Source: Parabacteroides faecis (GTDB taxonomy: Bacteria; Bacteroidota; Bacteroidia; Bacteroidales; Tannerellaceae). Taken from it: a stretch of DNA of 64,000 nucleotides. Position numbers and translations under genes: made by a program. The notes beneath the pieces were generated by a model that searched no databases, was not told the DNA's origin, and saw only the letters and a program-made list of their open reading frames with translations. Numbering within the stretch: position 1 is the first letter of the stretch; each line of letters opens with the position of its first letter. The stretch lies in NCBI RefSeq assembly GCF_014647375.1, contig NZ_BMPB01000009.1, positions 62,001-126,000 of the forward strand. Reading direction: 5' to 3'. This document shows, one piece after another, positions 1 through 64,000 of the stretch.

Positions 1-828
1 GTCCTGTTATACCGTTATCTGGGTTGGGCGGATACGATGCCGCAATTTGCCCATCTCGCTTTATTGCTGAAGCCGGAAGGGAACGGTAAACTGAGTAAAC
101 GTGACGGTGACCGTTTAGGATTCCCTGTGTTCCCGTTGGAATGGCATGATCCTAAGACTGGCGATATTTCTTCGGGATACCGTGAAAGCGGTTATTTGCC
201 GGAAGCAGTCGTTAACTTTCTTGCTCTGCTGGGATGGAACCCCGGTAACGATCAGGAGATCATGAGCATGGATGAACTGATCAAATATTTCGATCTTACC
301 CGTTGCAGCAAGGCCGGTGCCAAGTTCGATTATGAAAAAGGTAAATGGTTCAACCACCAGTATATCCAGAAGAAAGACAATAAAGAAGTGGCAGCACTGT
401 TCATGCCTATCCTTGAAAGCCACGGTGTAAAAGCCGAATCTGCTTATGTGGAAAAAGTGGTAGGAATGATGAAAGACCGTGTTTCTTTTATTAAGGAATT
501 GTGGGATGTTTGTGCATTCTTCTTTGTTGCTCCGACCGAATACGATGAGAAGACAACGAAAAAACGCTGGAAAGCCGATTCTGCAGCCCAGTTGGCAGAA
601 CTGATCGAAGTGCTGCGCGTTCGTGAACCGTTCGATATCGAAGGAACTGAAGAAGAAGTGAAAGCCTGGATCGAAAGCAAAGGATACCATTTGGGAAATA
701 TCATGAATGCTACCCGTCTGGCTTTGGTCGGTGAAGGAAAAGGCCCTCACATATTTGATATTACAGAAGCTTTAGGAAAAGAAGAATCTATTCGCCGTAT
801 CGAAAGAGCGATTGAAGTGCTTAAATAA
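1..828 (+). CDS. gltX: Glutamyl-tRNA synthetase, C-terminal part (gene enters from the left)
   Basis: Class I aminoacyl-tRNA synthetase that charges tRNA-Glu in the cytoplasm. The frame is open from base 1, so the N-terminal catalytic half with the HIGH signature lies outside the window. The visible part carries the KMSKS-type loop as KLSKRDGDR (about residue 29 of the visible part), followed by GFPVFPLEW and the helical anticodon-binding domain. About 275 residues are seen of the roughly 500 usual for the family. It ends with TAA and the next gene starts three bases later, so gltX and waaA are probably cotranscribed. Identification rests on the KLSKR loop and the surrounding family-typical sequence. 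Confidence 0.95.
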
Positions 829-831
829 GTT

Positions 832-2070
832 ATGTATAGTCTGGCAATCCACTTTTACGCATTTATCATTGCGTTGATATCTCCATTCCATAAAAAGGCC
901 CGGATCATGCGTCTGGGGCAGTGGAGGACGAATTCTATTCTTCGTGAGAAGATCGACCGGAATGCAAAATATATCTGGTTTCATGCTTCCTCCCTGGGCG
1001 AGTTCGAACAGGGCCGTCCGATGATGGAGAAGATCAAGGCGGAACATCCGGAGTATAAAATACTGCTTACTTTCTTTTCTCCTTCGGGATATGAGGTTCG
1101 TAAGAATTACAATGGGGCAGATGTCATTTGTTATCTGCCCTTCGATACGCCTTACCGGGTTAAAAAGTTCCTGAATCTGGCAAACCCGGCTATTGCCGTA
1201 TTTATAAAATATGAGTTTTGGGGAAATTACCTGCATGAGTTAAAACGCAGAGGCATCCCTGTTTATATCATTTCTGCTATCTTCCGTCGTGACCAGCTGT
1301 TTTTCCAATGGTTCGGTTATTCATACCGGAAGATGCTTTATTGCTTCACACATTTGTTCGTACAGGACGATCGCTCGAAAGAATTATTGAATGAATTTGG
1401 TATCAGGAATGTGACGGTTACCGGTGATACCCGCTTCGACCGGGTATTGGACGTTCGTAACCAGGCCCGTGAATTGCCGAATGTGGAACGTTTTGTTTGT
1501 GAAGGAGGAGAAGAGAAACACCTTACTCTTATTGCCGGAAGTTCCTGGCCGCAGGATGAGGAAATACTGATCCCTTATTTCAATGAACATCCGGAGATGA
1601 AATTAATTATTGCGCCGCATGAGATCCACCGGGAACATCTGATGTATATCGAGTCGCTGTTGAAGCGTCCCTCTGTCCGTTTATCGGATGTGAAGCAAGA
1701 TCCGTCTTTACTGGAAGGAAAAGATTGCCTGATCATCGATAGTTTCGGATTGCTCTCTTCGATCTACCGTTACGGCACGATCGCTTATATCGGTGGAGGT
1801 TTCGGAGCCGGTATACATAATACATTGGAAGCTGCGGTGTATGGCATACCTGTCATATTCGGACCCAGATACCAGAAATTCAAGGAAGCACGCGACCTGA
1901 TCAAAGTGGGAGGAGGTTTTTCCGTATCGGATAAACAGGTTTTCTGCGATAAGATGGATGAGTTGCTGACTTATCATGAAGTTTTGGAAGCTTCGGGTAA
2001 TAGTGCCGGACATTTCGTTAGCGATAATGCCGGGGCAACCGATAAGATATTACAAACGATTCAGTTTTAA
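832..2070 (+). CDS. waaA: 3-deoxy-D-manno-octulosonic acid (Kdo) transferase
   Basis: Membrane-anchored GT30 glycosyltransferase that moves Kdo from CMP-Kdo onto lipid A precursor, an essential step of LPS inner-core synthesis. The 412-residue length is normal for the family. It begins with a single hydrophobic anchor (residues about 3-20), then the ASSLGEFEQGRP motif near residue 53, with the glutamate that acts as catalytic base in this family. The C-terminal donor-binding motif GGGFGAGIHNTLEAA with PVIFGP lies near residues 322-345. The ATG at 832 follows the gltX stop by 3 bp, which fixes the start and suggests translational coupling. A strong terminator follows. Confidence 0.95.
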   Translation: MYSLAIHFYAFIIALISPFHKKARIMRLGQWRTNSILREKIDRNAKYIWFHASSLGEFEQGRPMMEKIKAEHPEYKILLTFFSPSGYEVRKNYNGADVICYLPFDTPYRVKKFLNLANPAIAVFIKYEFWGNYLHELKRRGIPVYIISAIFRRDQLFFQWFGYSYRKMLYCFTHLFVQDDRSKELLNEFGIRNVTVTGDTRFDRVLDVRNQARELPNVERFVCEGGEEKHLTLIAGSSWPQDEEILIPYFNEHPEMKLIIAPHEIHREHLMYIESLLKRPSVRLSDVKQDPSLLEGKDCLIIDSFGLLSSIYRYGTIAYIGGGFGAGIHNTLEAAVYGIPVIFGPRYQKFKEARDLIKVGGGFSVSDKQVFCDKMDELLTYHEVLEASGNSAGHFVSDNAGATDKILQTIQF

Positions 2071-2073
2071 AAA

Positions 2074-2152
2074 GAGATACCGATTGATCAGATGTTTTTC
2101 AGGTTTATGCCGGATAAGAAACAGACATCTGTCAATCGGTACTCGTTTTTTT
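2074..2152 (+). terminator. Rho-independent terminator after waaA
   Basis: A long stem (ACCGATTGA-CAGATGT against ACATCTG-TCAATCGGT, with a one-base bulge) is followed by a run of T residues at 2145-2152. It lies just after the waaA stop and should end the gltX-waaA transcript. Confidence 0.8.
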
Positions 2153-2255
2153 AAGCTCCGGGTTCTCAAAATCCCGTGTATTCCACTTTCATTCAATAGC
2201 CCGGAGCCTTGCGCATAGTTGATGTTTTTATGTATTGCGCTTTTTTCTCATTGAT

Positions 2256-4142
2256 TTATTCTGTTGCCGGAGCTTCTTCACCGACCATCAGGGGAGTAAT
2301 ATTATTTTCTGCTCCCGGATAGCCGATATTCTGATTGATAACTCCTCCGGTATTTGTCTTGATCGCATTTTCCGGAACCGGCCACAGTACATGATGTACG
2401 CTCATCCGGTATTCGCCATAAGGGATAACGACTCCTTTGTTGTAAAAGTTATTATGCTTGATCACCCAATCGAAATAAAAGTTCACTCCAGCATCCTTAC
2501 AGTTTGTCCCGGTTCCGCCCGGACCGGAGAAATTATCTAATTTATAGATGCGCCCCCCGAATTCTTCACAAGCCTTGCCTGTTTTAGCATACAGATAGGA
2601 CATGCGGACCAGTTCCACATGGCGGTTTTCTTCGTAGTACAGTTCACGGGCACGTTCGGCCAATACCTCGGCGATACCGATCGTTCCGGTCAAAGGTTCT
2701 GCCCCGGCGCGGTTGCGGACAACATTCAGCATGGCGGCAGCATTCGCATTATCCCCTTTCCAATAGTAGCACTCGGCCATCATCAGATATGTTTCGGCTG
2801 AACGATAGACATACCAGGGAGTTTCACCGCCCTGGTAATCCTGTGTTTTTGTAGGGTCCGGAACAAACAGTTTGTAATGCGGCCACATATACCAGCAACG
2901 GATAGAGTCGGCAACGGACATGTCATTCGGGCGAACCAGCGGCTGGCCATACCACGGACTGTTATTCTTCTTCAGGCTCGGCTCATTGTATCGCAGATCC
3001 TCCATACGTTTCCAGCTGTCGTGATTATTCGGACTGCGCAAGTCGTTCTTTTCCTTATCGGTCCAGATCTCATACTGGAAATAATTCGTAGGGCGGCAAG
3101 TGCCGATACCACGGCCGTAATTGGCATCATTATCGATCTCCGTGTTCTTGTCTTCGGAGGCCGGAACAATAGCTGTCCCGGATTTTCCGTCCGGAGTTTT
3201 GATGGCTGCCCCTTTGGCCCAGTAGGGGAGTCCGTTACGCATCGTATAAATACGTTTATCTCCGGCTTCGACAATGTCAGGATAAGCCACCACGTACATG
3301 AGACCTTCCGTATTGTTCATGTCTATTTTAGCTTCTACGCTATGTAAGTCATGCATCAGGTTTGTATTCGGTTTGTTCTGGTTGCTGGTGAAACGTTCTG
3401 TCATCAACGGATGCCGGGCAACTACTTCCTTTCCCACTTCGATGGCGCGGTCGAAATCTCCCAGCGACATACATATTTTCATTAATAACATGCCGCAAGC
3501 ATCTTTATTAGCCCTGCCGCGGTCCATCTGTTCAGGAACCCATTGATAGGCAAACTCCATATCCTTTTTACATTGTTCGAGTATGCTCCAGCGGTCATAG
3601 GAATAAAAGTCGAGCTTCGGCCGGGTGATCTCTTCACTTAACCAGGGGACGTTCCCGAACTGATGTGTCAATTTGTAATAACGGTAGGAACGATGGAAAT
3701 AGGCTCCGCCCAGCACTGCATTCCGCTCTGCCTCGTCTTTGAATGTGGCGGCGTCGAGACGGCTGATCACAATATTGGCATACTTGATCCCTTTAAAACC
3801 TTCTGCCCAATACCATCCGTTCTTGCCTTTCATATCATTCTTCGTACGGGCAGGAAGCATCTCGTTATCGAAATCGACCAGCGAACCGCTTTCATCGGTT
3901 TTCCCATGTACGGCAATATCTGCTGTGTACATTTCCGTTAGTATCGGAGCGCCGTCGGTAAAAAATTCGTGGCGCATATTCCGTTCGCAGGCTACCAATG
4001 CGGAGTACAAACCGGCTGCGTCTACATAGGTGTTTTCCGGAGTGTAGAAGGATAGGGGCTTCGGTTCGAGCCAACTGTCGTTACAGGAGTTGAGTAAAGG
4101 TAACGCGGCTAAAGCCAGTATAAGATATTTTGTATTGTTCAT
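2256..4142 (-). CDS. SusD/RagB-family outer-membrane nutrient-binding lipoprotein
   Basis: Surface lipoprotein of 628 residues that caps a SusC barrel and captures its ligand. The start chosen is the ATG at 4142, which gives a clean lipoprotein signal (MNNTKYLILALAALPLLNSC, Cys20). An upstream in-frame ATG at 4247 would place charged, non-signal sequence first and overlap the susC 3' end. SusD-type features include the N-terminal TPR-like region with GGAYFHRSYRYYKL and the C-terminal ERARELYYEENRHVELVRM segment just before the end. It lies 29 bp downstream of the SusC gene in the usual C-D order. No hydrolase follows on this strand. The ligand is unknown; the GH92 gene at 9538 hints at mannose-rich glycans, but this is inference. 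Confidence 0.93.
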   Translation of the reverse strand: MNNTKYLILALAALPLLNSCNDSWLEPKPLSFYTPENTYVDAAGLYSALVACERNMRHEFFTDGAPILTEMYTADIAVHGKTDESGSLVDFDNEMLPARTKNDMKGKNGWYWAEGFKGIKYANIVISRLDAATFKDEAERNAVLGGAYFHRSYRYYKLTHQFGNVPWLSEEITRPKLDFYSYDRWSILEQCKKDMEFAYQWVPEQMDRGRANKDACGMLLMKICMSLGDFDRAIEVGKEVVARHPLMTERFTSNQNKPNTNLMHDLHSVEAKIDMNNTEGLMYVVAYPDIVEAGDKRIYTMRNGLPYWAKGAAIKTPDGKSGTAIVPASEDKNTEIDNDANYGRGIGTCRPTNYFQYEIWTDKEKNDLRSPNNHDSWKRMEDLRYNEPSLKKNNSPWYGQPLVRPNDMSVADSIRCWYMWPHYKLFVPDPTKTQDYQGGETPWYVYRSAETYLMMAECYYWKGDNANAAAMLNVVRNRAGAEPLTGTIGIAEVLAERARELYYEENRHVELVRMSYLYAKTGKACEEFGGRIYKLDNFSGPGGTGTNCKDAGVNFYFDWVIKHNNFYNKGVVIPYGEYRMSVHHVLWPVPENAIKTNTGGVINQNIGYPGAENNITPLMVGEEAPATE

Positions 4143-4171
4143 AATCTTAATTCTTATAGGTTGATCAATGT

Positions 4172-7100
4172 TTATAAAGTAAAGTTTACACCGAAATTGA
4201 CGGTTCTCAGCGTCGTGTCGCCGCCTTCCGGATCTCCGAAAGTCCATCCTGTGATGACGAACGGGTTACGAACGGCAACAGAGAAACGCATGTTCTGTAC
4301 GGAGAATTTTTTCAGGAAGTTTTGCGGAACATTATACGACAATGTGATGTTTTCCATGCGTACAAATGTCTTTTTTACATAATTGCTACCGATGTTTTTA
4401 GATCCCAGGCGTCCGTAATCGTCGGTCGGATTATCTTTCGTCCAGCGCGGAATATCTACTACGGTATACCGGTCGAACATACCGCCTGTATTGGCAGCCC
4501 GGTTGAATGTCCCGTATTGTCCGATATGCGAATACATCATAAAGGATAAATTGAAGTTTTTATAGAATGTAAACTCATTTCTCCATGACCAGCGGTAACG
4601 GGGAGTTGTATATCCCTGGAATATCTTATCGTCGTTATCCATTACCCCGTCGTTGTTCTGGTCGATGTATTTAAAATCTCCCGGCTTATTCCCGTATTTG
4701 GCAGCCTCTTCTTCTTCTCCGAGCTGCCAGACGCCGTCGCGTTCATAATCCCATATCTGATCTGTATCGTGACCGATGAACCATTTGTTTGCTATATCAT
4801 CCGCTTCTTTATATCCGATTACATTGCCGTCGGCATCCTTCACTTCTTCTTTGTCTCCATACAGATGTTTGATTTTCCGGCGGTTGAATGAGAAGGTTCC
4901 GCTTGAATTCCAAGAGAAGTTTTTATTCTCTATCAGATTGGCATTCAAAGTCAGCTCAAATCCACGGTTCGTCAATGTTCCCAGATTGGCTTTCACATTA
5001 TCGTACCCTAAAATGGAAGGCAGCGAACGGCTCACCAACAGATCATTGGTTTCGGCCATGTAAGTTTCCATGCTACCGCTTAGTCTGTTTCCGCACACAG
5101 AGAAGTCGATACCTATATTGTAAGAGGCCGTACGTTCCCATTTCAATGCGCTGTTCGGCATGCGGTTGATGTATATCTGGGAGGTTACATAGACATTTCC
5201 GTTCTGGTCGATATAAGGATGCAGTCCGGAATTCAGGGAAGCCAATGCTTCATATTGGCCGATATCCCTGTTCCCGTTCTGTCCCCAGGAAAAACGGAGT
5301 TTTCCGTAATTCAGCCAATTGTCTGATGCCTTCATAAATTTTTCGGAAGTAAAGACCCAGCCCAAAGCTAATGCGGGGAATGTGGCACGTGGGTTCATTT
5401 GCCCGAAAGCGGAATAGCCGTCACGTCGGACCGAAGCTGTGATCAGATATTTATCCCGGAAAGAATAAAATACGCGTCCCATCAACGCATCTCCTGTTTT
5501 GTAGGTATCGTTACTGGAGACGGATGGAATGGCTCCGGCTCCGATATTATGGTATCCAAGCACGTCACTTGGGGTAAACTGCTGGTTCTTGGCTACCGTT
5601 TGCCACCATTGCCCCTTTTCCGCATTGAACAGGAACGTCGCTTCTACACGGTGATCCTTACCGAACTCCTGTTTCCAGCGTACGATATGGTCGAGCAGCC
5701 AGTTGAACGTCTTCTCGTTTTTTCGTTCCGACTTTCCGCCTTCTCCGGCCCATTCAGGATGTTGGGACGATTCATGGTTCATATATTCGTACCAATGGTA
5801 ACGGGGAGTAAAATTCATTTGGTATTCCAACCCGAAAGGTAATTTCAGGATAGCATACAAATTGGCATTGAAATCATGGTTGATATCGCGCCGGTCGCGA
5901 TACAGGTTGTCGAAGAACGGATTTTTGGTATTATTGTCGCCGGAAGGATACATCCGGTACGGACTATCCAGGTTGTCAATTTCGTTGGTCGTGTATGGTG
6001 AATTATGCTCGCGCTGATCGACATCGGCAGCCAGGTAACCGCCGATACGGGTCGCAAATTGAGAATTTAGTCCGACAGTAAGAAAAGAAGTAACTTTCGA
6101 TTCCAGATTCAGTCGTGACCGGAAATTCCGGTAGCGGTCACCGGTTTTTACTCCTTCACGGTCGGCGTATCCCAGCGACCAATAATAAGAGAAATTGTCC
6201 GTCCGGTTGGAAATACTGGTGGTATAATCCTGTTGCAGACCGGTCTGATAAACGATGTCATCCCAATTGGTCTCCACACCGTTCAGATAATTTTCAATTT
6301 CGATATTCTGCAGATTCAGACGGGTCAGCCAGGTTGTGACCAGTGTCTTGTCATCAGGCAGCACTGAACCTGGATTTTTCTGGTCGTAATTGTACCATGT
6401 CAATGGATCGACTCCCATCGATGACAAGGTGCGCGGGTCGGCATACTTGCCGGGTTGTGCAGTTAGTTCGTCCTGGGATAGCAGACCCTCTGCATATTCC
6501 TGACGAAATGCCAGGAAGCCTGCTCCGTCAACCGTTTTAGGCAAGCGCGAATTATGTACCAGGCCGACGTTGGCATTGAAAGTAATCACCGGCTTACCCG
6601 TATTTCCTTTTTTAGTCGTAATGGCAATGACTCCATTGGCTGCTTTGGCTCCATAAACAGCAACGGAACTGGCATCTTTCAGGACATCGATGCTTTCGAC
6701 ATCCATGGCATTGATATCCTGCATGGAACCGTCGTAAATGACGCCATCCAGTACGATGAGAGGCGCAGAACCTGCACTTAACGTATTTTTTCCTCGTATT
6801 TGCAGGTCGGCTGTACCGGCAGCATCTGTAGACATGCTGATGGACAAACCGGCGGCACTGGCACGAAGCAGGTCTTGAACGGACCGTGGAGCTTCCGCTT
6901 CCATTTTTTCTGCTTTTACACGGGAAATAGCACCTGTCAGGTCTTTTTTCTTAGCTGTACCATAACCGATAACCAGTACTTCATCCAGTTCTTCGGTATC
7001 TTCTTTTAGAGTGATTGTGAGTATTTCCTGATTGGTAACAGGAATCTCTTGCGTTACATAACCGATATAAGAAAATACTAATATCGGCTTTTCCCCTGAC

Positions 7101-7312
7101 ACATTCAGTCTGAACATTCCGTCACTACCGGTTATGGTTCCATTGGTCTTTCCTTTTTCCATAACATTAACACCGATAAGTGCTTCACCTGAATGATCTT
7201 TTACAATACCTTTTACGGTAGTTCTTTGCGCATAGGCCTGACTAATAAACATCCCTGATAAAAATAGTATCAAGGCAAGTCGATGAAAAAAACTGAGAAC
7301 ATGATTTTTCAT
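4172..7312 (-). CDS. SusC/RagA-family TonB-dependent outer-membrane receptor
   Basis: 22-strand barrel transporter (1046 residues) that imports the ligand captured by the adjacent SusD lipoprotein, powered by TonB-ExbBD. Order of domains: Sec signal peptide (1-28, ending SQAYAQ), carboxypeptidase-regulatory-like domain (about 30-115), plug domain (about 120-235, with LIVLDGVIYDG and DVLKDASSVAVYGAKAANG), then the beta-barrel ending in an aromatic/hydrophobic strand (VNFGVNFTL). There is no STN domain and no adjacent sigma/anti-sigma pair, so FecIR-type control is not indicated. Two related hairpins occupy the leader region (7371-7607). TACATTTG lies directly before the ATG but has no suitable -33 partner, so the promoter is uncertain. 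Confidence 0.95.
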   Translation of the reverse strand: MKNHVLSFFHRLALILFLSGMFISQAYAQRTTVKGIVKDHSGEALIGVNVMEKGKTNGTITGSDGMFRLNVSGEKPILVFSYIGYVTQEIPVTNQEILTITLKEDTEELDEVLVIGYGTAKKKDLTGAISRVKAEKMEAEAPRSVQDLLRASAAGLSISMSTDAAGTADLQIRGKNTLSAGSAPLIVLDGVIYDGSMQDINAMDVESIDVLKDASSVAVYGAKAANGVIAITTKKGNTGKPVITFNANVGLVHNSRLPKTVDGAGFLAFRQEYAEGLLSQDELTAQPGKYADPRTLSSMGVDPLTWYNYDQKNPGSVLPDDKTLVTTWLTRLNLQNIEIENYLNGVETNWDDIVYQTGLQQDYTTSISNRTDNFSYYWSLGYADREGVKTGDRYRNFRSRLNLESKVTSFLTVGLNSQFATRIGGYLAADVDQREHNSPYTTNEIDNLDSPYRMYPSGDNNTKNPFFDNLYRDRRDINHDFNANLYAILKLPFGLEYQMNFTPRYHWYEYMNHESSQHPEWAGEGGKSERKNEKTFNWLLDHIVRWKQEFGKDHRVEATFLFNAEKGQWWQTVAKNQQFTPSDVLGYHNIGAGAIPSVSSNDTYKTGDALMGRVFYSFRDKYLITASVRRDGYSAFGQMNPRATFPALALGWVFTSEKFMKASDNWLNYGKLRFSWGQNGNRDIGQYEALASLNSGLHPYIDQNGNVYVTSQIYINRMPNSALKWERTASYNIGIDFSVCGNRLSGSMETYMAETNDLLVSRSLPSILGYDNVKANLGTLTNRGFELTLNANLIENKNFSWNSSGTFSFNRRKIKHLYGDKEEVKDADGNVIGYKEADDIANKWFIGHDTDQIWDYERDGVWQLGEEEEAAKYGNKPGDFKYIDQNNDGVMDNDDKIFQGYTTPRYRWSWRNEFTFYKNFNLSFMMYSHIGQYGTFNRAANTGGMFDRYTVVDIPRWTKDNPTDDYGRLGSKNIGSNYVKKTFVRMENITLSYNVPQNFLKKFSVQNMRFSVAVRNPFVITGWTFGDPEGGDTTLRTVNFGVNFTL

Positions 7313-7370
7313 ACAAATGTAAATACTAGATATCCATCAATCCCCGGAGTGGATGGTTATACAAATAAAA

Positions 7371-7455
7371 GAAGGCGTGAGGATTGTTGATTATATCTAG
7401 TTGGAGGCCTTCGACTGCCCTGTAGCTAATATAAACAACAACTCACGCCCTTTTA
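7371..7455 (-). repeat. Long imperfect hairpin A in the susC leader
   Basis: Arms GGCGTGAG-GATTGTTG (7374-7389) and CAACAACTCACGCC (7437-7449 with flank) pair and continue inward as TATATCTAG against the TAGCTAATATA side, giving a stem of about 30 bp with one small bulge and a loop around GGAGGCCTTC. On the minus strand it would sit in the 5' leader of susC, about 60-140 nt before the start codon. A second, related hairpin follows in opposite orientation (7511-7607). Function unknown; a regulatory leader or a small mobile repeat are both possible. Confidence 0.6.
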
Positions 7456-7510
7456 TCTTGTACATCCATAGAGACATATGCATATAACAATGCCTATGAA
7501 CAGATATAAC

Positions 7511-7607
7511 AAGGAAAGGTTCGTGAGCGTTTTTGTTGTCTATTATCTAGCTACATTGAAAAGTGTCGAAGTTTCCAACTAAGATAATATCTTTAAAACG
7601 CTTCCGT
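7511..7607 (+). repeat. Related hairpin B, inverted relative to hairpin A
   Basis: Reading the plus strand here gives the same series of blocks as the minus strand of hairpin A: CGTGAG, TTGTTG, TAGCTACA, GTCGAAG, TCCAACTA and GATAATAT, in that order and similar spacing. Its own 3' part (AAAACGCTTCCGTAA) again pairs with its 5' part (TTCGTGAGCGTTTT). The two copies diverge around a near-palindromic centre (ATATGCATAT, about 7477-7486). Confidence 0.55.
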
Positions 7608-8497
7608 AATCAATAAAATGTACCGACCAATAACGCTTTATCGGTGTGTACGGGAACAAAAATATGTAGAAGTGTTGGATAAAGCAAATAAAAACAAAAA
7701 AAGTTTTGAATTGTTCCTCTGTTCTCTTGAGAAAGATACGTTTCACAGAATAAGGAAAGACTGTGAAGATACGTCGTTTGAGACACGACTGACTTGTACA
7801 GGCAAAGCCATAGTTGCAGTCAGCTGTAAACCTCTGATAATAATTGACTATCTCTTGTTTTAAACAAATGTCATTTTGTCGGCATAAGGTTCGATGTGTT
7901 GGCGGTTTGACCAAATAATTGGATTTAAGATAACACGCGTGTTCTGTATTACTCTTCTTATAGAAAATGTATATACACATTTATTAACACAATGTTTGGC
8001 TGATACGCGTTTTTAACTCGGTTGAGAAAAGAGGTAAACTCGTTTTAAACGAATTATTTTTCATTTTAAATAAGTTTTATTTTGATTGTAGCAGAAATAC
8101 CTACTCGTTTAAATGTATATACTTGTTAATTTAAGGGCGTATGTGTTATTTTATATGCGTAGGGAGAGCCTGATTATATGTTCTAAAGCATTTCATCGCT
8201 TCTAAAACTACCAGAACAACACTTAACTCTCCGGTGTTCAAAAGCTCGCAGGTGACCATATATTGCAATAAAATATCGGATATTTTAGAAATAATACGAC
8301 AGAATAATATCAATATGTCTAGAATTATGACATCTCAAAGATGGCGAACCTCTCTACAATCGAATAAAAACAACCATCGCCTTCGGGCTATCCATACAAC
8401 TTACCCAGCAGGCTATAAGATGACATTTTGTCAATTTGCTGTGAGGAGGATGGATAATAAAAACGTTTGAATAATTGTGTCTTCTTTCGAAATGTAG
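7608..8497. other. AT-rich intergenic stretch without a recognised gene
   Basis: Short open frames on both strands (up to about 130 codons) show no family resemblance, no good starts and biased residue content, so none is called. A palindrome TCGTTTTAAACGA lies near 8040-8052. The base composition is clearly more AT-rich than the flanking SusC and GH92 genes, in keeping with the accessory toxin-antitoxin pair that follows. Confidence 0.5.
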
Positions 8498-8505
8498 TAA
8501 ATTTG
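8474..8505 (+). promoter_or_regulatory. Promoter of the AbiEii-type pair
   Basis: ATTG, 20-bp spacer, TAAATTTG: three of four bases at -33 and a full -7 box by the Bacteroidetes consensus TTTG-N19-21-TAnnTTTG. It sits about 25 bp before the first gene of the pair. Confidence 0.6.
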
Positions 8506-8528
8506 TATAGGTACAAAAAGAACAGGAA

Positions 8529-8855
8529 ATGACTATATTTGATGAATATAAGACATACACTGGTGATACATCAATCTCGTCATCCTTGCTTTGGGAATAT
8601 GACTTGTCTCATTTTGATTGGTGGAAATCAAGAAAAGTAGTAGTTCAACGTGTCATAGAGAGGGGATGGCTAAAGGATTTTTATGCTGCATTTAAATTGT
8701 ATGGCGGTATAGAAGGATTTAGGGAAATAATAAAAGAAGTTCCCAATTTGTCGTCCCGGGATATGAATTTTGTCTGTATTGCCTTTAATCTTAAAAAAGA
8801 AGAATTAAAATGTTACACACGGAAACTGTTGCGAGATCAACTCTTGAACTCTTAA
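8529..8855 (+). CDS. Antitoxin-like protein (DUF6922-type) paired with an AbiEii toxin
   Basis: Small protein of 108 residues, Trp/Tyr-rich in the first third (SLLWEYDLSHFDWWKSRKVVVQRVIERG) (split here as SLLWEYDLSHFDW and WKSRKVVVQRVIERG), followed by a helical stretch with a YGGIEGFREIIKEV segment. Proteins of this type commonly precede AbiEii nucleotidyltransferases in Bacteroidetes and are taken as the antitoxin partner; the family name is from memory. The stop overlaps the next gene by 46 bp, so the two are translationally coupled. It has its own promoter at 8474-8505. Role as antitoxin is inference from context. Confidence 0.7.
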   Translation: MTIFDEYKTYTGDTSISSSLLWEYDLSHFDWWKSRKVVVQRVIERGWLKDFYAAFKLYGGIEGFREIIKEVPNLSSRDMNFVCIAFNLKKEELKCYTRKLLRDQLLNS

Positions 8856-9454
8856 AAATGCTGGAAAGTGAAAGTGTGATGTCAAATTTTAATTTGGCAG
8901 GGGGAACTTCTTTGGCCTTATATTTAGGTCATAGAATCAGTGTTGATCTGGATCTTTTTACACCGGAATCATTCGATGCAGGGAAACTAGAAATATTCCT
9001 TCGTGATAAATATGGTTTCCGTACTGACTTCATGGAAAAAAATACCTTGAAGGGAACCATAGACGGTGTTAAGATAGACTGCATTACCCATTCTTATGGT
9101 TATCTTGAGAAGCCATACACCGAGTCTGATATAAGATTGTATAGTATGGAGGATATCGTAGCCATGAAACTTTCAGCTATTGCCGATAATGGTTCGCGGC
9201 TAAAAGATTTTATTGATATAGCTTTTTTATCTACTCGTTTTCCTTTTAATTCAATGCTTAGGTTGTATGAGCGTAAATTCCCCGGGTCAAATCTCATCAG
9301 ACCTTTCAAGGCTATTACTTATTTTGATGACATAGATTTCGAAGAAGATATTGTTATGTTGAATGGTAAATATGATTGGAAACTTATTGAAAGGAGATTG
9401 ATTGATATGACTCAAATTCAAAATAAAGTTTTTGAGTCGTTTCCGCTTCCTTAA
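8810..9454 (+). CDS. AbiEii/AbiGii-family nucleotidyltransferase (toxin candidate)
   Basis: Protein of 214 residues with the nucleotidyltransferase signature of type IV toxin-antitoxin and abortive-infection proteins: GGTSLALYLGHR (31-42) followed by SVDLDLF (44-50), where Asp46 and Asp48 would bind metal. A second conserved region, YSMEDIVAMKLSAI with KDFIDIAFL (about 110-143), is also typical. The family is thought to inactivate tRNA or other targets by adding nucleotides; the target here is unknown. The start lies inside the upstream antitoxin-like gene (46-bp overlap). The pair sits between a SusCD locus and a GH92 gene in AT-rich DNA, which suggests horizontal insertion. Confidence 0.85.
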   Translation: MLHTETVARSTLELLKMLESESVMSNFNLAGGTSLALYLGHRISVDLDLFTPESFDAGKLEIFLRDKYGFRTDFMEKNTLKGTIDGVKIDCITHSYGYLEKPYTESDIRLYSMEDIVAMKLSAIADNGSRLKDFIDIAFLSTRFPFNSMLRLYERKFPGSNLIRPFKAITYFDDIDFEEDIVMLNGKYDWKLIERRLIDMTQIQNKVFESFPLP

Positions 9455-9537
9455 TTTATATTTCATATATAGGTTAGCTGAATGGAAAAATTTGAAATGT
9501 AGTCATAATAATATTATTCTTATCAATCGATAGCATT

Positions 9538-11862
9538 ATGAAAAAAAATATTAGTTTGTGTTCATTAGTTCTCTGTGTTGTTTCGTTTTCTTGTGGTTCT
9601 GTAAAAGATAACCAGGAATCGCAAGAGATTTTATCTTCTTATGTAAATCCTTTTATCGGTGCCTCCACCAGTATGGATGCGGGTGGATCTTATCATGGTT
9701 TAGGTAAAACTTTTCCGGGAGTGACGGCTCCGTTCGGTATGGTACAGGTCAGTCCTAATACGATTACCGGAGGGGATAATGGTTCCGGTTATAGTGATGA
9801 GCATACTTCCATCGAAGGTTTTGCTTTTACACAAATGAGCGGGATTGGCTGGTATGGCGATCTGGGAAACCTGCTTGTTATGCCGACGGTAGGGAAACTG
9901 CATACATTTTCGGGTACATCGGACGAACCGGATAAGGGATACCGCTCCCGGTACGATAAGTCTTCGGAAAAAGCATCTGCCGGTTATTACTCTGTGATGC
10001 TGACGGATTATCAGATAAAAGCGGAGGCAACGGCACTTCCTCATAGCGGAATGTTGCGTTTTACATTTCCTGAAAGTAAAGAATCGCGTATCCAGATAGA
10101 TCTGGCAAGAAGGGTGGGAGGAACTTCTACCTGGCAAGCTATCGAAGTGATCAATGACCATACGATCCGTGGAGAGATGAAATGTCCTCCCGAAGGCGGC
10201 GGCTGGGGAAATGGCGACGGTAAAGCTGACTATATCGTCTATTTCTATGCCGAGTTTTCCCGGCCTTTCCGGTCGCATGGCGTATGGTCGGCCGATATAC
10301 CGGACGACTGGACACGCAAACGCGGAGATATAGAGAGTGAACGCTATCATGAAGTAGTGAGAAATGCCCGGATCATTCCGGACGTAACTTCTTATGTGGG
10401 GAAGCATATCGGATTCTATGCTGACTTCGATACAAAAAACGGAGATCAGATTCTGATGAAAAGCGGCATCTCTTTTACCAGTATGAGGAATGCAGAAGAG
10501 AACCTTCATTCGGAAATGAATGCATGGGATTTTGATGCGACATTGGCTTCCTGCCAGCAGTTGTGGAATGACGCACTTTCCAAAATCACCGTATCGGGTG
10601 GGACGGAAGATGAAAAGCATATCTTTTATACGGCTCTTTATCACACGATGATCGATCCGCGTGTATGCAGTGATGTGAATGGAGAATATATGGGGGCGGA
10701 TAAACAGGTGCATGTAACAGACCGGTTCTCTAAACGGACAATTTTTAGTGGTTGGGATGTTTTCCGGAGCCAGATGCCTTTGCAAACGATTATAAATCCG
10801 ACTCTGATCAATGACCAGATAAACTCGCTGGTTGAGATTGCGGACCAGAGCGGAAACAACTATCTGGAACGATGGGAGTTGCTGAATGCCTATTCGGGCT
10901 GTATGCTGGGGAATCCGGCTATCTCAGTGTTATGTGATGCTTATTCAAAGGGAATCCGTTCGTATGATATAGACAAGGCTTATCAGTATGCATTGAATAC
11001 ATCCCGGATGTTTGGAAATAATGAAAACGGATATACGCCGGGTTCCATCTCTCATACATTAGAATATGCCTACAACGATTGGTGTATGGCTCGTTTGGCC
11101 GGATGGCTTGGGAAAGAGGCGGATAAGGAGCTTTTTGAACGCAGGTCAGGAACTTATACGACCCTTTACGATCCGGATTATGGCTGGTTCCGTCCCCGTA
11201 ATGAAAAAGGGGAATATTTGCCGTTACCGGAACAGGGGAGACTGGCTGAAGGATATGGTTGTGTGGAAAGTAATGCCTATCAGCAAGGATGGTTTGTACC
11301 TCATGATGTGGAAGGCATGATCAAACTGATGGGCGGACGGGAAAAGGTTCTGGCTGATCTGACGGATATGTTTGAACAAACACCTGCCGGCTATTTATGG
11401 AATCAATATTATAATCACGCCAACGAACCGGTACATCATGTACCCTTCCTGTTCAATCGCCTGGGTGCTCCGGAACTTACGCAGAAATGGACGCGGGATA
11501 TTTGCCGGAATGCTTATAAAAATTCAGTATTGGGATTGGTCGGTAATGAGGACGTAGGACAGATGTCGGCCTGGTACGTATTGGCGGCTAGTGGATTACA
11601 TCCGGTTTGTCCAGGCGACCAGCGGTATGAACTGACCAGCCCGGTATTTGAGAAGATCGTCTTCAATCTGGATCCTGACTATGCGGAGGGTAAGACATTT
11701 GTGATTGAAGCTCACAATAACAGCCCTGAAAATATCTATGTCCAGCAGGCTACTTTAAATGGAAATCCTTACAATAAATGTTATCTGATGCATGCCGACC
11801 TGATGAAGGGGGGAACGTTGGTGTTACAGATGGGGGCAGAGCCTTCGGATTGGGGAAAATGA
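9538..11862 (+). CDS. GH92-family alpha-mannosidase lipoprotein
   Basis: Exo-acting, calcium-dependent alpha-mannosidase of glycoside hydrolase family 92 (774 residues). Features: lipoprotein signal with Cys19, the N-terminal YVNPFIGAS and GGSYHGLGKTFPGVTAPFG motifs that open GH92 proteins, the VESNAYQQGWFVPHD motif near residue 576-590 that carries the acid catalyst glutamate, and GNEDVGQMSAWY near residue 668, with the aspartate region of the general base. Family members trim alpha-1,2, 1,3 or 1,6-mannose from N-glycans or yeast mannan; linkage cannot be read here. It is likely exposed at the cell surface or in the periplasm. It may serve the SusCD pair at 2256-7312 although the two are on opposite strands. 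Confidence 0.93.
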   Translation: MKKNISLCSLVLCVVSFSCGSVKDNQESQEILSSYVNPFIGASTSMDAGGSYHGLGKTFPGVTAPFGMVQVSPNTITGGDNGSGYSDEHTSIEGFAFTQMSGIGWYGDLGNLLVMPTVGKLHTFSGTSDEPDKGYRSRYDKSSEKASAGYYSVMLTDYQIKAEATALPHSGMLRFTFPESKESRIQIDLARRVGGTSTWQAIEVINDHTIRGEMKCPPEGGGWGNGDGKADYIVYFYAEFSRPFRSHGVWSADIPDDWTRKRGDIESERYHEVVRNARIIPDVTSYVGKHIGFYADFDTKNGDQILMKSGISFTSMRNAEENLHSEMNAWDFDATLASCQQLWNDALSKITVSGGTEDEKHIFYTALYHTMIDPRVCSDVNGEYMGADKQVHVTDRFSKRTIFSGWDVFRSQMPLQTIINPTLINDQINSLVEIADQSGNNYLERWELLNAYSGCMLGNPAISVLCDAYSKGIRSYDIDKAYQYALNTSRMFGNNENGYTPGSISHTLEYAYNDWCMARLAGWLGKEADKELFERRSGTYTTLYDPDYGWFRPRNEKGEYLPLPEQGRLAEGYGCVESNAYQQGWFVPHDVEGMIKLMGGREKVLADLTDMFEQTPAGYLWNQYYNHANEPVHHVPFLFNRLGAPELTQKWTRDICRNAYKNSVLGLVGNEDVGQMSAWYVLAASGLHPVCPGDQRYELTSPVFEKIVFNLDPDYAEGKTFVIEAHNNSPENIYVQQATLNGNPYNKCYLMHADLMKGGTLVLQMGAEPSDWGK

Positions 11863-11909
11863 GATAAAAGACTTTTATATAGATTGAATATCTGATACAT
11901 AAATAAGAA

Positions 11910-13103
11910 ATGATACATACTATTCAAAAATCCGAACGCTTGAATGTTGTAGATGCGCTTCGCGGCTTTGCTTTGTTGGCTATTGTGTTATTGCATAATC
12001 TTGAACATTATAATATTTATTTCATTCCGGAGTTTCAGCCGGCCTGGTTGCAGGTTCTGGACAAATGGATGTGGGATAGCTTTTTCTTTCTGTTTAGTGG
12101 AAAGGCTTATGCTACTTTCTCCTTGCTTTTTGGCTTCAGCTTCTATATTCAGTTTCATCATGCGGAACAAAAAGGGCTAGATTTTCGGGGACGTTTTGCC
12201 TGGCGGTTAGTTCTGTTGTTTCTGTTTGCCCAACTTCATGCTTTATTTTATAACGGTGATATTCTGGTACTCTATGCCGTTGCAGGTTTTGTCCTTATTC
12301 CGGTGTGTAAATTGAAAGATAAAATTGTTTTTTGGATCGCCATCTTTCTGTTGCTTCAACCTTTTGAATGGGGCAGGATGTTGTATGCGTTATCTGATCC
12401 GGATTATGTCGCTGTCGGGAATAGATTCATGATCTATTCGGAACGGGTAGGAGGAGTGACTATGAATGGTTCTTTTTGGGAGGTCTTGCGCAGTAACATA
12501 TGGGACGGACAATTGTATAGCAACTTCTGGCAGGTAGAAAATGGACGGTTGTTTCAGACATCGGCCTTGTTTATGTTTGGAATGTTGTTAGGACGTAATG
12601 GCTCTTTCATCAGGAACGACCGTACGATTGGCTTTTGGAAACGTGTCTTAGGCATAGGTATATTGGCATTCGTTCCGTTGTATCTGCTTCGGGTTTTTGT
12701 CCCCGAACATATAGATAATCCATCCGTATTGCTTCCTTATAAGATAATAACTCAATCTCTTGGCAATTTTGCCTTTATGCTGATCCTGGTTTCGGCCTTT
12801 GTGCTGATTTGGTTCAAAAAGGAGAATGGGGGTAACTGGCAGAAGTTTATTATCCCTTACGGACGTATGAGCCTGACCAACTATATTTCGCAGTCTATAA
12901 TAGGTGTGTGTATTTATTATGGATTTGGCTTGGGGTTGTATCGTGTTACCGGAGCTACGGAGACTTTGCTTATCGGACTGGCTATTTTCACCGTTCAATG
13001 GGTATTCAGCCGTTACTGGTTGTCGTGCCATAAACAAGGTCCATTGGAGTATTTATGGAAACAAGGAACCTGGATAGGCAGTAAAAACAATAAAAAGAAG
13101 TAA
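11910..13103 (+). CDS. DUF418 (YeiB-like) multi-pass membrane protein
   Basis: Inner-membrane protein of 397 residues. It opens with ERLNVVDALRGFALLAIVLLH, reported here in two pieces (ERLNVVDALRGFAL, LAIVLLH), the hallmark of the DUF418/YeiB and related acyltransferase-like superfamily, and has about ten hydrophobic segments. The C-terminal region with GRMSLTNYISQSIIG is the DUF418 domain. It lies 47 bp after the GH92 gene in the same direction and could share its transcript, ended by the terminator at 13120-13157. The reaction is unknown; transfer of an acyl group across the membrane is a family-level guess. Confidence 0.85.
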   Translation: MIHTIQKSERLNVVDALRGFALLAIVLLHNLEHYNIYFIPEFQPAWLQVLDKWMWDSFFFLFSGKAYATFSLLFGFSFYIQFHHAEQKGLDFRGRFAWRLVLLFLFAQLHALFYNGDILVLYAVAGFVLIPVCKLKDKIVFWIAIFLLLQPFEWGRMLYALSDPDYVAVGNRFMIYSERVGGVTMNGSFWEVLRSNIWDGQLYSNFWQVENGRLFQTSALFMFGMLLGRNGSFIRNDRTIGFWKRVLGIGILAFVPLYLLRVFVPEHIDNPSVLLPYKIITQSLGNFAFMLILVSAFVLIWFKKENGGNWQKFIIPYGRMSLTNYISQSIIGVCIYYGFGLGLYRVTGATETLLIGLAIFTVQWVFSRYWLSCHKQGPLEYLWKQGTWIGSKNNKKK

Positions 13104-13119
13104 TTAGAGAGTGTAGAAA

Positions 13120-13157
13120 AAATAACCCCGACAGACCAGGTTTGTCGGGGTTATTTT
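13120..13157. terminator. Bidirectional terminator between convergent genes
   Basis: Perfect stem AATAACCCCGACA / TGTCGGGGTTATT with A-run before and T-run after, so it can work in both directions. It lies between the DUF418 gene (plus) and the C1 peptidase gene (minus). Confidence 0.9.
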
Positions 13158-13179
13158 TCTATGTTCCAGAATACAACTA

Positions 13180-14580
13180 TTAATATTCGTCTGTAAACAT
13201 CGGGTCCCAGGCCGGGAGGCGGGTCGGTGTTTGTTTGAGAACGTCTTTTACTTTGTCGGTGATATATTTCTTGTCGACTACCAGACGGAACATATATTCG
13301 TTGAACCATTCGTCGGTCATGATCAGGTGGCCGCTGTTGGCACCCGGTCCCCAGCTGTTTTCGACCATCCATTTTTTTGGTGTGCCGTTAGCATCGAGAT
13401 CGACGGCCATCAGGGTCATGGCATGTGACGATCCGCTGGCGAATGTTTGGATACGTTGTTTCTTATCCATGCCGAAAGTAGTTCCCATCAGTGAGCCGTA
13501 GTCGTAATAGTTCACGTCCAGCAGACCACGTTCACGGTCGAAGAATTTACCCACGTCGCAAGAGAAATACATCATTGTGCTGTCTTTGATGGAGGCGATA
13601 GCCATTTCTTTGATATCTTCGATCGGAAGGTTTACGTAAGTCCAGTTCTTTCCGTCATAACGGTGGCGGTCGAAATCGATCTCATATAACTTGTAGTACT
13701 CACGGCTCGGATCGTTCATTAACATGACATAATTGTTTGTCAGGTCTTTGCCGATATATTCATCGAAGAATGATTTAGGAGTGTATTCTTTGGTTTCAAC
13801 CGGATTGCCTTGTGCATCTTTACGTGTCCAAGTGAATTTCGTAGGCGGTTCACCCAGGTTGAGGACCAGCATCCGGTAAATAGTTCCCAGCATTTCGGTT
13901 TTACTCTTTTCCAGTGCGGCTACTTTACTCCCTTTGGCAGACTGGTCGCGCAGATGCAGGCCGAACTCTTTCAATTTAAGGCTGATCAGATTAGCCATTC
14001 TTCCTGTACTTTCACTGCTATTGGTTTCTACCATTACGTCAGACGGAACTACGCCATATTTACCCAGAATATCGGATATTCCGGTGAACTGTCCTCCGTC
14101 GCTAAGCGGATTTTTGAATAGCCATTCCACCATTTTGTCATCCATCGGCTTTTCGCGTGTGTCGATAATCCCTTGCAGGAACAGATTGGCTTTTTCCAGC
14201 TGGTCCCAGAAGAAGGAGTAATTCTGCGAGAATTGAAAATCTCCCATATTGTACTTTGCGATCGCCTGTGCACGAAATACGTTCAGACCGGTAAATAGCC
14301 AGCAACGGCCGGATGATTTCTGGTTGGTAATCCCTTTGCTGTCTACTTTATTGGAGAAATAAGTATCGAAATTATTTTTACTTTCTGCATTTACCGCCAG
14401 TTTGTTGATATCGTTATTACTGATGGCGTTATGAATAGCCTTGTCGGTAGGAGTCCCTTTGTACGATTGTTTGATCTGTTGCAGCATTTCCGGAGAAATT
14501 CCTCCGCTGGTTTGCTGTCCGAAGGCGGATAACGTAATACCCAGTGCAAGGGCTGTTATCCATAGGTTGTTTCGTTTCAT
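13180..14580 (-). CDS. Secreted C1-family aminopeptidase (PepC/bleomycin hydrolase-like)
   Basis: Papain-fold cysteine peptidase of the C1B group (466 residues). The catalytic Cys is in SGRCWLFTGLN (Cys93), the His in GSSHAMTL (His386), and the Asn in VENSWG (Asn408), so the triad is complete. Unlike cytoplasmic PepC it begins with a signal peptide (residues 1-21, ending SAFGQ), so it acts in the periplasm or outside. Bleomycin-hydrolase relatives form hexamers and trim N-terminal residues from peptides. A -7 box TATCTTTG on the minus strand (14617-14624) precedes it, without a clear -33. It stands alone between convergent and divergent neighbours. Confidence 0.9.
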   Translation of the reverse strand: MKRNNLWITALALGITLSAFGQQTSGGISPEMLQQIKQSYKGTPTDKAIHNAISNNDINKLAVNAESKNNFDTYFSNKVDSKGITNQKSSGRCWLFTGLNVFRAQAIAKYNMGDFQFSQNYSFFWDQLEKANLFLQGIIDTREKPMDDKMVEWLFKNPLSDGGQFTGISDILGKYGVVPSDVMVETNSSESTGRMANLISLKLKEFGLHLRDQSAKGSKVAALEKSKTEMLGTIYRMLVLNLGEPPTKFTWTRKDAQGNPVETKEYTPKSFFDEYIGKDLTNNYVMLMNDPSREYYKLYEIDFDRHRYDGKNWTYVNLPIEDIKEMAIASIKDSTMMYFSCDVGKFFDRERGLLDVNYYDYGSLMGTTFGMDKKQRIQTFASGSSHAMTLMAVDLDANGTPKKWMVENSWGPGANSGHLIMTDEWFNEYMFRLVVDKKYITDKVKDVLKQTPTRLPAWDPMFTDEY

Positions 14581-14967
14581 GATATAGTTCGTTTATGTTA
14601 TGTATTTAATTTGTTACAAAGATAAGGGATACAAATTGGAATGACTAGATATGGTAAAAGAAAAATAATATATGTATTTTCTGATAACTTTGGTAAAATT
14701 TACTGTTTTTAATTGTTTGTTTGAAAACAATATTACTAATGTTGTAGAATGTTATATTTAGGTAGTGTCGGAATTTGATACACTAATGCTTGCTATAATC
14801 GTTTGCTTAAGTAGTAGGTTTGTATAGTTTAATCCCTATTTATTGTGACAGTTGTTGTAACAAATGTTAATTTGAAGATATGTGTTAAAGAAATACATAT
14901 TTTTATCAAATTTAGTGTTTATATTTGACGGATGTCTTGAAAAACAATCTTGTATACATAAATAATA
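14581..14967. other. AT-rich divergent intergenic region with two -7 boxes
   Basis: Contains TATCTTTG on the minus strand (14617-14624) for the peptidase gene, and TATATTTG on the plus strand (14920-14927) about 40 bp before the beta-propeller gene. Neither has a convincing -33 TTTG at the right distance. No gene remnant was recognised between them. Confidence 0.5.
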
Positions 14968-16122
14968 ATGGGGAAGATGAAATTTTCTATTTTCAGTTAT
15001 TCAATTCTATTCTTTTCTTTGTTTTTTGTTATCAGTTGTCGGAAAACTGTAATAAAGCGGAGTGATTCTGACTCAGTATATATAACTTTCAATGATAAAG
15101 AAAAGATAGATCTGGATGAAAGGTATGTGACTTTTATTGACACCATTAGATTGGAAACAAATGATAATTCCTTACTTAAGTATATAGATCGTATCTGTGT
15201 TGATGAGGACATGTACTTCTTTTTTGACGGATCTTTATCTAAAATTGTCATTTTTGATAAAGAAGGAAACTATGTAAACCAAATAAGTAAAATAGGCCAA
15301 GGTCCGGGAGAATATGCTCAACTATCCGATTTTTTTGTCGATACGAAAGAAAAACAAATCGTATTGCTTTGTGATAGACCTGAAAAAATAATGTACTTCA
15401 ATTATGAGGGGGAATTTATAAAGGAAAACTATTTTAATACTTTGTATATGCAAATTGCTTCAGACAACGAGTATATATATGTAGATAATCCATTTCATCC
15501 GGAATTAGAAAACTCACAAGTAATAGTTTTAAATAAGAAAGGAAATATAGTATCATATCAGTTACCCTTATTGCCGAATCCGGGTATAAATTTGATGGCA
15601 CCTGGAAATTGCTTTACAAAAAATTCCACTATTCATTATGTTCGACGTTTTGATAATTCGATATATGAAATTAAAGATGGTGTTGTCAGTCAGCAATACT
15701 GTATAGATTTTAAACAACATAATCTTCCCGAAAATATATTTGATGGGATTGAGACCCCTGATCAATTGCACGAATTAGCACGGGAGAAGAGATATATCTA
15801 TTGTTTATTTAATATATCAGATGGTGAAAAATACATGCTTATAAATACAAATATTGGAATTTATATTATTGATAAGGAAATGAGTGAGATACAGAAAATA
15901 GATTATATTAAAAATCCACTCCTTCCTACAGATACAAAACATAATTTTCCTATAGATAATACGAATGGTATTTTTGCGTGTGTTTACTCTTCATATATGT
16001 TTGATACGCAAAAAGAATGGATACAGAATGGTAAGTCTAAATTGAATGAAGAGCAGCGAAAATTTGTGTTGAGTGTAAAAGAAGAAGATAATCCAATACT
16101 GTTCTTGTATCAATTGAAATGA
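14968..16122 (+). CDS. 6-bladed beta-propeller lipoprotein (BF3164-like)
   Basis: Lipoprotein of 384 residues; signal sequence with Cys24 (FFVISC). The body shows propeller-type repeats such as ICVDEDMYFFFDGSLSKIVI, FDKEGNYVNQISKIGQGPGE and FVDTKEKQIVLLCD. The GQGPGEY motif is typical of the Bacteroidetes 6-bladed beta-propeller family. Members of this family are often encoded beside NVEALA peptides and S26 signal peptidases. Here no NVEALA gene was found, but a decayed signal peptidase fragment follows at 16147-16289. The gene is markedly AT-rich. Function unknown; a surface binding or secretion-related role is a guess. Confidence 0.8.
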   Translation: MGKMKFSIFSYSILFFSLFFVISCRKTVIKRSDSDSVYITFNDKEKIDLDERYVTFIDTIRLETNDNSLLKYIDRICVDEDMYFFFDGSLSKIVIFDKEGNYVNQISKIGQGPGEYAQLSDFFVDTKEKQIVLLCDRPEKIMYFNYEGEFIKENYFNTLYMQIASDNEYIYVDNPFHPELENSQVIVLNKKGNIVSYQLPLLPNPGINLMAPGNCFTKNSTIHYVRRFDNSIYEIKDGVVSQQYCIDFKQHNLPENIFDGIETPDQLHELAREKRYIYCLFNISDGEKYMLINTNIGIYIIDKEMSEIQKIDYIKNPLLPTDTKHNFPIDNTNGIFACVYSSYMFDTQKEWIQNGKSKLNEEQRKFVLSVKEEDNPILFLYQLK

Positions 16123-16146
16123 AAAAATGATTGGGGATATCATCGG

Positions 16147-16289
16147 ATGGTGGTCTTAAAAAGACCTTCTATATACGATATTGCTGTTTTTAACTCGGAT
16201 AGTAACCCAAGGTATTAATTGCAAAACGAATAGTTGGACTTCCCGGTGATACGGTTGCTATTGTAAATAGTGATCTCCAAATAAAATAA
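16147..16289 (+). pseudogene. Remnant of a signal peptidase I (S26) gene
   Basis: Two adjoining frames together read like the core of type I signal peptidase. The first frame (16147-16215) gives RPSIYDIAVFNSDSNPRY and then a stop. After a shift, the second frame (16212-16289) gives LIAKRIVGLPGDTVAIVNS and a stop. KRIVGLPGDTV is the conserved box D/E segment around the catalytic lysine. No N-terminal Ser box or membrane anchor is left, so the gene is broken and truncated at both ends. It lies 25 bp after the beta-propeller gene, a frequent partner of S26 peptidases. Confidence 0.7.
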
Positions 16290-16315
16290 TCTTATGCTTG
16301 TTAAGACATATTTAT

Positions 16316-16357
16316 ATATTCCGTAAATTACTTTTGTTGAAGTAATTTACGGAATAT
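16316..16357. terminator. 18-bp perfect hairpin, likely terminator of the acyltransferase gene
   Basis: ATATTCCGTAAATTACTT (16316-16333) pairs exactly with 16340-16357 around a 6-base loop. It lies just past the stop of the minus-strand acyltransferase gene. The 13-base stem core TCCGTAAATTACT recurs in a second hairpin at 20376-20409. Confidence 0.65.
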
Positions 16358-16368
16358 GTTTGTGATAC

Positions 16369-17520
16369 TTATTTCTTAGCGAGGAACTTCTTACTCAGCC
16401 ATTTTCTAACCGGTTCGTCATATAGTTTCAGGCATAGGTAAGCCAAAACTATATTCAATATACAAACACCCAAGACTACCTGCCAGGTCTCTGCGAGCGT
16501 GTAAAGTTCTTTGTCGATCAACCAGGCATAGAACAGGTACATCACAGGATAATGTATGATATAAAGAGGGAAAGAAATGTCTCCCAGGAATTTACATATC
16601 TTTGTCGATTTCGTATCGGTAGTGGTTCCCGATGCTCCCACCCAGATAAGGATAGGGAAAATCAGGATGATACAAAATGATTCATAAAGTCCGTTCATAG
16701 AAATCGGATCTGTCCCTTCCACGAATGGTACAGAGAACAACCCCAGTAATATGATCGAACAGATCCAGAATGCGCCTCTCACCTTGATGGGCTTGAAGTT
16801 ACGGGATAAAAGCATACCCATTGAAAAGGGGAAGAGCATGCGTAATAATCCGCCTACAAAATTCACGCCATCCAATGTCCACCCGACTCCGATGTTACCG
16901 TAACCGGATACGTCGAGGGTGGCGAATGCTGCCAGTGCTGCTCCCATCAAAAAGACGACTACAGTCAATGCCTTGGTTGATAAACGGCGAATGAACAGGG
17001 CATAAAGAATATTACCGATATACTCGAAAAACAACGACCAGCTGGGACCGTTCAGCGGGAACATTTCGCCATTTCCTCTGACTTCATAACTGGCTCCCGG
17101 TATGGCGGGAATGAAGAACAATGAACAAAGCAGGGATAGCATGACCAAGGAAATAGAGACATGTGTCCCGTCCCATTTTACACTGCCTTGAATCAGGAAA
17201 GAGATAACACCCAGAACCGCTCCCATGATAACCATCGGATGAAGACGGATCAAACGGCGTTTAAAGAAATCTTTCATGGTTAGCGTTTTTGACCAGCGGT
17301 CGTCATACGCATAACCAATAACGAAACCGGATAGGATAAAGAAGAAATCCACAGCCAGATAGCCGTGATTGATACTATCGATGGTAGTGCCTCCGGCAAA
17401 AGCGTAGCCTTCGAACACGTGATACCATACGACTAAAAGTGCTGCCACCCCTCTTAATCCGTCGAGAAGATCGTAATGAGGTTTACTGTCTGTGAATGCA
17501 GCAGAAGAGATGTTTTGCAT
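16369..17520 (-). CDS. Acyltransferase-3 family membrane protein
   Basis: Multi-pass inner-membrane protein of 383 residues in the acyltransferase-3 (OafA/NodX-like) family, which O-acylates cell-envelope sugars. It opens with HYDLLDGLRGVAALLVVWYH, and the RGVAALLVVWYHV stretch carries the family's conserved Arg and His. The YLAVDFFFILSGFVIGYAY segment is equally typical. About ten hydrophobic segments follow, ending with a basic tail. It is a monocistronic gene between a Crp-family gene (same strand, 113 bp upstream) and a strong hairpin. The acceptor is unknown; LPS, capsule or secondary glycan are all possible. Confidence 0.9.
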   Translation of the reverse strand: MQNISSAAFTDSKPHYDLLDGLRGVAALLVVWYHVFEGYAFAGGTTIDSINHGYLAVDFFFILSGFVIGYAYDDRWSKTLTMKDFFKRRLIRLHPMVIMGAVLGVISFLIQGSVKWDGTHVSISLVMLSLLCSLFFIPAIPGASYEVRGNGEMFPLNGPSWSLFFEYIGNILYALFIRRLSTKALTVVVFLMGAALAAFATLDVSGYGNIGVGWTLDGVNFVGGLLRMLFPFSMGMLLSRNFKPIKVRGAFWICSIILLGLFSVPFVEGTDPISMNGLYESFCIILIFPILIWVGASGTTTDTKSTKICKFLGDISFPLYIIHYPVMYLFYAWLIDKELYTLAETWQVVLGVCILNIVLAYLCLKLYDEPVRKWLSKKFLAKK

Positions 17521-17633
17521 GATAAGAGTTTGTTATTTAGATTATTATTATTACGTGTAACTTATGAAGCTCCAAAATTATAAAACTTATGCGTCCTAAA
17601 ATTTGTCCTACGTCAAATAGTACCGGATAAAGA

Positions 17634-18230
17634 TTATTTCTGGGCTCTGATCCGGCTGAGTGTAGATGAGGTTATCCCCAGGTAGGAGGCAATATAGCCC
17701 AATTGTACACGCTGATACACTTCGGGAAATTGTTGTTTGAATTCCTCAAATCTCTCCTTTGCTGACAAGGTAAGACGTTCTTTATGTGAGCGGTGCAAAC
17801 GCCTGTATTCGTTCTGATGAATGACTCTTCCCCAGTTGGCCAGTTCGATATTGGTTTGAAAAAGCTGTAGCAAATCGGCCAGTGATATTTGATAGGCTAC
17901 TACTTCTTCAAGCGTTTCTACAAACTCTTCACTTACCTTATTATAGTACAACTCATCCATACTAAAGACAATACTTCCTTCATAGGCGAAAGAGGTGGTT
18001 ATTTCCTCTCCGTTTACCAACCAGAAGGAGCGGGTCATTCCTTTCTCTATAAAGTAAGCCGATTTGCAAAACATATTAGCTTTTATCAGTTGATGCTTTT
18101 TAGGGAAATGACATAAAGTGACATGTTCTTTCAATGTTTGTATCGTTGTATCGGAAATTGGATATGAAGAGTTTATCTTGTCAATAATATTTACCATAAG
18201 AAATTCTTGATTATTTTCCATCACATGCAA
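17634..18230 (-). CDS. Crp/Fnr-family transcriptional regulator
   Basis: Protein of 198 residues (if ATG at 18230 is used; 18221 or 18197 are possible starts). The N-terminal part is a cyclic-nucleotide-binding-type beta-roll (HLIKANMFCKSAYFIEKGMT-like region; EKGMTRSFWLVNGEEITTSF). A long dimerisation helix follows, then the C-terminal helix-turn-helix QLGYIASYLGITSSTLSRIR. This is the common Bacteroidetes type without conserved cAMP-binding residues, so the ligand is unknown. It is divergent from the alpha/beta hydrolase gene at 18511. A perfect palindrome at 18449-18465 in the shared intergenic region overlaps the promoter of that gene and could be its operator. Confidence 0.85.
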   Translation of the reverse strand: MHVMENNQEFLMVNIIDKINSSYPISDTTIQTLKEHVTLCHFPKKHQLIKANMFCKSAYFIEKGMTRSFWLVNGEEITTSFAYEGSIVFSMDELYYNKVSEEFVETLEEVVAYQISLADLLQLFQTNIELANWGRVIHQNEYRRLHRSHKERLTLSAKERFEEFKQQFPEVYQRVQLGYIASYLGITSSTLSRIRAQK

Positions 18231-18448
18231 AAATAAGAGGAATAATGCAACATTTCTCCTGTTGGGGAGATATTTTCATAGAAAAGGTGATAAAGTAGAT
18301 TAATCAATCTAAATAAGAAGGATATTAAACAGACTTCAGACCGTATTTGATGTATAGCGTTTGGTCCTCCTGTTTATTTAGATTCATTGCTCTATTTCTA
18401 TTTGTGGATGAATTATGTTTATAAATAGTTGAATAAAGTTTATATATG

Positions 18449-18465
18449 ATTGAATTTTATTCAAT
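18449..18465. promoter_or_regulatory. Palindromic operator candidate
   Basis: ATTGAAT-TTT-ATTCAAT, a perfect 7-bp dyad with 3-bp centre, between divergent Crp-family regulator and hydrolase genes. A half-like TTGAATAAA precedes it at 18429-18437. It covers the region from -33 towards the -7 box TATATTTG (18474-18481). Confidence 0.5.
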
Positions 18466-18481
18466 ATAATTTCTATATTTG
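18449..18481 (+). promoter_or_regulatory. Promoter of the alpha/beta hydrolase gene
   Basis: ATTG (18449-18452), 21-bp spacer, TATATTTG (18474-18481), 29 bp before the ATG. The -7 box matches TAnnTTTG fully, the -33 matches three of four. Confidence 0.6.
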
Positions 18482-18510
18482 TCCGGATAACTTTTTAGGA
18501 AGGTAATAAT

Positions 18511-19479
18511 ATGAAACAGATGAAATTATTATTCAGCGTCTTTTTCTCTTTTGTATTTCTGACTTGTTTCGGGCAGTTGCAACCATTGACCGGTCAGGGA
18601 GTGACCTTGAATACTCAAAGCGGAGATATTCATGGAAAACTACTTCTTCCTCCGGGAATGAAGTCTTTTCCTGTTGTTTTATTGATTGCCGGATCAGGCC
18701 CGACCGATATGGATGGTAATTCTGCCGTTGGGCAGATGACGAACAACTCTTTGAGATACCTTGCCGAAGATTTGGCAAAGCAGGGGATTGCTTCTCTTCG
18801 TTTCGATAAGCGGGGAATAGCTTCCAGTGCTTCGGCAGGAAAGAGAGAGGCAGACTTGCGTTTCGAAGACTATGTGAATGACGTAAAAGGTTGGATCGAT
18901 TATTTGAAAAAAGATTCGCGCTTTACCGGTATTACGGTGATCGGGCATAGTGAAGGATCGTTGATCGGGATGTTGGCATGCCGTAATAATCCGAAAGTAA
19001 AAGCCTTTGTGTCGTTAGCCGGAGCGGGGAGACCGGCTTATGAAATAATAGAAAAGCAGTTGTCTTCCCAACCGGAATCGGTCCGGAATATAGTAGCCGC
19101 TATCAATGATTCGTTGCGACAGGGTAAATTGGTGGCGAATGTTCCGTTTGGAATGGAAGCGCTGTTCAGGCAATCGGTTCAACCTTATATGATATCATGG
19201 TATAAATATAATCCTCAACAGATAATCAAGGAATTAACGATACCGAGCCTAATCGTGCAGGGTAAAACCGATATACAGGTTCTCGTAGAGGATGCGGAAC
19301 TGTTGAAGAAGGCTTCTCCTTCGGCAAAGCTTCTTTTAATTGAAAAGATGAACCATGTATTGAAAGATTGTGATACGACCGATCCCCAGAAGCAGATGGC
19401 AGTCTATACAAATCCTTCTTTACCGGTTAATGCAGTTTTGCTTTCGTCATTGGGTACGTTTATAAAGGAACAGAAGTGA
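18511..19479 (+). CDS. Secreted alpha/beta hydrolase
   Basis: Serine hydrolase of 322 residues with a signal peptide (1-21, ending TCFGQ). The nucleophile elbow GHSEGS places Ser147 at the active site. The oxyanion-type segment LIAGSGPTDMDGNS near residue 55-68 and RFDKRG near 92 are typical of the YqhA/prolyl-oligopeptidase-like Bacteroidetes family. The C-terminal catalytic Asp and His fit VQGKTDIQV and KMNHVLKD. The substrate is unknown; small esters are likely. It starts a three-gene run (DUF2089 and YIP1-like genes follow, the first almost overlapping). Confidence 0.88.
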   Translation: MKQMKLLFSVFFSFVFLTCFGQLQPLTGQGVTLNTQSGDIHGKLLLPPGMKSFPVVLLIAGSGPTDMDGNSAVGQMTNNSLRYLAEDLAKQGIASLRFDKRGIASSASAGKREADLRFEDYVNDVKGWIDYLKKDSRFTGITVIGHSEGSLIGMLACRNNPKVKAFVSLAGAGRPAYEIIEKQLSSQPESVRNIVAAINDSLRQGKLVANVPFGMEALFRQSVQPYMISWYKYNPQQIIKELTIPSLIVQGKTDIQVLVEDAELLKKASPSAKLLLIEKMNHVLKDCDTTDPQKQMAVYTNPSLPVNAVLLSSLGTFIKEQK

Positions 19480-19481
19480 TT

Positions 19482-19760
19482 ATGGGAGAAGTCAGAAAAC
19501 GTTTGCCGTTGCAGTGTCCGGCCTGTGATTCTCCTCTGAGAGTGGGACGGCTCTTTTGCGAACAATGTGATACGGAGGTTTGCGGGAACTTTGAACTGCC
19601 TCTTCTGGCAAGGTTGACCGAGAAGGAGCAGTTATTTATCGTTGATTTTATCAAGTCGAGTGGCAGCTTGAAAGATATGGCGAAGAATATGGGAGTGAGT
19701 TATCCTACTGTTAGGAATATATTGGATGATCTGATTGATAAATTAAATAAGATTGAATAG
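19482..19760 (+). CDS. DUF2089-family zinc-binding HTH protein
   Basis: Protein of 92 residues. The N-terminal half carries Cys pairs (CPACDSPL and CEQCDTEVCG) that would bind zinc. The C-terminal half is a helix-turn-helix (LKDMAKNMGVSYPTVRNILD) as in DUF2089 proteins, so DNA binding is likely. The ATG at 19482 is chosen; a GTG at 19476 overlaps the hydrolase stop. It lies between the hydrolase and YIP1-like genes with 2-bp gaps, so the three form an operon. It may regulate the operon, which is inference. Confidence 0.82.
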   Translation: MGEVRKRLPLQCPACDSPLRVGRLFCEQCDTEVCGNFELPLLARLTEKEQLFIVDFIKSSGSLKDMAKNMGVSYPTVRNILDDLIDKLNKIE

Positions 19761-19762
19761 TT

Positions 19763-20350
19763 ATGAAAAGACAATGGTTGAATTTTCTGATTAATCCGTT
19801 TGAATGGATTGCCGGTTTTCAGGCGCTGGGGTGGGGGCTTTTAGGAATGGTCGTATCCACGGTTATCAGCTATCTTTCCGGATGGCATTATCATGGTTTA
19901 TTGCATTTCGGTCCGGCACCGAATCCGGCCTGGTGGTGTTACGCTGTCGAACATCTGGTTGTTTGGATGGTGCCGGCTACTTTGTTTTATCTCGGAGGGT
20001 TGATCTTGTCGCGTTCCCGGATCAGGGTGATCGATGTGTTGGGGACAGTTGCTTTTGCCCAGATCCCTTTCATCTTTATGAATTTGTTCAATATGTTGCC
20101 TCCGATGCAGAATCTGGCAAAAGTGGATATGAATGTGCCGCCGACAGAATTGTTGGCACAACCTGGTTTCCTGGTAGGAGTATGGCTTTCATTGATCGGA
20201 GTTATATTTCTGGTCTGGGTATTGGTCTGGATGTTCAAAGCACTGAAGGTCTCTTGTAATCTGAAGGGGTATTCGTTGGGTATTCTCTACTGTGTAGCCG
20301 TGTTTGGTGGTGATATTCTTTGCCGTTACCTGATCGGTCTGTGTTATTAA
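19763..20350 (+). CDS. YIP1-like multi-pass membrane protein
   Basis: Protein of 195 residues with about five hydrophobic segments and an N-terminal NFLINPFEWIAGFQALGW region, resembling small Yip1-domain proteins of Bacteroidetes. No catalytic motif is seen. It follows the DUF2089 gene by 2 bp and ends before a convergent hairpin at 20376-20409. Function unknown. Confidence 0.7.
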   Translation: MKRQWLNFLINPFEWIAGFQALGWGLLGMVVSTVISYLSGWHYHGLLHFGPAPNPAWWCYAVEHLVVWMVPATLFYLGGLILSRSRIRVIDVLGTVAFAQIPFIFMNLFNMLPPMQNLAKVDMNVPPTELLAQPGFLVGVWLSLIGVIFLVWVLVWMFKALKVSCNLKGYSLGILYCVAVFGGDILCRYLIGLCY

Positions 20351-20375
20351 TATCAATGGAAAAAATATCTTTTAA

Positions 20376-20409
20376 TCCGTAAATTACTGCTATAAGAGTA
20401 ATTTACGGA
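20376..20409. terminator. Hairpin between convergent genes, overlapping a coding end
   Basis: TCCGTAAATTACT (20376-20388) pairs exactly with 20397-20409 around an 8-base loop. The right arm encodes the last residues of the HAD protein on the minus strand. The stem shares 13 bases with the hairpin at 16316-16357. Confidence 0.55.
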
Positions 20410-21040
20410 GTGCCGGAATATTTTCCGCAATATGATCTGCTCCGGCATCTGAAAGTTCTTTATAATCTCCGAAGCCGTATAAGACGCCGATAGAGTCGAT
20501 CCCTACGTTTTTGGCTCCGATGATATCGTGTTTCCGATCGCCTATCATCACAACAGACTCCAGATTGGTTATTTGATTGGATTGTAAGATATAGTTGATC
20601 ACATCTGTTTTTGTGTGAAGAGAGCCATCCAGGCCACTACCGGCAACAAAAGAAAAATAGTCGCTCAACCCGAAATGATCGAGGATACGTTTGGCAAATA
20701 TTTCCGGCTTGGAAGTAGCCAGTATCACAGTTCTACCGTTTTTTTGTGCATCTGCTAGTAGTTCTTCGATTCCCGGATATAATTCATTTTCCAGAATGCC
20801 TTTGTCGGCATATCTTTCCCTGTATTTGGCAACGGCAACGGTCGCCTGTTCATCCGTGAAGTTGTAAAAGTCTTTGAACGAATCCAGAAGAGGCGGTCCG
20901 ATAAAAGGGGATAATTCCCGTAGGTCGTTTACCTGAATACCAAAATAATTTAATGCATATGCAACGCATCGGGTGATTCCGGTCTCTGAGTCGGTAATGG
21001 TACCGTCGAGGTCAAAAAGAAGATATTTATATTGTTTCAT
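20390..21040 (-). CDS. HAD-family phosphatase (phosphoglycolate phosphatase-like)
   Basis: Haloacid-dehalogenase hydrolase of 216 residues. Motif I is DLDGT (Asp10 nucleophile, Asp12), motif II is in VILATSK with the lysine at SKPEIF, and motif IV is MIGDRKHDIIGA. The alpha-helical cap between motifs I and II matches the Gph/PGMB-like subfamily that removes phosphate from small sugars or phosphoglycolate. Its 3' end forms part of a hairpin. The MITE-like element begins about 20 bp before its start codon, so its promoter is either inside that element or very short. Confidence 0.88.
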   Translation of the reverse strand: MKQYKYLLFDLDGTITDSETGITRCVAYALNYFGIQVNDLRELSPFIGPPLLDSFKDFYNFTDEQATVAVAKYRERYADKGILENELYPGIEELLADAQKNGRTVILATSKPEIFAKRILDHFGLSDYFSFVAGSGLDGSLHTKTDVINYILQSNQITNLESVVMIGDRKHDIIGAKNVGIDSIGVLYGFGDYKELSDAGADHIAENIPALRKLLL

Positions 21041-21059
21041 TTTTATCCTATTTGTATGT

Positions 21060-21509
21060 TACTTTTCTCTTGATAGAAAAGTAACCAAAAGATCAAGGCT
21101 TAATCGGCTTCACTGCTTCGGTGAAAGACTCTGCTGAAAAATCCGAAACTCGCTACGCTCAGACAACGGATTTTTTTAATCGCTTCGTCTTCCCCCTTCG
21201 CGGACGTTCACCCGTTTAGGCCTTTCCCAGGAAGCTCCGCTTCCTCTTAGGATTGCCGACACTGATAATTATATACTATGAACAGTACTTTCTGTTTTAA
21301 CAGGCAGTGTCGGCAATCACAAAAGAACGCTTTGCGTTCTATGAAAGGCCTCAGCTGGTGAGCGTAAAGCGCAGCATCCGGAGAGAGCGTCCGGAGCATC
21401 CGTTGTTTGAGCGCAGCGAGTTTCGGAGGCGACAGCGAACGCAGGATGCGGAGTAGCGAGGCAGGTGTAGCCTTGATCTTTTGGCTACTTTTCCATCAAG
21501 GGAAAAGTA
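21060..21509. repeat. MITE-like 450-bp inverted-repeat element
   Basis: Terminal arms of 41 bp (21060-21100 and 21469-21509) match in 38 of 41 positions when inverted; they start TACTTTTCTCTTGAT and end GATCAAGGCT. Inside, TCCGAAACTCGCTACGCTCA and its inverted partner (about 21142-21170 and 21398-21426) and an exact 14-bp pair GATTGCCGACACTG / CAGTGTCGGCAATC (21251-21264, 21305-21318) are nested, so nearly the whole element can fold as one hairpin. It has no convincing gene. It fills the gap between the HAD gene and the CBM9-like gene. Confidence 0.75.
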
Positions 21510-21516
21510 GGTTTAA

Positions 21517-22632
21517 TTATTTTTTAGAAGCCCAAACCATTCCATCCTGTCTGATATGCCATACATTTCCATCTGTGCCGGGTAATGTGATTTCATACAT
21601 GGAAGGAGTGTTGAACAGGCTGATCTGTTTGGCTTGTTCTGCCGGACATAATTCTTCCGGTTTGAGAGCCGCTACGGAAGGAGCATACTCACCGAATGTC
21701 GCAGCATACTCATTCTGACGGTAATACAGGTTGCGCAGAAGCCACTTCACTTCATCGTTCGGGTCTGTAACAAACGGAGTTTCTCCGGTTCCCGCAACCT
21801 TATCGGATATCTGTACAAATCCCCAGTATTCCGGCATGTGGATATTGATCACTCCGGTCGGAGCCCATACCCAGTTATATTCACGTATTTTGTCTTCACC
21901 TTTAATGGGGACTTTTACGTACTTGCCATCCTGTACCTCTGTAGTCCATTCCACACGTGAGAAGTTTGTACGGATATGTTCACCGTCGACAGGTCCTTTT
22001 TTACCTCTCGCTACCTGATAGATCGATGACCAGGGGATAAATACTTCTACGCTCCAGGATTTGTCGGTGTCTTTCGGGTTATTTAATGTGCCATCCACGT
22101 AGACGGCCGATTTCATACCGGCAAATTCCCAGTTGTTCAATACTTGCGGATTGTCACGGTAGGGTTTGCTCAGGAACAGATCCCATTCTGTGCCTAACGC
22201 ATTTACCTCATATTCCAGGTAATTATGTGTATCGTTTGTCGGATTGAGGAATATTTCAAAGTCGTTATCCTGATAGATTACGGCATCATGTTCTGTGATC
22301 GTAGCCCATACATGAGGCTCTTCCATCAGGACGGCAAAATACATACCATTGTCATCGTAAGTCATTTTAGCCCGTGTCTGCAAAAGTGGTTTGGGGCGTT
22401 TGTCTCCTTCGATGTCTACAAACTCGGTTGTCCAGGGAATAGCATCCCATTCTTCGGGAGACAGTTTACCGTCTATCTTGATCGGAGCCGGAGCTTTGTA
22501 GCATACATACGTCGGAGGATTGTAAGGAGCCTGCGGCGTGTAAGTGATCTCTTTTCCTTTCTCCTGTGGCGCTTGTGCACAAGAAAGGAGTAACAATGCT
22601 ACCATGGGTGCAGTAAAAACTGTTTTCTTCAT
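21517..22632 (-). CDS. CBM9-like carbohydrate-binding lipoprotein
   Basis: Lipoprotein of 371 residues (signal to Cys18, LLLLSC). The family-9-like fold is shown by APIKIDGKLSPEEWDAIPWT at about 48-67, the TRAKMTYDDNGMYFAVLMEE segment and QDNDFEIFLNPTNDTHNYLE, the usual pattern for the DOMON/CBM9 superfamily. Such stand-alone proteins are common in Bacteroidetes and lack a recognisable enzyme domain. The stop lies right next to the MITE-like element. Ligand unknown. It heads no obvious operon: the serine hydrolase gene ends 21 bp upstream of its start, so cotranscription with 22654-26160 is possible. Confidence 0.82.
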   Translation of the reverse strand: MKKTVFTAPMVALLLLSCAQAPQEKGKEITYTPQAPYNPPTYVCYKAPAPIKIDGKLSPEEWDAIPWTTEFVDIEGDKRPKPLLQTRAKMTYDDNGMYFAVLMEEPHVWATITEHDAVIYQDNDFEIFLNPTNDTHNYLEYEVNALGTEWDLFLSKPYRDNPQVLNNWEFAGMKSAVYVDGTLNNPKDTDKSWSVEVFIPWSSIYQVARGKKGPVDGEHIRTNFSRVEWTTEVQDGKYVKVPIKGEDKIREYNWVWAPTGVINIHMPEYWGFVQISDKVAGTGETPFVTDPNDEVKWLLRNLYYRQNEYAATFGEYAPSVAALKPEELCPAEQAKQISLFNTPSMYEITLPGTDGNVWHIRQDGMVWASKK

Positions 22633-22653
22633 TTGTTGTTTAATTTAGTATGT

Positions 22654-23826
22654 TTATTCTGATTCTCTCTGATTATTTGTTGACTTTTGTATTATTTCGA
22701 TAGCAGCTCCCAGCCATGTATCTATATCATCCGGGTAATGTTGGGCGGTACGTGTATCGCTGCGTTTATGCCCCAGGCGTACGACGACGGCATTCAATTT
22801 CGGAATGGCAAAGACATATTGCCCGAGAATTCCTCGCATGTAAGGGATTTCCATATCCTTGTAAGTCAGGTGCCAGAACTGGAAGCCGTAGCAGTGGTTC
22901 GTTTCATTGTACTCTTTGAATATCAGATTAGTGTCGGGAGTCGTAGCTTCTTTTATATAGGATTCGGAAACGAGTTGTTTTCCGTTCCAGTTCCCTTTGT
23001 TTAAGATTAGTTGTCCGAAGCGGGCGAAGTCGCGGGCATTGCTGTTGAAGCAGCAATATGCTTTTTCGATACCGTCCTTTTTATCCAGACTCCAAAGAGC
23101 ATCTTCTTCTGCGTTTAGCGGAGTCCATAGTTTTCTTGAAACGTATGAACTGATGTTCTCTCCGGTCGCTTTTTCTACGATAAGGGCGAGTAACTGCGTT
23201 ACGCCACTCTGATAAATAAAGTGGATGCCAGGTTCTTCGATTTCTTTCATTCCCAAAGCGATCTGTTGCAGATCATCTCCGTAATACAGTTTGGTGGTGG
23301 GAGAGAAGGGGGAAGAATAGGCCTCGTCGAAGTCGACACCTGCGCTCATTGTCAGCAAATGGCGTAGCGTCAGGGCTTTGCCATTGTATCCTTTGAATTC
23401 GGGATAGAAGTCGTTGACAGGTTGGTCTACATTTTTGATGAAGCCGTCGTCTATGGCGCATCCTATAGCCAGTGAGACTATGCTTTTAGCCATGGAAAAC
23501 GAGTTGCTGCGCGAGTGCGGAGAGTAATCTTCCCAGTATTGTTCGAAAAGTAAGGTGCTGTCTTTGATAATGACAAAGGCTACAGTTCCCAGATCCTCAA
23601 AAACAGGCTGGAATTTTTCCGGAACGGATAGTTTGTTGTATGCTTTCGATTCCGGCCAAGGTTGCGGGTTGCCGGCCTTCACCGTCCGGTTTTCAAAGAT
23701 CGGATACTGGTCGATCTCCGGGAGCAGGTGAATAAGAGCGCGTCGCAGGTAATAATTGGAGGGCAATACCAGATAGCCTCCGATACAACATAGAGCCAGT
23801 AGTATTGCCCATCCTGTCTTTTTCAT
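22654..23826 (-). CDS. Beta-lactamase-class-C-like serine hydrolase
   Basis: Protein of 390 residues with an N-terminal hydrophobic anchor (residues 5-22). The active-site SxxK is SMAK (Ser111, Lys114). The second element is YQSG in place of YxN, and an HKRS near the end stands where KTG would be. It thus belongs to the wide esterase/peptidase/beta-lactamase-like family of uncertain substrate; true cephalosporinase activity is not suggested. The start codon directly abuts the stop of the upstream carbonic-anhydrase gene, so the two are translated from one message. Confidence 0.87.
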   Translation of the reverse strand: MKKTGWAILLALCCIGGYLVLPSNYYLRRALIHLLPEIDQYPIFENRTVKAGNPQPWPESKAYNKLSVPEKFQPVFEDLGTVAFVIIKDSTLLFEQYWEDYSPHSRSNSFSMAKSIVSLAIGCAIDDGFIKNVDQPVNDFYPEFKGYNGKALTLRHLLTMSAGVDFDEAYSSPFSPTTKLYYGDDLQQIALGMKEIEEPGIHFIYQSGVTQLLALIVEKATGENISSYVSRKLWTPLNAEEDALWSLDKKDGIEKAYCCFNSNARDFARFGQLILNKGNWNGKQLVSESYIKEATTPDTNLIFKEYNETNHCYGFQFWHLTYKDMEIPYMRGILGQYVFAIPKLNAVVVRLGHKRSDTRTAQHYPDDIDTWLGAAIEIIQKSTNNQRESE

Positions 23827-24351
23827 TTATTCTGAATCTTCTTTATACCAACTTGAATACATGTGGTAGTTTTTTGCAATCTTCTGGTTGATCTCTTTGG
23901 CTTGTTCCGGATCTACCTTCTTTACGAATTTAGCAGGGACACCGGCATAAATACTACCCGGTTCGACTATGGTTTTGCTCAGAACAACCGAGCCGGCAGC
24001 TACGATAGCCCCTTCACCGATCACTGCATGGTCGAGTACAACCGACCCCATTCCGATCAGGGCTCCGTTGCATATTTTGGCTCCATGTATCGTCACATTA
24101 TGCCCGACCGAGACGTCATCGCCGATCTCTATAGTCGATTTTTCATATAACGTATGTAGTACGGAGCCGTCTTGTATGTTGACTCCGTTTCCTATGCGGA
24201 TTGAGTTTACGTCGCCCCGGAGAACGGTTCCGAACCAGATGCTGCAACCGTCTCCTATTTCGACATCGCCGATAATAGCGGCGTTGTCTGCTAAAAATGT
24301 GTCTTTACCGATTTTCGGGGTAAAGCCTCTTACTGATTTTATTAATGCCAT
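23827..24351 (-). CDS. Gamma-carbonic-anhydrase family protein (YrdA/PaaY type)
   Basis: Left-handed beta-helix trimer protein of 174 residues built on hexapeptide repeats (IGDVEIGDGCSIWFG and later turns). The zinc ligands His66, His84 and His89 (LHTLYE and VGHNVTIHG) are all present. Relatives bind zinc or iron and may hydrate CO2 or act as acyl-CoA-linked enzymes; activity differs between members. It is followed without a gap by the serine hydrolase gene and preceded by aminopeptidase P with a 21-bp gap, in one likely operon. Confidence 0.93.
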   Translation of the reverse strand: MALIKSVRGFTPKIGKDTFLADNAAIIGDVEIGDGCSIWFGTVLRGDVNSIRIGNGVNIQDGSVLHTLYEKSTIEIGDDVSVGHNVTIHGAKICNGALIGMGSVVLDHAVIGEGAIVAAGSVVLSKTIVEPGSIYAGVPAKFVKKVDPEQAKEINQKIAKNYHMYSSWYKEDSE

Positions 24352-24372
24352 AATTTTATAGTTGACAATTGA

Positions 24373-26160
24373 TTAAATTTCTGTTGTTTTCTCTTTTAAC
24401 CACGCTTTTTCATCTTCATTCAGATGTGGGCTTAACAAGTCGTACACCATCTGGTGATATTTGTTTATCCAGGCACGTTCTCTGACTGACAACATCGGGA
24501 CAATGATCAGTTTTGTGTCTATATAGCACAAAGTGAGTGTGTCGAATCCGTAGAATTTACCGTATTCCGTTTCGCTGTCTTCACGGACAAGCACCATATT
24601 CTCTGTCCGGATACCGTATTCTCCGGTCCGGTACATGGCCGGTTCATCACTGATCACCATACCCGGTTTCAGAGGTATGGGATTTGCCTCCATACGGATA
24701 CTCTGAGGACCTTCATGTACGTTCAGACAATGACCGATCCCGTGACCTGTTCCGTGCAGGTAGTTAATGCCTGCATCCCATAATGCTTTCCGGGCGAGAA
24801 TATCCAGTTGTACGCCTTTCGCTCCTGCAGGGAATTTGCATTTGGCAATTCCGATCGTTCCTTTTAATACACGGGTAAAATCTTTTTTCATTTGCTCCGT
24901 CGGTTCTCCCAGGGCGATTGTACGGGTGATATCGGTAGTCCCGTCCAGATATTGGGCGCCGGAGTCCATCAGAAGCATATTGTCCGCTTTTATTTCCGCG
25001 TCGGTTTCTGGTGTGGCTGCATAATGGACAATTGCTCCGTGGGCAGCATATCCGCAGATCGTTTCAAAACTGTCCATGATATACTGCGGTTGTTCGGCTC
25101 GTAAAGCCGTTAGTTTGTCGGATGCGCTGAGTTCGGTTACTTTTTCTCCTGCAGCTAATTTCTTTTCCAGCCAAATGTAGAAACGGGTCAATGCAATACC
25201 GTCTTTTACTACGGCATTGCGGAATCCTTTTATTTCAGTTTCGTTCTTGATACTTTTCAGGTGGTTTGCCGGTGTGATGTCTTCAACGATGGTACATCCT
25301 TTGGGCAGTGCATTGTAAAGCGACAGGTTTGTTTTTGCCGGGTCGATGAATACGGAACTCTTTTCCGGAAGCCGGGAAAGATATTTTTGTATCATCGTAT
25401 AGTCGGCGAGGACCACTCCTTCTTTTTTTAGATGTTCGGCTGCTTCTGCCGTGATCTTTCCGGGATTGATGAAAAGTACACTTTCGTCTTCGGATACAAA
25501 TGCGTAACTGATTACGACAGGATTGTACGTAACATCTGTCCCGCGTATATTGAATGTCCAGGCAACTTCATCGAGGGCGGCAATGATAAGGCTGTCGGCA
25601 CCTTGTTTGCGTAATAGGTTGTTGATCTCATCCAGCTTTTCACGAACCGATTTTCCACTCAGTTCTACCGGCATTTCGAATAACGGATTGCCGGGGATAG
25701 CCGGTCGGTCTTTCCATACAAGGTCGATCAGGTCGTAAGATGCTTCCAGTTTGATCCCTTTCCGATTTAGCGTTCTTTCCAGTTGGGTGGCATCGGCAAC
25801 ACTGTAGGTTTGTCCGTCCAGTCCGACCGTTTGCCCGTTCTGCATTTCATGCAGCAGAAAGTCCGGGATTGTCGGAGTTTCCGGTAAGGCCATCTTATAT
25901 AGTTCGATACCGGAGCCTTCCAGTTGAATACCAGCTTGTAAAAAATAGCGGGAATCAGTCCATAACCCGGCTTTATCGGCCGTTATGACCACTGTGCCGG
26001 CAGAACCGTCAAATCCTGATATCCATTCACGCGATTTCCAGCGGTCGGCAGGATATTCGCTCAGATGCGGATCTGAACTGGGGATGATGTAAGCATCTAT
26101 ATTTTTTTCTTTCATTGCCTCTCTAAGCGCGGCAATACGTTCCGGAATGTTTGTTTTCAT
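24373..26160 (-). CDS. Xaa-Pro aminopeptidase (M24B)
   Basis: Cytoplasmic aminopeptidase P of 595 residues that removes N-terminal residues before proline. Two creatinase-like N-terminal domains (about 1-300) precede the pita-bread M24 domain. Metal ligands are visible in MLLMDSGAQYLDGTTDITRT (two Asp), GTGHGIGHCLNVHEGPQ (His) and the later ISDEPAMY and TENMVLV (two Glu). A C-terminal M24_C segment follows, as in the long three-domain eukaryote-like form common in Bacteroidetes. A minus-strand -7 box TAACTTTG (26193-26200) lies 33 bp before the ATG. Confidence 0.94.
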   Translation of the reverse strand: MKTNIPERIAALREAMKEKNIDAYIIPSSDPHLSEYPADRWKSREWISGFDGSAGTVVITADKAGLWTDSRYFLQAGIQLEGSGIELYKMALPETPTIPDFLLHEMQNGQTVGLDGQTYSVADATQLERTLNRKGIKLEASYDLIDLVWKDRPAIPGNPLFEMPVELSGKSVREKLDEINNLLRKQGADSLIIAALDEVAWTFNIRGTDVTYNPVVISYAFVSEDESVLFINPGKITAEAAEHLKKEGVVLADYTMIQKYLSRLPEKSSVFIDPAKTNLSLYNALPKGCTIVEDITPANHLKSIKNETEIKGFRNAVVKDGIALTRFYIWLEKKLAAGEKVTELSASDKLTALRAEQPQYIMDSFETICGYAAHGAIVHYAATPETDAEIKADNMLLMDSGAQYLDGTTDITRTIALGEPTEQMKKDFTRVLKGTIGIAKCKFPAGAKGVQLDILARKALWDAGINYLHGTGHGIGHCLNVHEGPQSIRMEANPIPLKPGMVISDEPAMYRTGEYGIRTENMVLVREDSETEYGKFYGFDTLTLCYIDTKLIIVPMLSVRERAWINKYHQMVYDLLSPHLNEDEKAWLKEKTTEI

Positions 26161-26542
26161 CGCATTATTGTTTTAGTCAACATTACTATTGGCAAAGTTA
26201 ATAAAATATCGGAGAAACCCTTTTCTTCACTTGGGAAATACCTGTATATTCTGAGCTATAAGTTGTGACATTTACTGAATATTTAATTTGCAAACAAAGA
26301 AGTTGGGGGAAGTATTGGAAGTGAAACCGCTGTTTGGGGTGTATTATTTGTTTTGCGATAAGTATATTTAGATAATATGTAATAGGGGTTTTTGTGCATT
26401 GAATGTCTTAAATATAAAGAATGTTACTGACGGGTAGCAGGGCAAGCCAATAAAGAAAAGTGCAGGTCGCATTCGTTTCTATGGCAGAAGGATAGGTAAT
26501 TTTAAATAAAAATAATATATTTGTTGGACTTTACTTAATCGA
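26161..26542. other. Divergent intergenic region
   Basis: Holds the -7 box of the aminopeptidase gene on the minus strand (CAAAGTTA at 26193-26200) and TATATTTG on the plus strand (26516-26523), 20 bp before the first lipoprotein gene. Neither has a full -33. Nothing else was recognised. Confidence 0.5.
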
Positions 26543-27403
26543 ATGATCATGAAAAGGATATTGTTTGTTTTGAGTGTAGTGGCTCTGTTTAGTTTGAGCT
26601 CCTGTTCTTCGTACTATTATTCTGTTTTGGAATCGAATGATACGATAGGTGAGAAGAATGGTAACAGAGATTTTGTCATAGAAAATGACAGTGTGTTTAT
26701 TTCTTATTGTTTTTACGGTGAAGATGCACCTATATCTATAACTGTGTACAACAAGATGGATGAGCCACTGTTTGTGGACTGGCAACGTTCTGCCTTGATA
26801 ATCGACGATGTGGCTACCAGTTATTATCAGGAAAAAGCACCTATTCAGGGGCAGACTGAATCCAGTTATTCCGGAGATGCATATAGATGGAACAGAAATT
26901 ACAGCATAACAGATGGTTATTCCGCAGGTTCGTTTGCCGGGGAGATCGCATTGCCTAAAGGGGTAAGTTTTATTCCTCCGAAATCGAAAGTGGAATCTAC
27001 ACCTTTGAGGTTGTCGAATTTCCCATTTGACCGGATTCCGAAAGATCAGTATACCAGACAGAAATTTGCTAAGTCTAATTCCAGTGTGGTAACTGTAAGA
27101 GTGAAAAAATTTACAGAGGAAGATACTCCTTTGGCTTTCAGAAGTTATTTAAGTCTTTATACGGCAGATCAGGATAATGGAAAAAGAAAATACTCTACTT
27201 TTGAAAGTAGTTTTTATGTTTCCCAATTGATAAAGACCGGAAATGTATCACCGGCTTCTTTCGATGCAGGGAAAAAACAGGCCGGAGACTTTTTCTATGT
27301 ACATAACGTGAAGGGGGCCGATGCCGGATTGATTGTCGGTGCTGTTGCTATCGGAGCTGCAGGTATTGTCATTGAATCGACGTTAACTCCTAATTCATAT
27401 TGA
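26543..27403 (+). CDS. Lipoprotein, first of two tandem paralogues
   Basis: Protein of 286 residues (ATG at 26543; 26549 also possible) with a lipoprotein signal ending FSLSSC. After the Cys come SSYYYSVLESND, DFVIENDSVFISYCFYGED and KMDEPLFVDWQRSALII, all shared with the next gene. The C-terminus has a short hydrophobic segment (GLIVGAVAIGAAGIVI). The family is not recognised; similar proteins of unknown function occur in Bacteroidetes. The beta-rich middle (about 40-130) could be an immunoglobulin-like domain, but that is a guess. The next gene starts 25 bp later. Confidence 0.75.
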   Translation: MIMKRILFVLSVVALFSLSSCSSYYYSVLESNDTIGEKNGNRDFVIENDSVFISYCFYGEDAPISITVYNKMDEPLFVDWQRSALIIDDVATSYYQEKAPIQGQTESSYSGDAYRWNRNYSITDGYSAGSFAGEIALPKGVSFIPPKSKVESTPLRLSNFPFDRIPKDQYTRQKFAKSNSSVVTVRVKKFTEEDTPLAFRSYLSLYTADQDNGKRKYSTFESSFYVSQLIKTGNVSPASFDAGKKQAGDFFYVHNVKGADAGLIVGAVAIGAAGIVIESTLTPNSY

Positions 27404-27428
27404 TTTGCCTGAAGGAGAGTTGAAAAAA

Positions 27429-28325
27429 ATGGAGGATATGAGGAAGTGGATATTTTTAGTTTATGCATGTGGAATCCTGTTTGGGTTAAGCAGCTGTTCA
27501 TCTTATTATTATTCGACACTGGCCTCTAATGACCGGTCCGGAAGTTATAATGTCAATAATGACTTTGTGATCGAGAATGATAGCGTGTGCATTATCTATA
27601 GTTTTTACGGAGAGGATGGTCCCGTTTCGGTTATTATTCAAAATAAGCTGGATGAGCCTTTATTTGTCGATTGGGAGCGTTCAGCTTTAATAGTAAACGG
27701 GAGAGCTACGAGTTACTGTAAGGACGCTGTTCCTATTGAAGGAGTTACCGAGTCTTCTTCATATGGGAGCACCTATAACTGGGATCGGCAGTACGGCTCG
27801 GTAAGCAGTCGTTCGCGTGGTACTTTCTCCGGAGAGATGCAGGTTCCTAAAGGGATCGAGTTTGTACCACCCCGTGCCCAGATCGAATCATCCGATCTGA
27901 CATTGAATAAATTGGTTTTCGATATAATATCACGTGAAGAGCTGATCGACCAGCGTTTTGCAAAAGCGGACGGTAGTCATGCCCGTTTGAAAGCAAAAAA
28001 ATTCAGGGAAAGTAATAGTCCTTTACAGTTAAGAAGTTTTCTTGCTTTTTTTACCGGAGGAGAAAATGGACGGGAACGTCATTATTCTTATTATGAGACT
28101 TCTTTCTATTTGTCAGAATTGGTAAAAGCGGGTAATCTGGCCCCCTCTAACTTTCAGGCCTGGCGGGATGAGTCCGGAAATTTTTTCTATAATTGCGATT
28201 ATAGAAGTAGACGCATCGGATGGATTTGGGGGGCGGTGGCTTTGGGTGCTGCCGGATTGACTACCGTTATATTGCTGGCAACAAAAACACCGTCGCTTGA
28301 TATGCCCGATATGCCTCATTTTTAA
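27429..28325 (+). CDS. Lipoprotein, second of two tandem paralogues
   Basis: Protein of 298 residues with a lipoprotein signal ending FGLSSC. The ATG at 27429 is chosen because AAGGAGAG (27412-27419) stands at proper spacing before it; an in-frame TTG lies at 27405 and another ATG at 27438. It aligns along its whole length with the preceding protein (SSYYYSTLASND, DFVIENDSVCIIYSFYGED, DEPLFVDWERSALIV), and so arose by tandem duplication. It also ends in a hydrophobic segment (GWIWGAVALGAAGLTTVILL) and a short acidic tail. Function unknown. The mtnA gene starts 3 bp after its stop. Confidence 0.75.
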   Translation: MEDMRKWIFLVYACGILFGLSSCSSYYYSTLASNDRSGSYNVNNDFVIENDSVCIIYSFYGEDGPVSVIIQNKLDEPLFVDWERSALIVNGRATSYCKDAVPIEGVTESSSYGSTYNWDRQYGSVSSRSRGTFSGEMQVPKGIEFVPPRAQIESSDLTLNKLVFDIISREELIDQRFAKADGSHARLKAKKFRESNSPLQLRSFLAFFTGGENGRERHYSYYETSFYLSELVKAGNLAPSNFQAWRDESGNFFYNCDYRSRRIGWIWGAVALGAAGLTTVILLATKTPSLDMPDMPHF

Positions 28326-28328
28326 CTT

Positions 28329-29375
28329 ATGATGAAAAATATAACTGATTTGAAAACTGTCCGTCTCAGTGATGACCTGAATGCTGTCGTGATTCTGGAC
28401 CAAACCCGGTTGCCTGCTGAAGAGTGTTATTTGGAGTTGTCTTCGGCAGAGGAAATATGGGATGCGATTTACAAGTTGAAAGTACGTGGTGCGCCTGCTA
28501 TAGGAGTAGCTGCTGCTTATGGGATATATGTGTGCAGCAGACTGATTCAGGCCGGATCGTTTGATGAGTTTTATACGGAGTTTCACCGTATTAAGAATTA
28601 TCTGGCAGGTGCTCGTCCTACGGCTGTCAATCTGGTCGCCGCTCTGGAGCGGATGGAGAAAGTTGTGCTGAATAATGTTTCGGCAACGGTGCCTGACCTG
28701 GTAGAGTTACTACATGGGGAGGCGATGGCCATTCGTGAGGAAGATGCAGCTGCATGTCGGCGTATCGGTGAATATGGCTTGTCGCTGTTGCGTCCGGGAA
28801 TGGGGATTCTGACCCATTGTAATGCCGGACATCTGGCTGTTTCCGAATATGGGACGGCGCTGGCACCCATTTATCTGGGAGAGGAGAGAGGCTATGGCTT
28901 CAAGGTTTTTGCTGATGAAACCCGTCCGTTGCTGCAGGGAGCACGGCTCACTGCTTATGAATTGCATCGGGCTGGAGTAGACGTTACGCTTATCTGTGAT
29001 AATATGGCTTCGTCTGTTATGCAGAAAGGGTGGGTGCAAGCTGTTCTTGTCGGTTGCGACCGGATCGCAGCTAATGGCGATGTTGCGAATAAGATTGGAA
29101 CATCGGGTGTGGCTATACTTGCTCGTCATTATGGTATTCCTTTTTATGTTTTGGGACCTACTTCAACGATCGATATGCAATGTCCCGATGGGAAATCCAT
29201 TGTTATTGAGGAGCGCGATCCTGATGAAATAACAAAAATGTGGTATATACATCGTATGGCACCAAAAGATGTAAAAACATTTAATCCGGCTTTTGATGTG
29301 ACACCCTATGAATTAATTACTGCAATCATTACGGAAAAAGGTATTTTTAATCCGGTAGATGGAGGAATTGAGTAA
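28329..29375 (+). CDS. mtnA: S-methyl-5-thioribose-1-phosphate isomerase
   Basis: Cytoplasmic enzyme of the methionine salvage pathway that turns 5-methylthioribose-1-phosphate into the ribulose form (348 residues). The key motifs are [15 protein letters not shown] near 51-65, THCNAGHLA with catalytic Cys164, and [17 protein letters not shown] with Asp244, matching the Cys and Asp pair known for the family. It starts 3 bp after the lipoprotein gene. No other salvage gene is in the window. Its 3' end faces a long non-coding region with the invertible-promoter candidate. Confidence 0.95.
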
Positions 29376-29691
29376 TAGTGGATAATTCAGTATGGCTATA
29401 AGTGGGAACGCAGTGTTTTCAATGCCTCCGTCAGTTTCTTTTTAGTAACCTATTTGTGTTATAGTCAGTGTCTTGTGGAATTTTGTTAAGCGATAGAAAT
29501 GGAGTAGAAAAAGAGATCTGTTTTCTGTTGAATTCAAAGAAAAATATTCTTTATGTAGAATAAGAAGACATATAAGTCTTTAATTGAATTTGATAAAAGT
29601 AACCTATTAGAGTAGTAGTATATTAATCTGTTTCAGGTTGTCAACGCAAGTGTATTGTTGATAATTAAGCCTTGAAATTCTTCTTATTTGT
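29376..29691. other. Non-coding stretch after mtnA
   Basis: No gene or terminator is clear. An 11-base direct repeat, AGTAACCTATT, occurs twice (about 29434 and 29599). If the promoter at 29721-29752 is active in the present orientation it would transcribe this stretch leftwards, into the 3' end of mtnA. Confidence 0.4.
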
Positions 29692-29988
29692 AGTTCTGCC
29701 AGAACTATGTCCTCCGTGTGCAAATGTACGAACTAAATTTATAAAAAACAAAGCAATAAATGCAAATTTATTTGTTTTGTTTGCTGATTTGTGCGTTAAA
29801 TTTTGTTGTACAGACGTGTTCCCGTGTTAGTAGAGATGTTTTGTATCCAATTCCTGGTATTTTAGATTAAACTTGCTTGAATCAGTCCACATTTATATTA
29901 AAAACATTCCAATTTAATAGCGTAAATTATTTATTCATTTTGATAATCAGAATGTGTGATAAGCAATCACCATAGTTCTGGCAGGACT
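29692..29988. promoter_or_regulatory. Candidate invertible promoter segment bounded by 18-bp inverted repeats
   Basis: AGTTCTGCCAGAACTATG (29692-29709) matches the inverse of 29971-29988 in 17 of 18 bases. Each arm is itself a near-palindrome (AGTTCTG-C-CAGAACT). The 261 bp between carry one full-consensus promoter close to the left arm, on the minus strand. Inversion would place this promoter about 30 bp inside the right arm, pointing at the gene at 30162. No matching promoter is seen between 29989 and 30161. This is the architecture known for phase-variable surface loci in Bacteroidales; the inversion itself is inferred. Confidence 0.65.
29721..29752 (-). promoter_or_regulatory. Full-consensus promoter inside the invertible segment (present orientation OFF for the operon)
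   Basis: On the minus strand TTTG (29752-29749), a 20-bp spacer and TACATTTG (29728-29721) match the Bacteroidetes consensus at every defined base. Transcription would start near 29714 and leave through the left repeat arm. Confidence 0.7.
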
Positions 29989-30161
29989 CGATGCCAATGT
30001 GAAAAATTGAAAAACAAAATAGCCGGATAAAGTTTCTTCAATGTGAATGTATTGTTAACCTATTAAAAAAATGTCTATGAGTGGATAAAATTAAACCCGG
30101 ATTATTGCAGTATGTAATACTGAAACAGAAAGTTATACCTAAATATCTAAAGTAATCAATT

Positions 30162-31502
30162 ATGACAATTTATTTCAAACCCAAGAGATTTGTTACCAAG
30201 AATGTACCATCTCTTATGCTAAGTTGTTTACTTATCTTCATTTTTTCTTGTTCAGATGATAAGACGAAGACTAATGGAAGTGGACAACCCTATGATCCGA
30301 ATACTCCTGTCAAACTGGAAACATTTTATCCCGATTCGGGAGGAATGGCAACCAAGATGATCATTAAAGGTACGAATTTCGGTACAGATCCGGAAGCGAT
30401 AAAAGTATATTATAATACCAAAAAGGCGGCAGTTGTACGTGCCTCCGGTAATATGCTTTATGTAATTACTCCGAGGCAACCCGGAGCAGAATGTCAAATT
30501 TCTGTGGTTGTAGGAAAAGACTCTCTTACTTTTGAAAATACATTTTCTTATACAACACAAACTACTGTTTCTACTATAGCCGGAAAACCGGTGGGAGGTG
30601 ATGATGGGCATGGAGAGATGATTGATGGAACATTGGCTGAGGCTTCCTTTGATCAACCCTGGTTCTTATGCGTGGATGCTGAGAAAAATATTTTTGTCAG
30701 CGAACGTCTTGGACATGCAGTTCGCCAGATTAATGAAGAAAAGAATGTAGTCAGTACATTGGTTAAGGGTTCAGGAAACTGTCCGTATCCTAATGCCTCT
30801 GCCACGGATGCAGAAGGCAAAACTGTTTTTGTAGCTTTAGACCAAGGTTCCCAGGGATTGATAGAGTTTGATCCTGAAACTCAGTGGGCCCCTAAAAGAA
30901 TTAAACCCAGGGCTAAGGAAGGTACTCCTGCGTTTACACTGGACTGGATGCATTCGGTCGCTCCTAATATAAATGACGGGTTAATCTATACACGTGCTTA
31001 TAACGGGCAACTGGTTCGCTTTGACCCGAGAACAAAATCTGCAGAAAAGTTGGACGAAGGCTTGTTGAGTAGTTCCGATAGCTTTGTTAGTTTTGATACC
31101 CTTGAACCTGATATGTTGTATATCTGCTATTCGGCTAAACATTGTATATATAGTTATAACATCAAAACAAAAGAACATGAACTTTATGCCGGTGTTCAAA
31201 ATGAAAAGGGATGGCAGGATGGAGAACGGGAAGATGCCATGTTTAATGATCCGAAACAAATCTGCTTTGATGAAGACGGGGTGATGTATATCGCTGATGC
31301 CGGAAATCATGTAATAAGAAAAATCACACGTGATGGTGTGGTAAGTACTGTCATTGGTATTGCCGGTGTAAAAGGATATGTGGATGGTTCACCGGAAGAT
31401 GCTTTATTTCAATATCCTACAGGGGTGGCTATCGACAAAGAGGGTACTATTTATGTCGGCGATGCAAGGAATAATTGTGTTCGTAAATTGGCTATAGAAT
31501 AA
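30162..31502 (+). CDS. IPT/TIG and NHL-repeat lipoprotein
   Basis: Lipoprotein of 446 residues (signal to Cys30, LIFIFSC). A first IPT/TIG immunoglobulin-like domain runs about 50-135 (KLETFYPDSGGMATKMIIKG, then GTNFGTDPEAIKVYY). Then come NHL-type propeller repeats (DQPWFLCVDAEKNIFVSE, NDPKQICFDEDGVMYIADAG, YPTGVAIDKEGTIYVGDARN). In Bacteroidetes such proteins are surface glycan- or ligand-binding partners of SusCD systems. It is the first gene downstream of the invertible-promoter candidate and lies 33 bp before the SusC gene. Confidence 0.88.
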   Translation: MTIYFKPKRFVTKNVPSLMLSCLLIFIFSCSDDKTKTNGSGQPYDPNTPVKLETFYPDSGGMATKMIIKGTNFGTDPEAIKVYYNTKKAAVVRASGNMLYVITPRQPGAECQISVVVGKDSLTFENTFSYTTQTTVSTIAGKPVGGDDGHGEMIDGTLAEASFDQPWFLCVDAEKNIFVSERLGHAVRQINEEKNVVSTLVKGSGNCPYPNASATDAEGKTVFVALDQGSQGLIEFDPETQWAPKRIKPRAKEGTPAFTLDWMHSVAPNINDGLIYTRAYNGQLVRFDPRTKSAEKLDEGLLSSSDSFVSFDTLEPDMLYICYSAKHCIYSYNIKTKEHELYAGVQNEKGWQDGEREDAMFNDPKQICFDEDGVMYIADAGNHVIRKITRDGVVSTVIGIAGVKGYVDGSPEDALFQYPTGVAIDKEGTIYVGDARNNCVRKLAIE

Positions 31503-31535
31503 TCTAATAATTAAAACAAGTTTAAAATTGATGAT

Positions 31536-34500
31536 ATGAAAAAACTCTTCATCATACATATGTTGCTATGGTGTGCTATGGTTATGGTCGCACAGAAGCA
31601 AACATTTACGATACAAGGAACAATTATTGATCCGTCATTCAATAATGAACCGCTATCCGGGGTGAATGTCTATTTGAAAGATCGTCCGGGTGTTGGTACG
31701 GCTTCGGATATAGACGGTAAATTTTTTGTAAAGGCCAGCAAAGGAGATGTGATTGTTTTTACCTATCTGGGATATGATAATTTTGAATATCAGGTAGTAA
31801 AAGATGAAAAGAATCTGGTTGTCAAAATGGTGACTTCATCGGTTCAGTTGGAGGAGGCCGTTGTTACTGCCATGGGGAGTAAGCAACGAAAAATTAGTGT
31901 GCTTAGTGCTGTTTCAACTGTCGATACAAAAGATTTGCAAGTACCGTCTACTTCAATCAACAACATGCTGGGAGGTAGAGTTGCCGGAGTTATATCTTTA
32001 CAAAGTAGTGGAGAACCAGGCAAAAATATATCGGAATTCTGGGTTCGTGGTATGAGTACTTTCGGTGCTAACAGTAGTGCTTTGGTACTTATTGATGGGT
32101 TGGAAGGCGATTTGAGTCATATAGAACCTGCTGATATTGAAAGTTTTTCTATTCTAAAGGATGCCTCTGCAACAGCAGTGTATGGGGTTAGAGGTGCTAA
32201 TGGGGTTGTATTGGTGACAACCAAACGTGGAACGGTGGACCGTTTGAGAATTACAGCACGTGCAAATTTAACGGTATCTACATTGAAGCGCTTACCAGAA
32301 TACTTGGGAGCTTATGATTATGCAAAATTAGCCAATGAAGCCCGGGTAGTATCAGGGTCTACTCCATTATATTCACCGATGGAAATGGATTTGATCAAAT
32401 ACCAACTTGATCCGGATTTATATCCTGACGTAAATTGGCAGAATGAGGTATTGAATAAGACTTCTTTACAGCAAACTTATTATATCAATGCACAAGGAGG
32501 AGGTAGTATTGCCCGTTATTTCATTAGTTTGGGAATGTCCGATGAAGGCGCAGCCTATAAACAGGATAAGAATAGTAAATATAAGGCCGGTTCCGGATAT
32601 AATACATATAATTATAGAACAAATCTGGATGTTAATGTGACAAAAACAACCCAGGTCTATTTGGGACTTGACGGAACTTTGACTTCCAAAAAAGAACCGG
32701 GTATGGCGAATACCGATTATTTGTGGTATGCGCAAGCTGCTCTGACTCCGCTTACGATTCCTACTAAATATTCTAATGGTATGTTACCGGCTTATGGAAC
32801 AGGTAGCCAGTACTCTCCTTATGTGATGTTGAACCATACGGGGATGAAAACATCTGAGACTTACTCCAATATGGTGACGCTTGCTTTAACTCAGGATTTT
32901 TCACCGATATTGAAGGGGTTGAAAGTGAAAATACAGGGTGCTTTAAATAATAAGAGTTACTATGATGAAACACGTTATGTTTTGCCCGATATGTATTATG
33001 CAGTGGGGCGTTCCACCGACGGGGAGTTAAAACTGGTAAAGAAAATCAATTCCGAAGCGGCTATGTTTGGTAATTATCAGAGACAATGGCGCAAATACCA
33101 TTTTGAAGCGAATGTGAATTATGAAAATATGATCGGTGACGATCATCGTTTTACTGGGTTACTCTACTACTATATGAGTGATGAGAAAGACACATACAAT
33201 GTAAACACAAGCATGGATGCGATACCTAAAAGGTATCAAGGGTTGTCCGGACGTGTGACATATGGTTTTAAAGATACCTATTTCGTTGATGCTAACTTTG
33301 GTTATACCGGCTCTGAAAATTTCCGTCCGGGACAACAATTCGGTTTCTTTCCTTCCGGTGCGGTCGGATGGGTTCCGACAAACTATGATTTTATGAAAAA
33401 AACTTTGCCTTGGTTGAACTTCCTGAAATTCAGATTCTCTTACGGGCAAGTAGGTAACGACCGTATTTCAGATAAACGATTTCCTTATTTGACTATTATC
33501 AATTCGACAGCCAATACAGGGTGGGGAAGTCGTTACTCCTGGGGGGTAAACGAGTCGATTGTCGGTGCGGATAATCTGGCTTGGGAAAAATCAACCAAAG
33601 CAGACTTAGGTATTGAAGGTCGTTTGTTTGATGAACGTGTGAATTTTGTTGTGGACTTCTTTAATGACCAACGCGAAGGTATTTTCCAACAGCGTACCCA
33701 GGTTCCTGATTTTGCGGGCATTATAACGATGCCTTTTGGTAATGTCGGACGTATGAGAAGTTATGGATCTGATGGGAATATTTCTTATACACAAACGTTT
33801 GGTAAGGACTTTACTTTTACGGTTCGTGGAAACTTTACCTATTCAACAAATGATGTTCAAGATTGGGAGCAGGCATATCCTAAATACGAATATCAACGTA
33901 TTGCCGGTAATCCATTGAATATACAGAGAGGGTATATTGCTTTAGGGTTATTCAAGGATGATCAGGATGTGGCAAGTAGTCCTGCCCAGTTCGGTACGGT
34001 TCGCCCGGGTGATATCAAATATAAAGATGTTAATGGAGATGGAAAAATAACGACAGACGATAAAGTGCCGTTATCTTTTTCTGATTATCCACGTTTGATG
34101 TATGGTTTTGGGGGTGAGTTTAGGTATAAAAATCTGACCTTATCGGTGTTATTTAAAGGAACTGGTAATACGGACTATTATAAAGCAGGTTTACCTGACG
34201 GATATGGTAATTATGATGTATATGAAATGGGATATATACCGTTCCATAAAGCCGTGGTGGGTAATGTTCCGGCATTGGCTGGTATCCAGGGAAACCGATG
34301 GACTCCAGCCTGGTATTCGGGAGATCCGTCTACAGAAAATCCGGATGCTATGTTTCCTCGTCTGACCTATGGAAAGAATGAGAATAATACACAAGTTTCG
34401 ACTTTCTGGAAAGGTAATTCCAAATATTTGCGTTTACAGGAAATAAGTCTGACCTATAACCTGAAGTCTTTAGGCTGGTTGAATAATGTCGGGATTTCTT

Positions 34501-34640
34501 CCGTAGACCTGCAATTGGTCGGGTATAATCTTTGTGTCTGGGATAAAGTAAAGACGGTAGATCCGGAACAAGCTGGTAAAAACGGGAATGTTTATCCCAT
34601 ACCGGCCAGATATGCGATACAAATGTATGTTAATTTCTAA
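31536..34640 (+). CDS. SusC/RagA-family TonB-dependent receptor
   Basis: Outer-membrane transporter of 1034 residues. Signal peptide 1-19 (ending VMVAQ), carboxypeptidase-regulatory-like domain about 22-105 (TIQGTIIDPSFNNEPLSGVN, YLKDRP), plug about 110-230 (LVLIDGLEGDLSHIEPADIE, FSILKDASATAVYGVRGANG), then barrel to the end (IPARYAIQMYVNF). It has no STN domain, so trans-membrane signalling to an anti-sigma factor is not indicated. The SusD partner starts 13 bp later. Its control is best explained by the upstream invertible promoter, which is inference. Confidence 0.95.
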   Translation: MKKLFIIHMLLWCAMVMVAQKQTFTIQGTIIDPSFNNEPLSGVNVYLKDRPGVGTASDIDGKFFVKASKGDVIVFTYLGYDNFEYQVVKDEKNLVVKMVTSSVQLEEAVVTAMGSKQRKISVLSAVSTVDTKDLQVPSTSINNMLGGRVAGVISLQSSGEPGKNISEFWVRGMSTFGANSSALVLIDGLEGDLSHIEPADIESFSILKDASATAVYGVRGANGVVLVTTKRGTVDRLRITARANLTVSTLKRLPEYLGAYDYAKLANEARVVSGSTPLYSPMEMDLIKYQLDPDLYPDVNWQNEVLNKTSLQQTYYINAQGGGSIARYFISLGMSDEGAAYKQDKNSKYKAGSGYNTYNYRTNLDVNVTKTTQVYLGLDGTLTSKKEPGMANTDYLWYAQAALTPLTIPTKYSNGMLPAYGTGSQYSPYVMLNHTGMKTSETYSNMVTLALTQDFSPILKGLKVKIQGALNNKSYYDETRYVLPDMYYAVGRSTDGELKLVKKINSEAAMFGNYQRQWRKYHFEANVNYENMIGDDHRFTGLLYYYMSDEKDTYNVNTSMDAIPKRYQGLSGRVTYGFKDTYFVDANFGYTGSENFRPGQQFGFFPSGAVGWVPTNYDFMKKTLPWLNFLKFRFSYGQVGNDRISDKRFPYLTIINSTANTGWGSRYSWGVNESIVGADNLAWEKSTKADLGIEGRLFDERVNFVVDFFNDQREGIFQQRTQVPDFAGIITMPFGNVGRMRSYGSDGNISYTQTFGKDFTFTVRGNFTYSTNDVQDWEQAYPKYEYQRIAGNPLNIQRGYIALGLFKDDQDVASSPAQFGTVRPGDIKYKDVNGDGKITTDDKVPLSFSDYPRLMYGFGGEFRYKNLTLSVLFKGTGNTDYYKAGLPDGYGNYDVYEMGYIPFHKAVVGNVPALAGIQGNRWTPAWYSGDPSTENPDAMFPRLTYGKNENNTQVSTFWKGNSKYLRLQEISLTYNLKSLGWLNNVGISSVDLQLVGYNLCVWDKVKTVDPEQAGKNGNVYPIPARYAIQMYVNF

Positions 34641-34653
34641 AAAAAAACAGGAT

Positions 34654-36645
34654 ATGAGATATTTAAGATATTTGAAACATTTAATCATTGCTGCTTTTAT
34701 TGCTTTGTATTGTTCTATGAGCTCGTGTAACTATCTGAATGTAGATGATTATTTTATGGATACATTGGGATATGATTCGATCTTTCATAATAAGTTGAAT
34801 TTGCAACAATATTTATGGGGTACAGCAGCTTTTTTTTATGATGAAGGGGCTATTTGGGGGAGTACGTATACGCCGGGAGTTGTCGCTTCGGATGAAGCTT
34901 TTGTTATGTGGGACCATGACGAGTATCCGGGCACGCAGTTTGTTTTGGGAAATATAAATCCGGACAATCTGATGAGTATGAATGTCTGGCCTCAAATGTA
35001 TAAGATTATACGGAAAACTAATCTTATTTTTCAACGAATAGATGAGTGTAAAGATCTTACGACTTTAGAAGAGCGTGAAATATTGGGGTATGCTCATTTT
35101 ATGCGTGCTTATGCTTATTATCATATACTGATGAATTTTGGTCCGGTAGTTTTGATAGGTGATGAAACACTGGAAACGAATGAGAAGCCGGAGTATTACA
35201 ATCGGGAAAGAGCGACCTATGATGAGTCGGTCGATTATATTTGTGACGAGTTGGAGTTGGCTGCGAAATATATACCTTTAACTGTCTCTATGGGACAATT
35301 CGGTCGTCCTACTCGTGGAGCGGCATACGGTTTGATTGCACGTCTGCGTTTACAGCAGGCAAGTCCTTTGTTTAATGGTGGCGCAGCGGCTAAAACGCAT
35401 TTCGCATCCTGGAAACGTTCGGTCGATGGAGTTGATTATGTCTCACAACAATATGACGAAAATAAATGGGCGATTGCTGCAGCTGCAGCAAAACGCGTGA
35501 TAGATATGGGAGTCTATGAGTTGTATACGGTAAAACGCGATTCAACGACCATGCCGTTACCTAAGAATGTCCCTTCGGGAGATTTTCCCAATGGAGCCGG
35601 AAATATCGATCCTTTCAAATCGTATAGCGATATGTTTACGGGAGAAGCTTTGTCACAGAAAAATACAGAGTTTGTATGGGGACGTACTTCCAGTAATGTA
35701 AGAGAATATACCCGGCATGCATTTCCTATTGATAATTTAGGTGGATGGAACGGCATGGCTGTGCCTCAAAAAATTGTAGATGCGTATTATATGGTAGACG
35801 GTCGTGATATCAACGACTCGAGTGAAGAGTACCCCTATTCGGAAGTCGGATTTTCCAGTGAGAAGCAATCTTTCTCCGGTTACCAGTTGAATAATGGTGT
35901 GTATAATATGTATCTGAATAGGGAAATGCGTTTTTATGCCTCTATCGGTTTTTGTGAATGTTTTTGGCCTTGTCTTTCAACGAGTGAGAGTGGTCGTAGA
36001 AATCAGACGATCACCTATTTTAAGGGTGGAAATTCAGGAAAAGACCGTACCAACTCAGATATTCGAAACTATCCGATTACTGGTTATGTAATAAAGAAGT
36101 ATATCCACAAAGATGATGCCTGGGCGGGAAATGATGCGGAGAGACTGGAAAAACCTTTCCCCATAATTCGTTATGCAGAAATTCTTATTTCTTATGTGGA
36201 GGCACTTAACAACCTGACGGGAGGACATACTATTACGGATGCTGACGGAAACAGCCGGACATTTACCAGAGATGAGAATGAAATGGCTAAATATTTTAAT
36301 ATGATTCGTTATCGTGCCGGGCTTCCGGGTTTGACATCAGCTGAATTATCATCCCGCGATCAAATGTTCGATCTGATAGTACGGGAAAGAATGATCGAGT
36401 TCTTGCATGAGAATCGTCGTTTCTATGATGTACGTCGCTGGGGAATTTATGAAGAGGTCGATAAAGATCCTATTGTCGGGATGGACACGGAATCGCGTAA
36501 AGACAGTTATTATGAACGTACAGTTGTAAATCATCCGATTGCCAGAAACCGTAAGGTCGAAAGAAAAATGATCTGGTTGCCTATTAGCCGTCAGGAAATA
36601 AGAAAAGTGCCGAAAATGGATCAAAATCCGGGATGGGATAATTAA
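34654..36645 (+). CDS. SusD/RagB-family lipoprotein
   Basis: Surface lipoprotein of 663 residues. The ATG at 34654 is used because it begins a good lipoprotein signal (MRYLRYLKHL..., Cys25 in SMSSC); earlier in-frame ATGs lie inside the susC gene. Family features are LGYAHFMRAYAYYHILMNFG near 145-165, FGRPTRGAAYGLIARLRL near 220, and the C-terminal FDLIVRERMIEFLHENRRFY with DVRRWG near 590. It forms the lid of the preceding SusC barrel. Ligand unknown; no enzyme gene is nearby to suggest one. Confidence 0.94.
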   Translation: MRYLRYLKHLIIAAFIALYCSMSSCNYLNVDDYFMDTLGYDSIFHNKLNLQQYLWGTAAFFYDEGAIWGSTYTPGVVASDEAFVMWDHDEYPGTQFVLGNINPDNLMSMNVWPQMYKIIRKTNLIFQRIDECKDLTTLEEREILGYAHFMRAYAYYHILMNFGPVVLIGDETLETNEKPEYYNRERATYDESVDYICDELELAAKYIPLTVSMGQFGRPTRGAAYGLIARLRLQQASPLFNGGAAAKTHFASWKRSVDGVDYVSQQYDENKWAIAAAAAKRVIDMGVYELYTVKRDSTTMPLPKNVPSGDFPNGAGNIDPFKSYSDMFTGEALSQKNTEFVWGRTSSNVREYTRHAFPIDNLGGWNGMAVPQKIVDAYYMVDGRDINDSSEEYPYSEVGFSSEKQSFSGYQLNNGVYNMYLNREMRFYASIGFCECFWPCLSTSESGRRNQTITYFKGGNSGKDRTNSDIRNYPITGYVIKKYIHKDDAWAGNDAERLEKPFPIIRYAEILISYVEALNNLTGGHTITDADGNSRTFTRDENEMAKYFNMIRYRAGLPGLTSAELSSRDQMFDLIVRERMIEFLHENRRFYDVRRWGIYEEVDKDPIVGMDTESRKDSYYERTVVNHPIARNRKVERKMIWLPISRQEIRKVPKMDQNPGWDN

Positions 36646-36659
36646 TAATAATAAAATAT

Positions 36660-37673
36660 ATGGATATGATAAATAAGGTAATATATAGAATAACAGCATG
36701 TTTGTTCTTTGTCGGACTTATCGCTTGTAACCAGAGTAATATGTTTCAGGAAGAACAATATAAAAAAGTGCTTTATGTGCTAAGTGATGATAATATGGCT
36801 TTTCAGGTCCTTCACTCACTGAATGAAACAGAAAGCACTGGTTATTTGACTCTTTATGCTGGAGGTACACTGGATATAGACCAGGATGTGACGTTTACGT
36901 TGGAACCTGATGAAGAATTGCTGGATGAATATAATTTGTTGAACTATGACTTGGATACGGACAAGTATGCGAAAAGATTGTCTCCGTCTAAATATACGAT
37001 CGATTCATATTCAGTAACGATGAGGCGGGGAGGAGAAATGCCTTATGCTTTATTGCCTATTAAGATACGTCCGCAAGGACTTTCCCCGGATTCTTTGTAT
37101 ATGATACCATTGAAGTTGACGAGCGTTTCTGCTTATGAAATTAATCCGAAGAAAAATCGTGTGCTTTATCAGGTAGTTCTGGAGAATGATTATGCTTCGG
37201 AAAAGGATAATACGTTAATGTCGATGAGAGGAACTCGCCAGATAGGCGACGGGACTGTTTCTAAAATTGCTGCAAATAAACGTATGTATCCTTTAAGCAA
37301 GCAGGAAGTAAGGATTAATGCCGGTATGGAAAACAGTGGAAATAAAGCTGATCTGGAGTTGATCAATAAATATAGTATTATTGTAAAGATTGGTGAAGAA
37401 AGAACATTGACTTATAATGGTGTCTCTTATTATCCATTGACAGTATATCCTTATAAGAAAGAAAATATACAGGTTGAAATGTTGGGAAGTGAAGACGATA
37501 AAGAAGTATTGACTGTCGCTGAATCGAACCGATATGGTGAAGAATTGGGAATAATGAGATTCCATATTTCTTATCGATATCGTACTTTGGTTTCTCCTGC
37601 CTCGGAAGATCAGGAGGCGGAATGGAGTGATTGGGTCGTTGTTACTGAAAATATGAAACAGTTAGCAAAGTAG
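36660..37673 (+). CDS. DUF4361/DUF1735-like (BT_3987-type) lipoprotein
   Basis: Lipoprotein of 337 residues (signal to Cys23, VGLIAC). The N-terminal domain about 30-160 shows DIDQDVTFTLEPDEELLDEY and YTIDSYSVTMRRGGEMPYAL with LPIKIRPQGLSPDSLYMIPL, the usual pattern of DUF1735-type surface proteins that accompany SusCD in Bacteroidetes. The C-terminal part fits DUF4361. These proteins are thought to bind extracellular ligand. It follows SusD by 14 bp and precedes a 14-bp-stem hairpin, so it likely ends the first transcription segment of the operon. Confidence 0.82.
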   Translation: MDMINKVIYRITACLFFVGLIACNQSNMFQEEQYKKVLYVLSDDNMAFQVLHSLNETESTGYLTLYAGGTLDIDQDVTFTLEPDEELLDEYNLLNYDLDTDKYAKRLSPSKYTIDSYSVTMRRGGEMPYALLPIKIRPQGLSPDSLYMIPLKLTSVSAYEINPKKNRVLYQVVLENDYASEKDNTLMSMRGTRQIGDGTVSKIAANKRMYPLSKQEVRINAGMENSGNKADLELINKYSIIVKIGEERTLTYNGVSYYPLTVYPYKKENIQVEMLGSEDDKEVLTVAESNRYGEELGIMRFHISYRYRTLVSPASEDQEAEWSDWVVVTENMKQLAK

Positions 37674-37692
37674 TATACTGGTTCTTCTTTGT

Positions 37693-37738
37693 AGGTCCAA
37701 AAAAGCAGGAAACAATCGTTTTTGGCTTTTTTGGACCT
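37693..37738 (+). terminator. Perfect 14-bp stem between the DUF4361-like gene and the MG2 gene
   Basis: AGGTCCAAAAAAGC (37693-37706) pairs exactly with 37725-37738. The T-run is within the stem, so it is either a partial terminator or an RNA-stabilising hairpin that sets differing levels of the genes on each side. Confidence 0.6.
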
Positions 37739-37783
37739 CTTATAAAGTATCATGAAGGAATGATGAAAAATATCAGTTGATTT

Positions 37784-40132
37784 ATGAAACCCTTATTTAT
37801 GATTATAGTTTGTGTCCTGTTGAATGGAATGATGTCGTTTCGTTTATTTCAGGAAAAAACAACAAGTGAACAGATTCTTTCCTTTTTTGATAATCTCCGG
37901 ATGGTTCAACAGGAAAAGTTGTATTTACATTTGGATAAGCCCTATTATGCCGGGGGAGAACAGATTTGGTTTAAGGGATATCTGGTAAACTCGTCTACCC
38001 ATAAACCGGATATGCCGGATAACTTTATTTATGTGGAATTAGTTAATCAGGATAATAAAATTATTCGCAGGCAAAAAGTGAAGAAAAATGAAGGAGGGTT
38101 TTGGGGAAATTTGTCATTGCCTTTGGATCTTCCTGTAGGCGAATATACATTGAGAGGATATACTAATTGGATGCGTAATACTGATTCCGGTTTTTTCTTT
38201 CAGAAAAATATTCCGGTAGCCAATGTATTGGATAGGTCTGATTCTGTAGATTTCAATAAGGAAGATATAGGGGAAAATGATTTTAGTGTTTCCTTCTTTC
38301 CCGAGGGAGGACATTTATTAATTGGATATCGTCAGCAAATAGCTTATAAATGTCAGCGCTCGGATGGCTATAGTGGAGTGATGAAAGGATATATAGTTAA
38401 TCAGTTAGGGGATACGCTCACACAATTAGAGAGTGAACATGATGGTATGGGAGCTTTTTCTTTTTTTCCGGAGAAAGATAATTCATATTATGCATTAGTC
38501 CGTTCTCCCGGATGCGCAGAAAAAAAGATACAATTGCCACAAGCGGAAGATTCTGGTATTACATTGTCATTAAATCAGTCGGCAGGAAAAATACGTTATC
38601 GTATCTTTTCGTCTCTGCCTGCAAGTAAGCAATCGGATTCGTTATATTTGATCGGCCATACAAGAGGATCACTTCGCTTTTTGTTACCGGTGAGTAATGA
38701 TAACTATACGGGGGTTATCAATTCCTCTTATTTCCCGGATGGTATTTCTCATTTTCTGTTGATGGATCAGACCGGGAATAAATTGAGTGAGCGGTTGATA
38801 TTTAATTATCCGGAAAAGAACAGTTGTTGGACTTTACAAACTGATAAGAAAAAATATGATCGTCGGGAAAAAATAAAAGTAAATATCAAGTTAGATACTG
38901 AGTCGGAATCATCAGTGAAAGGGTTCTTTTCCTTAAGTATTACGGATAATAATTCGGTTTTTATGGATTCGCTATCGGGTAATATTTATTCCGAACTATT
39001 GCTTGTATCGGATTTGAAAGGGTTTATAGAGAATCCTGGATGGTATTTTAAAGAGAAGTCCAGAAAGGCTATAAGGGGGCTGGATTTATTGATGTTGACG
39101 CATGGATGGAGTCGTTTTGAAGTCAACCCTTTTACCGAACAATCACATGTGCCCGCTTATTTCGTGGAGAAAGGACAGTATATAAGTGGGAGAATTTTGA
39201 ACTTTTGGGGTAAAGAGGCGAAAGAGGCGGCAATAGTTGCCGTTGATCCGGTAAATAATCTGGTCAGGTCTTTGGAGTCGGATGAAAAAGGCTGTTTCCT
39301 GCTGGATGGAATTGATTATTGCGACTCGACAACTTTTGTAATACAGGCCCGTAGCAAAAAAGGCTTGGCTGTTGTCGATATAAAGATGGACGAAGAAACT
39401 ATTCCGGTTGTAAAAAATAAAAATTTATTTCCTGATTCATTGTTTGTTTTTAATCCGCATTATTTATCCTCTGCAATAGATGCCGGTGGTATGCGTGTAA
39501 TCAATCTGGAAGATGTTGTCATTGAAGGTAAACGGAGCCAGACAGCTAAAGAGAAGGCCGAACGTGTGTGGGCTGATTATTCGATGACAGAAGAGATGCT
39601 AGGAAAGTCTGTATCCAGAACTGCAAAAGATTTATTCAGAAATGCTATGGGAGCAGCAGATATAAGTGATCCGTTAGTAGTGATTGATGGGATGTGTTGT
39701 TGGGATGATAATTATATATTGGAAACGATTTATCCGGATGACATGAAAAGCTTTGATGTATTTAAGGACCAGAAGCGATGTAAATATGGTTCTGTTAGTA
39801 AGTCGACTCCTGCCGTGGTGATTACATTGAAGCCGGAAGCGATGAGCCGTAAAAGAAAGGGGGTTGCTTTATTTCATTCGCTTGGATATGTGAAGCCGGA
39901 TCAATTCTACCATCCGGTATATGATATGCCTGATGAAAAACAGTTGGAAAAAATGGATGTACGTAGTACGATTTATTGGAATCCAACTTTGGAAATAGAC
40001 TCACAGGAAGGTGCAAATGTGGAATTTTATGCTTCGGATATCCCTGCATCATATCATGTTGTAATTGAAGGTGTGGATGAAAGTGGGCAGTTGTATCGGT
40101 ATTCAGGTGATTTATTGAAAATTGTAGAATGA
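37784..40132 (+). CDS. MG2-domain protein with a TonB-receptor plug-like C-terminus
   Basis: Secreted or envelope protein of 782 residues with a signal peptide (about 1-20). The N-terminal part (about 40-150) is an alpha-2-macroglobulin MG2-like domain: EKLYLHLDKPYYAGGEQIWF and LPVGEYTLRGYTNWMRN. A carboxypeptidase-regulatory-like segment lies near 465-540 (GQYISGRILNFWGKEAKEAA). The C-terminal part resembles a SusC plug without barrel: DPLVVIDGMCCWDDNY, then DMKSFDVFKDQKRCKYGSVS and AVVITLKPE. This type occurs in Bacteroidetes and has no known role. It overlaps the next gene by ATGA, so translation is coupled. Confidence 0.8.
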   Translation: MKPLFMIIVCVLLNGMMSFRLFQEKTTSEQILSFFDNLRMVQQEKLYLHLDKPYYAGGEQIWFKGYLVNSSTHKPDMPDNFIYVELVNQDNKIIRRQKVKKNEGGFWGNLSLPLDLPVGEYTLRGYTNWMRNTDSGFFFQKNIPVANVLDRSDSVDFNKEDIGENDFSVSFFPEGGHLLIGYRQQIAYKCQRSDGYSGVMKGYIVNQLGDTLTQLESEHDGMGAFSFFPEKDNSYYALVRSPGCAEKKIQLPQAEDSGITLSLNQSAGKIRYRIFSSLPASKQSDSLYLIGHTRGSLRFLLPVSNDNYTGVINSSYFPDGISHFLLMDQTGNKLSERLIFNYPEKNSCWTLQTDKKKYDRREKIKVNIKLDTESESSVKGFFSLSITDNNSVFMDSLSGNIYSELLLVSDLKGFIENPGWYFKEKSRKAIRGLDLLMLTHGWSRFEVNPFTEQSHVPAYFVEKGQYISGRILNFWGKEAKEAAIVAVDPVNNLVRSLESDEKGCFLLDGIDYCDSTTFVIQARSKKGLAVVDIKMDEETIPVVKNKNLFPDSLFVFNPHYLSSAIDAGGMRVINLEDVVIEGKRSQTAKEKAERVWADYSMTEEMLGKSVSRTAKDLFRNAMGAADISDPLVVIDGMCCWDDNYILETIYPDDMKSFDVFKDQKRCKYGSVSKSTPAVVITLKPEAMSRKRKGVALFHSLGYVKPDQFYHPVYDMPDEKQLEKMDVRSTIYWNPTLEIDSQEGANVEFYASDIPASYHVVIEGVDESGQLYRYSGDLLKIVE

Positions 40133-41811
40133 TGAGTAAATTGTTGTATATAAGTCTGTTTATTCTTCTGGTTCTGTTATTACAGGTTGGATATAGTTAT
40201 CATTTTTTCTATATCGAACAGTTTCAGTTGTTTATGTTTTCGGAAGATTATCTGTTTGAAACGATTTTTCATCCTGGAGGCTTATCCATATATCTAGGAG
40301 AGTTTTTTGTACAATTTTTTTATTATCCTCTGGTTGGCGAGATTATTACAGCATTTTTATTAGTATGTGCAGCCGGATTAGTGAAAAAATCCAGATCTTT
40401 CAATAATACATGTTTTTTACCGGAAGGTCTTATTCTCCTGTTTTTACTGATTGATATTCTTGATTTTAATTTTCTTTATGCAGGGATAGTTGCTTATTTG
40501 TTTTGTGTAATTTTTCTGCTGGCTTACCAGCGTATTCGGAAAGATATCGTACGTATCCTGACCGGATGTCTGATGAGCTGCTTGTTATATCTGATAGCCG
40601 GATCGGTATTTGTCGTTTTTGCAGTCTCATTATTGATGCTGGAAATAAATGTATATAGAATAAAAAAAAGCATGCTTCTTATGCCTTTGGTTTTCATGAT
40701 TCTGCTGGTGTTTTATCTGGATCATGCCGGGTATCTGTATTATTCGGAGATTATATGTTTTGCAGATGGGATATATGCATTGAAAGGAGGGGCAGGCTGG
40801 GTTATCTATGCTCCGTGGTTTTTATTGGCTTTCAGTCCGTTTCTGAGTTCATATTCGGATTTTATTTTTAGCATGATAAAAAATAAATATGGGAAGGTTG
40901 GCATGCAGGTGGTTCTATTGTTCCTCTGCGGTGTTTTTTTATTGTCCGAATATGATGACAGGAAATCTTTGCCGGTGAAAAAATATGCTTATTATGCAGC
41001 TCATAAAAAGTGGGAAAAGATATTACATAGTTGTAAGATACAGCCTCCTGCGGATTTATTGTGTCTTAATTATCAGAATTTAGCTTTGGCTGAACAGGGT
41101 ATTTTGGCAGACTCCTTACTGATGTATACACAACAGGGGAGTAAAGGACTGTTTGTTGACTGGAATATGACTCCTTTTGTATCTATGACACTACAACAGA
41201 TATGTTATTGCTATGGAGATATAGCATCGGCTCGAAAATATGCTTTTGAATGTAATGTCTGCGCACGATCTGTCGGATATCCACTGGCATTGAAAATGTT
41301 AGTCGTATGTAATCGGGAAGAAGGAGAATGTGCCGTTGTGGATAAATATCTTTCTTATTTGCATAAAACGTGGGTCTATCGAGATTGGGAGGTGGACACT
41401 CTTAGCTTGAGACCGATTGAATCTCGGGTTGATAATTTTGTATATCGCCAGAATATGGATCAGTTGGCTTACGATAACGTCTATGATAAGAAATTGGCTG
41501 ATTTTGTTTTATGTTCATATTTACTGGATAAAAACTTGAATGAGTTTTTGAAAGCATTTTACTATTTTTATAAAAATGAAAAAAATATTCCGGTTATTTA
41601 TCAAGAGGCAATTCTTATAGGAGCGCGTAGTAATCTTCAAATACTCGATTATTTCTCGATACCGGATGCCTTGAAGGAACGTTTTCTGGCTTATCAATCT
41701 TTTTGTAAGGCAAATAGATCGAAGATATCTGTATCCGGAAAAGAAAGTAGAAACGTTTGTTATACAAAGAGTTATTGGTATTATTATGATTTTAATCCGG
41801 TTCGGTTATGA
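40129..41811 (+). CDS. DUF6057-like multi-pass membrane protein
   Basis: Protein of 560 residues. The first 300 residues carry about nine or ten hydrophobic segments, with an early MFSEDYLFETIFHPGGLSIY region. The last 250 residues are soluble and helical with Tyr/Cys-rich repeats, which could be TPR-like. It fits the family called DUF6057 in Bacteroidetes, named from memory. It overlaps the upstream MG2 gene (ATGA) and the downstream lipoprotein gene (4 bp), so all three are translated together. The three proteins are probably parts of one envelope machine; the function is unknown. Confidence 0.72.
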   Translation: MMSKLLYISLFILLVLLLQVGYSYHFFYIEQFQLFMFSEDYLFETIFHPGGLSIYLGEFFVQFFYYPLVGEIITAFLLVCAAGLVKKSRSFNNTCFLPEGLILLFLLIDILDFNFLYAGIVAYLFCVIFLLAYQRIRKDIVRILTGCLMSCLLYLIAGSVFVVFAVSLLMLEINVYRIKKSMLLMPLVFMILLVFYLDHAGYLYYSEIICFADGIYALKGGAGWVIYAPWFLLAFSPFLSSYSDFIFSMIKNKYGKVGMQVVLLFLCGVFLLSEYDDRKSLPVKKYAYYAAHKKWEKILHSCKIQPPADLLCLNYQNLALAEQGILADSLLMYTQQGSKGLFVDWNMTPFVSMTLQQICYCYGDIASARKYAFECNVCARSVGYPLALKMLVVCNREEGECAVVDKYLSYLHKTWVYRDWEVDTLSLRPIESRVDNFVYRQNMDQLAYDNVYDKKLADFVLCSYLLDKNLNEFLKAFYYFYKNEKNIPVIYQEAILIGARSNLQILDYFSIPDALKERFLAYQSFCKANRSKISVSGKESRNVCYTKSYWYYYDFNPVRL

Positions 41812-43226
41812 TTAAATATTTATTATTTTGTTGGTATGTAATTCTGTTTTTATCTTGTGGTGGGGAAGAACGACCAAGCTATGCAATGAGGGAACTTATA
41901 TTTCCGGATTATAGAGATGTTACAATACCGGTTAATATAGCACCGTTATCTTTTTACGTGAATCTGCCGGAAATGGATAAAGATGTCCGGATATTATTAC
42001 GTACGCAAACCTGTGAGTTAGTCCGTCAGGGTAAAGAGATTTATTTCTCCTCACATGAATGGAGAGAATTAGTAATGTCGGATAGTGTACTGAATGTTTG
42101 GGTTCAGAAAAAGACCGATCGTCTGTGGAATAATGTTGATTCTTTTAAGATTTATGTATCCGCTGATCCGATAGATCCTTATCTTTCTTATCGCCTGATA
42201 GAACCGGGATATGAAGTGTGGGGAAATATGGGTATCTATCAACGTTGTTTGGCTAATTATGAAGAAAATGCTATTTTTGAAAATTCAGGTGTAAAAGAGA
42301 CTTGCGTGAATTGCCATACGACGAATCAGGGAAACCCGGAAGAATATATATTTCACCAACGTTCTAAGTCGGCAGGAACTATCTTGGTTAAAGATGGTGT
42401 TGTTAGCAAATTGAATACGGATTATTCTGAAAAAATAAAAGTATTAGTTTATCCATCCTGGCATCCTTCGGGGAAATATATTGCTTTTTCTGTAAATAAG
42501 ACAGTACAGACGGTACATTCACAGCATAGGAACCGTATTGAGGTGATGGACCTGCACTCTGATATCGTGATCTTGGATGTACAAAAAAATATACTTTTAA
42601 CCAGTTCTCAATTATCGTCGGCTAATGCCTATGAGACTTTTCCTTGTTTTTCTTCCGATGGAAAAAAGTTGTACTTTTGTTCAGCTCCAGCGATATCGTT
42701 ACCGGATTCATTTAATTTTGTGCAATACAATTTATGCAGTCTGGATGTGGATTTGGAAAAGGGTGTCTTGGGAAGTAGAATAGATACGGTGATACGGGTA
42801 GACACACTAAATGCCAGCCTCTCTTTTCCTAAAATTTCACCGTCCGGGCGTTTTATGCTGTATACACGGCATGCTTACGGTAATTTCTCTATCTGGCACA
42901 GAGATGCGGATTTATGCATGTATGATTTACAATCCCAAAGAGAAATAGATATATCTGTCTTGAATTCGGAAGAGGCGGAAAGTTTCCATTCCTGGTCGTC
43001 GGAAGGACATTGGATTGTTTTTAGCAGCCGTCGGATGACAGGACTTTTTACTTGTTTATATCTAGCTCATATTGATTCTTTAGGACATGCAGGAAAGCCA
43101 TTTTTATTACCGCAAAAAAGTAATGATTCTTATTTTTTTCAATATAAGTCTTATAATGTACCCGAATTTATGAAAGGGATGGTTCGAACAAACAGGAAGG
43201 AGTTGGAGATGGCTATAAGGAGATGA
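41808..43226 (+). CDS. PD40/TolB-like propeller lipoprotein with a CxxCH motif
   Basis: Lipoprotein of 472 residues (signal to Cys17, LFLSC). A single CVNCH (166-170) could bind a c-type heme covalently; it is followed by TTNQGNPEEYIFHQR, with a Met absent but His at the right distance. C-terminal to it are four PD40/WD40-like blades, for example YPSWHPSGKYIAFS, FPCFSSDGKKLYFC, FPKISPSGRFMLYT and FHSWSSEGHWIVFS. The combination suggests a cell-surface or periplasmic redox-linked protein, but it may be a structural metal site. It is the last gene of the operon and overlaps the DUF6057-like gene by 4 bp. Confidence 0.78.
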   Translation: MIKYLLFCWYVILFLSCGGEERPSYAMRELIFPDYRDVTIPVNIAPLSFYVNLPEMDKDVRILLRTQTCELVRQGKEIYFSSHEWRELVMSDSVLNVWVQKKTDRLWNNVDSFKIYVSADPIDPYLSYRLIEPGYEVWGNMGIYQRCLANYEENAIFENSGVKETCVNCHTTNQGNPEEYIFHQRSKSAGTILVKDGVVSKLNTDYSEKIKVLVYPSWHPSGKYIAFSVNKTVQTVHSQHRNRIEVMDLHSDIVILDVQKNILLTSSQLSSANAYETFPCFSSDGKKLYFCSAPAISLPDSFNFVQYNLCSLDVDLEKGVLGSRIDTVIRVDTLNASLSFPKISPSGRFMLYTRHAYGNFSIWHRDADLCMYDLQSQREIDISVLNSEEAESFHSWSSEGHWIVFSSRRMTGLFTCLYLAHIDSLGHAGKPFLLPQKSNDSYFFQYKSYNVPEFMKGMVRTNRKELEMAIRR

Positions 43227-43312
43227 TGTGCATAACTGCTACGAAGAGTTTCATAGCGGATCTGGTTTTAGCTTCTTTTGTGGAGGCTTCGTGAAAATAA
43301 ATTCCCGAAAGT

Positions 43313-43343
43313 TTTGCTAATAACGAAAGAATCAGTAATTTTG
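43313..43343 (+). promoter_or_regulatory. Promoter of rpsU
   Basis: TTTG (43313-43316), 19-bp spacer, TAATTTTG (43336-43343): full Bacteroidetes consensus, 45 bp before the rpsU start. Confidence 0.8.
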
Positions 43344-43388
43344 CTGCCCATTTTGAGGATATAATTAAAAACAATAAATAATTAAATT

Positions 43389-43580
43389 ATGATCGTAGTT
43401 CCATTGAAAGAAGGCGAAAACATCGAGAAAGCGCTTAAGAAATTTAAAAGAAAGTTCGAAAAAACAGGAGTAGTAAAAGAACTGAGAAGTCGTCAGGCTT
43501 TCATAAAGCCTTCTGTTGAAAAGAGAAAACAAACTATGCGTGCAGTTTACGTTCAGCAATTGCAGCAGGTAGAAGAATAA
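43389..43580 (+). CDS. rpsU: Ribosomal protein bS21
   Basis: Basic 63-residue protein of the small ribosomal subunit, placed near the anti-Shine-Dalgarno end of 16S rRNA. Begins MIVVPLKEGENIEKALKKFK and has KFEKTGVVKELRSRQ, which is diagnostic. It starts the conserved block rpsU-xerC-hpf-tRNA-tuf and has a full-consensus promoter. Length is normal. Confidence 0.96.
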   Translation: MIVVPLKEGENIEKALKKFKRKFEKTGVVKELRSRQAFIKPSVEKRKQTMRAVYVQQLQQVEE

Positions 43581-43653
43581 AATATCCTGCCAGGCTTGTT
43601 TTATTGAATTCTTATTCCTATTTTCGTTGCATAAAAGTTGATGCAACGCAGAT

Positions 43654-44550
43654 ATGTTGATAGATTCATTTTTAGATTATCTTCGGTATGAGAGGAACTA
43701 TTCCAATTATACGATAGAGGCTTATTCGAAAGATTTGCGTCAGTTCGAAGAGTATGTAAAAGTGAATAAGGATAACAGATTTGCTCCGGATGAAGTCGAT
43801 GCGGATTTAGTTAGATGTTGGATCGTTTCTTTAATGGACGATAAGATGTCTCCTGTGTCGGTCAATCGGAAATTAAGTTCTTTGAAGTCTTTTTTTAAAT
43901 TCCTTATGAAGCAGGGAAGCATCTCTGTTAATCCATTAAGGTTAATAACCGGACCGAAGACAAAGAAGCCGTTGCCTTATTTCGTCAGAGATAAAGAAAT
44001 GGAATTGTTGTTGGATGGTGATGGGTTTGATGAGGATTTTGAGGGTGTAAGGGATCGTCTGATACTTGAAATGCTATATGATACAGGTATTCGTCGTTCG
44101 GAATTAACCGGAATTTGTGATTCTGATGTTGATTGTGATACGATGCAAGTGCGTGTAACAGGTAAACGTAACAAGCAGCGACTGATTCCATTTGCAGAAG
44201 GATTAAAAAACTTAATACAGGCATACACTGAAGTTCGAAATCGTGAAGTTGGTTCGGAGAGCGGATGGTTTTTTGTAAGAAAAAACGGGGAACAACTATC
44301 GGCAGGCATCGTCTATAATATAGTAAAGAAGAAATTGTCGGAGATCCCAACATTGGCGAAACGTAGCCCTCATGTATTGAGACATTCGTTTGCAACAAGT
44401 ATGTTGAATAATGGAGCAGAGCTGAATGCTGTGAAAGAACTGTTAGGACACAGTAGTTTGGCTTCAACCAGCGTTTACACACATACAACCTTTGAGGAAT
44501 TAAAAAAAGTGTATCATGCTCATCCAAGAGCTAAAAAAGAAGGAGGTTAA
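43654..44550 (+). CDS. xerC: XerC/D-like tyrosine recombinase
   Basis: Site-specific recombinase of 298 residues. The SAM-like N-terminal DNA-binding domain (1-95) is followed by the catalytic domain with Arg147 (DTGIRRSEL), Lys171 (VTGKRNKQR), His240 and Arg243 (SPHVLRHSFAT), His266 (LLGHSSL) and the nucleophile Tyr275 (STSVYTHTT), so all active-site residues are present. Its place between rpsU and hpf is conserved in Bacteroidales, which suggests the housekeeping chromosome-dimer resolvase and not a mobile integrase. Whether it is the XerC or XerD partner cannot be told. Confidence 0.88.
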   Translation: MLIDSFLDYLRYERNYSNYTIEAYSKDLRQFEEYVKVNKDNRFAPDEVDADLVRCWIVSLMDDKMSPVSVNRKLSSLKSFFKFLMKQGSISVNPLRLITGPKTKKPLPYFVRDKEMELLLDGDGFDEDFEGVRDRLILEMLYDTGIRRSELTGICDSDVDCDTMQVRVTGKRNKQRLIPFAEGLKNLIQAYTEVRNREVGSESGWFFVRKNGEQLSAGIVYNIVKKKLSEIPTLAKRSPHVLRHSFATSMLNNGAELNAVKELLGHSSLASTSVYTHTTFEELKKVYHAHPRAKKEGG

Positions 44551-44552
44551 TT

Positions 44553-44852
44553 ATGGACATTAGAATTCAAGCAATCCATTTTGACGCAACAGCTCAGTTA
44601 GAAGCGTTTATTCAGAAAAAAGTTAGTAAGTTGGAGCAATACTTCGACGGCATAATATTAGCAGAAGTAACGTTGAAGGTTGTGAAACCCGAATCAGCTA
44701 AGAATAAAGAAGCAGCTGTGCATCTAAAAATAAAGAATGGCGATTGCTTTGCGGAGAAGATAAACGACACTTTTGAAGCGTCTATTGACGAATGTGTTGA
44801 AGCTTTGGAAAAGCAATTAGTTAAATTCAAGGAAAAAATCAGAGCCAAATAA
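44553..44852 (+). CDS. hpf: Ribosome hibernation-promoting factor (HPF/RaiA family, short form)
   Basis: Protein of 99 residues that binds the decoding region of the 30S subunit in slow growth. It shows MDIRIQAIHFDATAQLEAFI at the start, KVSKLEQYFDGI and the KIKNGDCFAEKINDTFEASI segment, all family-typical. It lacks the C-terminal dimerisation domain of the long form. Translation starts 2 bp after the xerC stop, so the two are coupled. Confidence 0.93.
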   Translation: MDIRIQAIHFDATAQLEAFIQKKVSKLEQYFDGIILAEVTLKVVKPESAKNKEAAVHLKIKNGDCFAEKINDTFEASIDECVEALEKQLVKFKEKIRAK

Positions 44853-44869
44853 AAAAAACGGTAGATAAA

Positions 44870-44900
44870 TTTGGTATGTAAGAAATAATATCTAAATTTG
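44870..44900 (+). promoter_or_regulatory. Promoter of the tRNA-tuf operon
   Basis: TTTG (44870-44873), 19-bp spacer, TAAATTTG (44893-44900): full consensus. Transcription would start near 44907, about 42 bp before the first tRNA. Confidence 0.8.
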
Positions 44901-44901
44901 C

Positions 44902-44936
44902 AGCCGTTTCGCCTACACGACGAAACGGCTTCTTTT
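44902..44936 (+). promoter_or_regulatory. Hairpin at the start of the tRNA-tuf transcript
   Basis: AGCCGTTTCG (44902-44911) pairs exactly with CGAAACGGCT (44921-44930), followed by TCTTTT. It stands between the -7 box and the first tRNA. It may be the terminator of hpf overlapping the promoter, or a leader hairpin. Confidence 0.55.
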
Positions 44937-44948
44937 AGAAGAAGGCTC

Positions 44949-45022
44949 GCCTCTTTAGCTCAGTTGGCCAGAGCACGTGATTTGTAATCTCGGGGTCGTT
45001 GGTTCGAATCCGACAAGAGGCT
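44949..45022 (+). tRNA. tRNA-Thr (anticodon TGT)
   Basis: Complete cloverleaf of 74 nt with acceptor GCCTCTT/AAGAGGC, D-loop TAGCTCAGTTGG, anticodon loop ATTTGTAAT with TGT, and T-loop GGTTCGAATCC. CCA is not encoded. First of four tRNAs before tuf. Confidence 0.95.
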
Positions 45023-45047
45023 CAAAGGAATTGAAAATTAAAAATAG

Positions 45048-45130
45048 GGGCAGTTACCAGAGTGGCCAAATGGGGCTGACTGTAACTCAGCTGTCTTTCG
45101 ACTTCGGTGGTTCGAATCCATCACTGCCCA
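45048..45130 (+). tRNA. tRNA-Tyr (anticodon GTA)
   Basis: Class II tRNA of 83 nt with a long variable arm (GCTGTCTTTCGACTTCGG region). Acceptor GGGCAGT/ACTGCCC, anticodon loop CTGTAAC with GTA, T-loop GGTTCGAATCC. Confidence 0.95.
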
Positions 45131-45181
45131 CAACTAAGGAACAATCTAAAAAGCAGATTGGTTCGTGAAAGAATTAAAATT

Positions 45182-45254
45182 GCGGAAGTAGCTCAGTTGA
45201 TAGAGCATTAGCCTTCCAAGCTGAGGGTCGCGGGTTTGAGCCCCGTCTTCCGCT
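45182..45254 (+). tRNA. tRNA-Gly (anticodon TCC)
   Basis: Cloverleaf of 73 nt: acceptor GCGGAAG/CTTCCGC, anticodon loop CTTCCAA with TCC, T-loop GGGTTTGAGCCC. Confidence 0.95.
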
Positions 45255-45265
45255 CTTTTTATTTC

Positions 45266-45337
<72 letters not shown>

Positions 45338-45387
45338 CAGATGATATTTAGAACATGATCATTAATCAAATAAAGAACAATTAAGTT

Positions 45388-46575
45388 ATGGCAAAAGAGA
45401 AATTTGACAGATCGAAACCACATGTGAACATTGGTACGATTGGTCACGTTGACCACGGTAAAACAACTTTGACAGCTGCTATCACAACAGTATTGGCAAA
45501 GAAAGGTCTTTCAGAACTGCGTTCATTCGATTCTATCGACAACGCTCCTGAAGAAAAAGAAAGAGGTATTACTATTAACACTTCTCACGTAGAGTATTCG
45601 ACTGCAAACCGTCACTATGCTCACGTAGACTGTCCGGGTCACGCCGACTACGTAAAGAACATGGTTACTGGTGCTGCTCAGATGGACGGTGCTATCATCG
45701 TAGTTGCTGCAACTGATGGTCCTATGCCTCAGACTCGCGAACACATCCTGTTGGCTCGTCAGGTAAACGTACCGAAGCTGGTTGTATTCATGAACAAATG
45801 CGACATGGTTGACGACGAAGAAATGTTGGAATTGGTTGAAATGGAAATGAGAGAACTTCTTTCATTCTATCAGTTCGACGGTGACAACACTCCGATCATC
45901 CGTGGTTCTGCACTGGGTGCATTGAACGGTGATCCGAAATGGGAAGATAAAGTAATGGAACTGATGGAAGCTTGCGATACTTGGATTCCGCTGCCTCCGC
46001 GTGAAGTTGACAAACCTTTCTTGATGCCGGTTGAAGACGTGTTCTCTATTACTGGTCGTGGTACTGTTGCTACTGGTCGTATCGAAACAGGTATCGTAAA
46101 AGTTGGTGAAGAAGTTCAGATCATCGGTCTGGGTGCTGACGGTAAGAAATCTGTTGTAACAGGTGTGGAAATGTTCCGTAAACTGTTGGATCAGGGTGAA
46201 GCTGGTGACAACGTAGGTCTGTTGCTGCGTGGTATCGACAAGAACGAAATCAAACGTGGTATGGTAATCTGCCATCCGGGTAAGGTTAAAGAACACTCTC
46301 ACTTCAAGGCTGAGGTTTATATCCTGAAGAAAGAAGAAGGTGGTCGTCACACTCCGTTCCACAATAAATACCGTCCTCAGTTCTATATCCGTACATTGGA
46401 CGTAACAGGTGAAATTACTCTTCCGGAAGGAACTGAAATGGTTATGCCTGGTGATAACGTAACAATCGACGTTGAACTGATCTACCCGGTAGCTTGTAAC
46501 GTAGGTCTTCGTTTCGCTATCCGCGAAGGTGGACGTACAGTAGGTGCTGGTCAGATTACAGAATTGATTGACTAA
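45388..46575 (+). CDS. tuf: Elongation factor Tu
   Basis: GTPase of 395 residues that brings aminoacyl-tRNA to the ribosome. The G1 loop GHVDHGKTT begins at residue 19; the switch regions [12 protein letters not shown] and [12 protein letters not shown], the NKCD specificity motif (about 136-139) and both beta-barrel domains are intact. The gene lies between the tRNA cluster and tRNA-Trp-secE-nusG, as in many bacteria. A hairpin follows 20 bp after the stop. Confidence 0.98.
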
Positions 46576-46592
46576 TATTACTACAATATGTG

Positions 46593-46622
46593 TAGCCAGT
46601 CTTTAATAGAGACTGGCTATTT
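46593..46622 (+). terminator. Hairpin after tuf
   Basis: TAGCCAGTCT (46593-46602) pairs exactly with AGACTGGCTA (46610-46619) and is followed by TTTT. It lies just before tRNA-Trp, so it may act as a partial terminator or a processing site. Confidence 0.65.
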
Positions 46623-46623
46623 T

Positions 46624-46696
46624 ACGGAAGTAGCTCAGTCGGTAGAGCACTGGTCTCCAAAACCAGGTGTCGGGAGTTCGAGCCTCTCCTTCCGTG
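46624..46696 (+). tRNA. tRNA-Trp (anticodon CCA)
   Basis: Cloverleaf of 73 nt: acceptor ACGGAAG/CTTCCGT, anticodon loop TCTCCAAAA with CCA, T-loop GAGTTCGAGCC. Placed before secE, a conserved order. Confidence 0.95.
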
Positions 46697-46715
46697 CTAA
46701 AAATCTATAGATTCG

Positions 46716-46910
46716 ATGAAAAAGATAATTACTTATATTAAGGAATCTTATAACGAACTTGTTTATAAAGTTTCTTGGCCCACTAGAACAGAGCTTTCCA
46801 ATAGTGCTGTGGTTGTTATGTTTGCTTCCCTTATAATTGCAGCAGTAATCTTTGTTGTAGACTTAGGCTTCGAAAGCGTAATGCGTTTCTTCTACGAGAA
46901 AATCTTTTAA
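46716..46910 (+). CDS. secE: Preprotein translocase subunit SecE
   Basis: Short 64-residue form with one C-terminal membrane helix (about 30-52), preceded by YNELVYKVSWPTRTELSNSA, the conserved amphipathic segment that clamps SecY. It sits in the inner membrane SecYEG channel. Twelve base pairs precede nusG. Confidence 0.95.
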   Translation: MKKIITYIKESYNELVYKVSWPTRTELSNSAVVVMFASLIIAAVIFVVDLGFESVMRFFYEKIF

Positions 46911-46922
46911 TCAGTTTTAGAT

Positions 46923-47465
46923 ATGTCTGATATCCAAAAGAAATTTTATGTTCTGCGTGCCATTAGTGGTAAGGAGAATAAGGTCAGAGAATATCTCGAG
47001 GCTGAGTTGAAGAATACGGATCTGGGTGAGTATGTCAACCAGGTTCTGATTCCTACGGAGAAAACTTTTACAGTGCGTAATGGTAAGAAGGTGATGAAAG
47101 AAAGAGCTTACTTGCCGGGTTATGTATTGGTAGAAGCAGCATTAGTCGGAGAAGTCGCTCATCGATTAAGAAACATTCCCAATGTGATTGGTTTTCTGGG
47201 CGGGTCTGATAACCCGGTTCCGTTGCGTCCTTCTGAAGTGAGTCGTATTTTAGGTACGGTTGACGAATTGCAGGATCAACAGGAAGAACTGGATATCCAG
47301 TTTTATGTTGGTGAAAGTGTTAAGATCACCTTTGGACCGTTCAGCGGTTTTACTGGTGTAATCGAAGAAGTCAACGCTGAGAAAAAGAAACTTAAAGTGA
47401 TGGTAAAAGTCTTCGGACGTAAAACACCGCTTGAGTTGGGTTATATGCAAGTTGAGAAGGAGTAA
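46923..47465 (+). CDS. nusG: Transcription termination/antitermination factor NusG
   Basis: Protein of 180 residues with the N-terminal NGN domain (KFYVLRAISGKENKVREYLE) that binds RNA polymerase and the C-terminal KOW domain (VKITFGPFSGFTGVIEEVN) that contacts S10 or Rho. Normal length; standard order secE-nusG-rplK. Confidence 0.97.
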   Translation: MSDIQKKFYVLRAISGKENKVREYLEAELKNTDLGEYVNQVLIPTEKTFTVRNGKKVMKERAYLPGYVLVEAALVGEVAHRLRNIPNVIGFLGGSDNPVPLRPSEVSRILGTVDELQDQQEELDIQFYVGESVKITFGPFSGFTGVIEEVNAEKKKLKVMVKVFGRKTPLELGYMQVEKE

Positions 47466-47528
47466 TGCTTTTGTTACGAAAAGTGTTTTCTTTCTGTTAT
47501 TGATGTTATATATCTAAATTTTAGAAAA

Positions 47529-47972
47529 ATGGCTAAAGAAGTTGCTGGACAAATCAAATTGCAGATTAAAGGAGGAGCAGCAAACCCTTCTCCCCCAGTA
47601 GGACCTGCTTTAGGTTCTAAGGGTATTAATATTATGGAGTTTTGCAAGCAATTTAATGCCAGAACCCAAGACAAGGCTGGTAAGATATTACCTGTGGTAA
47701 TTACTTACTATGTCGATAAGTCTTTCGACTTTGTCGTTAAAACCCCTCCTGTTGCTATTCAGTTGCTGGAAGCATCCAAACAGAAGAGTGGTTCTGCTGA
47801 GCCGAACCGTAAGAAGATTGCTGAAATCTCTTGGGATCAGGTAAAAACTATTGCAGAAGACAAATTAGTCGACTTGAACTGTTTTACTGTTGAAGCTGCC
47901 ATGCGAATGGTTGCTGGAACAGCTAGAAGTATGGGTATCACTGTTAAAGGGACATTCCCGGGTAATAATTAA
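47529..47972 (+). CDS. rplK: Ribosomal protein uL11
   Basis: Protein of 147 residues that binds the GTPase-associated region of 23S rRNA. Shows [20 protein letters not shown] and the C-terminal RNA-binding region with [12 protein letters not shown]. Complete and normal; followed by rplA after 15 bp. Confidence 0.97.
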
Positions 47973-47987
47973 TAAACTTCAATTGAA

Positions 47988-48686
47988 ATGAGTAAACTGA
48001 CAAAAAATCAAAAGTTAGCTTTAGGCAAGATTGAAGCTGGGAAAGCATACACATTAAAGGAAGCATCAGCATTAGTAAAAGAAATTACTACTTCTAAGTT
48101 TGATGCATCTGTAGATGTAGATGTTCGTTTAGGAGTTGATCCCCGTAAAGCTAACCAAATGGTGAGAGGTGTCGTTTCACTTCCTCACGGAACAGGTAAG
48201 CAGGTTCGGGTTCTCGCATTATGTACGCCGGACAAGGAAGCTGAAGCAACTGCTGCTGGAGCTGACTATGTTGGCTTGGATGAGTATATCGATAAGATTA
48301 AAGGTGGTTGGACTGATATTGACGTTATCATCACTATGCCTTCAATCATGGGTAAGATCGGTGCTTTAGGTCGCGTATTAGGCCCTCGTGGTTTGATGCC
48401 TAACCCTAAGAGCGGTACGGTTACCAATGAGATCGGCAATGCAGTGAAGGAAGTTAAGCAAGGTAAGATCGACTTTAAAGTAGACAAATCCGGTATCGTT
48501 CATACATCAATCGGAAAGGTATCTTTCAATGCCGATCAGATTCGTGATAACGCGAAGGAATTTATTTCAACTCTTTTGAAGTTGAAGCCGTCTGCAGCTA
48601 AAGGTACATATATAAAGAGCATTTATCTTTCAAGTACAATGAGCGCGGGTATTAAAATTGACCCGAAATCAGTTGAAGAAAACTAA
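47988..48686 (+). CDS. rplA: Ribosomal protein uL1
   Basis: Protein of 232 residues that forms the L1 stalk of the 50S subunit. The MPKL-type signature is seen as [20 protein letters not shown], with [11 protein letters not shown] after it. In many bacteria L1 represses its own rplK-rplA message. Complete. Confidence 0.97.
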
Positions 48687-48702
48687 TTAAAATTATTGCA
48701 CA

Positions 48703-49233
48703 ATGAAAAAGGAAGATAAAGGCATAGTTATAAGCCAGCTTACAGAAACTGTAAAGGAATATCCTAATTTCTATTTGACTGATATCGAAGCATTGAATGC
48801 TGAGAAAACAAGCAAATTGAGAAGAGAATGTTTCAAGCAGGAAATTAAGTTGGTTGTTGTTAAGAACAACTTGCTTAAAAAAGCATTAGAAAATGTGGAC
48901 GGTGATTTCTCACCGCTACAGATTGCTTTGAAAGGCAATACAGCTGTTATGTTTTCACAAACAGCAAATGCTCCTGCTCGTCTGATCAAAGAATTTACAA
49001 AAGGTGCAAAGAAAGGCGAAATCGCTAAACCGGAATTGAAAGCTGCCTATGTACAGGAAAGTTTCTATGTCGGTGCTGAAAACCTGGAAGCCCTTGTAAA
49101 TATCAAGAGCAAAAACGAACTTATCGGCGATGTTATTGCATTGTTGCAATCTCCGGCGAAGAACGTTATCTCTGCTCTTCAGTCATCAGGACAAACTATC
49201 CATGGTCTGTTGAAGACTTTGGAAGAAAGATAA
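48703..49233 (+). CDS. rplJ: Ribosomal protein uL10
   Basis: Base of the L12 stalk, 176 residues. Family-typical segments are LRRECFKQEIKLVVVKNNLL and KGNTAVMFS. Only 16 bp separate it from rplA, so no room is left for a long L10 leader of its own. Confidence 0.96.
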   Translation: MKKEDKGIVISQLTETVKEYPNFYLTDIEALNAEKTSKLRRECFKQEIKLVVVKNNLLKKALENVDGDFSPLQIALKGNTAVMFSQTANAPARLIKEFTKGAKKGEIAKPELKAAYVQESFYVGAENLEALVNIKSKNELIGDVIALLQSPAKNVISALQSSGQTIHGLLKTLEER

Positions 49234-49277
49234 TTATTTAATATTTTACAGTAAACAATCATTTAAATCATACAAAA

Positions 49278-49655
49278 ATGGCAGATTTGAAAGCTTTTGC
49301 AGAACAATTAGTAAACCTGACCGTAAAAGAAGTTAGCGAACTGGCTACAATCCTTAAAGAAGAATATGGTATCGAACCTGCAGCTGCAGCTGTTGCTGTT
49401 GCTGGTCCTGCTGCTGGTGGCGCTGCTGCTGCAGAAGAGGAAAAAACATCTTTCGATGTTATATTGAAAGCACCGGGTGCTAACAAATTGGCTGTTGTTA
49501 AGGCAGTAAAAGAATTGACAGGTCTTGGTTTGAAAGAAGCTAAAGATTTAGTTGATGGTGCTCCTAGCGCAATCAAAGAAGGAATCGCTAAAGCTGATGC
49601 TGAAGGATTAAAGAAACAGCTGGAAGAAGCTGGAGCCGAAGTTGAGCTTAAATAG
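49278..49655 (+). CDS. rplL: Ribosomal protein bL12
   Basis: Protein of 125 residues; N-terminal dimer domain, Ala/Gly-rich hinge (about 36-57, [20 protein letters not shown]), and the C-terminal factor-binding domain with [20 protein letters not shown] and [17 protein letters not shown] hairpin lies between it and rpoB. Confidence 0.97.
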
Positions 49656-49683
49656 TATTTATAACCTGGTTTCCAGGTGATTT

Positions 49684-49722
49684 GGTTAAGAGTCTCCCTT
49701 AAAGGAGATTCTTAACCTTTTT
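49684..49722 (+). terminator. Attenuator-like hairpin between rplL and rpoB
   Basis: GGTTAAGAGTCTCC (49684-49697) pairs with GGAGATTCTTAACC (49704-49717) with a single mismatch, followed by TTTTT. In enteric bacteria a partial terminator stands at the same place and sets the ratio of ribosomal protein to polymerase; the same role is inferred here. Confidence 0.75.
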
Positions 49723-49762
49723 GTGTCTATAATTTCAATAAGTTCAATAAATTCCTTACTAG

Positions 49763-52700
49763 ATGTCTTCAACAGCTGAAAACCAAAGAGTTAATTTTGC
49801 TTCGATTAAGAATCAGTTTCCGTATCCGGACTTTCTCGAAGTTCAATTGAAGTCATTCCAAGACTTTCTTCAACTTGACACACCTCCAGAAAAGAGAAAG
49901 AAGGAGGGGTTGTATAAGGTATTTGCGGAGAATTTCCCCATTGCAGATACCAGAAACAACTTTGTGTTGGAGTTCTTAGATTACTATATAGATCCGCCCC
50001 GTTATTGCATTGATGAATGTATAGCGCGTGGATTAACCTATAGTGTGCCTTTAAAAGCAAAGTTAAAACTATATTGTACAGACCCGGATCATGAAGATTT
50101 TGATACTGTAATCCAGGATGTATATTTAGGCCCTATCCCCTATATGACGGAGAGAGGTACTTTTGTGATAAATGGTGCTGAACGTGTTGTTGTTTCGCAG
50201 TTACACCGTTCTCCGGGTGTATTCTTTGGTCAGAGTACACATGCTAACGGAACGAAATTGTATTCAGCACGTATCATTCCGTTTAAAGGTTCATGGATCG
50301 AATTTGCTACAGACATTAATAATGTGATGTATGCTTATATCGACCGTAAAAAGAAATTACCTGTAACTACCCTTTTAAGAGCTATTGGTTTTGAAAGCGA
50401 TAAAGATATTCTTGAAATCTTTAACCTGGCTGAAGAAGTAAAAGTTTCGAAAGCTAATCTGAAGAAACTGATCGGTCGTAAGCTGGCTGCCCGTGTATTG
50501 AAAACCTGGGTAGAAGATTTCGTGGATGAAGATACTGGCGAAGTTGTTTCTATTGAACGTAATGACGTTATCATCGATCGCGAGTCGGTTTTGGATAGCG
50601 ACAGTATTGAAGCTATTCTGGAATCTGGAACACAGAATGTTTTATTACATCGTGAAGACCAGAATCTTTCAGATTATGCAATCATCTATAATACGCTTCA
50701 GAAAGACCCGAGTAACTCTGAGAAAGAGGCTGTACTATATATTTACCGTCAGTTGCGTAATGCAGAACCTGCAGATGAAGCAAGTGCCCGTGAAGTTATA
50801 CAGAACCTGTTCTTCTCTGAAAAACGTTATGATTTAGGTGAAGTAGGCCGTTACAGAATCAATAAAAAGTTGAACCTTACCACCAGTGATGATGTCAAGG
50901 TTTTGACTAAAGAAGATATAATCGAGATCATCAAATATCTGATCGAGTTGATCAACTCGAAAGCGATTGTGGATGATATCGACCACTTGAGTAACCGTCG
51001 TGTACGTACCGTAGGTGAACAATTATACAACCAATTCGGTATCGGTTTGGCTCGTATGTCGCGTACAGTACGCGAACGTATGAACGTTCGTGACAATGAA
51101 GTATTTACTCCGATCGATTTGATTAATGCGAAGACTATTTCTTCTGTCGTTAACTCTTTCTTCGGGACAAATGCCTTGTCACAGTTTATGGACCAGACAA
51201 ACCCGTTGGCTGAAATTACTCACAAACGTCGTCTGTCTGCCCTTGGACCGGGTGGTTTGTCAAGAGAACGTGCCGGATTCGAGGTTCGTGACGTTCACTA
51301 TACACATTATGGCCGTCTTTGTCCGATTGAAACTCCTGAAGGACCGAATATCGGTTTGATTTCTTCTTTGTGTGTATATGCAAAGATCAATGATCTGGGA
51401 TTCATTTCGACTCCGTACCGTAAGGTTGTGAATGGTCAGGTAGACTTTTCCGACGAGAGTCTGCAGTATTATACGGCAGAGGAAGAAGAGGAAATGACTA
51501 TTGCACAGGGTAATGCTCCGCTGGATGAAAATGGTAAATTTATTCTTGAAAGAGTAAAGGCTCGTTTCGAAGCAGACTTCCCTGTTGTTCCGCCTTCTGA
51601 AATCGACCTGATGGACGTGGCTCCTCAGCAGATCGCTTCAATTGCTGCATCTCTGATTCCGTTCCTGGAACATGATGATGCGAACCGTGCGTTGATGGGA
51701 TCTAACATGATGCGCCAGGCAGTTCCTTTGTTGCGTACGGATGCGCCGATCGTAGGTACTGGTATCGAGGCACAGGTTGCCCGCGATTCACGTACACAGA
51801 TCATGGCCGAACGTGACGGTGAAGTTGTATTTGTAGATGCAACTTGTATCAAGATTAAATATGACCGTACAGAAGATGAAGATTTCGTAAGCTTCGAAGA
51901 TGCGGTTAAGACATATGTTATTCCGAAGTGGCGTAAGACTAACCAGAGTACTACTGTTGACCTTCGTCCGATCTGCCATCGGGGTCAGCGTGTAAAAGCA
52001 GGAGATATCCTTACTGAAGGTTATTCTACACAGAATGGAGAACTTGCTTTAGGGCGTAATGTGAAAGTGGCTTATATGCCATGGAAGGGTTACAATTATG
52101 AGGATGCCATCGTACTGAACGAACGTATGGTTCGTGAAGACTTCTTTACCTCTGTTCACGTGGATGAATATATCCTTGAAGTTCGCGAAACAAAACGTGG
52201 TATGGAAGAATTAACGTCTGATATTCCTAACGTAAGCGAAGAAGCGACTAAGGATTTGGATGAAAGAGGTATTGTTCGTGTAGGTGCTCGTATCGAACCG
52301 GGTGATATCCTGATCGGTAAGATTACTCCGAAGGGTGAATCCGATCCTTCTCCTGAAGAAAAATTGCTTCGTGCAATCTTCGGTGATAAAGCTGGTGACG
52401 TGAAGGATGCTTCTTTGAAAGCAACTCCGTCTCTTCGCGGTGTTGTTATCGATACGGCTTTATTCTCTAAAGCGGTTAAGAAACGTAAGTCCAGATTGAC
52501 AGATAAGGCTATTCTTCCGAAGTTGGATGAAGAATACGAAATGAAGATGGCCGACCTGAAAAACCTGCTGGTAGAGAAATTATTGACTCTTACTACTGGT
52601 AAAGTTTCTCAAGGTGTTAAGGACTATATGAATACTGAAGTGATTGCAAAGGGTGCTAAGTTTACTCGCAAGGCTTTAGAAGACTTGGATTACAATGCTG

Positions 52701-53575
52701 TTCAGGTTAGTAAATGGACTGCCGATGCTGATAAGAACGAACTTATCAAGCAGGTGATCCTGAACTATCTGAAGAAATATAAAGAACTGGATGCCGAACT
52801 GAGACGTAAGAAATTCGATCTTACTATCGGTGATGAACTGCCGACAGGTATCGTTCAGATGGCAAAGGTTTATATTGCTAAGAAACGTAAGATCCAGGTA
52901 GGTGATAAGATGGCCGGTCGTCATGGTAACAAAGGTATTGTTTCCAAGATCGTTCGTCAGGAAGATATGCCGTTCCTGGAAGACGGAACTCCGGTTGATA
53001 TCTGCTTGAACCCGCTGGGTGTGCCTTCTCGTATGAACCTTGGACAGATATTTGAAGCTGTATTAGGTTGGGCTGGTAGAACAATGGGTGTTAAGTTTGC
53101 AACTCCGATTTTCGATGGTGCATCTTTGGATGACCTGAACGAAATGACTGACAAGGCGGGTATTCCACGGTACGGTAAATCTTATCTGTATGATGGTGGT
53201 ACAGGTGAACGTTTCGACCAGCCGGCAACAGTTGGTGTTACTTACTTCCTGAAACTGGGACACATGGTTGATGATAAGATGCACGCTCGTTCAATCGGTC
53301 CGTACTCTTTGATTACTCAACAGCCTCTGGGTGGTAAAGCTCAGTTTGGTGGTCAGCGTTTCGGAGAAATGGAAGTTTGGGCACTGGAAGCTTTCGGTGC
53401 AGCACATGTTCTTCAGGAAATTCTTACAATTAAGTCTGATGACGTTGTAGGACGTTCTAAAGCTTACGAAGCAATTGTAAAAGGTGATCCGATGCCACAA
53501 CCGGGTATTCCGGAATCTCTGAATGTATTGCTCCATGAGCTGAGAGGTTTAGGTTTAAGCTTTACTCTGGATTAA
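49763..53575 (+). CDS. rpoB: RNA polymerase beta subunit
   Basis: Catalytic core subunit of 1270 residues. The rifampicin-region sequence is complete ([20 protein letters not shown], then [14 protein letters not shown]), as is [10 protein letters not shown] and the C-terminal [20 protein letters not shown] segment. The residues of this region match the rifampicin-sensitive pattern in the part that can be read. A spacer of 74 bp with a short hairpin (53590-53616) precedes rpoC. Confidence 0.98.
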
Positions 53576-53589
53576 TTCAACAACAATAT

Positions 53590-53617
53590 AAGTAGATGGG
53601 TTTCGGCTCATCTACTT
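53590..53617 (+). promoter_or_regulatory. Short hairpin in the rpoB-rpoC spacer
   Basis: AAGTAGATG pairs with CATCTACTT around a GGTTTCGGCT loop. There is no T-run, so RNA processing or stability is more likely than termination. Confidence 0.45.
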
Positions 53618-53649
53618 TATCTATTGATAACTCTTTATAAATAAACAAT

Positions 53650-56600
53650 ATGGCTTTTAGAAAAGAAAACAAGATAAAGAGTAACTTTTCAAAAATAACC
53701 ATCGGTCTGGCTTCTCCTGAAGAGATTCTTGAAAACTCTAGCGGCGAAGTGTTGAAACCGGAAACGATTAACTATCGTACGTACAAACCTGAACGTGACG
53801 GTCTTTTCTGTGAGCGTATCTTCGGTCCGATCAAGGATTACGAGTGCCATTGCGGAAAATACAAACGTATCCGTTATAAAGGTATTGTCTGCGATCGTTG
53901 CGGGGTAGAAGTTACAGAGAAGAAAGTGCGTCGCGAACGTATGGGACATATCCATTTGGTTGTTCCTGTCGCTCATATCTGGTATTTCCGTTCTCTACCC
54001 AACAAAATCGGGTATCTGTTAGGCTTGCCTACCAAGAAACTGGATTCTATCATTTATTATGAACGTTATGTGGTTATTCAGCCGGGTTGTGTAGACACAG
54101 TTGCTGAATTAGACCTGCTTTCGGAAGAAGAATATCTGCAGATTCTGGATAACCTGCCAAAGGAAAACCAGATGCTGGAAGATACTGATCCCAATAAGTT
54201 CATTGCAAAGATTGGTGCTGAGGCCGTTTATGATTTGCTGGCTCGTTTGGATCTGGATTCTCTTTCTTATGAACTGCGTCATCGTGCAAGTACAGACGGT
54301 TCACAGCAACGTAAGAACGAAGCTTTGAAACGTTTGCAGGTTGTAGAATCTTTCCGTGCATCCAGAGGTCGTAATAAACCGGAATGGATGATCGTAAAGG
54401 TTGTTCCTGTTATTCCTCCCGAACTGCGTCCGTTGGTTCCGCTGGATGGTGGACGTTTCGCAACATCTGACTTAAATGATTTGTATCGTCGTGTTATTAT
54501 CCGTAATAACCGTCTGAAACGATTGATTGATATTAAGGCTCCGGAAGTAATTTTACGTAATGAAAAACGTATGCTTCAGGAAGCTGTGGACTCTCTGTTC
54601 GACAACTCTCGTAAATCGAGTGCTGTTAAGACAGACGCTAACCGTCCGCTGAAGTCATTATCCGACAGTTTGAAAGGTAAACAAGGTCGTTTCCGTCAGA
54701 ACTTGTTGGGTAAACGTGTTGACTACTCTGCTCGTTCGGTTATTGTTGTTGGTCCTGAATTAAAGATGCATGAGTGCGGTCTGCCGAAGAATATGGCTGC
54801 CGAGCTTTATAAACCTTTCGTTATCCGTAAATTGATCGAACGCGGTATCGTAAAAACGGTTAAGTCTGCTAAGAAGATCGTTGACCGTAAAGAACCGGTT
54901 GTTTGGGATATTCTGGAATATGTAATGAAAGGTCATCCTGTGTTGCTGAACCGTGCACCGACACTGCACCGTTTGGGTATCCAGGCATTCCAGCCTAAAC
55001 TGATCGAAGGTAAGGCTATCCAGTTGCACCCGTTGGCTTGTACGGCATTCAACGCCGACTTCGACGGTGACCAGATGGCTGTTCACTTGCCTTTAGGAAA
55101 TGAGGCTGTATTGGAAGCACAGATGTTGATGCTTGCTTCTCACAACATTTTGAATCCGGCTAACGGTGCACCTATTACCGTTCCTTCTCAGGATATGGTG
55201 CTTGGTTTGTATTATATTACAAAACTGCGCCCTGGAACACAAGGTGAAGGTCTGGTATTCTACGGACCGGAAGAGGCAACAATTGCATACAATGAAAAGA
55301 AAGTGGATATCCACGCTCCGATCAAAGTGTATGTAGAAGATGTTAATGAAAATGGTGAGATCGTTAAGGTATTAACTGAAACGTCAGTAGGTCGTTTGAT
55401 GGTAAACGAATTCGTTCCTGCCGAAGTTGGTTATATCAACGAAGTGCTTGGTAAGAAATCTCTTCGTGATATCATTGGTAAGGTAATTAAGACTTGCGGT
55501 GTTGCCCGTACTGCTCAATTCCTGGATGATATCAAGAATTTAGGATACTACATGGCATTTAAGGGAGGTTTGTCGTTCAACCTGGCCGACGTACTTATCC
55601 CGCCTGAAAAAGATGAACTGGTTAAGGAAGGTTACGATGAAGTAGAACAGATCCTGGCTAACTATAGCATGGGTTTCATTACCTTCAACGAACGTTACAA
55701 CCAGATTATCGATACCTGGACACATGTCAACAGTAAGTTATCTAATATCCTGATGAAGCAGTTGACTGCTGATAACGACGGATTTAACTCTGTATACATG
55801 ATGATGGACTCCGGAGCTCGTGGTTCTAAAGAACAGATCCGTCAGCTGTCTGGTATGCGTGGTTTGATGGCAAAACCTCAGAAGAGTGGTGCTGAAGGTG
55901 GTCAGATTATTGAAAATCCTATCCTTTCAAACTTTAAAGAAGGTTTGTCTGTGTTGGAGTACTTTATCTCTACTCACGGTGCTCGTAAAGGTTTGGCCGA
56001 TACCGCTTTGAAGACTGCCGATGCTGGTTACCTGACTCGTCGTCTGGTAGACGTATCGCATGATGTGATCATTAATGAAGAAGACTGTGGTACATTGCGT
56101 GGTCTGATTTGTACAGAACTGAAGAATAACGAAGAAGTGATCGCTTCTCTGTATGAACGTATTCTGGGCCGTGTATCAGTACATGATATCCAGCATCCGT
56201 TGACTGGTGAACTGATTGTAGCTGCCGGTGAAGAAATTCGTGAAGATGCTGCTAAGATGATTCAGGATTCTCCTATTGAAAGTGTGGAAATCCGTTCGGT
56301 ACTTACCTGTGAATCCAAGAAAGGGGTTTGTGCTAAGTGTTACGGTCGTAACCTGGCAACAGGCCGCATGGTTCAGAAAGGTGAAGTTGTCGGAGTTATC
56401 GCTGCACAGTCTATCGGTGAGCCGGGTACACAGTTGACACTGCGTACATTCCACGTCGGTGGTATCGCTTCTAACATTGCTACAGAAAACAGCATTACAT
56501 CTAAATATGACGGTATTCTGGAAATTGACGAACTTCGTGCTGTTGAAGCTGACGACGCTACAGCTGGTAAGAAGTATCAGGTAGTAGTAAGCCGTTTGGC

Positions 56601-57942
56601 TGAAATGCGTATCGTCGATCCGAATACAAAGATCGTATTGCTGACTCACAATATACCTTACGGTTCTAAATTGTTCTTCAACAATGGAGACAAGATCAGT
56701 AAGGGTGACGTAATTATTGAATGGGACCCGTTCAATGCTGTTATCGTATCGGAAGTTTCCGGTAAGATTGAATTCGAAAGTGTAGTAGAAGGTGTTACTT
56801 ACAAAGTTGAAAGTGACGAAACTACAGGTTTGAAGGAAAAGATCATCATTGAATCTAAAGATAAGACAAAAGCTCCGGCTGCTCATATCGTAGATGAAAA
56901 CGGCAATTACCTGAAGAATTACTCATTACCTCTGGGTGCTCACGTAGTTAAAGAGAACGGTGATCCGGTTAAGGCTGGTGAAGTTCTTGTTAAGATTCCG
57001 CGTGCAGTAGGTAAGGCTGGTGATATCACCGGTGGTCTTCCCCGTGTTACTGAGTTGTTTGAAGCTCGTAACCCATCTAACCCGGCTGTCGTTTCTGAAA
57101 TCGACGGTGAAGTTGGATTCGGAAAGATCAAACGTGGTAACCGCGAGATCACTGTAACTTCTAAGCTCGGTGAAGTGAAGAAGTACATGGTACCTCTGTC
57201 AAAACAGCTTTTGGTTCAGGAAAATGACTATATCCGTGCTGGTATGCCGTTGTCTGACGGTGCTACTACTCCTTCGGATATCCTTGCTATCAAGGGGCCG
57301 ACTGCCGTTCAGGAATATATCGTGAACGAAGTACAGGACGTTTACCGTTTGCAGGGTGTGAAGATCAACGATAAACACTTTGAGGTTATCGTTCGTCAGA
57401 TGATGCGTAAGGTAGAAGTGGTTGATCCGGGAGATACACGCTTCCTGGAACAGCAGATCGTTGATAAGCTGGAAGTAATGGATGAAAACGACCGCATCTG
57501 GGGTAAGAAAGTTATTACCGATCCGGGAGATTCTCAGACAATGCAGGCTGGTCAGATCGTAACAGCCCGTAAGTTGAGGGATGAAAACAGTATGTTGAAA
57601 CGTCGTGATATGAAACTTGTTGAAGTTCGTGATGCCGTTCCTGCTACTGCCAACCAGATCCTCCAGGGTATTACACGTGCTGCATTGCAGACTAACAGCT
57701 TTATGTCGGCTGCATCATTCCAGGAAACAACAAAGGTATTGAACGAAGCTGCTATCAACGGAAAGGTAGACCGTCTGGAAGGTTTGAAAGAAAACGTTAT
57801 CTGCGGTCACTTGATTCCGGCTGGTACAGGCCAGAGAGATTTCGACAAGTTGGTTGTCGGTGCTAAAGATGAATTTGAACGCATCTTTGCTAACCGTAAG
57901 AATGTTGTTGATTTTAATACAATGGATAAAGATGATGAGTAA
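53650..57942 (+). CDS. rpoC: RNA polymerase beta' subunit
   Basis: Catalytic core subunit of 1430 residues. The first zinc site is Cys66, Cys68, Cys81 and Cys84 ([20 protein letters not shown]); the active-site magnesium loop is [10 protein letters not shown] with Asp470, Asp472 and Asp474; the second zinc site uses [11 protein letters not shown] near residue 887. Bridge-helix and trigger-loop sequence ([39 protein letters not shown]) is intact. It ends the operon at a strong terminator. Confidence 0.98.
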
Positions 57943-57961
57943 AAAACTTATCAGATAATAT

Positions 57962-58002
57962 AAAAAAGGCTTTCGGTATTTTCCGGGAGCCTTTTTTGTT
58001 TT
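57962..58002 (+). terminator. Terminator of the rpoBC operon
   Basis: AAAAAAGGCT pairs with AGCCTTTTTT around CCGG-containing loops and runs into a T-rich tail, 20 bp after the rpoC stop. Confidence 0.9.
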
Positions 58003-58008
58003 TGTTAA

Positions 58009-58040
58009 TTTGCTTAATCTGCATAGATAGTTTACTTTTG
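58009..58040 (+). promoter_or_regulatory. Promoter of the endonuclease/phosphatase-family gene
   Basis: TTTG (58009-58012), 20-bp spacer, TACTTTTG (58033-58040): full consensus, 35 bp before the start codon. Confidence 0.8.
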
Positions 58041-58075
58041 TCTATCGCCTATAATAACTAAACATATAAAGTATC

Positions 58076-58939
58076 ATGAAAAAGATTTTATTGAGTATTC
58101 TCTCTGTTTTATTGTTTGTCGGTTTCTTATCGGCTAAGCAACCGGGTGTGCCATTAAAGGTAATGACGTTTAATATCCGTATGGATACAAAAGATGACGG
58201 AGATAATCAGTGGAGTAACCGGAAGGATCTGGCTGCCAATTTGGTTAAGTTCTATAATACCGATATTTTTGGTGCACAGGAAGTGTTGAATCATCAGTTG
58301 AATGATCTTCTGAGCCGTTTGCCCGAATATACATCTGTCGGTGTCGGTAGGGAAGATGGCAAGACAAAAGGTGAGTACGCTCCCATCATTTATAAGAAAG
58401 ACCGTTTTGTGCTTGAAGACAGCGGTAATTTCTGGTTGGCGGAAGATATGAATGCGGTAGGTAAAAAAGGCTGGGATGCCGCTTGTGAACGTGTTGCTAC
58501 CTGGGGGATCTTTAAGGATAAGGAATCCGGTAAAAAGTTTTTCTTCCTGAATACTCATCTGGACCATATGGGAAAAGTAGCCCGTCATGAAGGTGCCTCG
58601 TTAGTTTTGGAGGAAGCTCATAAGCTCTCCAAGGGATTGCCCGTTATTGTTACAGGTGATTTTAATGCAACTCCGGATGATGACCCTATCAAGGTGTTGA
58701 CAGATGTAAATGATCCCCGGCATATCACTCATACACGTGAAATAGCAGATTTGAAATATGGTCCGGAATGGACTTTCCATGATTATGGACGAATCCCTTT
58801 GGAAAAACGTGAGTGGATTGATTATATTTTCGTAAAAGGCGACATAAAGGTTATGAATAATGGCGTCTTAACAGATACACTCAATCACCTTTATCCGTCC
58901 GATCATTGTCCGGTTATTACAACTTTGGTAATTAAATAG
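58076..58939 (+). CDS. Secreted endonuclease/exonuclease/phosphatase-family protein
   Basis: Protein of 287 residues with a signal peptide (1-20, ending LSAK). The EEP fold motifs are all present: MTFNIRMDTKDDG near 30-42, GAQEVLNHQL with the metal-binding Glu near 68, NTHLDHMGKVARHEG, VTGDFNATPDDDP near 197 and SDHCPVITTL at the end with the catalytic His. In secreted Bacteroidetes members the target may be a phosphodiester such as a nucleic acid, phospholipid or inositol phosphate; the sequence does not decide. It has its own strong promoter. Confidence 0.9.
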   Translation: MKKILLSILSVLLFVGFLSAKQPGVPLKVMTFNIRMDTKDDGDNQWSNRKDLAANLVKFYNTDIFGAQEVLNHQLNDLLSRLPEYTSVGVGREDGKTKGEYAPIIYKKDRFVLEDSGNFWLAEDMNAVGKKGWDAACERVATWGIFKDKESGKKFFFLNTHLDHMGKVARHEGASLVLEEAHKLSKGLPVIVTGDFNATPDDDPIKVLTDVNDPRHITHTREIADLKYGPEWTFHDYGRIPLEKREWIDYIFVKGDIKVMNNGVLTDTLNHLYPSDHCPVITTLVIK

Positions 58940-59052
58940 AATATATTGGTCTATAGAGAAATGTATATTGGAGTAATTCCATTTATGTCTATTTTTGTAG
59001 ATGTTTTATTTTGTTAATTATCGAAGAAATATTAGTTAATAGCTATTTTGTG
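58940..59052. other. Intergenic stretch before the candidate RNA promoter
   Basis: AT-rich; no gene, hairpin or repeat was recognised. Confidence 0.4.
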
Positions 59053-59084
59053 TTTGGAGGTTTTTTGTACAGTTTGTATCTTTG
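59053..59084 (+). promoter_or_regulatory. Orphan full-consensus promoter
   Basis: TTTG (59053-59056), 20-bp spacer, TATCTTTG (59077-59084). The only reading frame that follows has six codons, so it seems to drive a non-coding RNA. Confidence 0.75.
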
Positions 59085-59090
59085 TAACGT

Positions 59091-59249
59091 TCATGATGCA
59101 GATATGCGTTTGAACTGAAAAAAACCTTAGCCTAAAAGTCAGGATAATAAATATTAAACACAATAAGGTATTTTTTTTACATTGGTCTAAAGAATTGAGA
59201 ATTAAAAACACAACTGGAAAAGGGCCGCCTGTGAAGGTGGCCCTTTTTA
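59091..59249 (+). ncRNA. Candidate non-coding RNA of about 155-160 nt
   Basis: Bounded by the promoter at 59053-59084 and the terminator at 59218-59249. No open frame of useful length is inside. An internal pairing of ACCTTA (59124-59129) with TAAGGT (59164-59169) is flanked by A- and T-runs. It matches no RNA family known to me; 6S or SRP RNA signatures were sought by eye and not found. Confidence 0.4.
59218..59249 (+). terminator. Strong terminator
   Basis: GGGCCGCC pairs with GGTGGCCC around TGTGAA, with A-run before and TTTTT after. It separates the orphan unit from the DUF3467 gene. Confidence 0.85.
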
Positions 59250-59260
59250 TTTGCATTATA

Positions 59261-59292
59261 TTTCATGGATACTTCTTATATCTGTATATTTG
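59261..59292 (+). promoter_or_regulatory. Promoter of the DUF3467 gene
   Basis: TTTC (59261-59264), 20-bp spacer, TATATTTG (59285-59292), 34 bp before the ATG. One base off the -33 consensus. Confidence 0.7.
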
Positions 59293-59326
59293 TGCCCGAT
59301 TAGTTAAACTTAAAACATAAAGAAAA

Positions 59327-59644
59327 ATGGAGAACAATAACAAACCGTCTAACGAGATACAAGTAGAACTGTCTGAAGAAATGGCACAAGGTACTTATGC
59401 CAATCTGGCAATTATCTCACATTCAACATCCGAGTTTATATTAGACTTTATCCGTGTGGTTCCGGGAGCTCCGAAAGCACAGGTAAAAAGTCGTGTCATA
59501 CTGACTCCGGATAATGCCAAACGACTATTCTTTGCTTTACAGGATAACCTGGCTAAGTATGAAGAACAGTTGAAAGGTGGTAATAAGACTGCTAACTTCG
59601 AAGATTTTATACCACCGATGGGTGGTGTTCAGGGAGAGGCTTGA
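59327..59644 (+). CDS. DUF3467-family protein
   Basis: Small protein of 105 residues beginning MENNNKPSNEIQVELSEEMA, with EFILDFIRVVPGAPKAQVKS and RVILTPDNAKRLFFALQDNL. This is the common bacterial and archaeal DUF3467 pattern. It is acidic, soluble and of unknown function. It has its own promoter and is followed by a stem (GGGATCGTTTC / GAAACGATCCC, about 59670-59700) with TTTTT, likely its terminator. Confidence 0.88.
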   Translation: MENNNKPSNEIQVELSEEMAQGTYANLAIISHSTSEFILDFIRVVPGAPKAQVKSRVILTPDNAKRLFFALQDNLAKYEEQLKGGNKTANFEDFIPPMGGVQGEA

Positions 59645-59668
59645 TTTATAGTATCTTTCTAAAAGAAA

Positions 59669-59705
59669 AGGGATCGTTTCTTGATAATTGAAACGATCCC
59701 TTTTT
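59669..59705. terminator. Terminator between DUF3467 and the small membrane protein gene
   Basis: AAAGGGATCGTTTC pairs with GAAACGATCCCTTT around TTGATAATT, with A-run and T-run at the two ends, so it can serve both convergent genes. Confidence 0.85.
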
Positions 59706-59723
59706 AATTTTTAAGCATGTGTG

Positions 59724-59894
59724 TTACTGCACTTTCTTGTTGATAACAATGTGGCTGATGTAACCAAGGATGATAATAGCTAAACCTGCAATAAGGATAG
59801 TGTTAGTTACACCTCCGGTAATAGCCGGTACAGCAAGAATGATTACACCGATTAAGAGCACGATTACCCCAAGATTTTTAACTAATTCGTTCAT
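59724..59894 (-). CDS. Small two-helix membrane protein (56 residues)
   Basis: The minus strand reads MNELVKNLGVIVLLIGVIIL, then AVPAITGGVTNTILIAGLAI and IILGYISHIVINKKVQ, with a clear ATG and TAA. Two hydrophobic helices (about 8-22 and 31-49) are joined by a short Pro/Gly turn, and both ends carry lysines. Small proteins of this kind are widespread in Bacteroidales and are usually described only as hypothetical. The gene is convergent with DUF3467 and divergent from the acyltransferase. It is short enough to be missed by length filters. Function unknown. Confidence 0.8.
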   Translation of the reverse strand: MNELVKNLGVIVLLIGVIILAVPAITGGVTNTILIAGLAIIILGYISHIVINKKVQ

Positions 59895-60033
59895 GGTTAT
59901 AGATGTTTTTATAATTATTTTCTTTTCTACCGCAAATAAAGTAATAATAACCCGATTGCAAAAATATTTTAGAATAAAAATAATGAAACCATCGAATTTA
60001 GCTCCTATATTTGTAGTATCAATACAGTTATAT

Positions 60034-60771
60034 ATGCTACGAATACTTTACTTGGTTTATTTATGGCTGTTTTTTGTACCTGTCTTTGTGGTGCTTACTA
60101 TCATTACAGCCCTAACCGTTATTGTTGGTTGTTTATTGGGAGGAGAAAAGATTTTCGCTTATTATCCGGGCATGATATGGTCACGGCTGACTTGTTATCT
60201 GGCACTTTGTCCGGTGAAAGTAAAGGGGCGGGAGAATATAGACCGTAAACAATCGTACGTCTTTGTGGCGAATCATCAGGGGGCATTTGATATTTTTCTG
60301 ATTTATGGTTTTCTGGGAGTTCCGATTAAATGGGTTATGAAAGCCGGGATTGGAAAGATTCCTTTTGTCGGTGCTGCTTGCCGGGCTGCCGGATTTATTT
60401 TTGTCGATAACTCGACATCTAAAGCTGCTATCCGTAGTGTACAGGAAGCTGAACGTTGTTTGAAGAACGGTGCATCCGTAGTGGTATTCCCGGAAGGTTC
60501 ACGTACATATACCGGTAAGATGATCCGTTTTAAAAAGGGGGCTTATCAGATGGCACTCGATCAACATTTGCCGATCATACCGATTACATTGAACGGACCT
60601 TTTGATGTATTACCGATCGGTTCGCTGAATGTGCATCGCCATAAGATGGAGATGGTGATCCATCCCGCTATCCCGACAAACGATATGGATCCATCCCATA
60701 AAGGGATGCAGCTATTTGCAGATCGTACTCAGGATATTATAGCTTCCGCTTTATGGGACAAATATAAATGA
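60034..60771 (+). CDS. plsC: 1-acyl-sn-glycerol-3-phosphate acyltransferase (PlsC family)
   Basis: Membrane acyltransferase of 245 residues that makes phosphatidic acid from lysophosphatidic acid. The N-terminal hydrophobic segment (about 5-36) is followed by the NHQGAFD motif (His81, Asp86 of the HX4D pair) and VVVFPEGSRTYTG, the substrate-binding motif. The ATG at 60034 is chosen because TATATTTG (60007-60014), a full -7 box, stands just before it; an in-frame ATG at 59983 lies upstream of that box. Frames further upstream run through the antisense small-protein gene. Confidence 0.88.
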   Translation: MLRILYLVYLWLFFVPVFVVLTIITALTVIVGCLLGGEKIFAYYPGMIWSRLTCYLALCPVKVKGRENIDRKQSYVFVANHQGAFDIFLIYGFLGVPIKWVMKAGIGKIPFVGAACRAAGFIFVDNSTSKAAIRSVQEAERCLKNGASVVVFPEGSRTYTGKMIRFKKGAYQMALDQHLPIIPITLNGPFDVLPIGSLNVHRHKMEMVIHPAIPTNDMDPSHKGMQLFADRTQDIIASALWDKYK

Positions 60772-60773
60772 TG

Positions 60774-62261
60774 TTACTTCCAGGCTTTTAACAGGCCGGT
60801 TTTAGTTACACCCAGACTGAAGCCGACATTTTTCCCTAGCATTGTTCCTGTATCGGCTGCAACAGAACCGGTAAAGAGCCATCCTTTTAACTGAGGGTGC
60901 GTATAATTGATATCTATCAGAGTGGAAGTTCCGTATTTTTTGTTTAAGAATGGAAAGTAGGAGGTACCCCAACCGTTCATAGCCGTGAACAACACACGAT
61001 AGGAGAGAAGTGTATTGATATTTCCTTCAGCTCCGATATGCCAGCTTTTAACACGATTGTTCTCAAACCCCAAAGCTCCGTCTTTATTATACTCAGGTGC
61101 CGGGATCAGTGGAGAACCTATCCCGCGGTTGAAATAAGAGAAACCTGTCCGATATTCTCCATTGTTGTAATAATCATCGTTTCCACCTCCGCGTCCGCCT
61201 TGCCATTTATCACGGTCGAATGTAATAAAGTGCATGGGGCCACTTTGGTTCATTGTTACCAGATATTCGCCAACAATTTTATTTAACCAGGGAATAGTAG
61301 GCAAGTCTACTTGTATTCCCCACAAGCCATCGCTTTTATTTGCAAACTCTATTCCTGATTTGTCGTTGAAATAATGTTGATAATAAAAATGTCCAGCCCA
61401 ATCTTTCATTGTATAGCTTAACTTAAAGTCGAAAGAGCCGTAATGACTACCTAATACATTTATCTGATCGGATAGAGAAGCGTCGTCTCCTCCCTTTTGT
61501 CCAAAAATAACGCGTATCAGATCTTTAAAAGATTGAGGCTGTTTCCCAAGTCTGGCATCAGTAGATGTCCCTCCCCATTGTGCAAAGTGTTGTGCTCCCA
61601 AGGTGAAAGACAAAGGAAAATCGTTTCTTGTATCTTTGATACGGAGGAAGAGTGATTTATGATGCCATAATACATTCTTTACATAAGTCTGTTTCGCATT
61701 GGCAAAGTCTTCCAGATAATCGGTATCAAATGACCTGCCTATGGCAAAATCTCCTCTAACCTGAAGCAAGCCTTTGGTTAGTGGCACCACAGTAAATTCA
61801 GGCATACTTAAATTTATTTCAGGAATGGGACGGGCATTAGGCGATTGGACCATATCGCCCGAACTCAGGTTACGGTCCCACAACGAATTGTAACGTTCTT
61901 TGCTACCGATGCTGAGCAATAAACTCCTGTATCCTATTTCCGCATAAGCTTGCTGAATGAATACATTGCGATGGCGTGGTACAGCTGCCACAAGATCGAG
62001 GCCTGCCCCCCAGCGAAACTTACTTCCGAAATGCTGATTATGGAATACACCGGCATTTAAGAAACCGTTCCCCGCATCCAACGGGATAACTCCATACCGA
62101 TTGCTTACCATCCAGAACGGAGTATTTGAACCTGTAGCTGCAGAACCGAACAGCTCTGCTTTATAAATAGTGGAATCTTGTATTTTGTTGATCTGGGAAT
62201 AACCATGAACCGAAATACAGAGCAAAATTATTCCTGCAAATATAATATGTAAGGCTTTCAT
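60774..62261 (-). CDS. Wzi-family capsule assembly protein
   Basis: Outer-membrane beta-barrel of 495 residues with a signal peptide (1-23, ending HGYSQ). It shows the family's KAELFGSAATGSNTPFWMVS start, SIGSKERYNSLWDRNLSSGD and MVQSPNARPIPEINLSMPEF, and ends in a barrel-like strand. Wzi-like proteins help attach capsular polysaccharide to the cell surface. No capsule genes are adjacent, so its polysaccharide is not known. A minus-strand -7 box TACCTTTG lies at 62284-62291. Confidence 0.85.
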   Translation of the reverse strand: MKALHIIFAGIILLCISVHGYSQINKIQDSTIYKAELFGSAATGSNTPFWMVSNRYGVIPLDAGNGFLNAGVFHNQHFGSKFRWGAGLDLVAAVPRHRNVFIQQAYAEIGYRSLLLSIGSKERYNSLWDRNLSSGDMVQSPNARPIPEINLSMPEFTVVPLTKGLLQVRGDFAIGRSFDTDYLEDFANAKQTYVKNVLWHHKSLFLRIKDTRNDFPLSFTLGAQHFAQWGGTSTDARLGKQPQSFKDLIRVIFGQKGGDDASLSDQINVLGSHYGSFDFKLSYTMKDWAGHFYYQHYFNDKSGIEFANKSDGLWGIQVDLPTIPWLNKIVGEYLVTMNQSGPMHFITFDRDKWQGGRGGGNDDYYNNGEYRTGFSYFNRGIGSPLIPAPEYNKDGALGFENNRVKSWHIGAEGNINTLLSYRVLFTAMNGWGTSYFPFLNKKYGTSTLIDINYTHPQLKGWLFTGSVAADTGTMLGKNVGFSLGVTKTGLLKAWK

Positions 62262-62401
62262 TCTATTTATTTTTTGTCCGCAACAAAGGTAATGATAAAT
62301 ATAATGCTACTATTGAAGCATTTAAAAAAGAAGCTTAAGCATTATAAAAATACAAATATAATTGTATCTTTGTTGTCACGGCTTGATTTACAACGTTTAA
62401 T

Positions 62402-63788
62402 ATGGATGATAAGCAACTTTTTTTTGAATTTCTTGAACTTGAAAAGTATAGAATTTCATTATCTTTGGGGGAATGCCTGTTAGATTCCAGACCTTTAGGA
62501 AGAGGAGAAACCGGCATTGTCTTCAAAGCTCGCATGAATGGAAAGGATGTAGCTTTGAAATTCTTTTTGTTCAGGGGGGGACGATTCGGGAAAGGAAATG
62601 TGGTTAAATAAGCTTAAAGCCAGATACCTGACAATTTCTCTTCTGGAAACGAGAGATAACATTGTGCAGTATGCTGACTTTGATATTGTAACCATACAAG
62701 GGGAAGAGATTCCTGTCCTGGTCATGAAACTATATAAATGTTCATTGGAAGAATATAGGAATATTCTTTCTATGGATACTTTTCTCAAGCTGTTCCGTTT
62801 CCTAACGAATACCGTTCATTTTTTGCATAGCATGGGGATCTGCCACGGAGCAATCAGGCCGCGTAATATCCTGGTGGATGACCATAATGAGTTTGTGTTG
62901 ACCGATGTCTCCATCATTGAGAACAGCGACTCCGGTTACTCGGATATTACTGCGATAGGAGAAGTCTTGCAATGGTATGCTTTTGGCAATACCAGCAACG
63001 ATGTAGCGATAAGCAAAGTCTTCCCGTCTTTGGAGCTGTATGACCAGATTGTGGAACGTTGCCTGACACAGGATAACAGCCAACGGTTCCGTTCAGTGGA
63101 CGAGATATTGTCTTTTGTCGAGATTCAGAAAGAACGTGATCCGAATGAGTTGTTGAAAGAGTTCAGCTTGATTTGCCGGAAGAACTTTCCTAAGGAATTA
63201 CCGGAGTTTGTCCATTGCTCCGACCAGGCGAAGATCGCTAAATTATTCTCCGAGTTTGTTTCCAGAAAGGACTTCTTCGGCAGCAATCTGATTTACTTTA
63301 CGGATGTGGAGCGAAATATCTTTTCTCCGCAGATCTGCAAGAACGGATATATCAAGTTTGATAACTCCGCTCAGTATAAGGTGCTGGATATCTGGATTCA
63401 TAGCGACAGTGACATGCGTAATGATTATATCCTCGTTCACCATTCGAATACATTGCCGGAAAAAGTGAATGGCAAGGATGTGTACCGGTGGGCCGTTTAC
63501 GAAGACCGTACGCAGATCACCTGGGAAGAAGCTATGAACGGCTTCGCGGAAAACGATGGAGATATTGTGGCTCTGGACCGTACCAAGGTCGAGTTTTTCA
63601 ACCGTATTCCCCGTGAAGGTTATACTTTTATAGCTTTAAACCACCTGCATAGTCTGGCTTCTCCTGCCAATACCGGAACGTTGCGCGATTATTTTTTCCG
63701 TTTCAGCTTCAGCTATGTCAACCGTTATATTCTGGAAGATATGAATAATCTGACCAAGCAGCACATTGCCGCTCCGCGAAGGAAATGA
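62402..63788 (+). pseudogene. Kinase-like gene split by a frameshift at a G7 tract
   Basis: The first frame (62402-62611) has an N-lobe glycine loop GRGETGIVFKA and VALKFFLF with the ATP-binding lysine. The second (62598-63788) continues with the C-lobe. Removing one G from the seven at 62574-62580 joins the two into a 461-residue protein through RGDDSGKEMW. The catalytic loop is HGAIRPRN in place of HRDLKPxN, so the catalytic Asp is missing, and DFG reads DVS; it looks like a pseudokinase. The last 200 residues (from about residue 260) are an unrecognised domain. A -7 box TATCTTTG lies at 62365-62372. Sequencing error, decay or slipped-strand switching could all explain the shift. Confidence 0.75.
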
Positions 63789-64000
63789 TCAGAAGTTCTT
63801 TGCTGTTATCCAGTCGAATACCGTTCGGTAAGTATAGTCACGGGATGCCTTTTCCGAAAGGATCAGGTCATGAATGCCATTGGGTATTGTGTCGCGTGTG
63901 ACATGTTCTCCGAGCTTAGGGGCATACTTTTGAATATCATGTACATCGAGCACGATATCGGACGACAAATATTCGTTATGCCATTCTTTCGTCTCCGGAT
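63789..64000 (-). CDS. Alpha/beta hydrolase, C-terminal end (gene leaves the window)
   Basis: The minus strand is open from the window edge to a TGA at 63789-63791. The visible 70 residues include SSDIVLDVHDIQKYAPKLG and PNGIHDLILSEKASRD, ending VFDWITAKNF. The LDV-D and GIHDL segments fit the acid and catalytic-His regions of serine aminopeptidase-like alpha/beta hydrolases common in Bacteroidetes. It is convergent with the kinase-like gene, one base apart from its stop. Confidence 0.7.
   Translation of the reverse strand, partial: PETKEWHNEYLSSDIVLDVHDIQKYAPKLGEHVTRDTIPNGIHDLILSEKASRDYTYRTVFDWITAKNF

Follow-up and report, generated by a model that had tools for sequence, protein, structure and literature searches.

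The 297-bp segment at positions 29692-29988 of the window (the whole 64,000-nucleotide stretch analysed here, G000:C9:62001-126000 of a 6.66-Mb Parabacteroides faecis genome) is, judged from its sequence, very probably a phase-variation switch, or inverton, that precedes a SusCD operon and is OFF as assembled. In the mechanism we propose, a tyrosine recombinase encoded at C3:454683-455873 most likely binds two inverted 15-bp sites and would invert the 297 bp that lie between them. In one orientation the promoter carried by the segment would drive a seven-gene TIG/NHL-SusC-SusD operon (30162-43226); in the assembled orientation it faces away, and the operon is probably off. We infer that this recombinase acts on the site, that the locus itself inverts and that its orientation sets the expression of the operon. 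A preliminary description of the same DNA had already read the operon as phase-variable, a reading now supported by a genomic family of switches with the same architecture, by an orthologous sister switch found inverted, and by a recombinase family associated with the repeat.

The segment is bounded by an 18-bp inverted repeat that agrees at 17 of 18 positions, as first described, with its left arm at 29692-29709 on the plus strand and its right arm at 29971-29988 on the minus strand. Within the left arm lies the putative recombination site AGTTCTGCCAGAACT (29692-29706, spacer GCC) and within the right arm the putative site AGTTCTGGCAGGACT (29974-29988), whose spacer, GGC, is complementary to that of the left; the lone mismatch between the arms falls outside the central seven bases. 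Taken by itself the repeat is weak evidence, because 20 shuffled windows gave 0-3 exact 14-bp inverted matches each (100-1500 bp apart), against four such matches at two places in the real window, 29692-29988 and 21085-21484. It is the 15-bp core, as a putative recombination site, that gives the repeat at 29692-29988 its significance. The second place falls in an intergenic stretch of 450 bp (21060-21509) made of nested inverted repeats, with 61-nt arms that are 82% complementary and 30-nt arms that are 93% complementary, and is possibly a MITE-like or hairpin element.

A promoter of the Bacteroidota consensus, TTTG-N20-TACATTTG, was found by motif scan on the minus strand at 29752-29721, pointing leftwards and away from the operon, where the preliminary description had placed a full-consensus promoter inside the repeat. 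It is the sole exact promoter match in the region, and its -7 box lies 14 bp inwards from the left arm's 15-bp site. The locus shows two features of invertible promoters of Bacteroidales, inverted repeats around a short intergenic segment and an outward-facing promoter inside one arm only. Flipping the segment in silico moves the promoter to 29928-29959 on the plus strand, facing the ATG at 30162, and reproduces the distance of about 196 nt from transcription start to ATG given earlier, the start being taken at an assumed offset of about 7 nt past the -7 box. A scan of the plus strand from the right arm to the ATG, with spacers of 18-22, found no promoter with one mismatch or fewer, in agreement with the earlier claim that no other consensus promoter lies there. 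Inside the assembled segment, two plus-strand promoter-like sites have one mismatch each (29771-29804 with a spacer of 22, and 29776-29805 with a spacer of 18). Because of these weak sites, OFF is used here to mean that the consensus promoter faces away and does not imply silence; of the apparent OFF state given at the outset, it is the direction of the promoter that stands.

The seven genes downstream all lie on the plus strand and were assigned by Pfam. The first (30162-31502) encodes a 446-aa putative surface lipoprotein with a TIG domain and NHL-type propeller repeats, the NHL matches being much stronger than a marginal match to the gluconolactonase-like propeller SGL (26.7 bits, cut-off 26.3). 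It is followed by a SusC-like TonB-dependent receptor of 1034 aa with Plug and CarbopepD_reg_2 domains (31536-34640), a SusD-like protein of 685 aa in its longest reading (34588-36645), a BT_3987-like/BT_3044-like surface protein of 337 aa (36660-37673), a 782-aa protein with a weak MG2 match below the Pfam cut-off (37784-40132), a DUF6057 protein of 560 aa (40129-41811) and a PD40 beta-propeller protein of 472 aa (41808-43226). None of these proteins matched a glycoside hydrolase, lyase or peptidase family at Pfam E <= 0.001, and in this usual sense the operon can indeed be called enzyme-less. The DUF6057 and PD40 gene pair (40129-43226) resembles, in N-terminal sequence and size, genes at a second switch-controlled SusCD locus, L068:7647-10685.

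The strongest context for the switch comes from the rest of the genome, where the core AGTYCTNNNAGRACT occurs at 41 sites, against 3 for a reversed control pattern. Inverted pairs of the core AGTTCT-NNN-AGAACT, sought in stretches around core sites plus some weaker sites, are present at at least 27 loci. These 27 loci comprise 28 pairs, with two left sites using one right arm at C3:209683, and the pairs range from 156 to 1195 bp in length. Further copies near surface loci, a check proposed in the preliminary description, are thus plentiful: a TonB-receptor gene lies in the adjacent co-directional run at 25 of the 27 loci, a raw count that includes C1:770406 on the strength of a CarbopepD_reg_2 match and size, no Plug match there passing 1e-8. 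The two loci without a TonB receptor are C6:336704, which adjoins a lone ECF sigma gene, and C14:173430. At the latter (L070, C14:173430-174624) the 1195-bp pair overlaps a 299-aa reading frame, and no SusC neighbour was found. Several of the target runs start with an ECF-like sigma gene, and the three tested by Pfam were all confirmed.

The family also shares the placement of its promoter. At 19 of the 27 loci one arm, and never both, has a TAnnTTTG box 14-21 bp to its inside, a number that averaged 0.4 and never exceeded 3 in 500 shuffles. The box stands at 34 bp in one more locus, and for seven of the 27 pairs a search reaching 60 bp from each arm gave no exact TAnnTTTG. From the direction of the putative promoter, 15 of the 20 loci with a box, that of the window included, are read as OFF relative to the adjacent SusC or sigma-factor operon; four are read as ON (C1:418015, C5:86899, C11:151437 and C15:163477) and at one, C3:209683, the switch is read as choosing between two divergent SusC genes. 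At four of the 15 (C1:41588, C4:43920, C6:336704 and C6:72287) the OFF reading depends on the choice of target, because the promoter also faces a co-directional gene on the other side. The switches at C3:209683 (L058) and C10:57039 (L065) both lie between divergent SusC-like genes, the right-hand one at C10:57039 being judged by sequence and size, and could each select one of two operons.

A detailed comparison of the paired sites enabled us to define a rule for their spacers. When spacer agreement was not required for pairing, every one of the 20 pairs totalling no more than one mismatch still had complementary central triplets. Among the 13 pairs with two or three mismatches the spacers were complementary in 8 and not in 5, and all five failures involve a two-mismatch site that lies outside every accepted pair. 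The 28 accepted pairs show 14 differences between arms, which fall exclusively at core positions 1, 2, 4 and 12; since mismatches are absent from positions 5-11, we infer a putative 7-bp overlap, CTNNNAG, of a length that suits a tyrosine recombinase. This pattern agrees with the initial proposal of the palindrome as a possible mark of the recombinase site, arm mismatches never occurring in the central seven bases. In the sister genomes, a hand count of the pair listing gave complementary spacers in 9/9 close exact pairs of G024 and 10/10 of G022, further single sites there being left unpaired.

The spacer itself changes between species, with both arms still matched, in three orthologous sets: GAA against AAA at C4:173390, ACA against ATC at C5:86899, and TGC against TGT between C17 of G024 and C8:2291740 of G022. 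The finder used for these orthologous pairs required spacer agreement, and a separate listing also holds, as exact pairs, the G022 pairs of the C4:173390 and the G024/G022 C17-C8 sets together with the G024 and G022 pairs of the C5:86899 set. At C5:86899 replacement of the whole switch between species is possible, because the inner segments gave no match. We rejected the idea that each switch has a unique spacer, as the 28 pairs fill 19 of 32 possible classes and, by our own arithmetic, about 18.8 would be expected at random.

Inversion was followed in switches orthologous between species, the genome collections holding one genome per species and the 29346-43280 block that contains the switch of the window being missing from G022 and G024. 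Between C15:163477 and its counterpart in G022, the 300-bp flanks are 95.3 and 96.3% identical, and the inner segment is 97.1% identical when flipped against 33.2% unflipped. At another switch, compared between G024 and G022, the flanks are 97.7 and 94.3% identical and the inner segment 90.6% flipped against 14.7%. A wider comparison drew on 56 pairs of three genomes and gave 18 rows of unchanged orientation and 3 of inverted orientation. Several of these rows share loci, a single 131-bp flank carries the third inverted one, and no verdict was given where flanks were ambiguous or an inner match was missing. These alignments show that inversion occurs in this switch family. They also bear on a different account, that the palindromes are paired operators of a DNA-looping transcription factor and nothing inverts. 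Such operators would be expected to resemble the sites in that the core is palindromic and flanks promoters; yet a regulator needs no complementary spacers, which every one of the near-perfect pairs has (20/20), at these very sites two orthologous segments have opposite orientations in different species, and similar sites bracket recombinase genes at 38/59 loci outside Tannerellaceae. We regard operators without inversion as very improbable.

Switch and operon together form a block of about 13.9 kb (29346-43280, boundaries approximate) that is absent in six Parabacteroides genomes: in G024, G019, G022, G014, G013 and G021 the gene before the switch directly adjoins the xerC-like gene. The corresponding stretch of G011 matches the flanks on the xerC side only. 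Matches to the 446-aa first gene occur in 3/39 genomes of the genus, the window's own included, and no relatives of it were found in a genome-contig collection. Elsewhere in G011 lies a related operon whose first gene is 58% identical to the 446-aa gene, with a site AGTTCTGCAAGAACT about 105 nt before it and a degenerate partner at 12607; a gene judged transposase-like by sequence lies between the good and the degenerate site (L234, G011:C54:10773-12621), and no -7 box was found near either. A second operon of this type in the P. faecis genome, at C18:24282, has no site pair.

The G011 arrangement, with its good and degenerate sites, intervening transposase-like gene and missing -7 box, lends some plausibility to the suggestion that the switch of the window is likewise a fossil, fixed OFF, whose operon is expressed rarely or from a weak fixed promoter, as does the single orientation at 29692-29988 available from one genome per species. 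Against decay of this kind, the arms still agree in the central seven bases, the promoter retains the full consensus, and the genome has the candidate recombinase gene without stops. A fossil is accordingly an improbable reading, and a working inverton remains the one we prefer.

For the enzyme, a PF00589 search returned 23 places in the genome, and there are four matches to the resolvase family of serine recombinases. Domain and sequence comparison point to a 397-aa tyrosine recombinase (G000:C3:454683-455873) as the likely enzyme. The protein, which has Arm-DNA-bind_5, SAM-like and Phage_integrase domains, is related to Tsr0667, the invertase of SusC/SusD regions in B. fragilis, and its gene adjoins SusD-like and SusC-like genes, as judged by sequence and size. 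Tyrosine recombinases use the catalytic set R, K, H, R, H, Y, and the corresponding residues of this protein (R244, K271, H333, R336, H359 and Y368) are invariant in 15 aligned relatives, while its reading frame is free of stops. This genome thus has a gene for a Tsr0667-like tyrosine recombinase in which the catalytic residues are complete. A relative in B. fragilis Q1F2 is 57% identical, and by this likeness the candidate would correspond to Tsr0667. The repeat consensus of the 2009 Tsr0667 paper is reportedly AGTYYYN4GDACT, and both arms of the switch fit it on inspection. Two sites only lie near the operon, and a shufflon-type multiple inversion is not found at 29692-29988; simple members of a Tsr0667-type regulon need none.

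The distribution of the candidate across the genus is statistically associated with that of the sites. Full-length relatives (over 500 bits) are present in 19/39 genomes, eight further genomes with partial matches being counted as without. At least 8 strict sites were found in 12/19 genomes with a full-length relative against 1/20 without (Fisher p 1.4e-4), and strict sites had a median of 11 in the former and 0.5 in the latter group (Mann-Whitney p 3e-4 over all 39 genomes; p 0.002 for the 15 vs 13 genomes at least 90% complete), in tests that ignore relatedness. G004 is an exception, having 15 strict sites and no close relative (best match 31% identity, none over 44%), as are G017, G001 and G007, each with a full-length relative and 0 strict sites; beside their recombinase genes, G017 has variant pairs and G001 a single variant site.

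Sites beside the recombinase gene itself are common in the family and absent here. Among 16 gene neighbourhoods in the genus, 9 have a complementary broad-consensus pair; those without are in the window's own genome, G024, G022, G019, G014, G041 and G001. In 18.5 kb around the candidate gene there is no site pair, and likewise none in the nearest relatives, G024, G022 and G019. At recombinase loci from named genomes (80 kept of 91, including near-duplicates and relatives, and hence not independent), complementary AGTYYYN4GDACT pairs spaced 100-8000 bp apart occur at 46/80, against 0/80 for each of six control patterns. The strict core, scanned at 100-1500 bp, gave 8/80 loci, against 2/80 for one control core, itself a variant of the broad consensus, and 0/80 for four others. 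By group, broad-consensus pairs were found at 7/14 Parabacteroides loci, 1/7 loci of Tannerellaceae MAGs and 38/59 others. The recombinase gene lies between its two sites in 38 of the 46, which are all 38 of the others, B. fragilis Q1F2 among them, and outside the two sites at the 8 Parabacteroides and Tannerellaceae loci with a pair. The search for a matching invertase, also proposed in the preliminary description, has therefore yielded a candidate family statistically associated with the repeats, without a site pair beside the gene in this genome.

This last point, together with the sites of G004, leaves room for a real switch worked by a different enzyme, whether the XerC homologue at 43654-44550, one of the other 21 Phage_integrase matches or one of the 4 resolvase matches; L040, L041, the mobile-element-type integrases and the four resolvases lie outside the genus-wide tracing. 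XerC and XerD are housekeeping recombinases, XerC being present in 7/7 genomes tested, and were rejected as the switch enzyme for this reason. Five Tsr-like genes (L045 and L047-L050) were set aside since they lie beside local invertons of their own with a different repeat, and L046 since it has relatives of 67-68% identity in only 2/38 other genomes, with weaker relatives in most. Ten other integrase neighbourhoods hold 0 site pairs, which is equally true of the candidate, and it is the candidate's family that is associated with the repeats. We consider another enzyme unlikely, though with an appreciable chance of being right; the missing site pair at the candidate gene of this genome is the reason for granting it this much and for stopping at very probable on the main reading.

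Inverted repeats were also noticed at other recombinase loci of the genome. Three 418-bp invertons, L081 (C7:71480-71897), L082 (C3:184333-184750) and L083 (C11:177839-178256), share a 21-bp repeat, ACCTTATTTATATAATAAGGG, and each is flanked by a Tsr-like gene on one side and by similar surface-protein-like genes in a run on the other. L079 (C1:365535-368394) has a recombinase gene among genes judged hsdS-like by sequence and a pair of 22-bp inverted repeats separated by 1.1 kb; it may be a phase-variable restriction system.

The switch at 29692-29988 is, on this evidence, well supported as an ordinary inverton of the Tsr0667 kind within a large network, and a single recombinase, of a kind already known, probably operates the at least 27 switches of the genome. 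In B. fragilis, Tsr0667 is described as controlling three SusC/SusD clusters of the shufflon type together with nine further regions (PMC4747536). Tsr0667 (BF0667) of B. fragilis YCH46 has in common with our system a tyrosine recombinase and many distant regions, SusC/SusD clusters among them; the difference is that ours is in Parabacteroides and has at least 27 loci instead of 12 regions. The B. fragilis Q1F2 relatives, 57% identical, lie between AGTYYYN4GDACT-type repeats and may correspond to BF0667. Compared with the Tsr0667 repeat, the palindrome here, AGTTCTNNNAGAACT, is tighter, and compared with its shufflons, 29692-29988 is a simple promoter inversion whose enzyme gene is not beside the sites in this genome.

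Mpi is likewise a master recombinase with many promoter inversions (13 regions); it differs in being a serine recombinase with seven targets that are capsule promoters of B. fragilis, a separation made by description and not by repeat sequence. Another known tyrosine-recombinase system shares invertible promoters for surface loci and a TAnnTTTG -7 box, but has two target regions, one of them beside the enzyme gene. PhaseFinder-type catalogues of Bacteroidota invertons (PMC11892184) consist mainly of intergenic inverted-repeat segments, as here, several groups having the Bacteroides promoter motif, and group repeats by similarity. Numerous inversion sites in P. distasonis (PMC5903667) and invertible regions near SusC/SusD (PMC10939037) have also been described. 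Among the titles and some passages covered by our literature search, no description of an AGTTCT-NNN-AGAACT repeat family in Parabacteroides was found.

The spacer rule and its concerted drift could be the part with novelty. A tentative model, to which we give somewhat less than even weight, is that one tyrosine recombinase runs at least 27 promoter switches on a single chromosome and that the matching spacer in the 7-bp overlap of each pair limits its partners and drifts in concert, making it a partly private address by which many switches could use a common enzyme. As a practical matter, the spacer rule is a simple predictor of partner repeats in the genome. For the biology of the organism, these results link a specific uptake operon to phase variation and point to one enzyme by which some two dozen outer-membrane transporters of a Parabacteroides may be switched. 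If this is true, loss of one gene should lock all switches, and what SusCD phase variation contributes to nutrition, phage escape and immune recognition would become directly testable.
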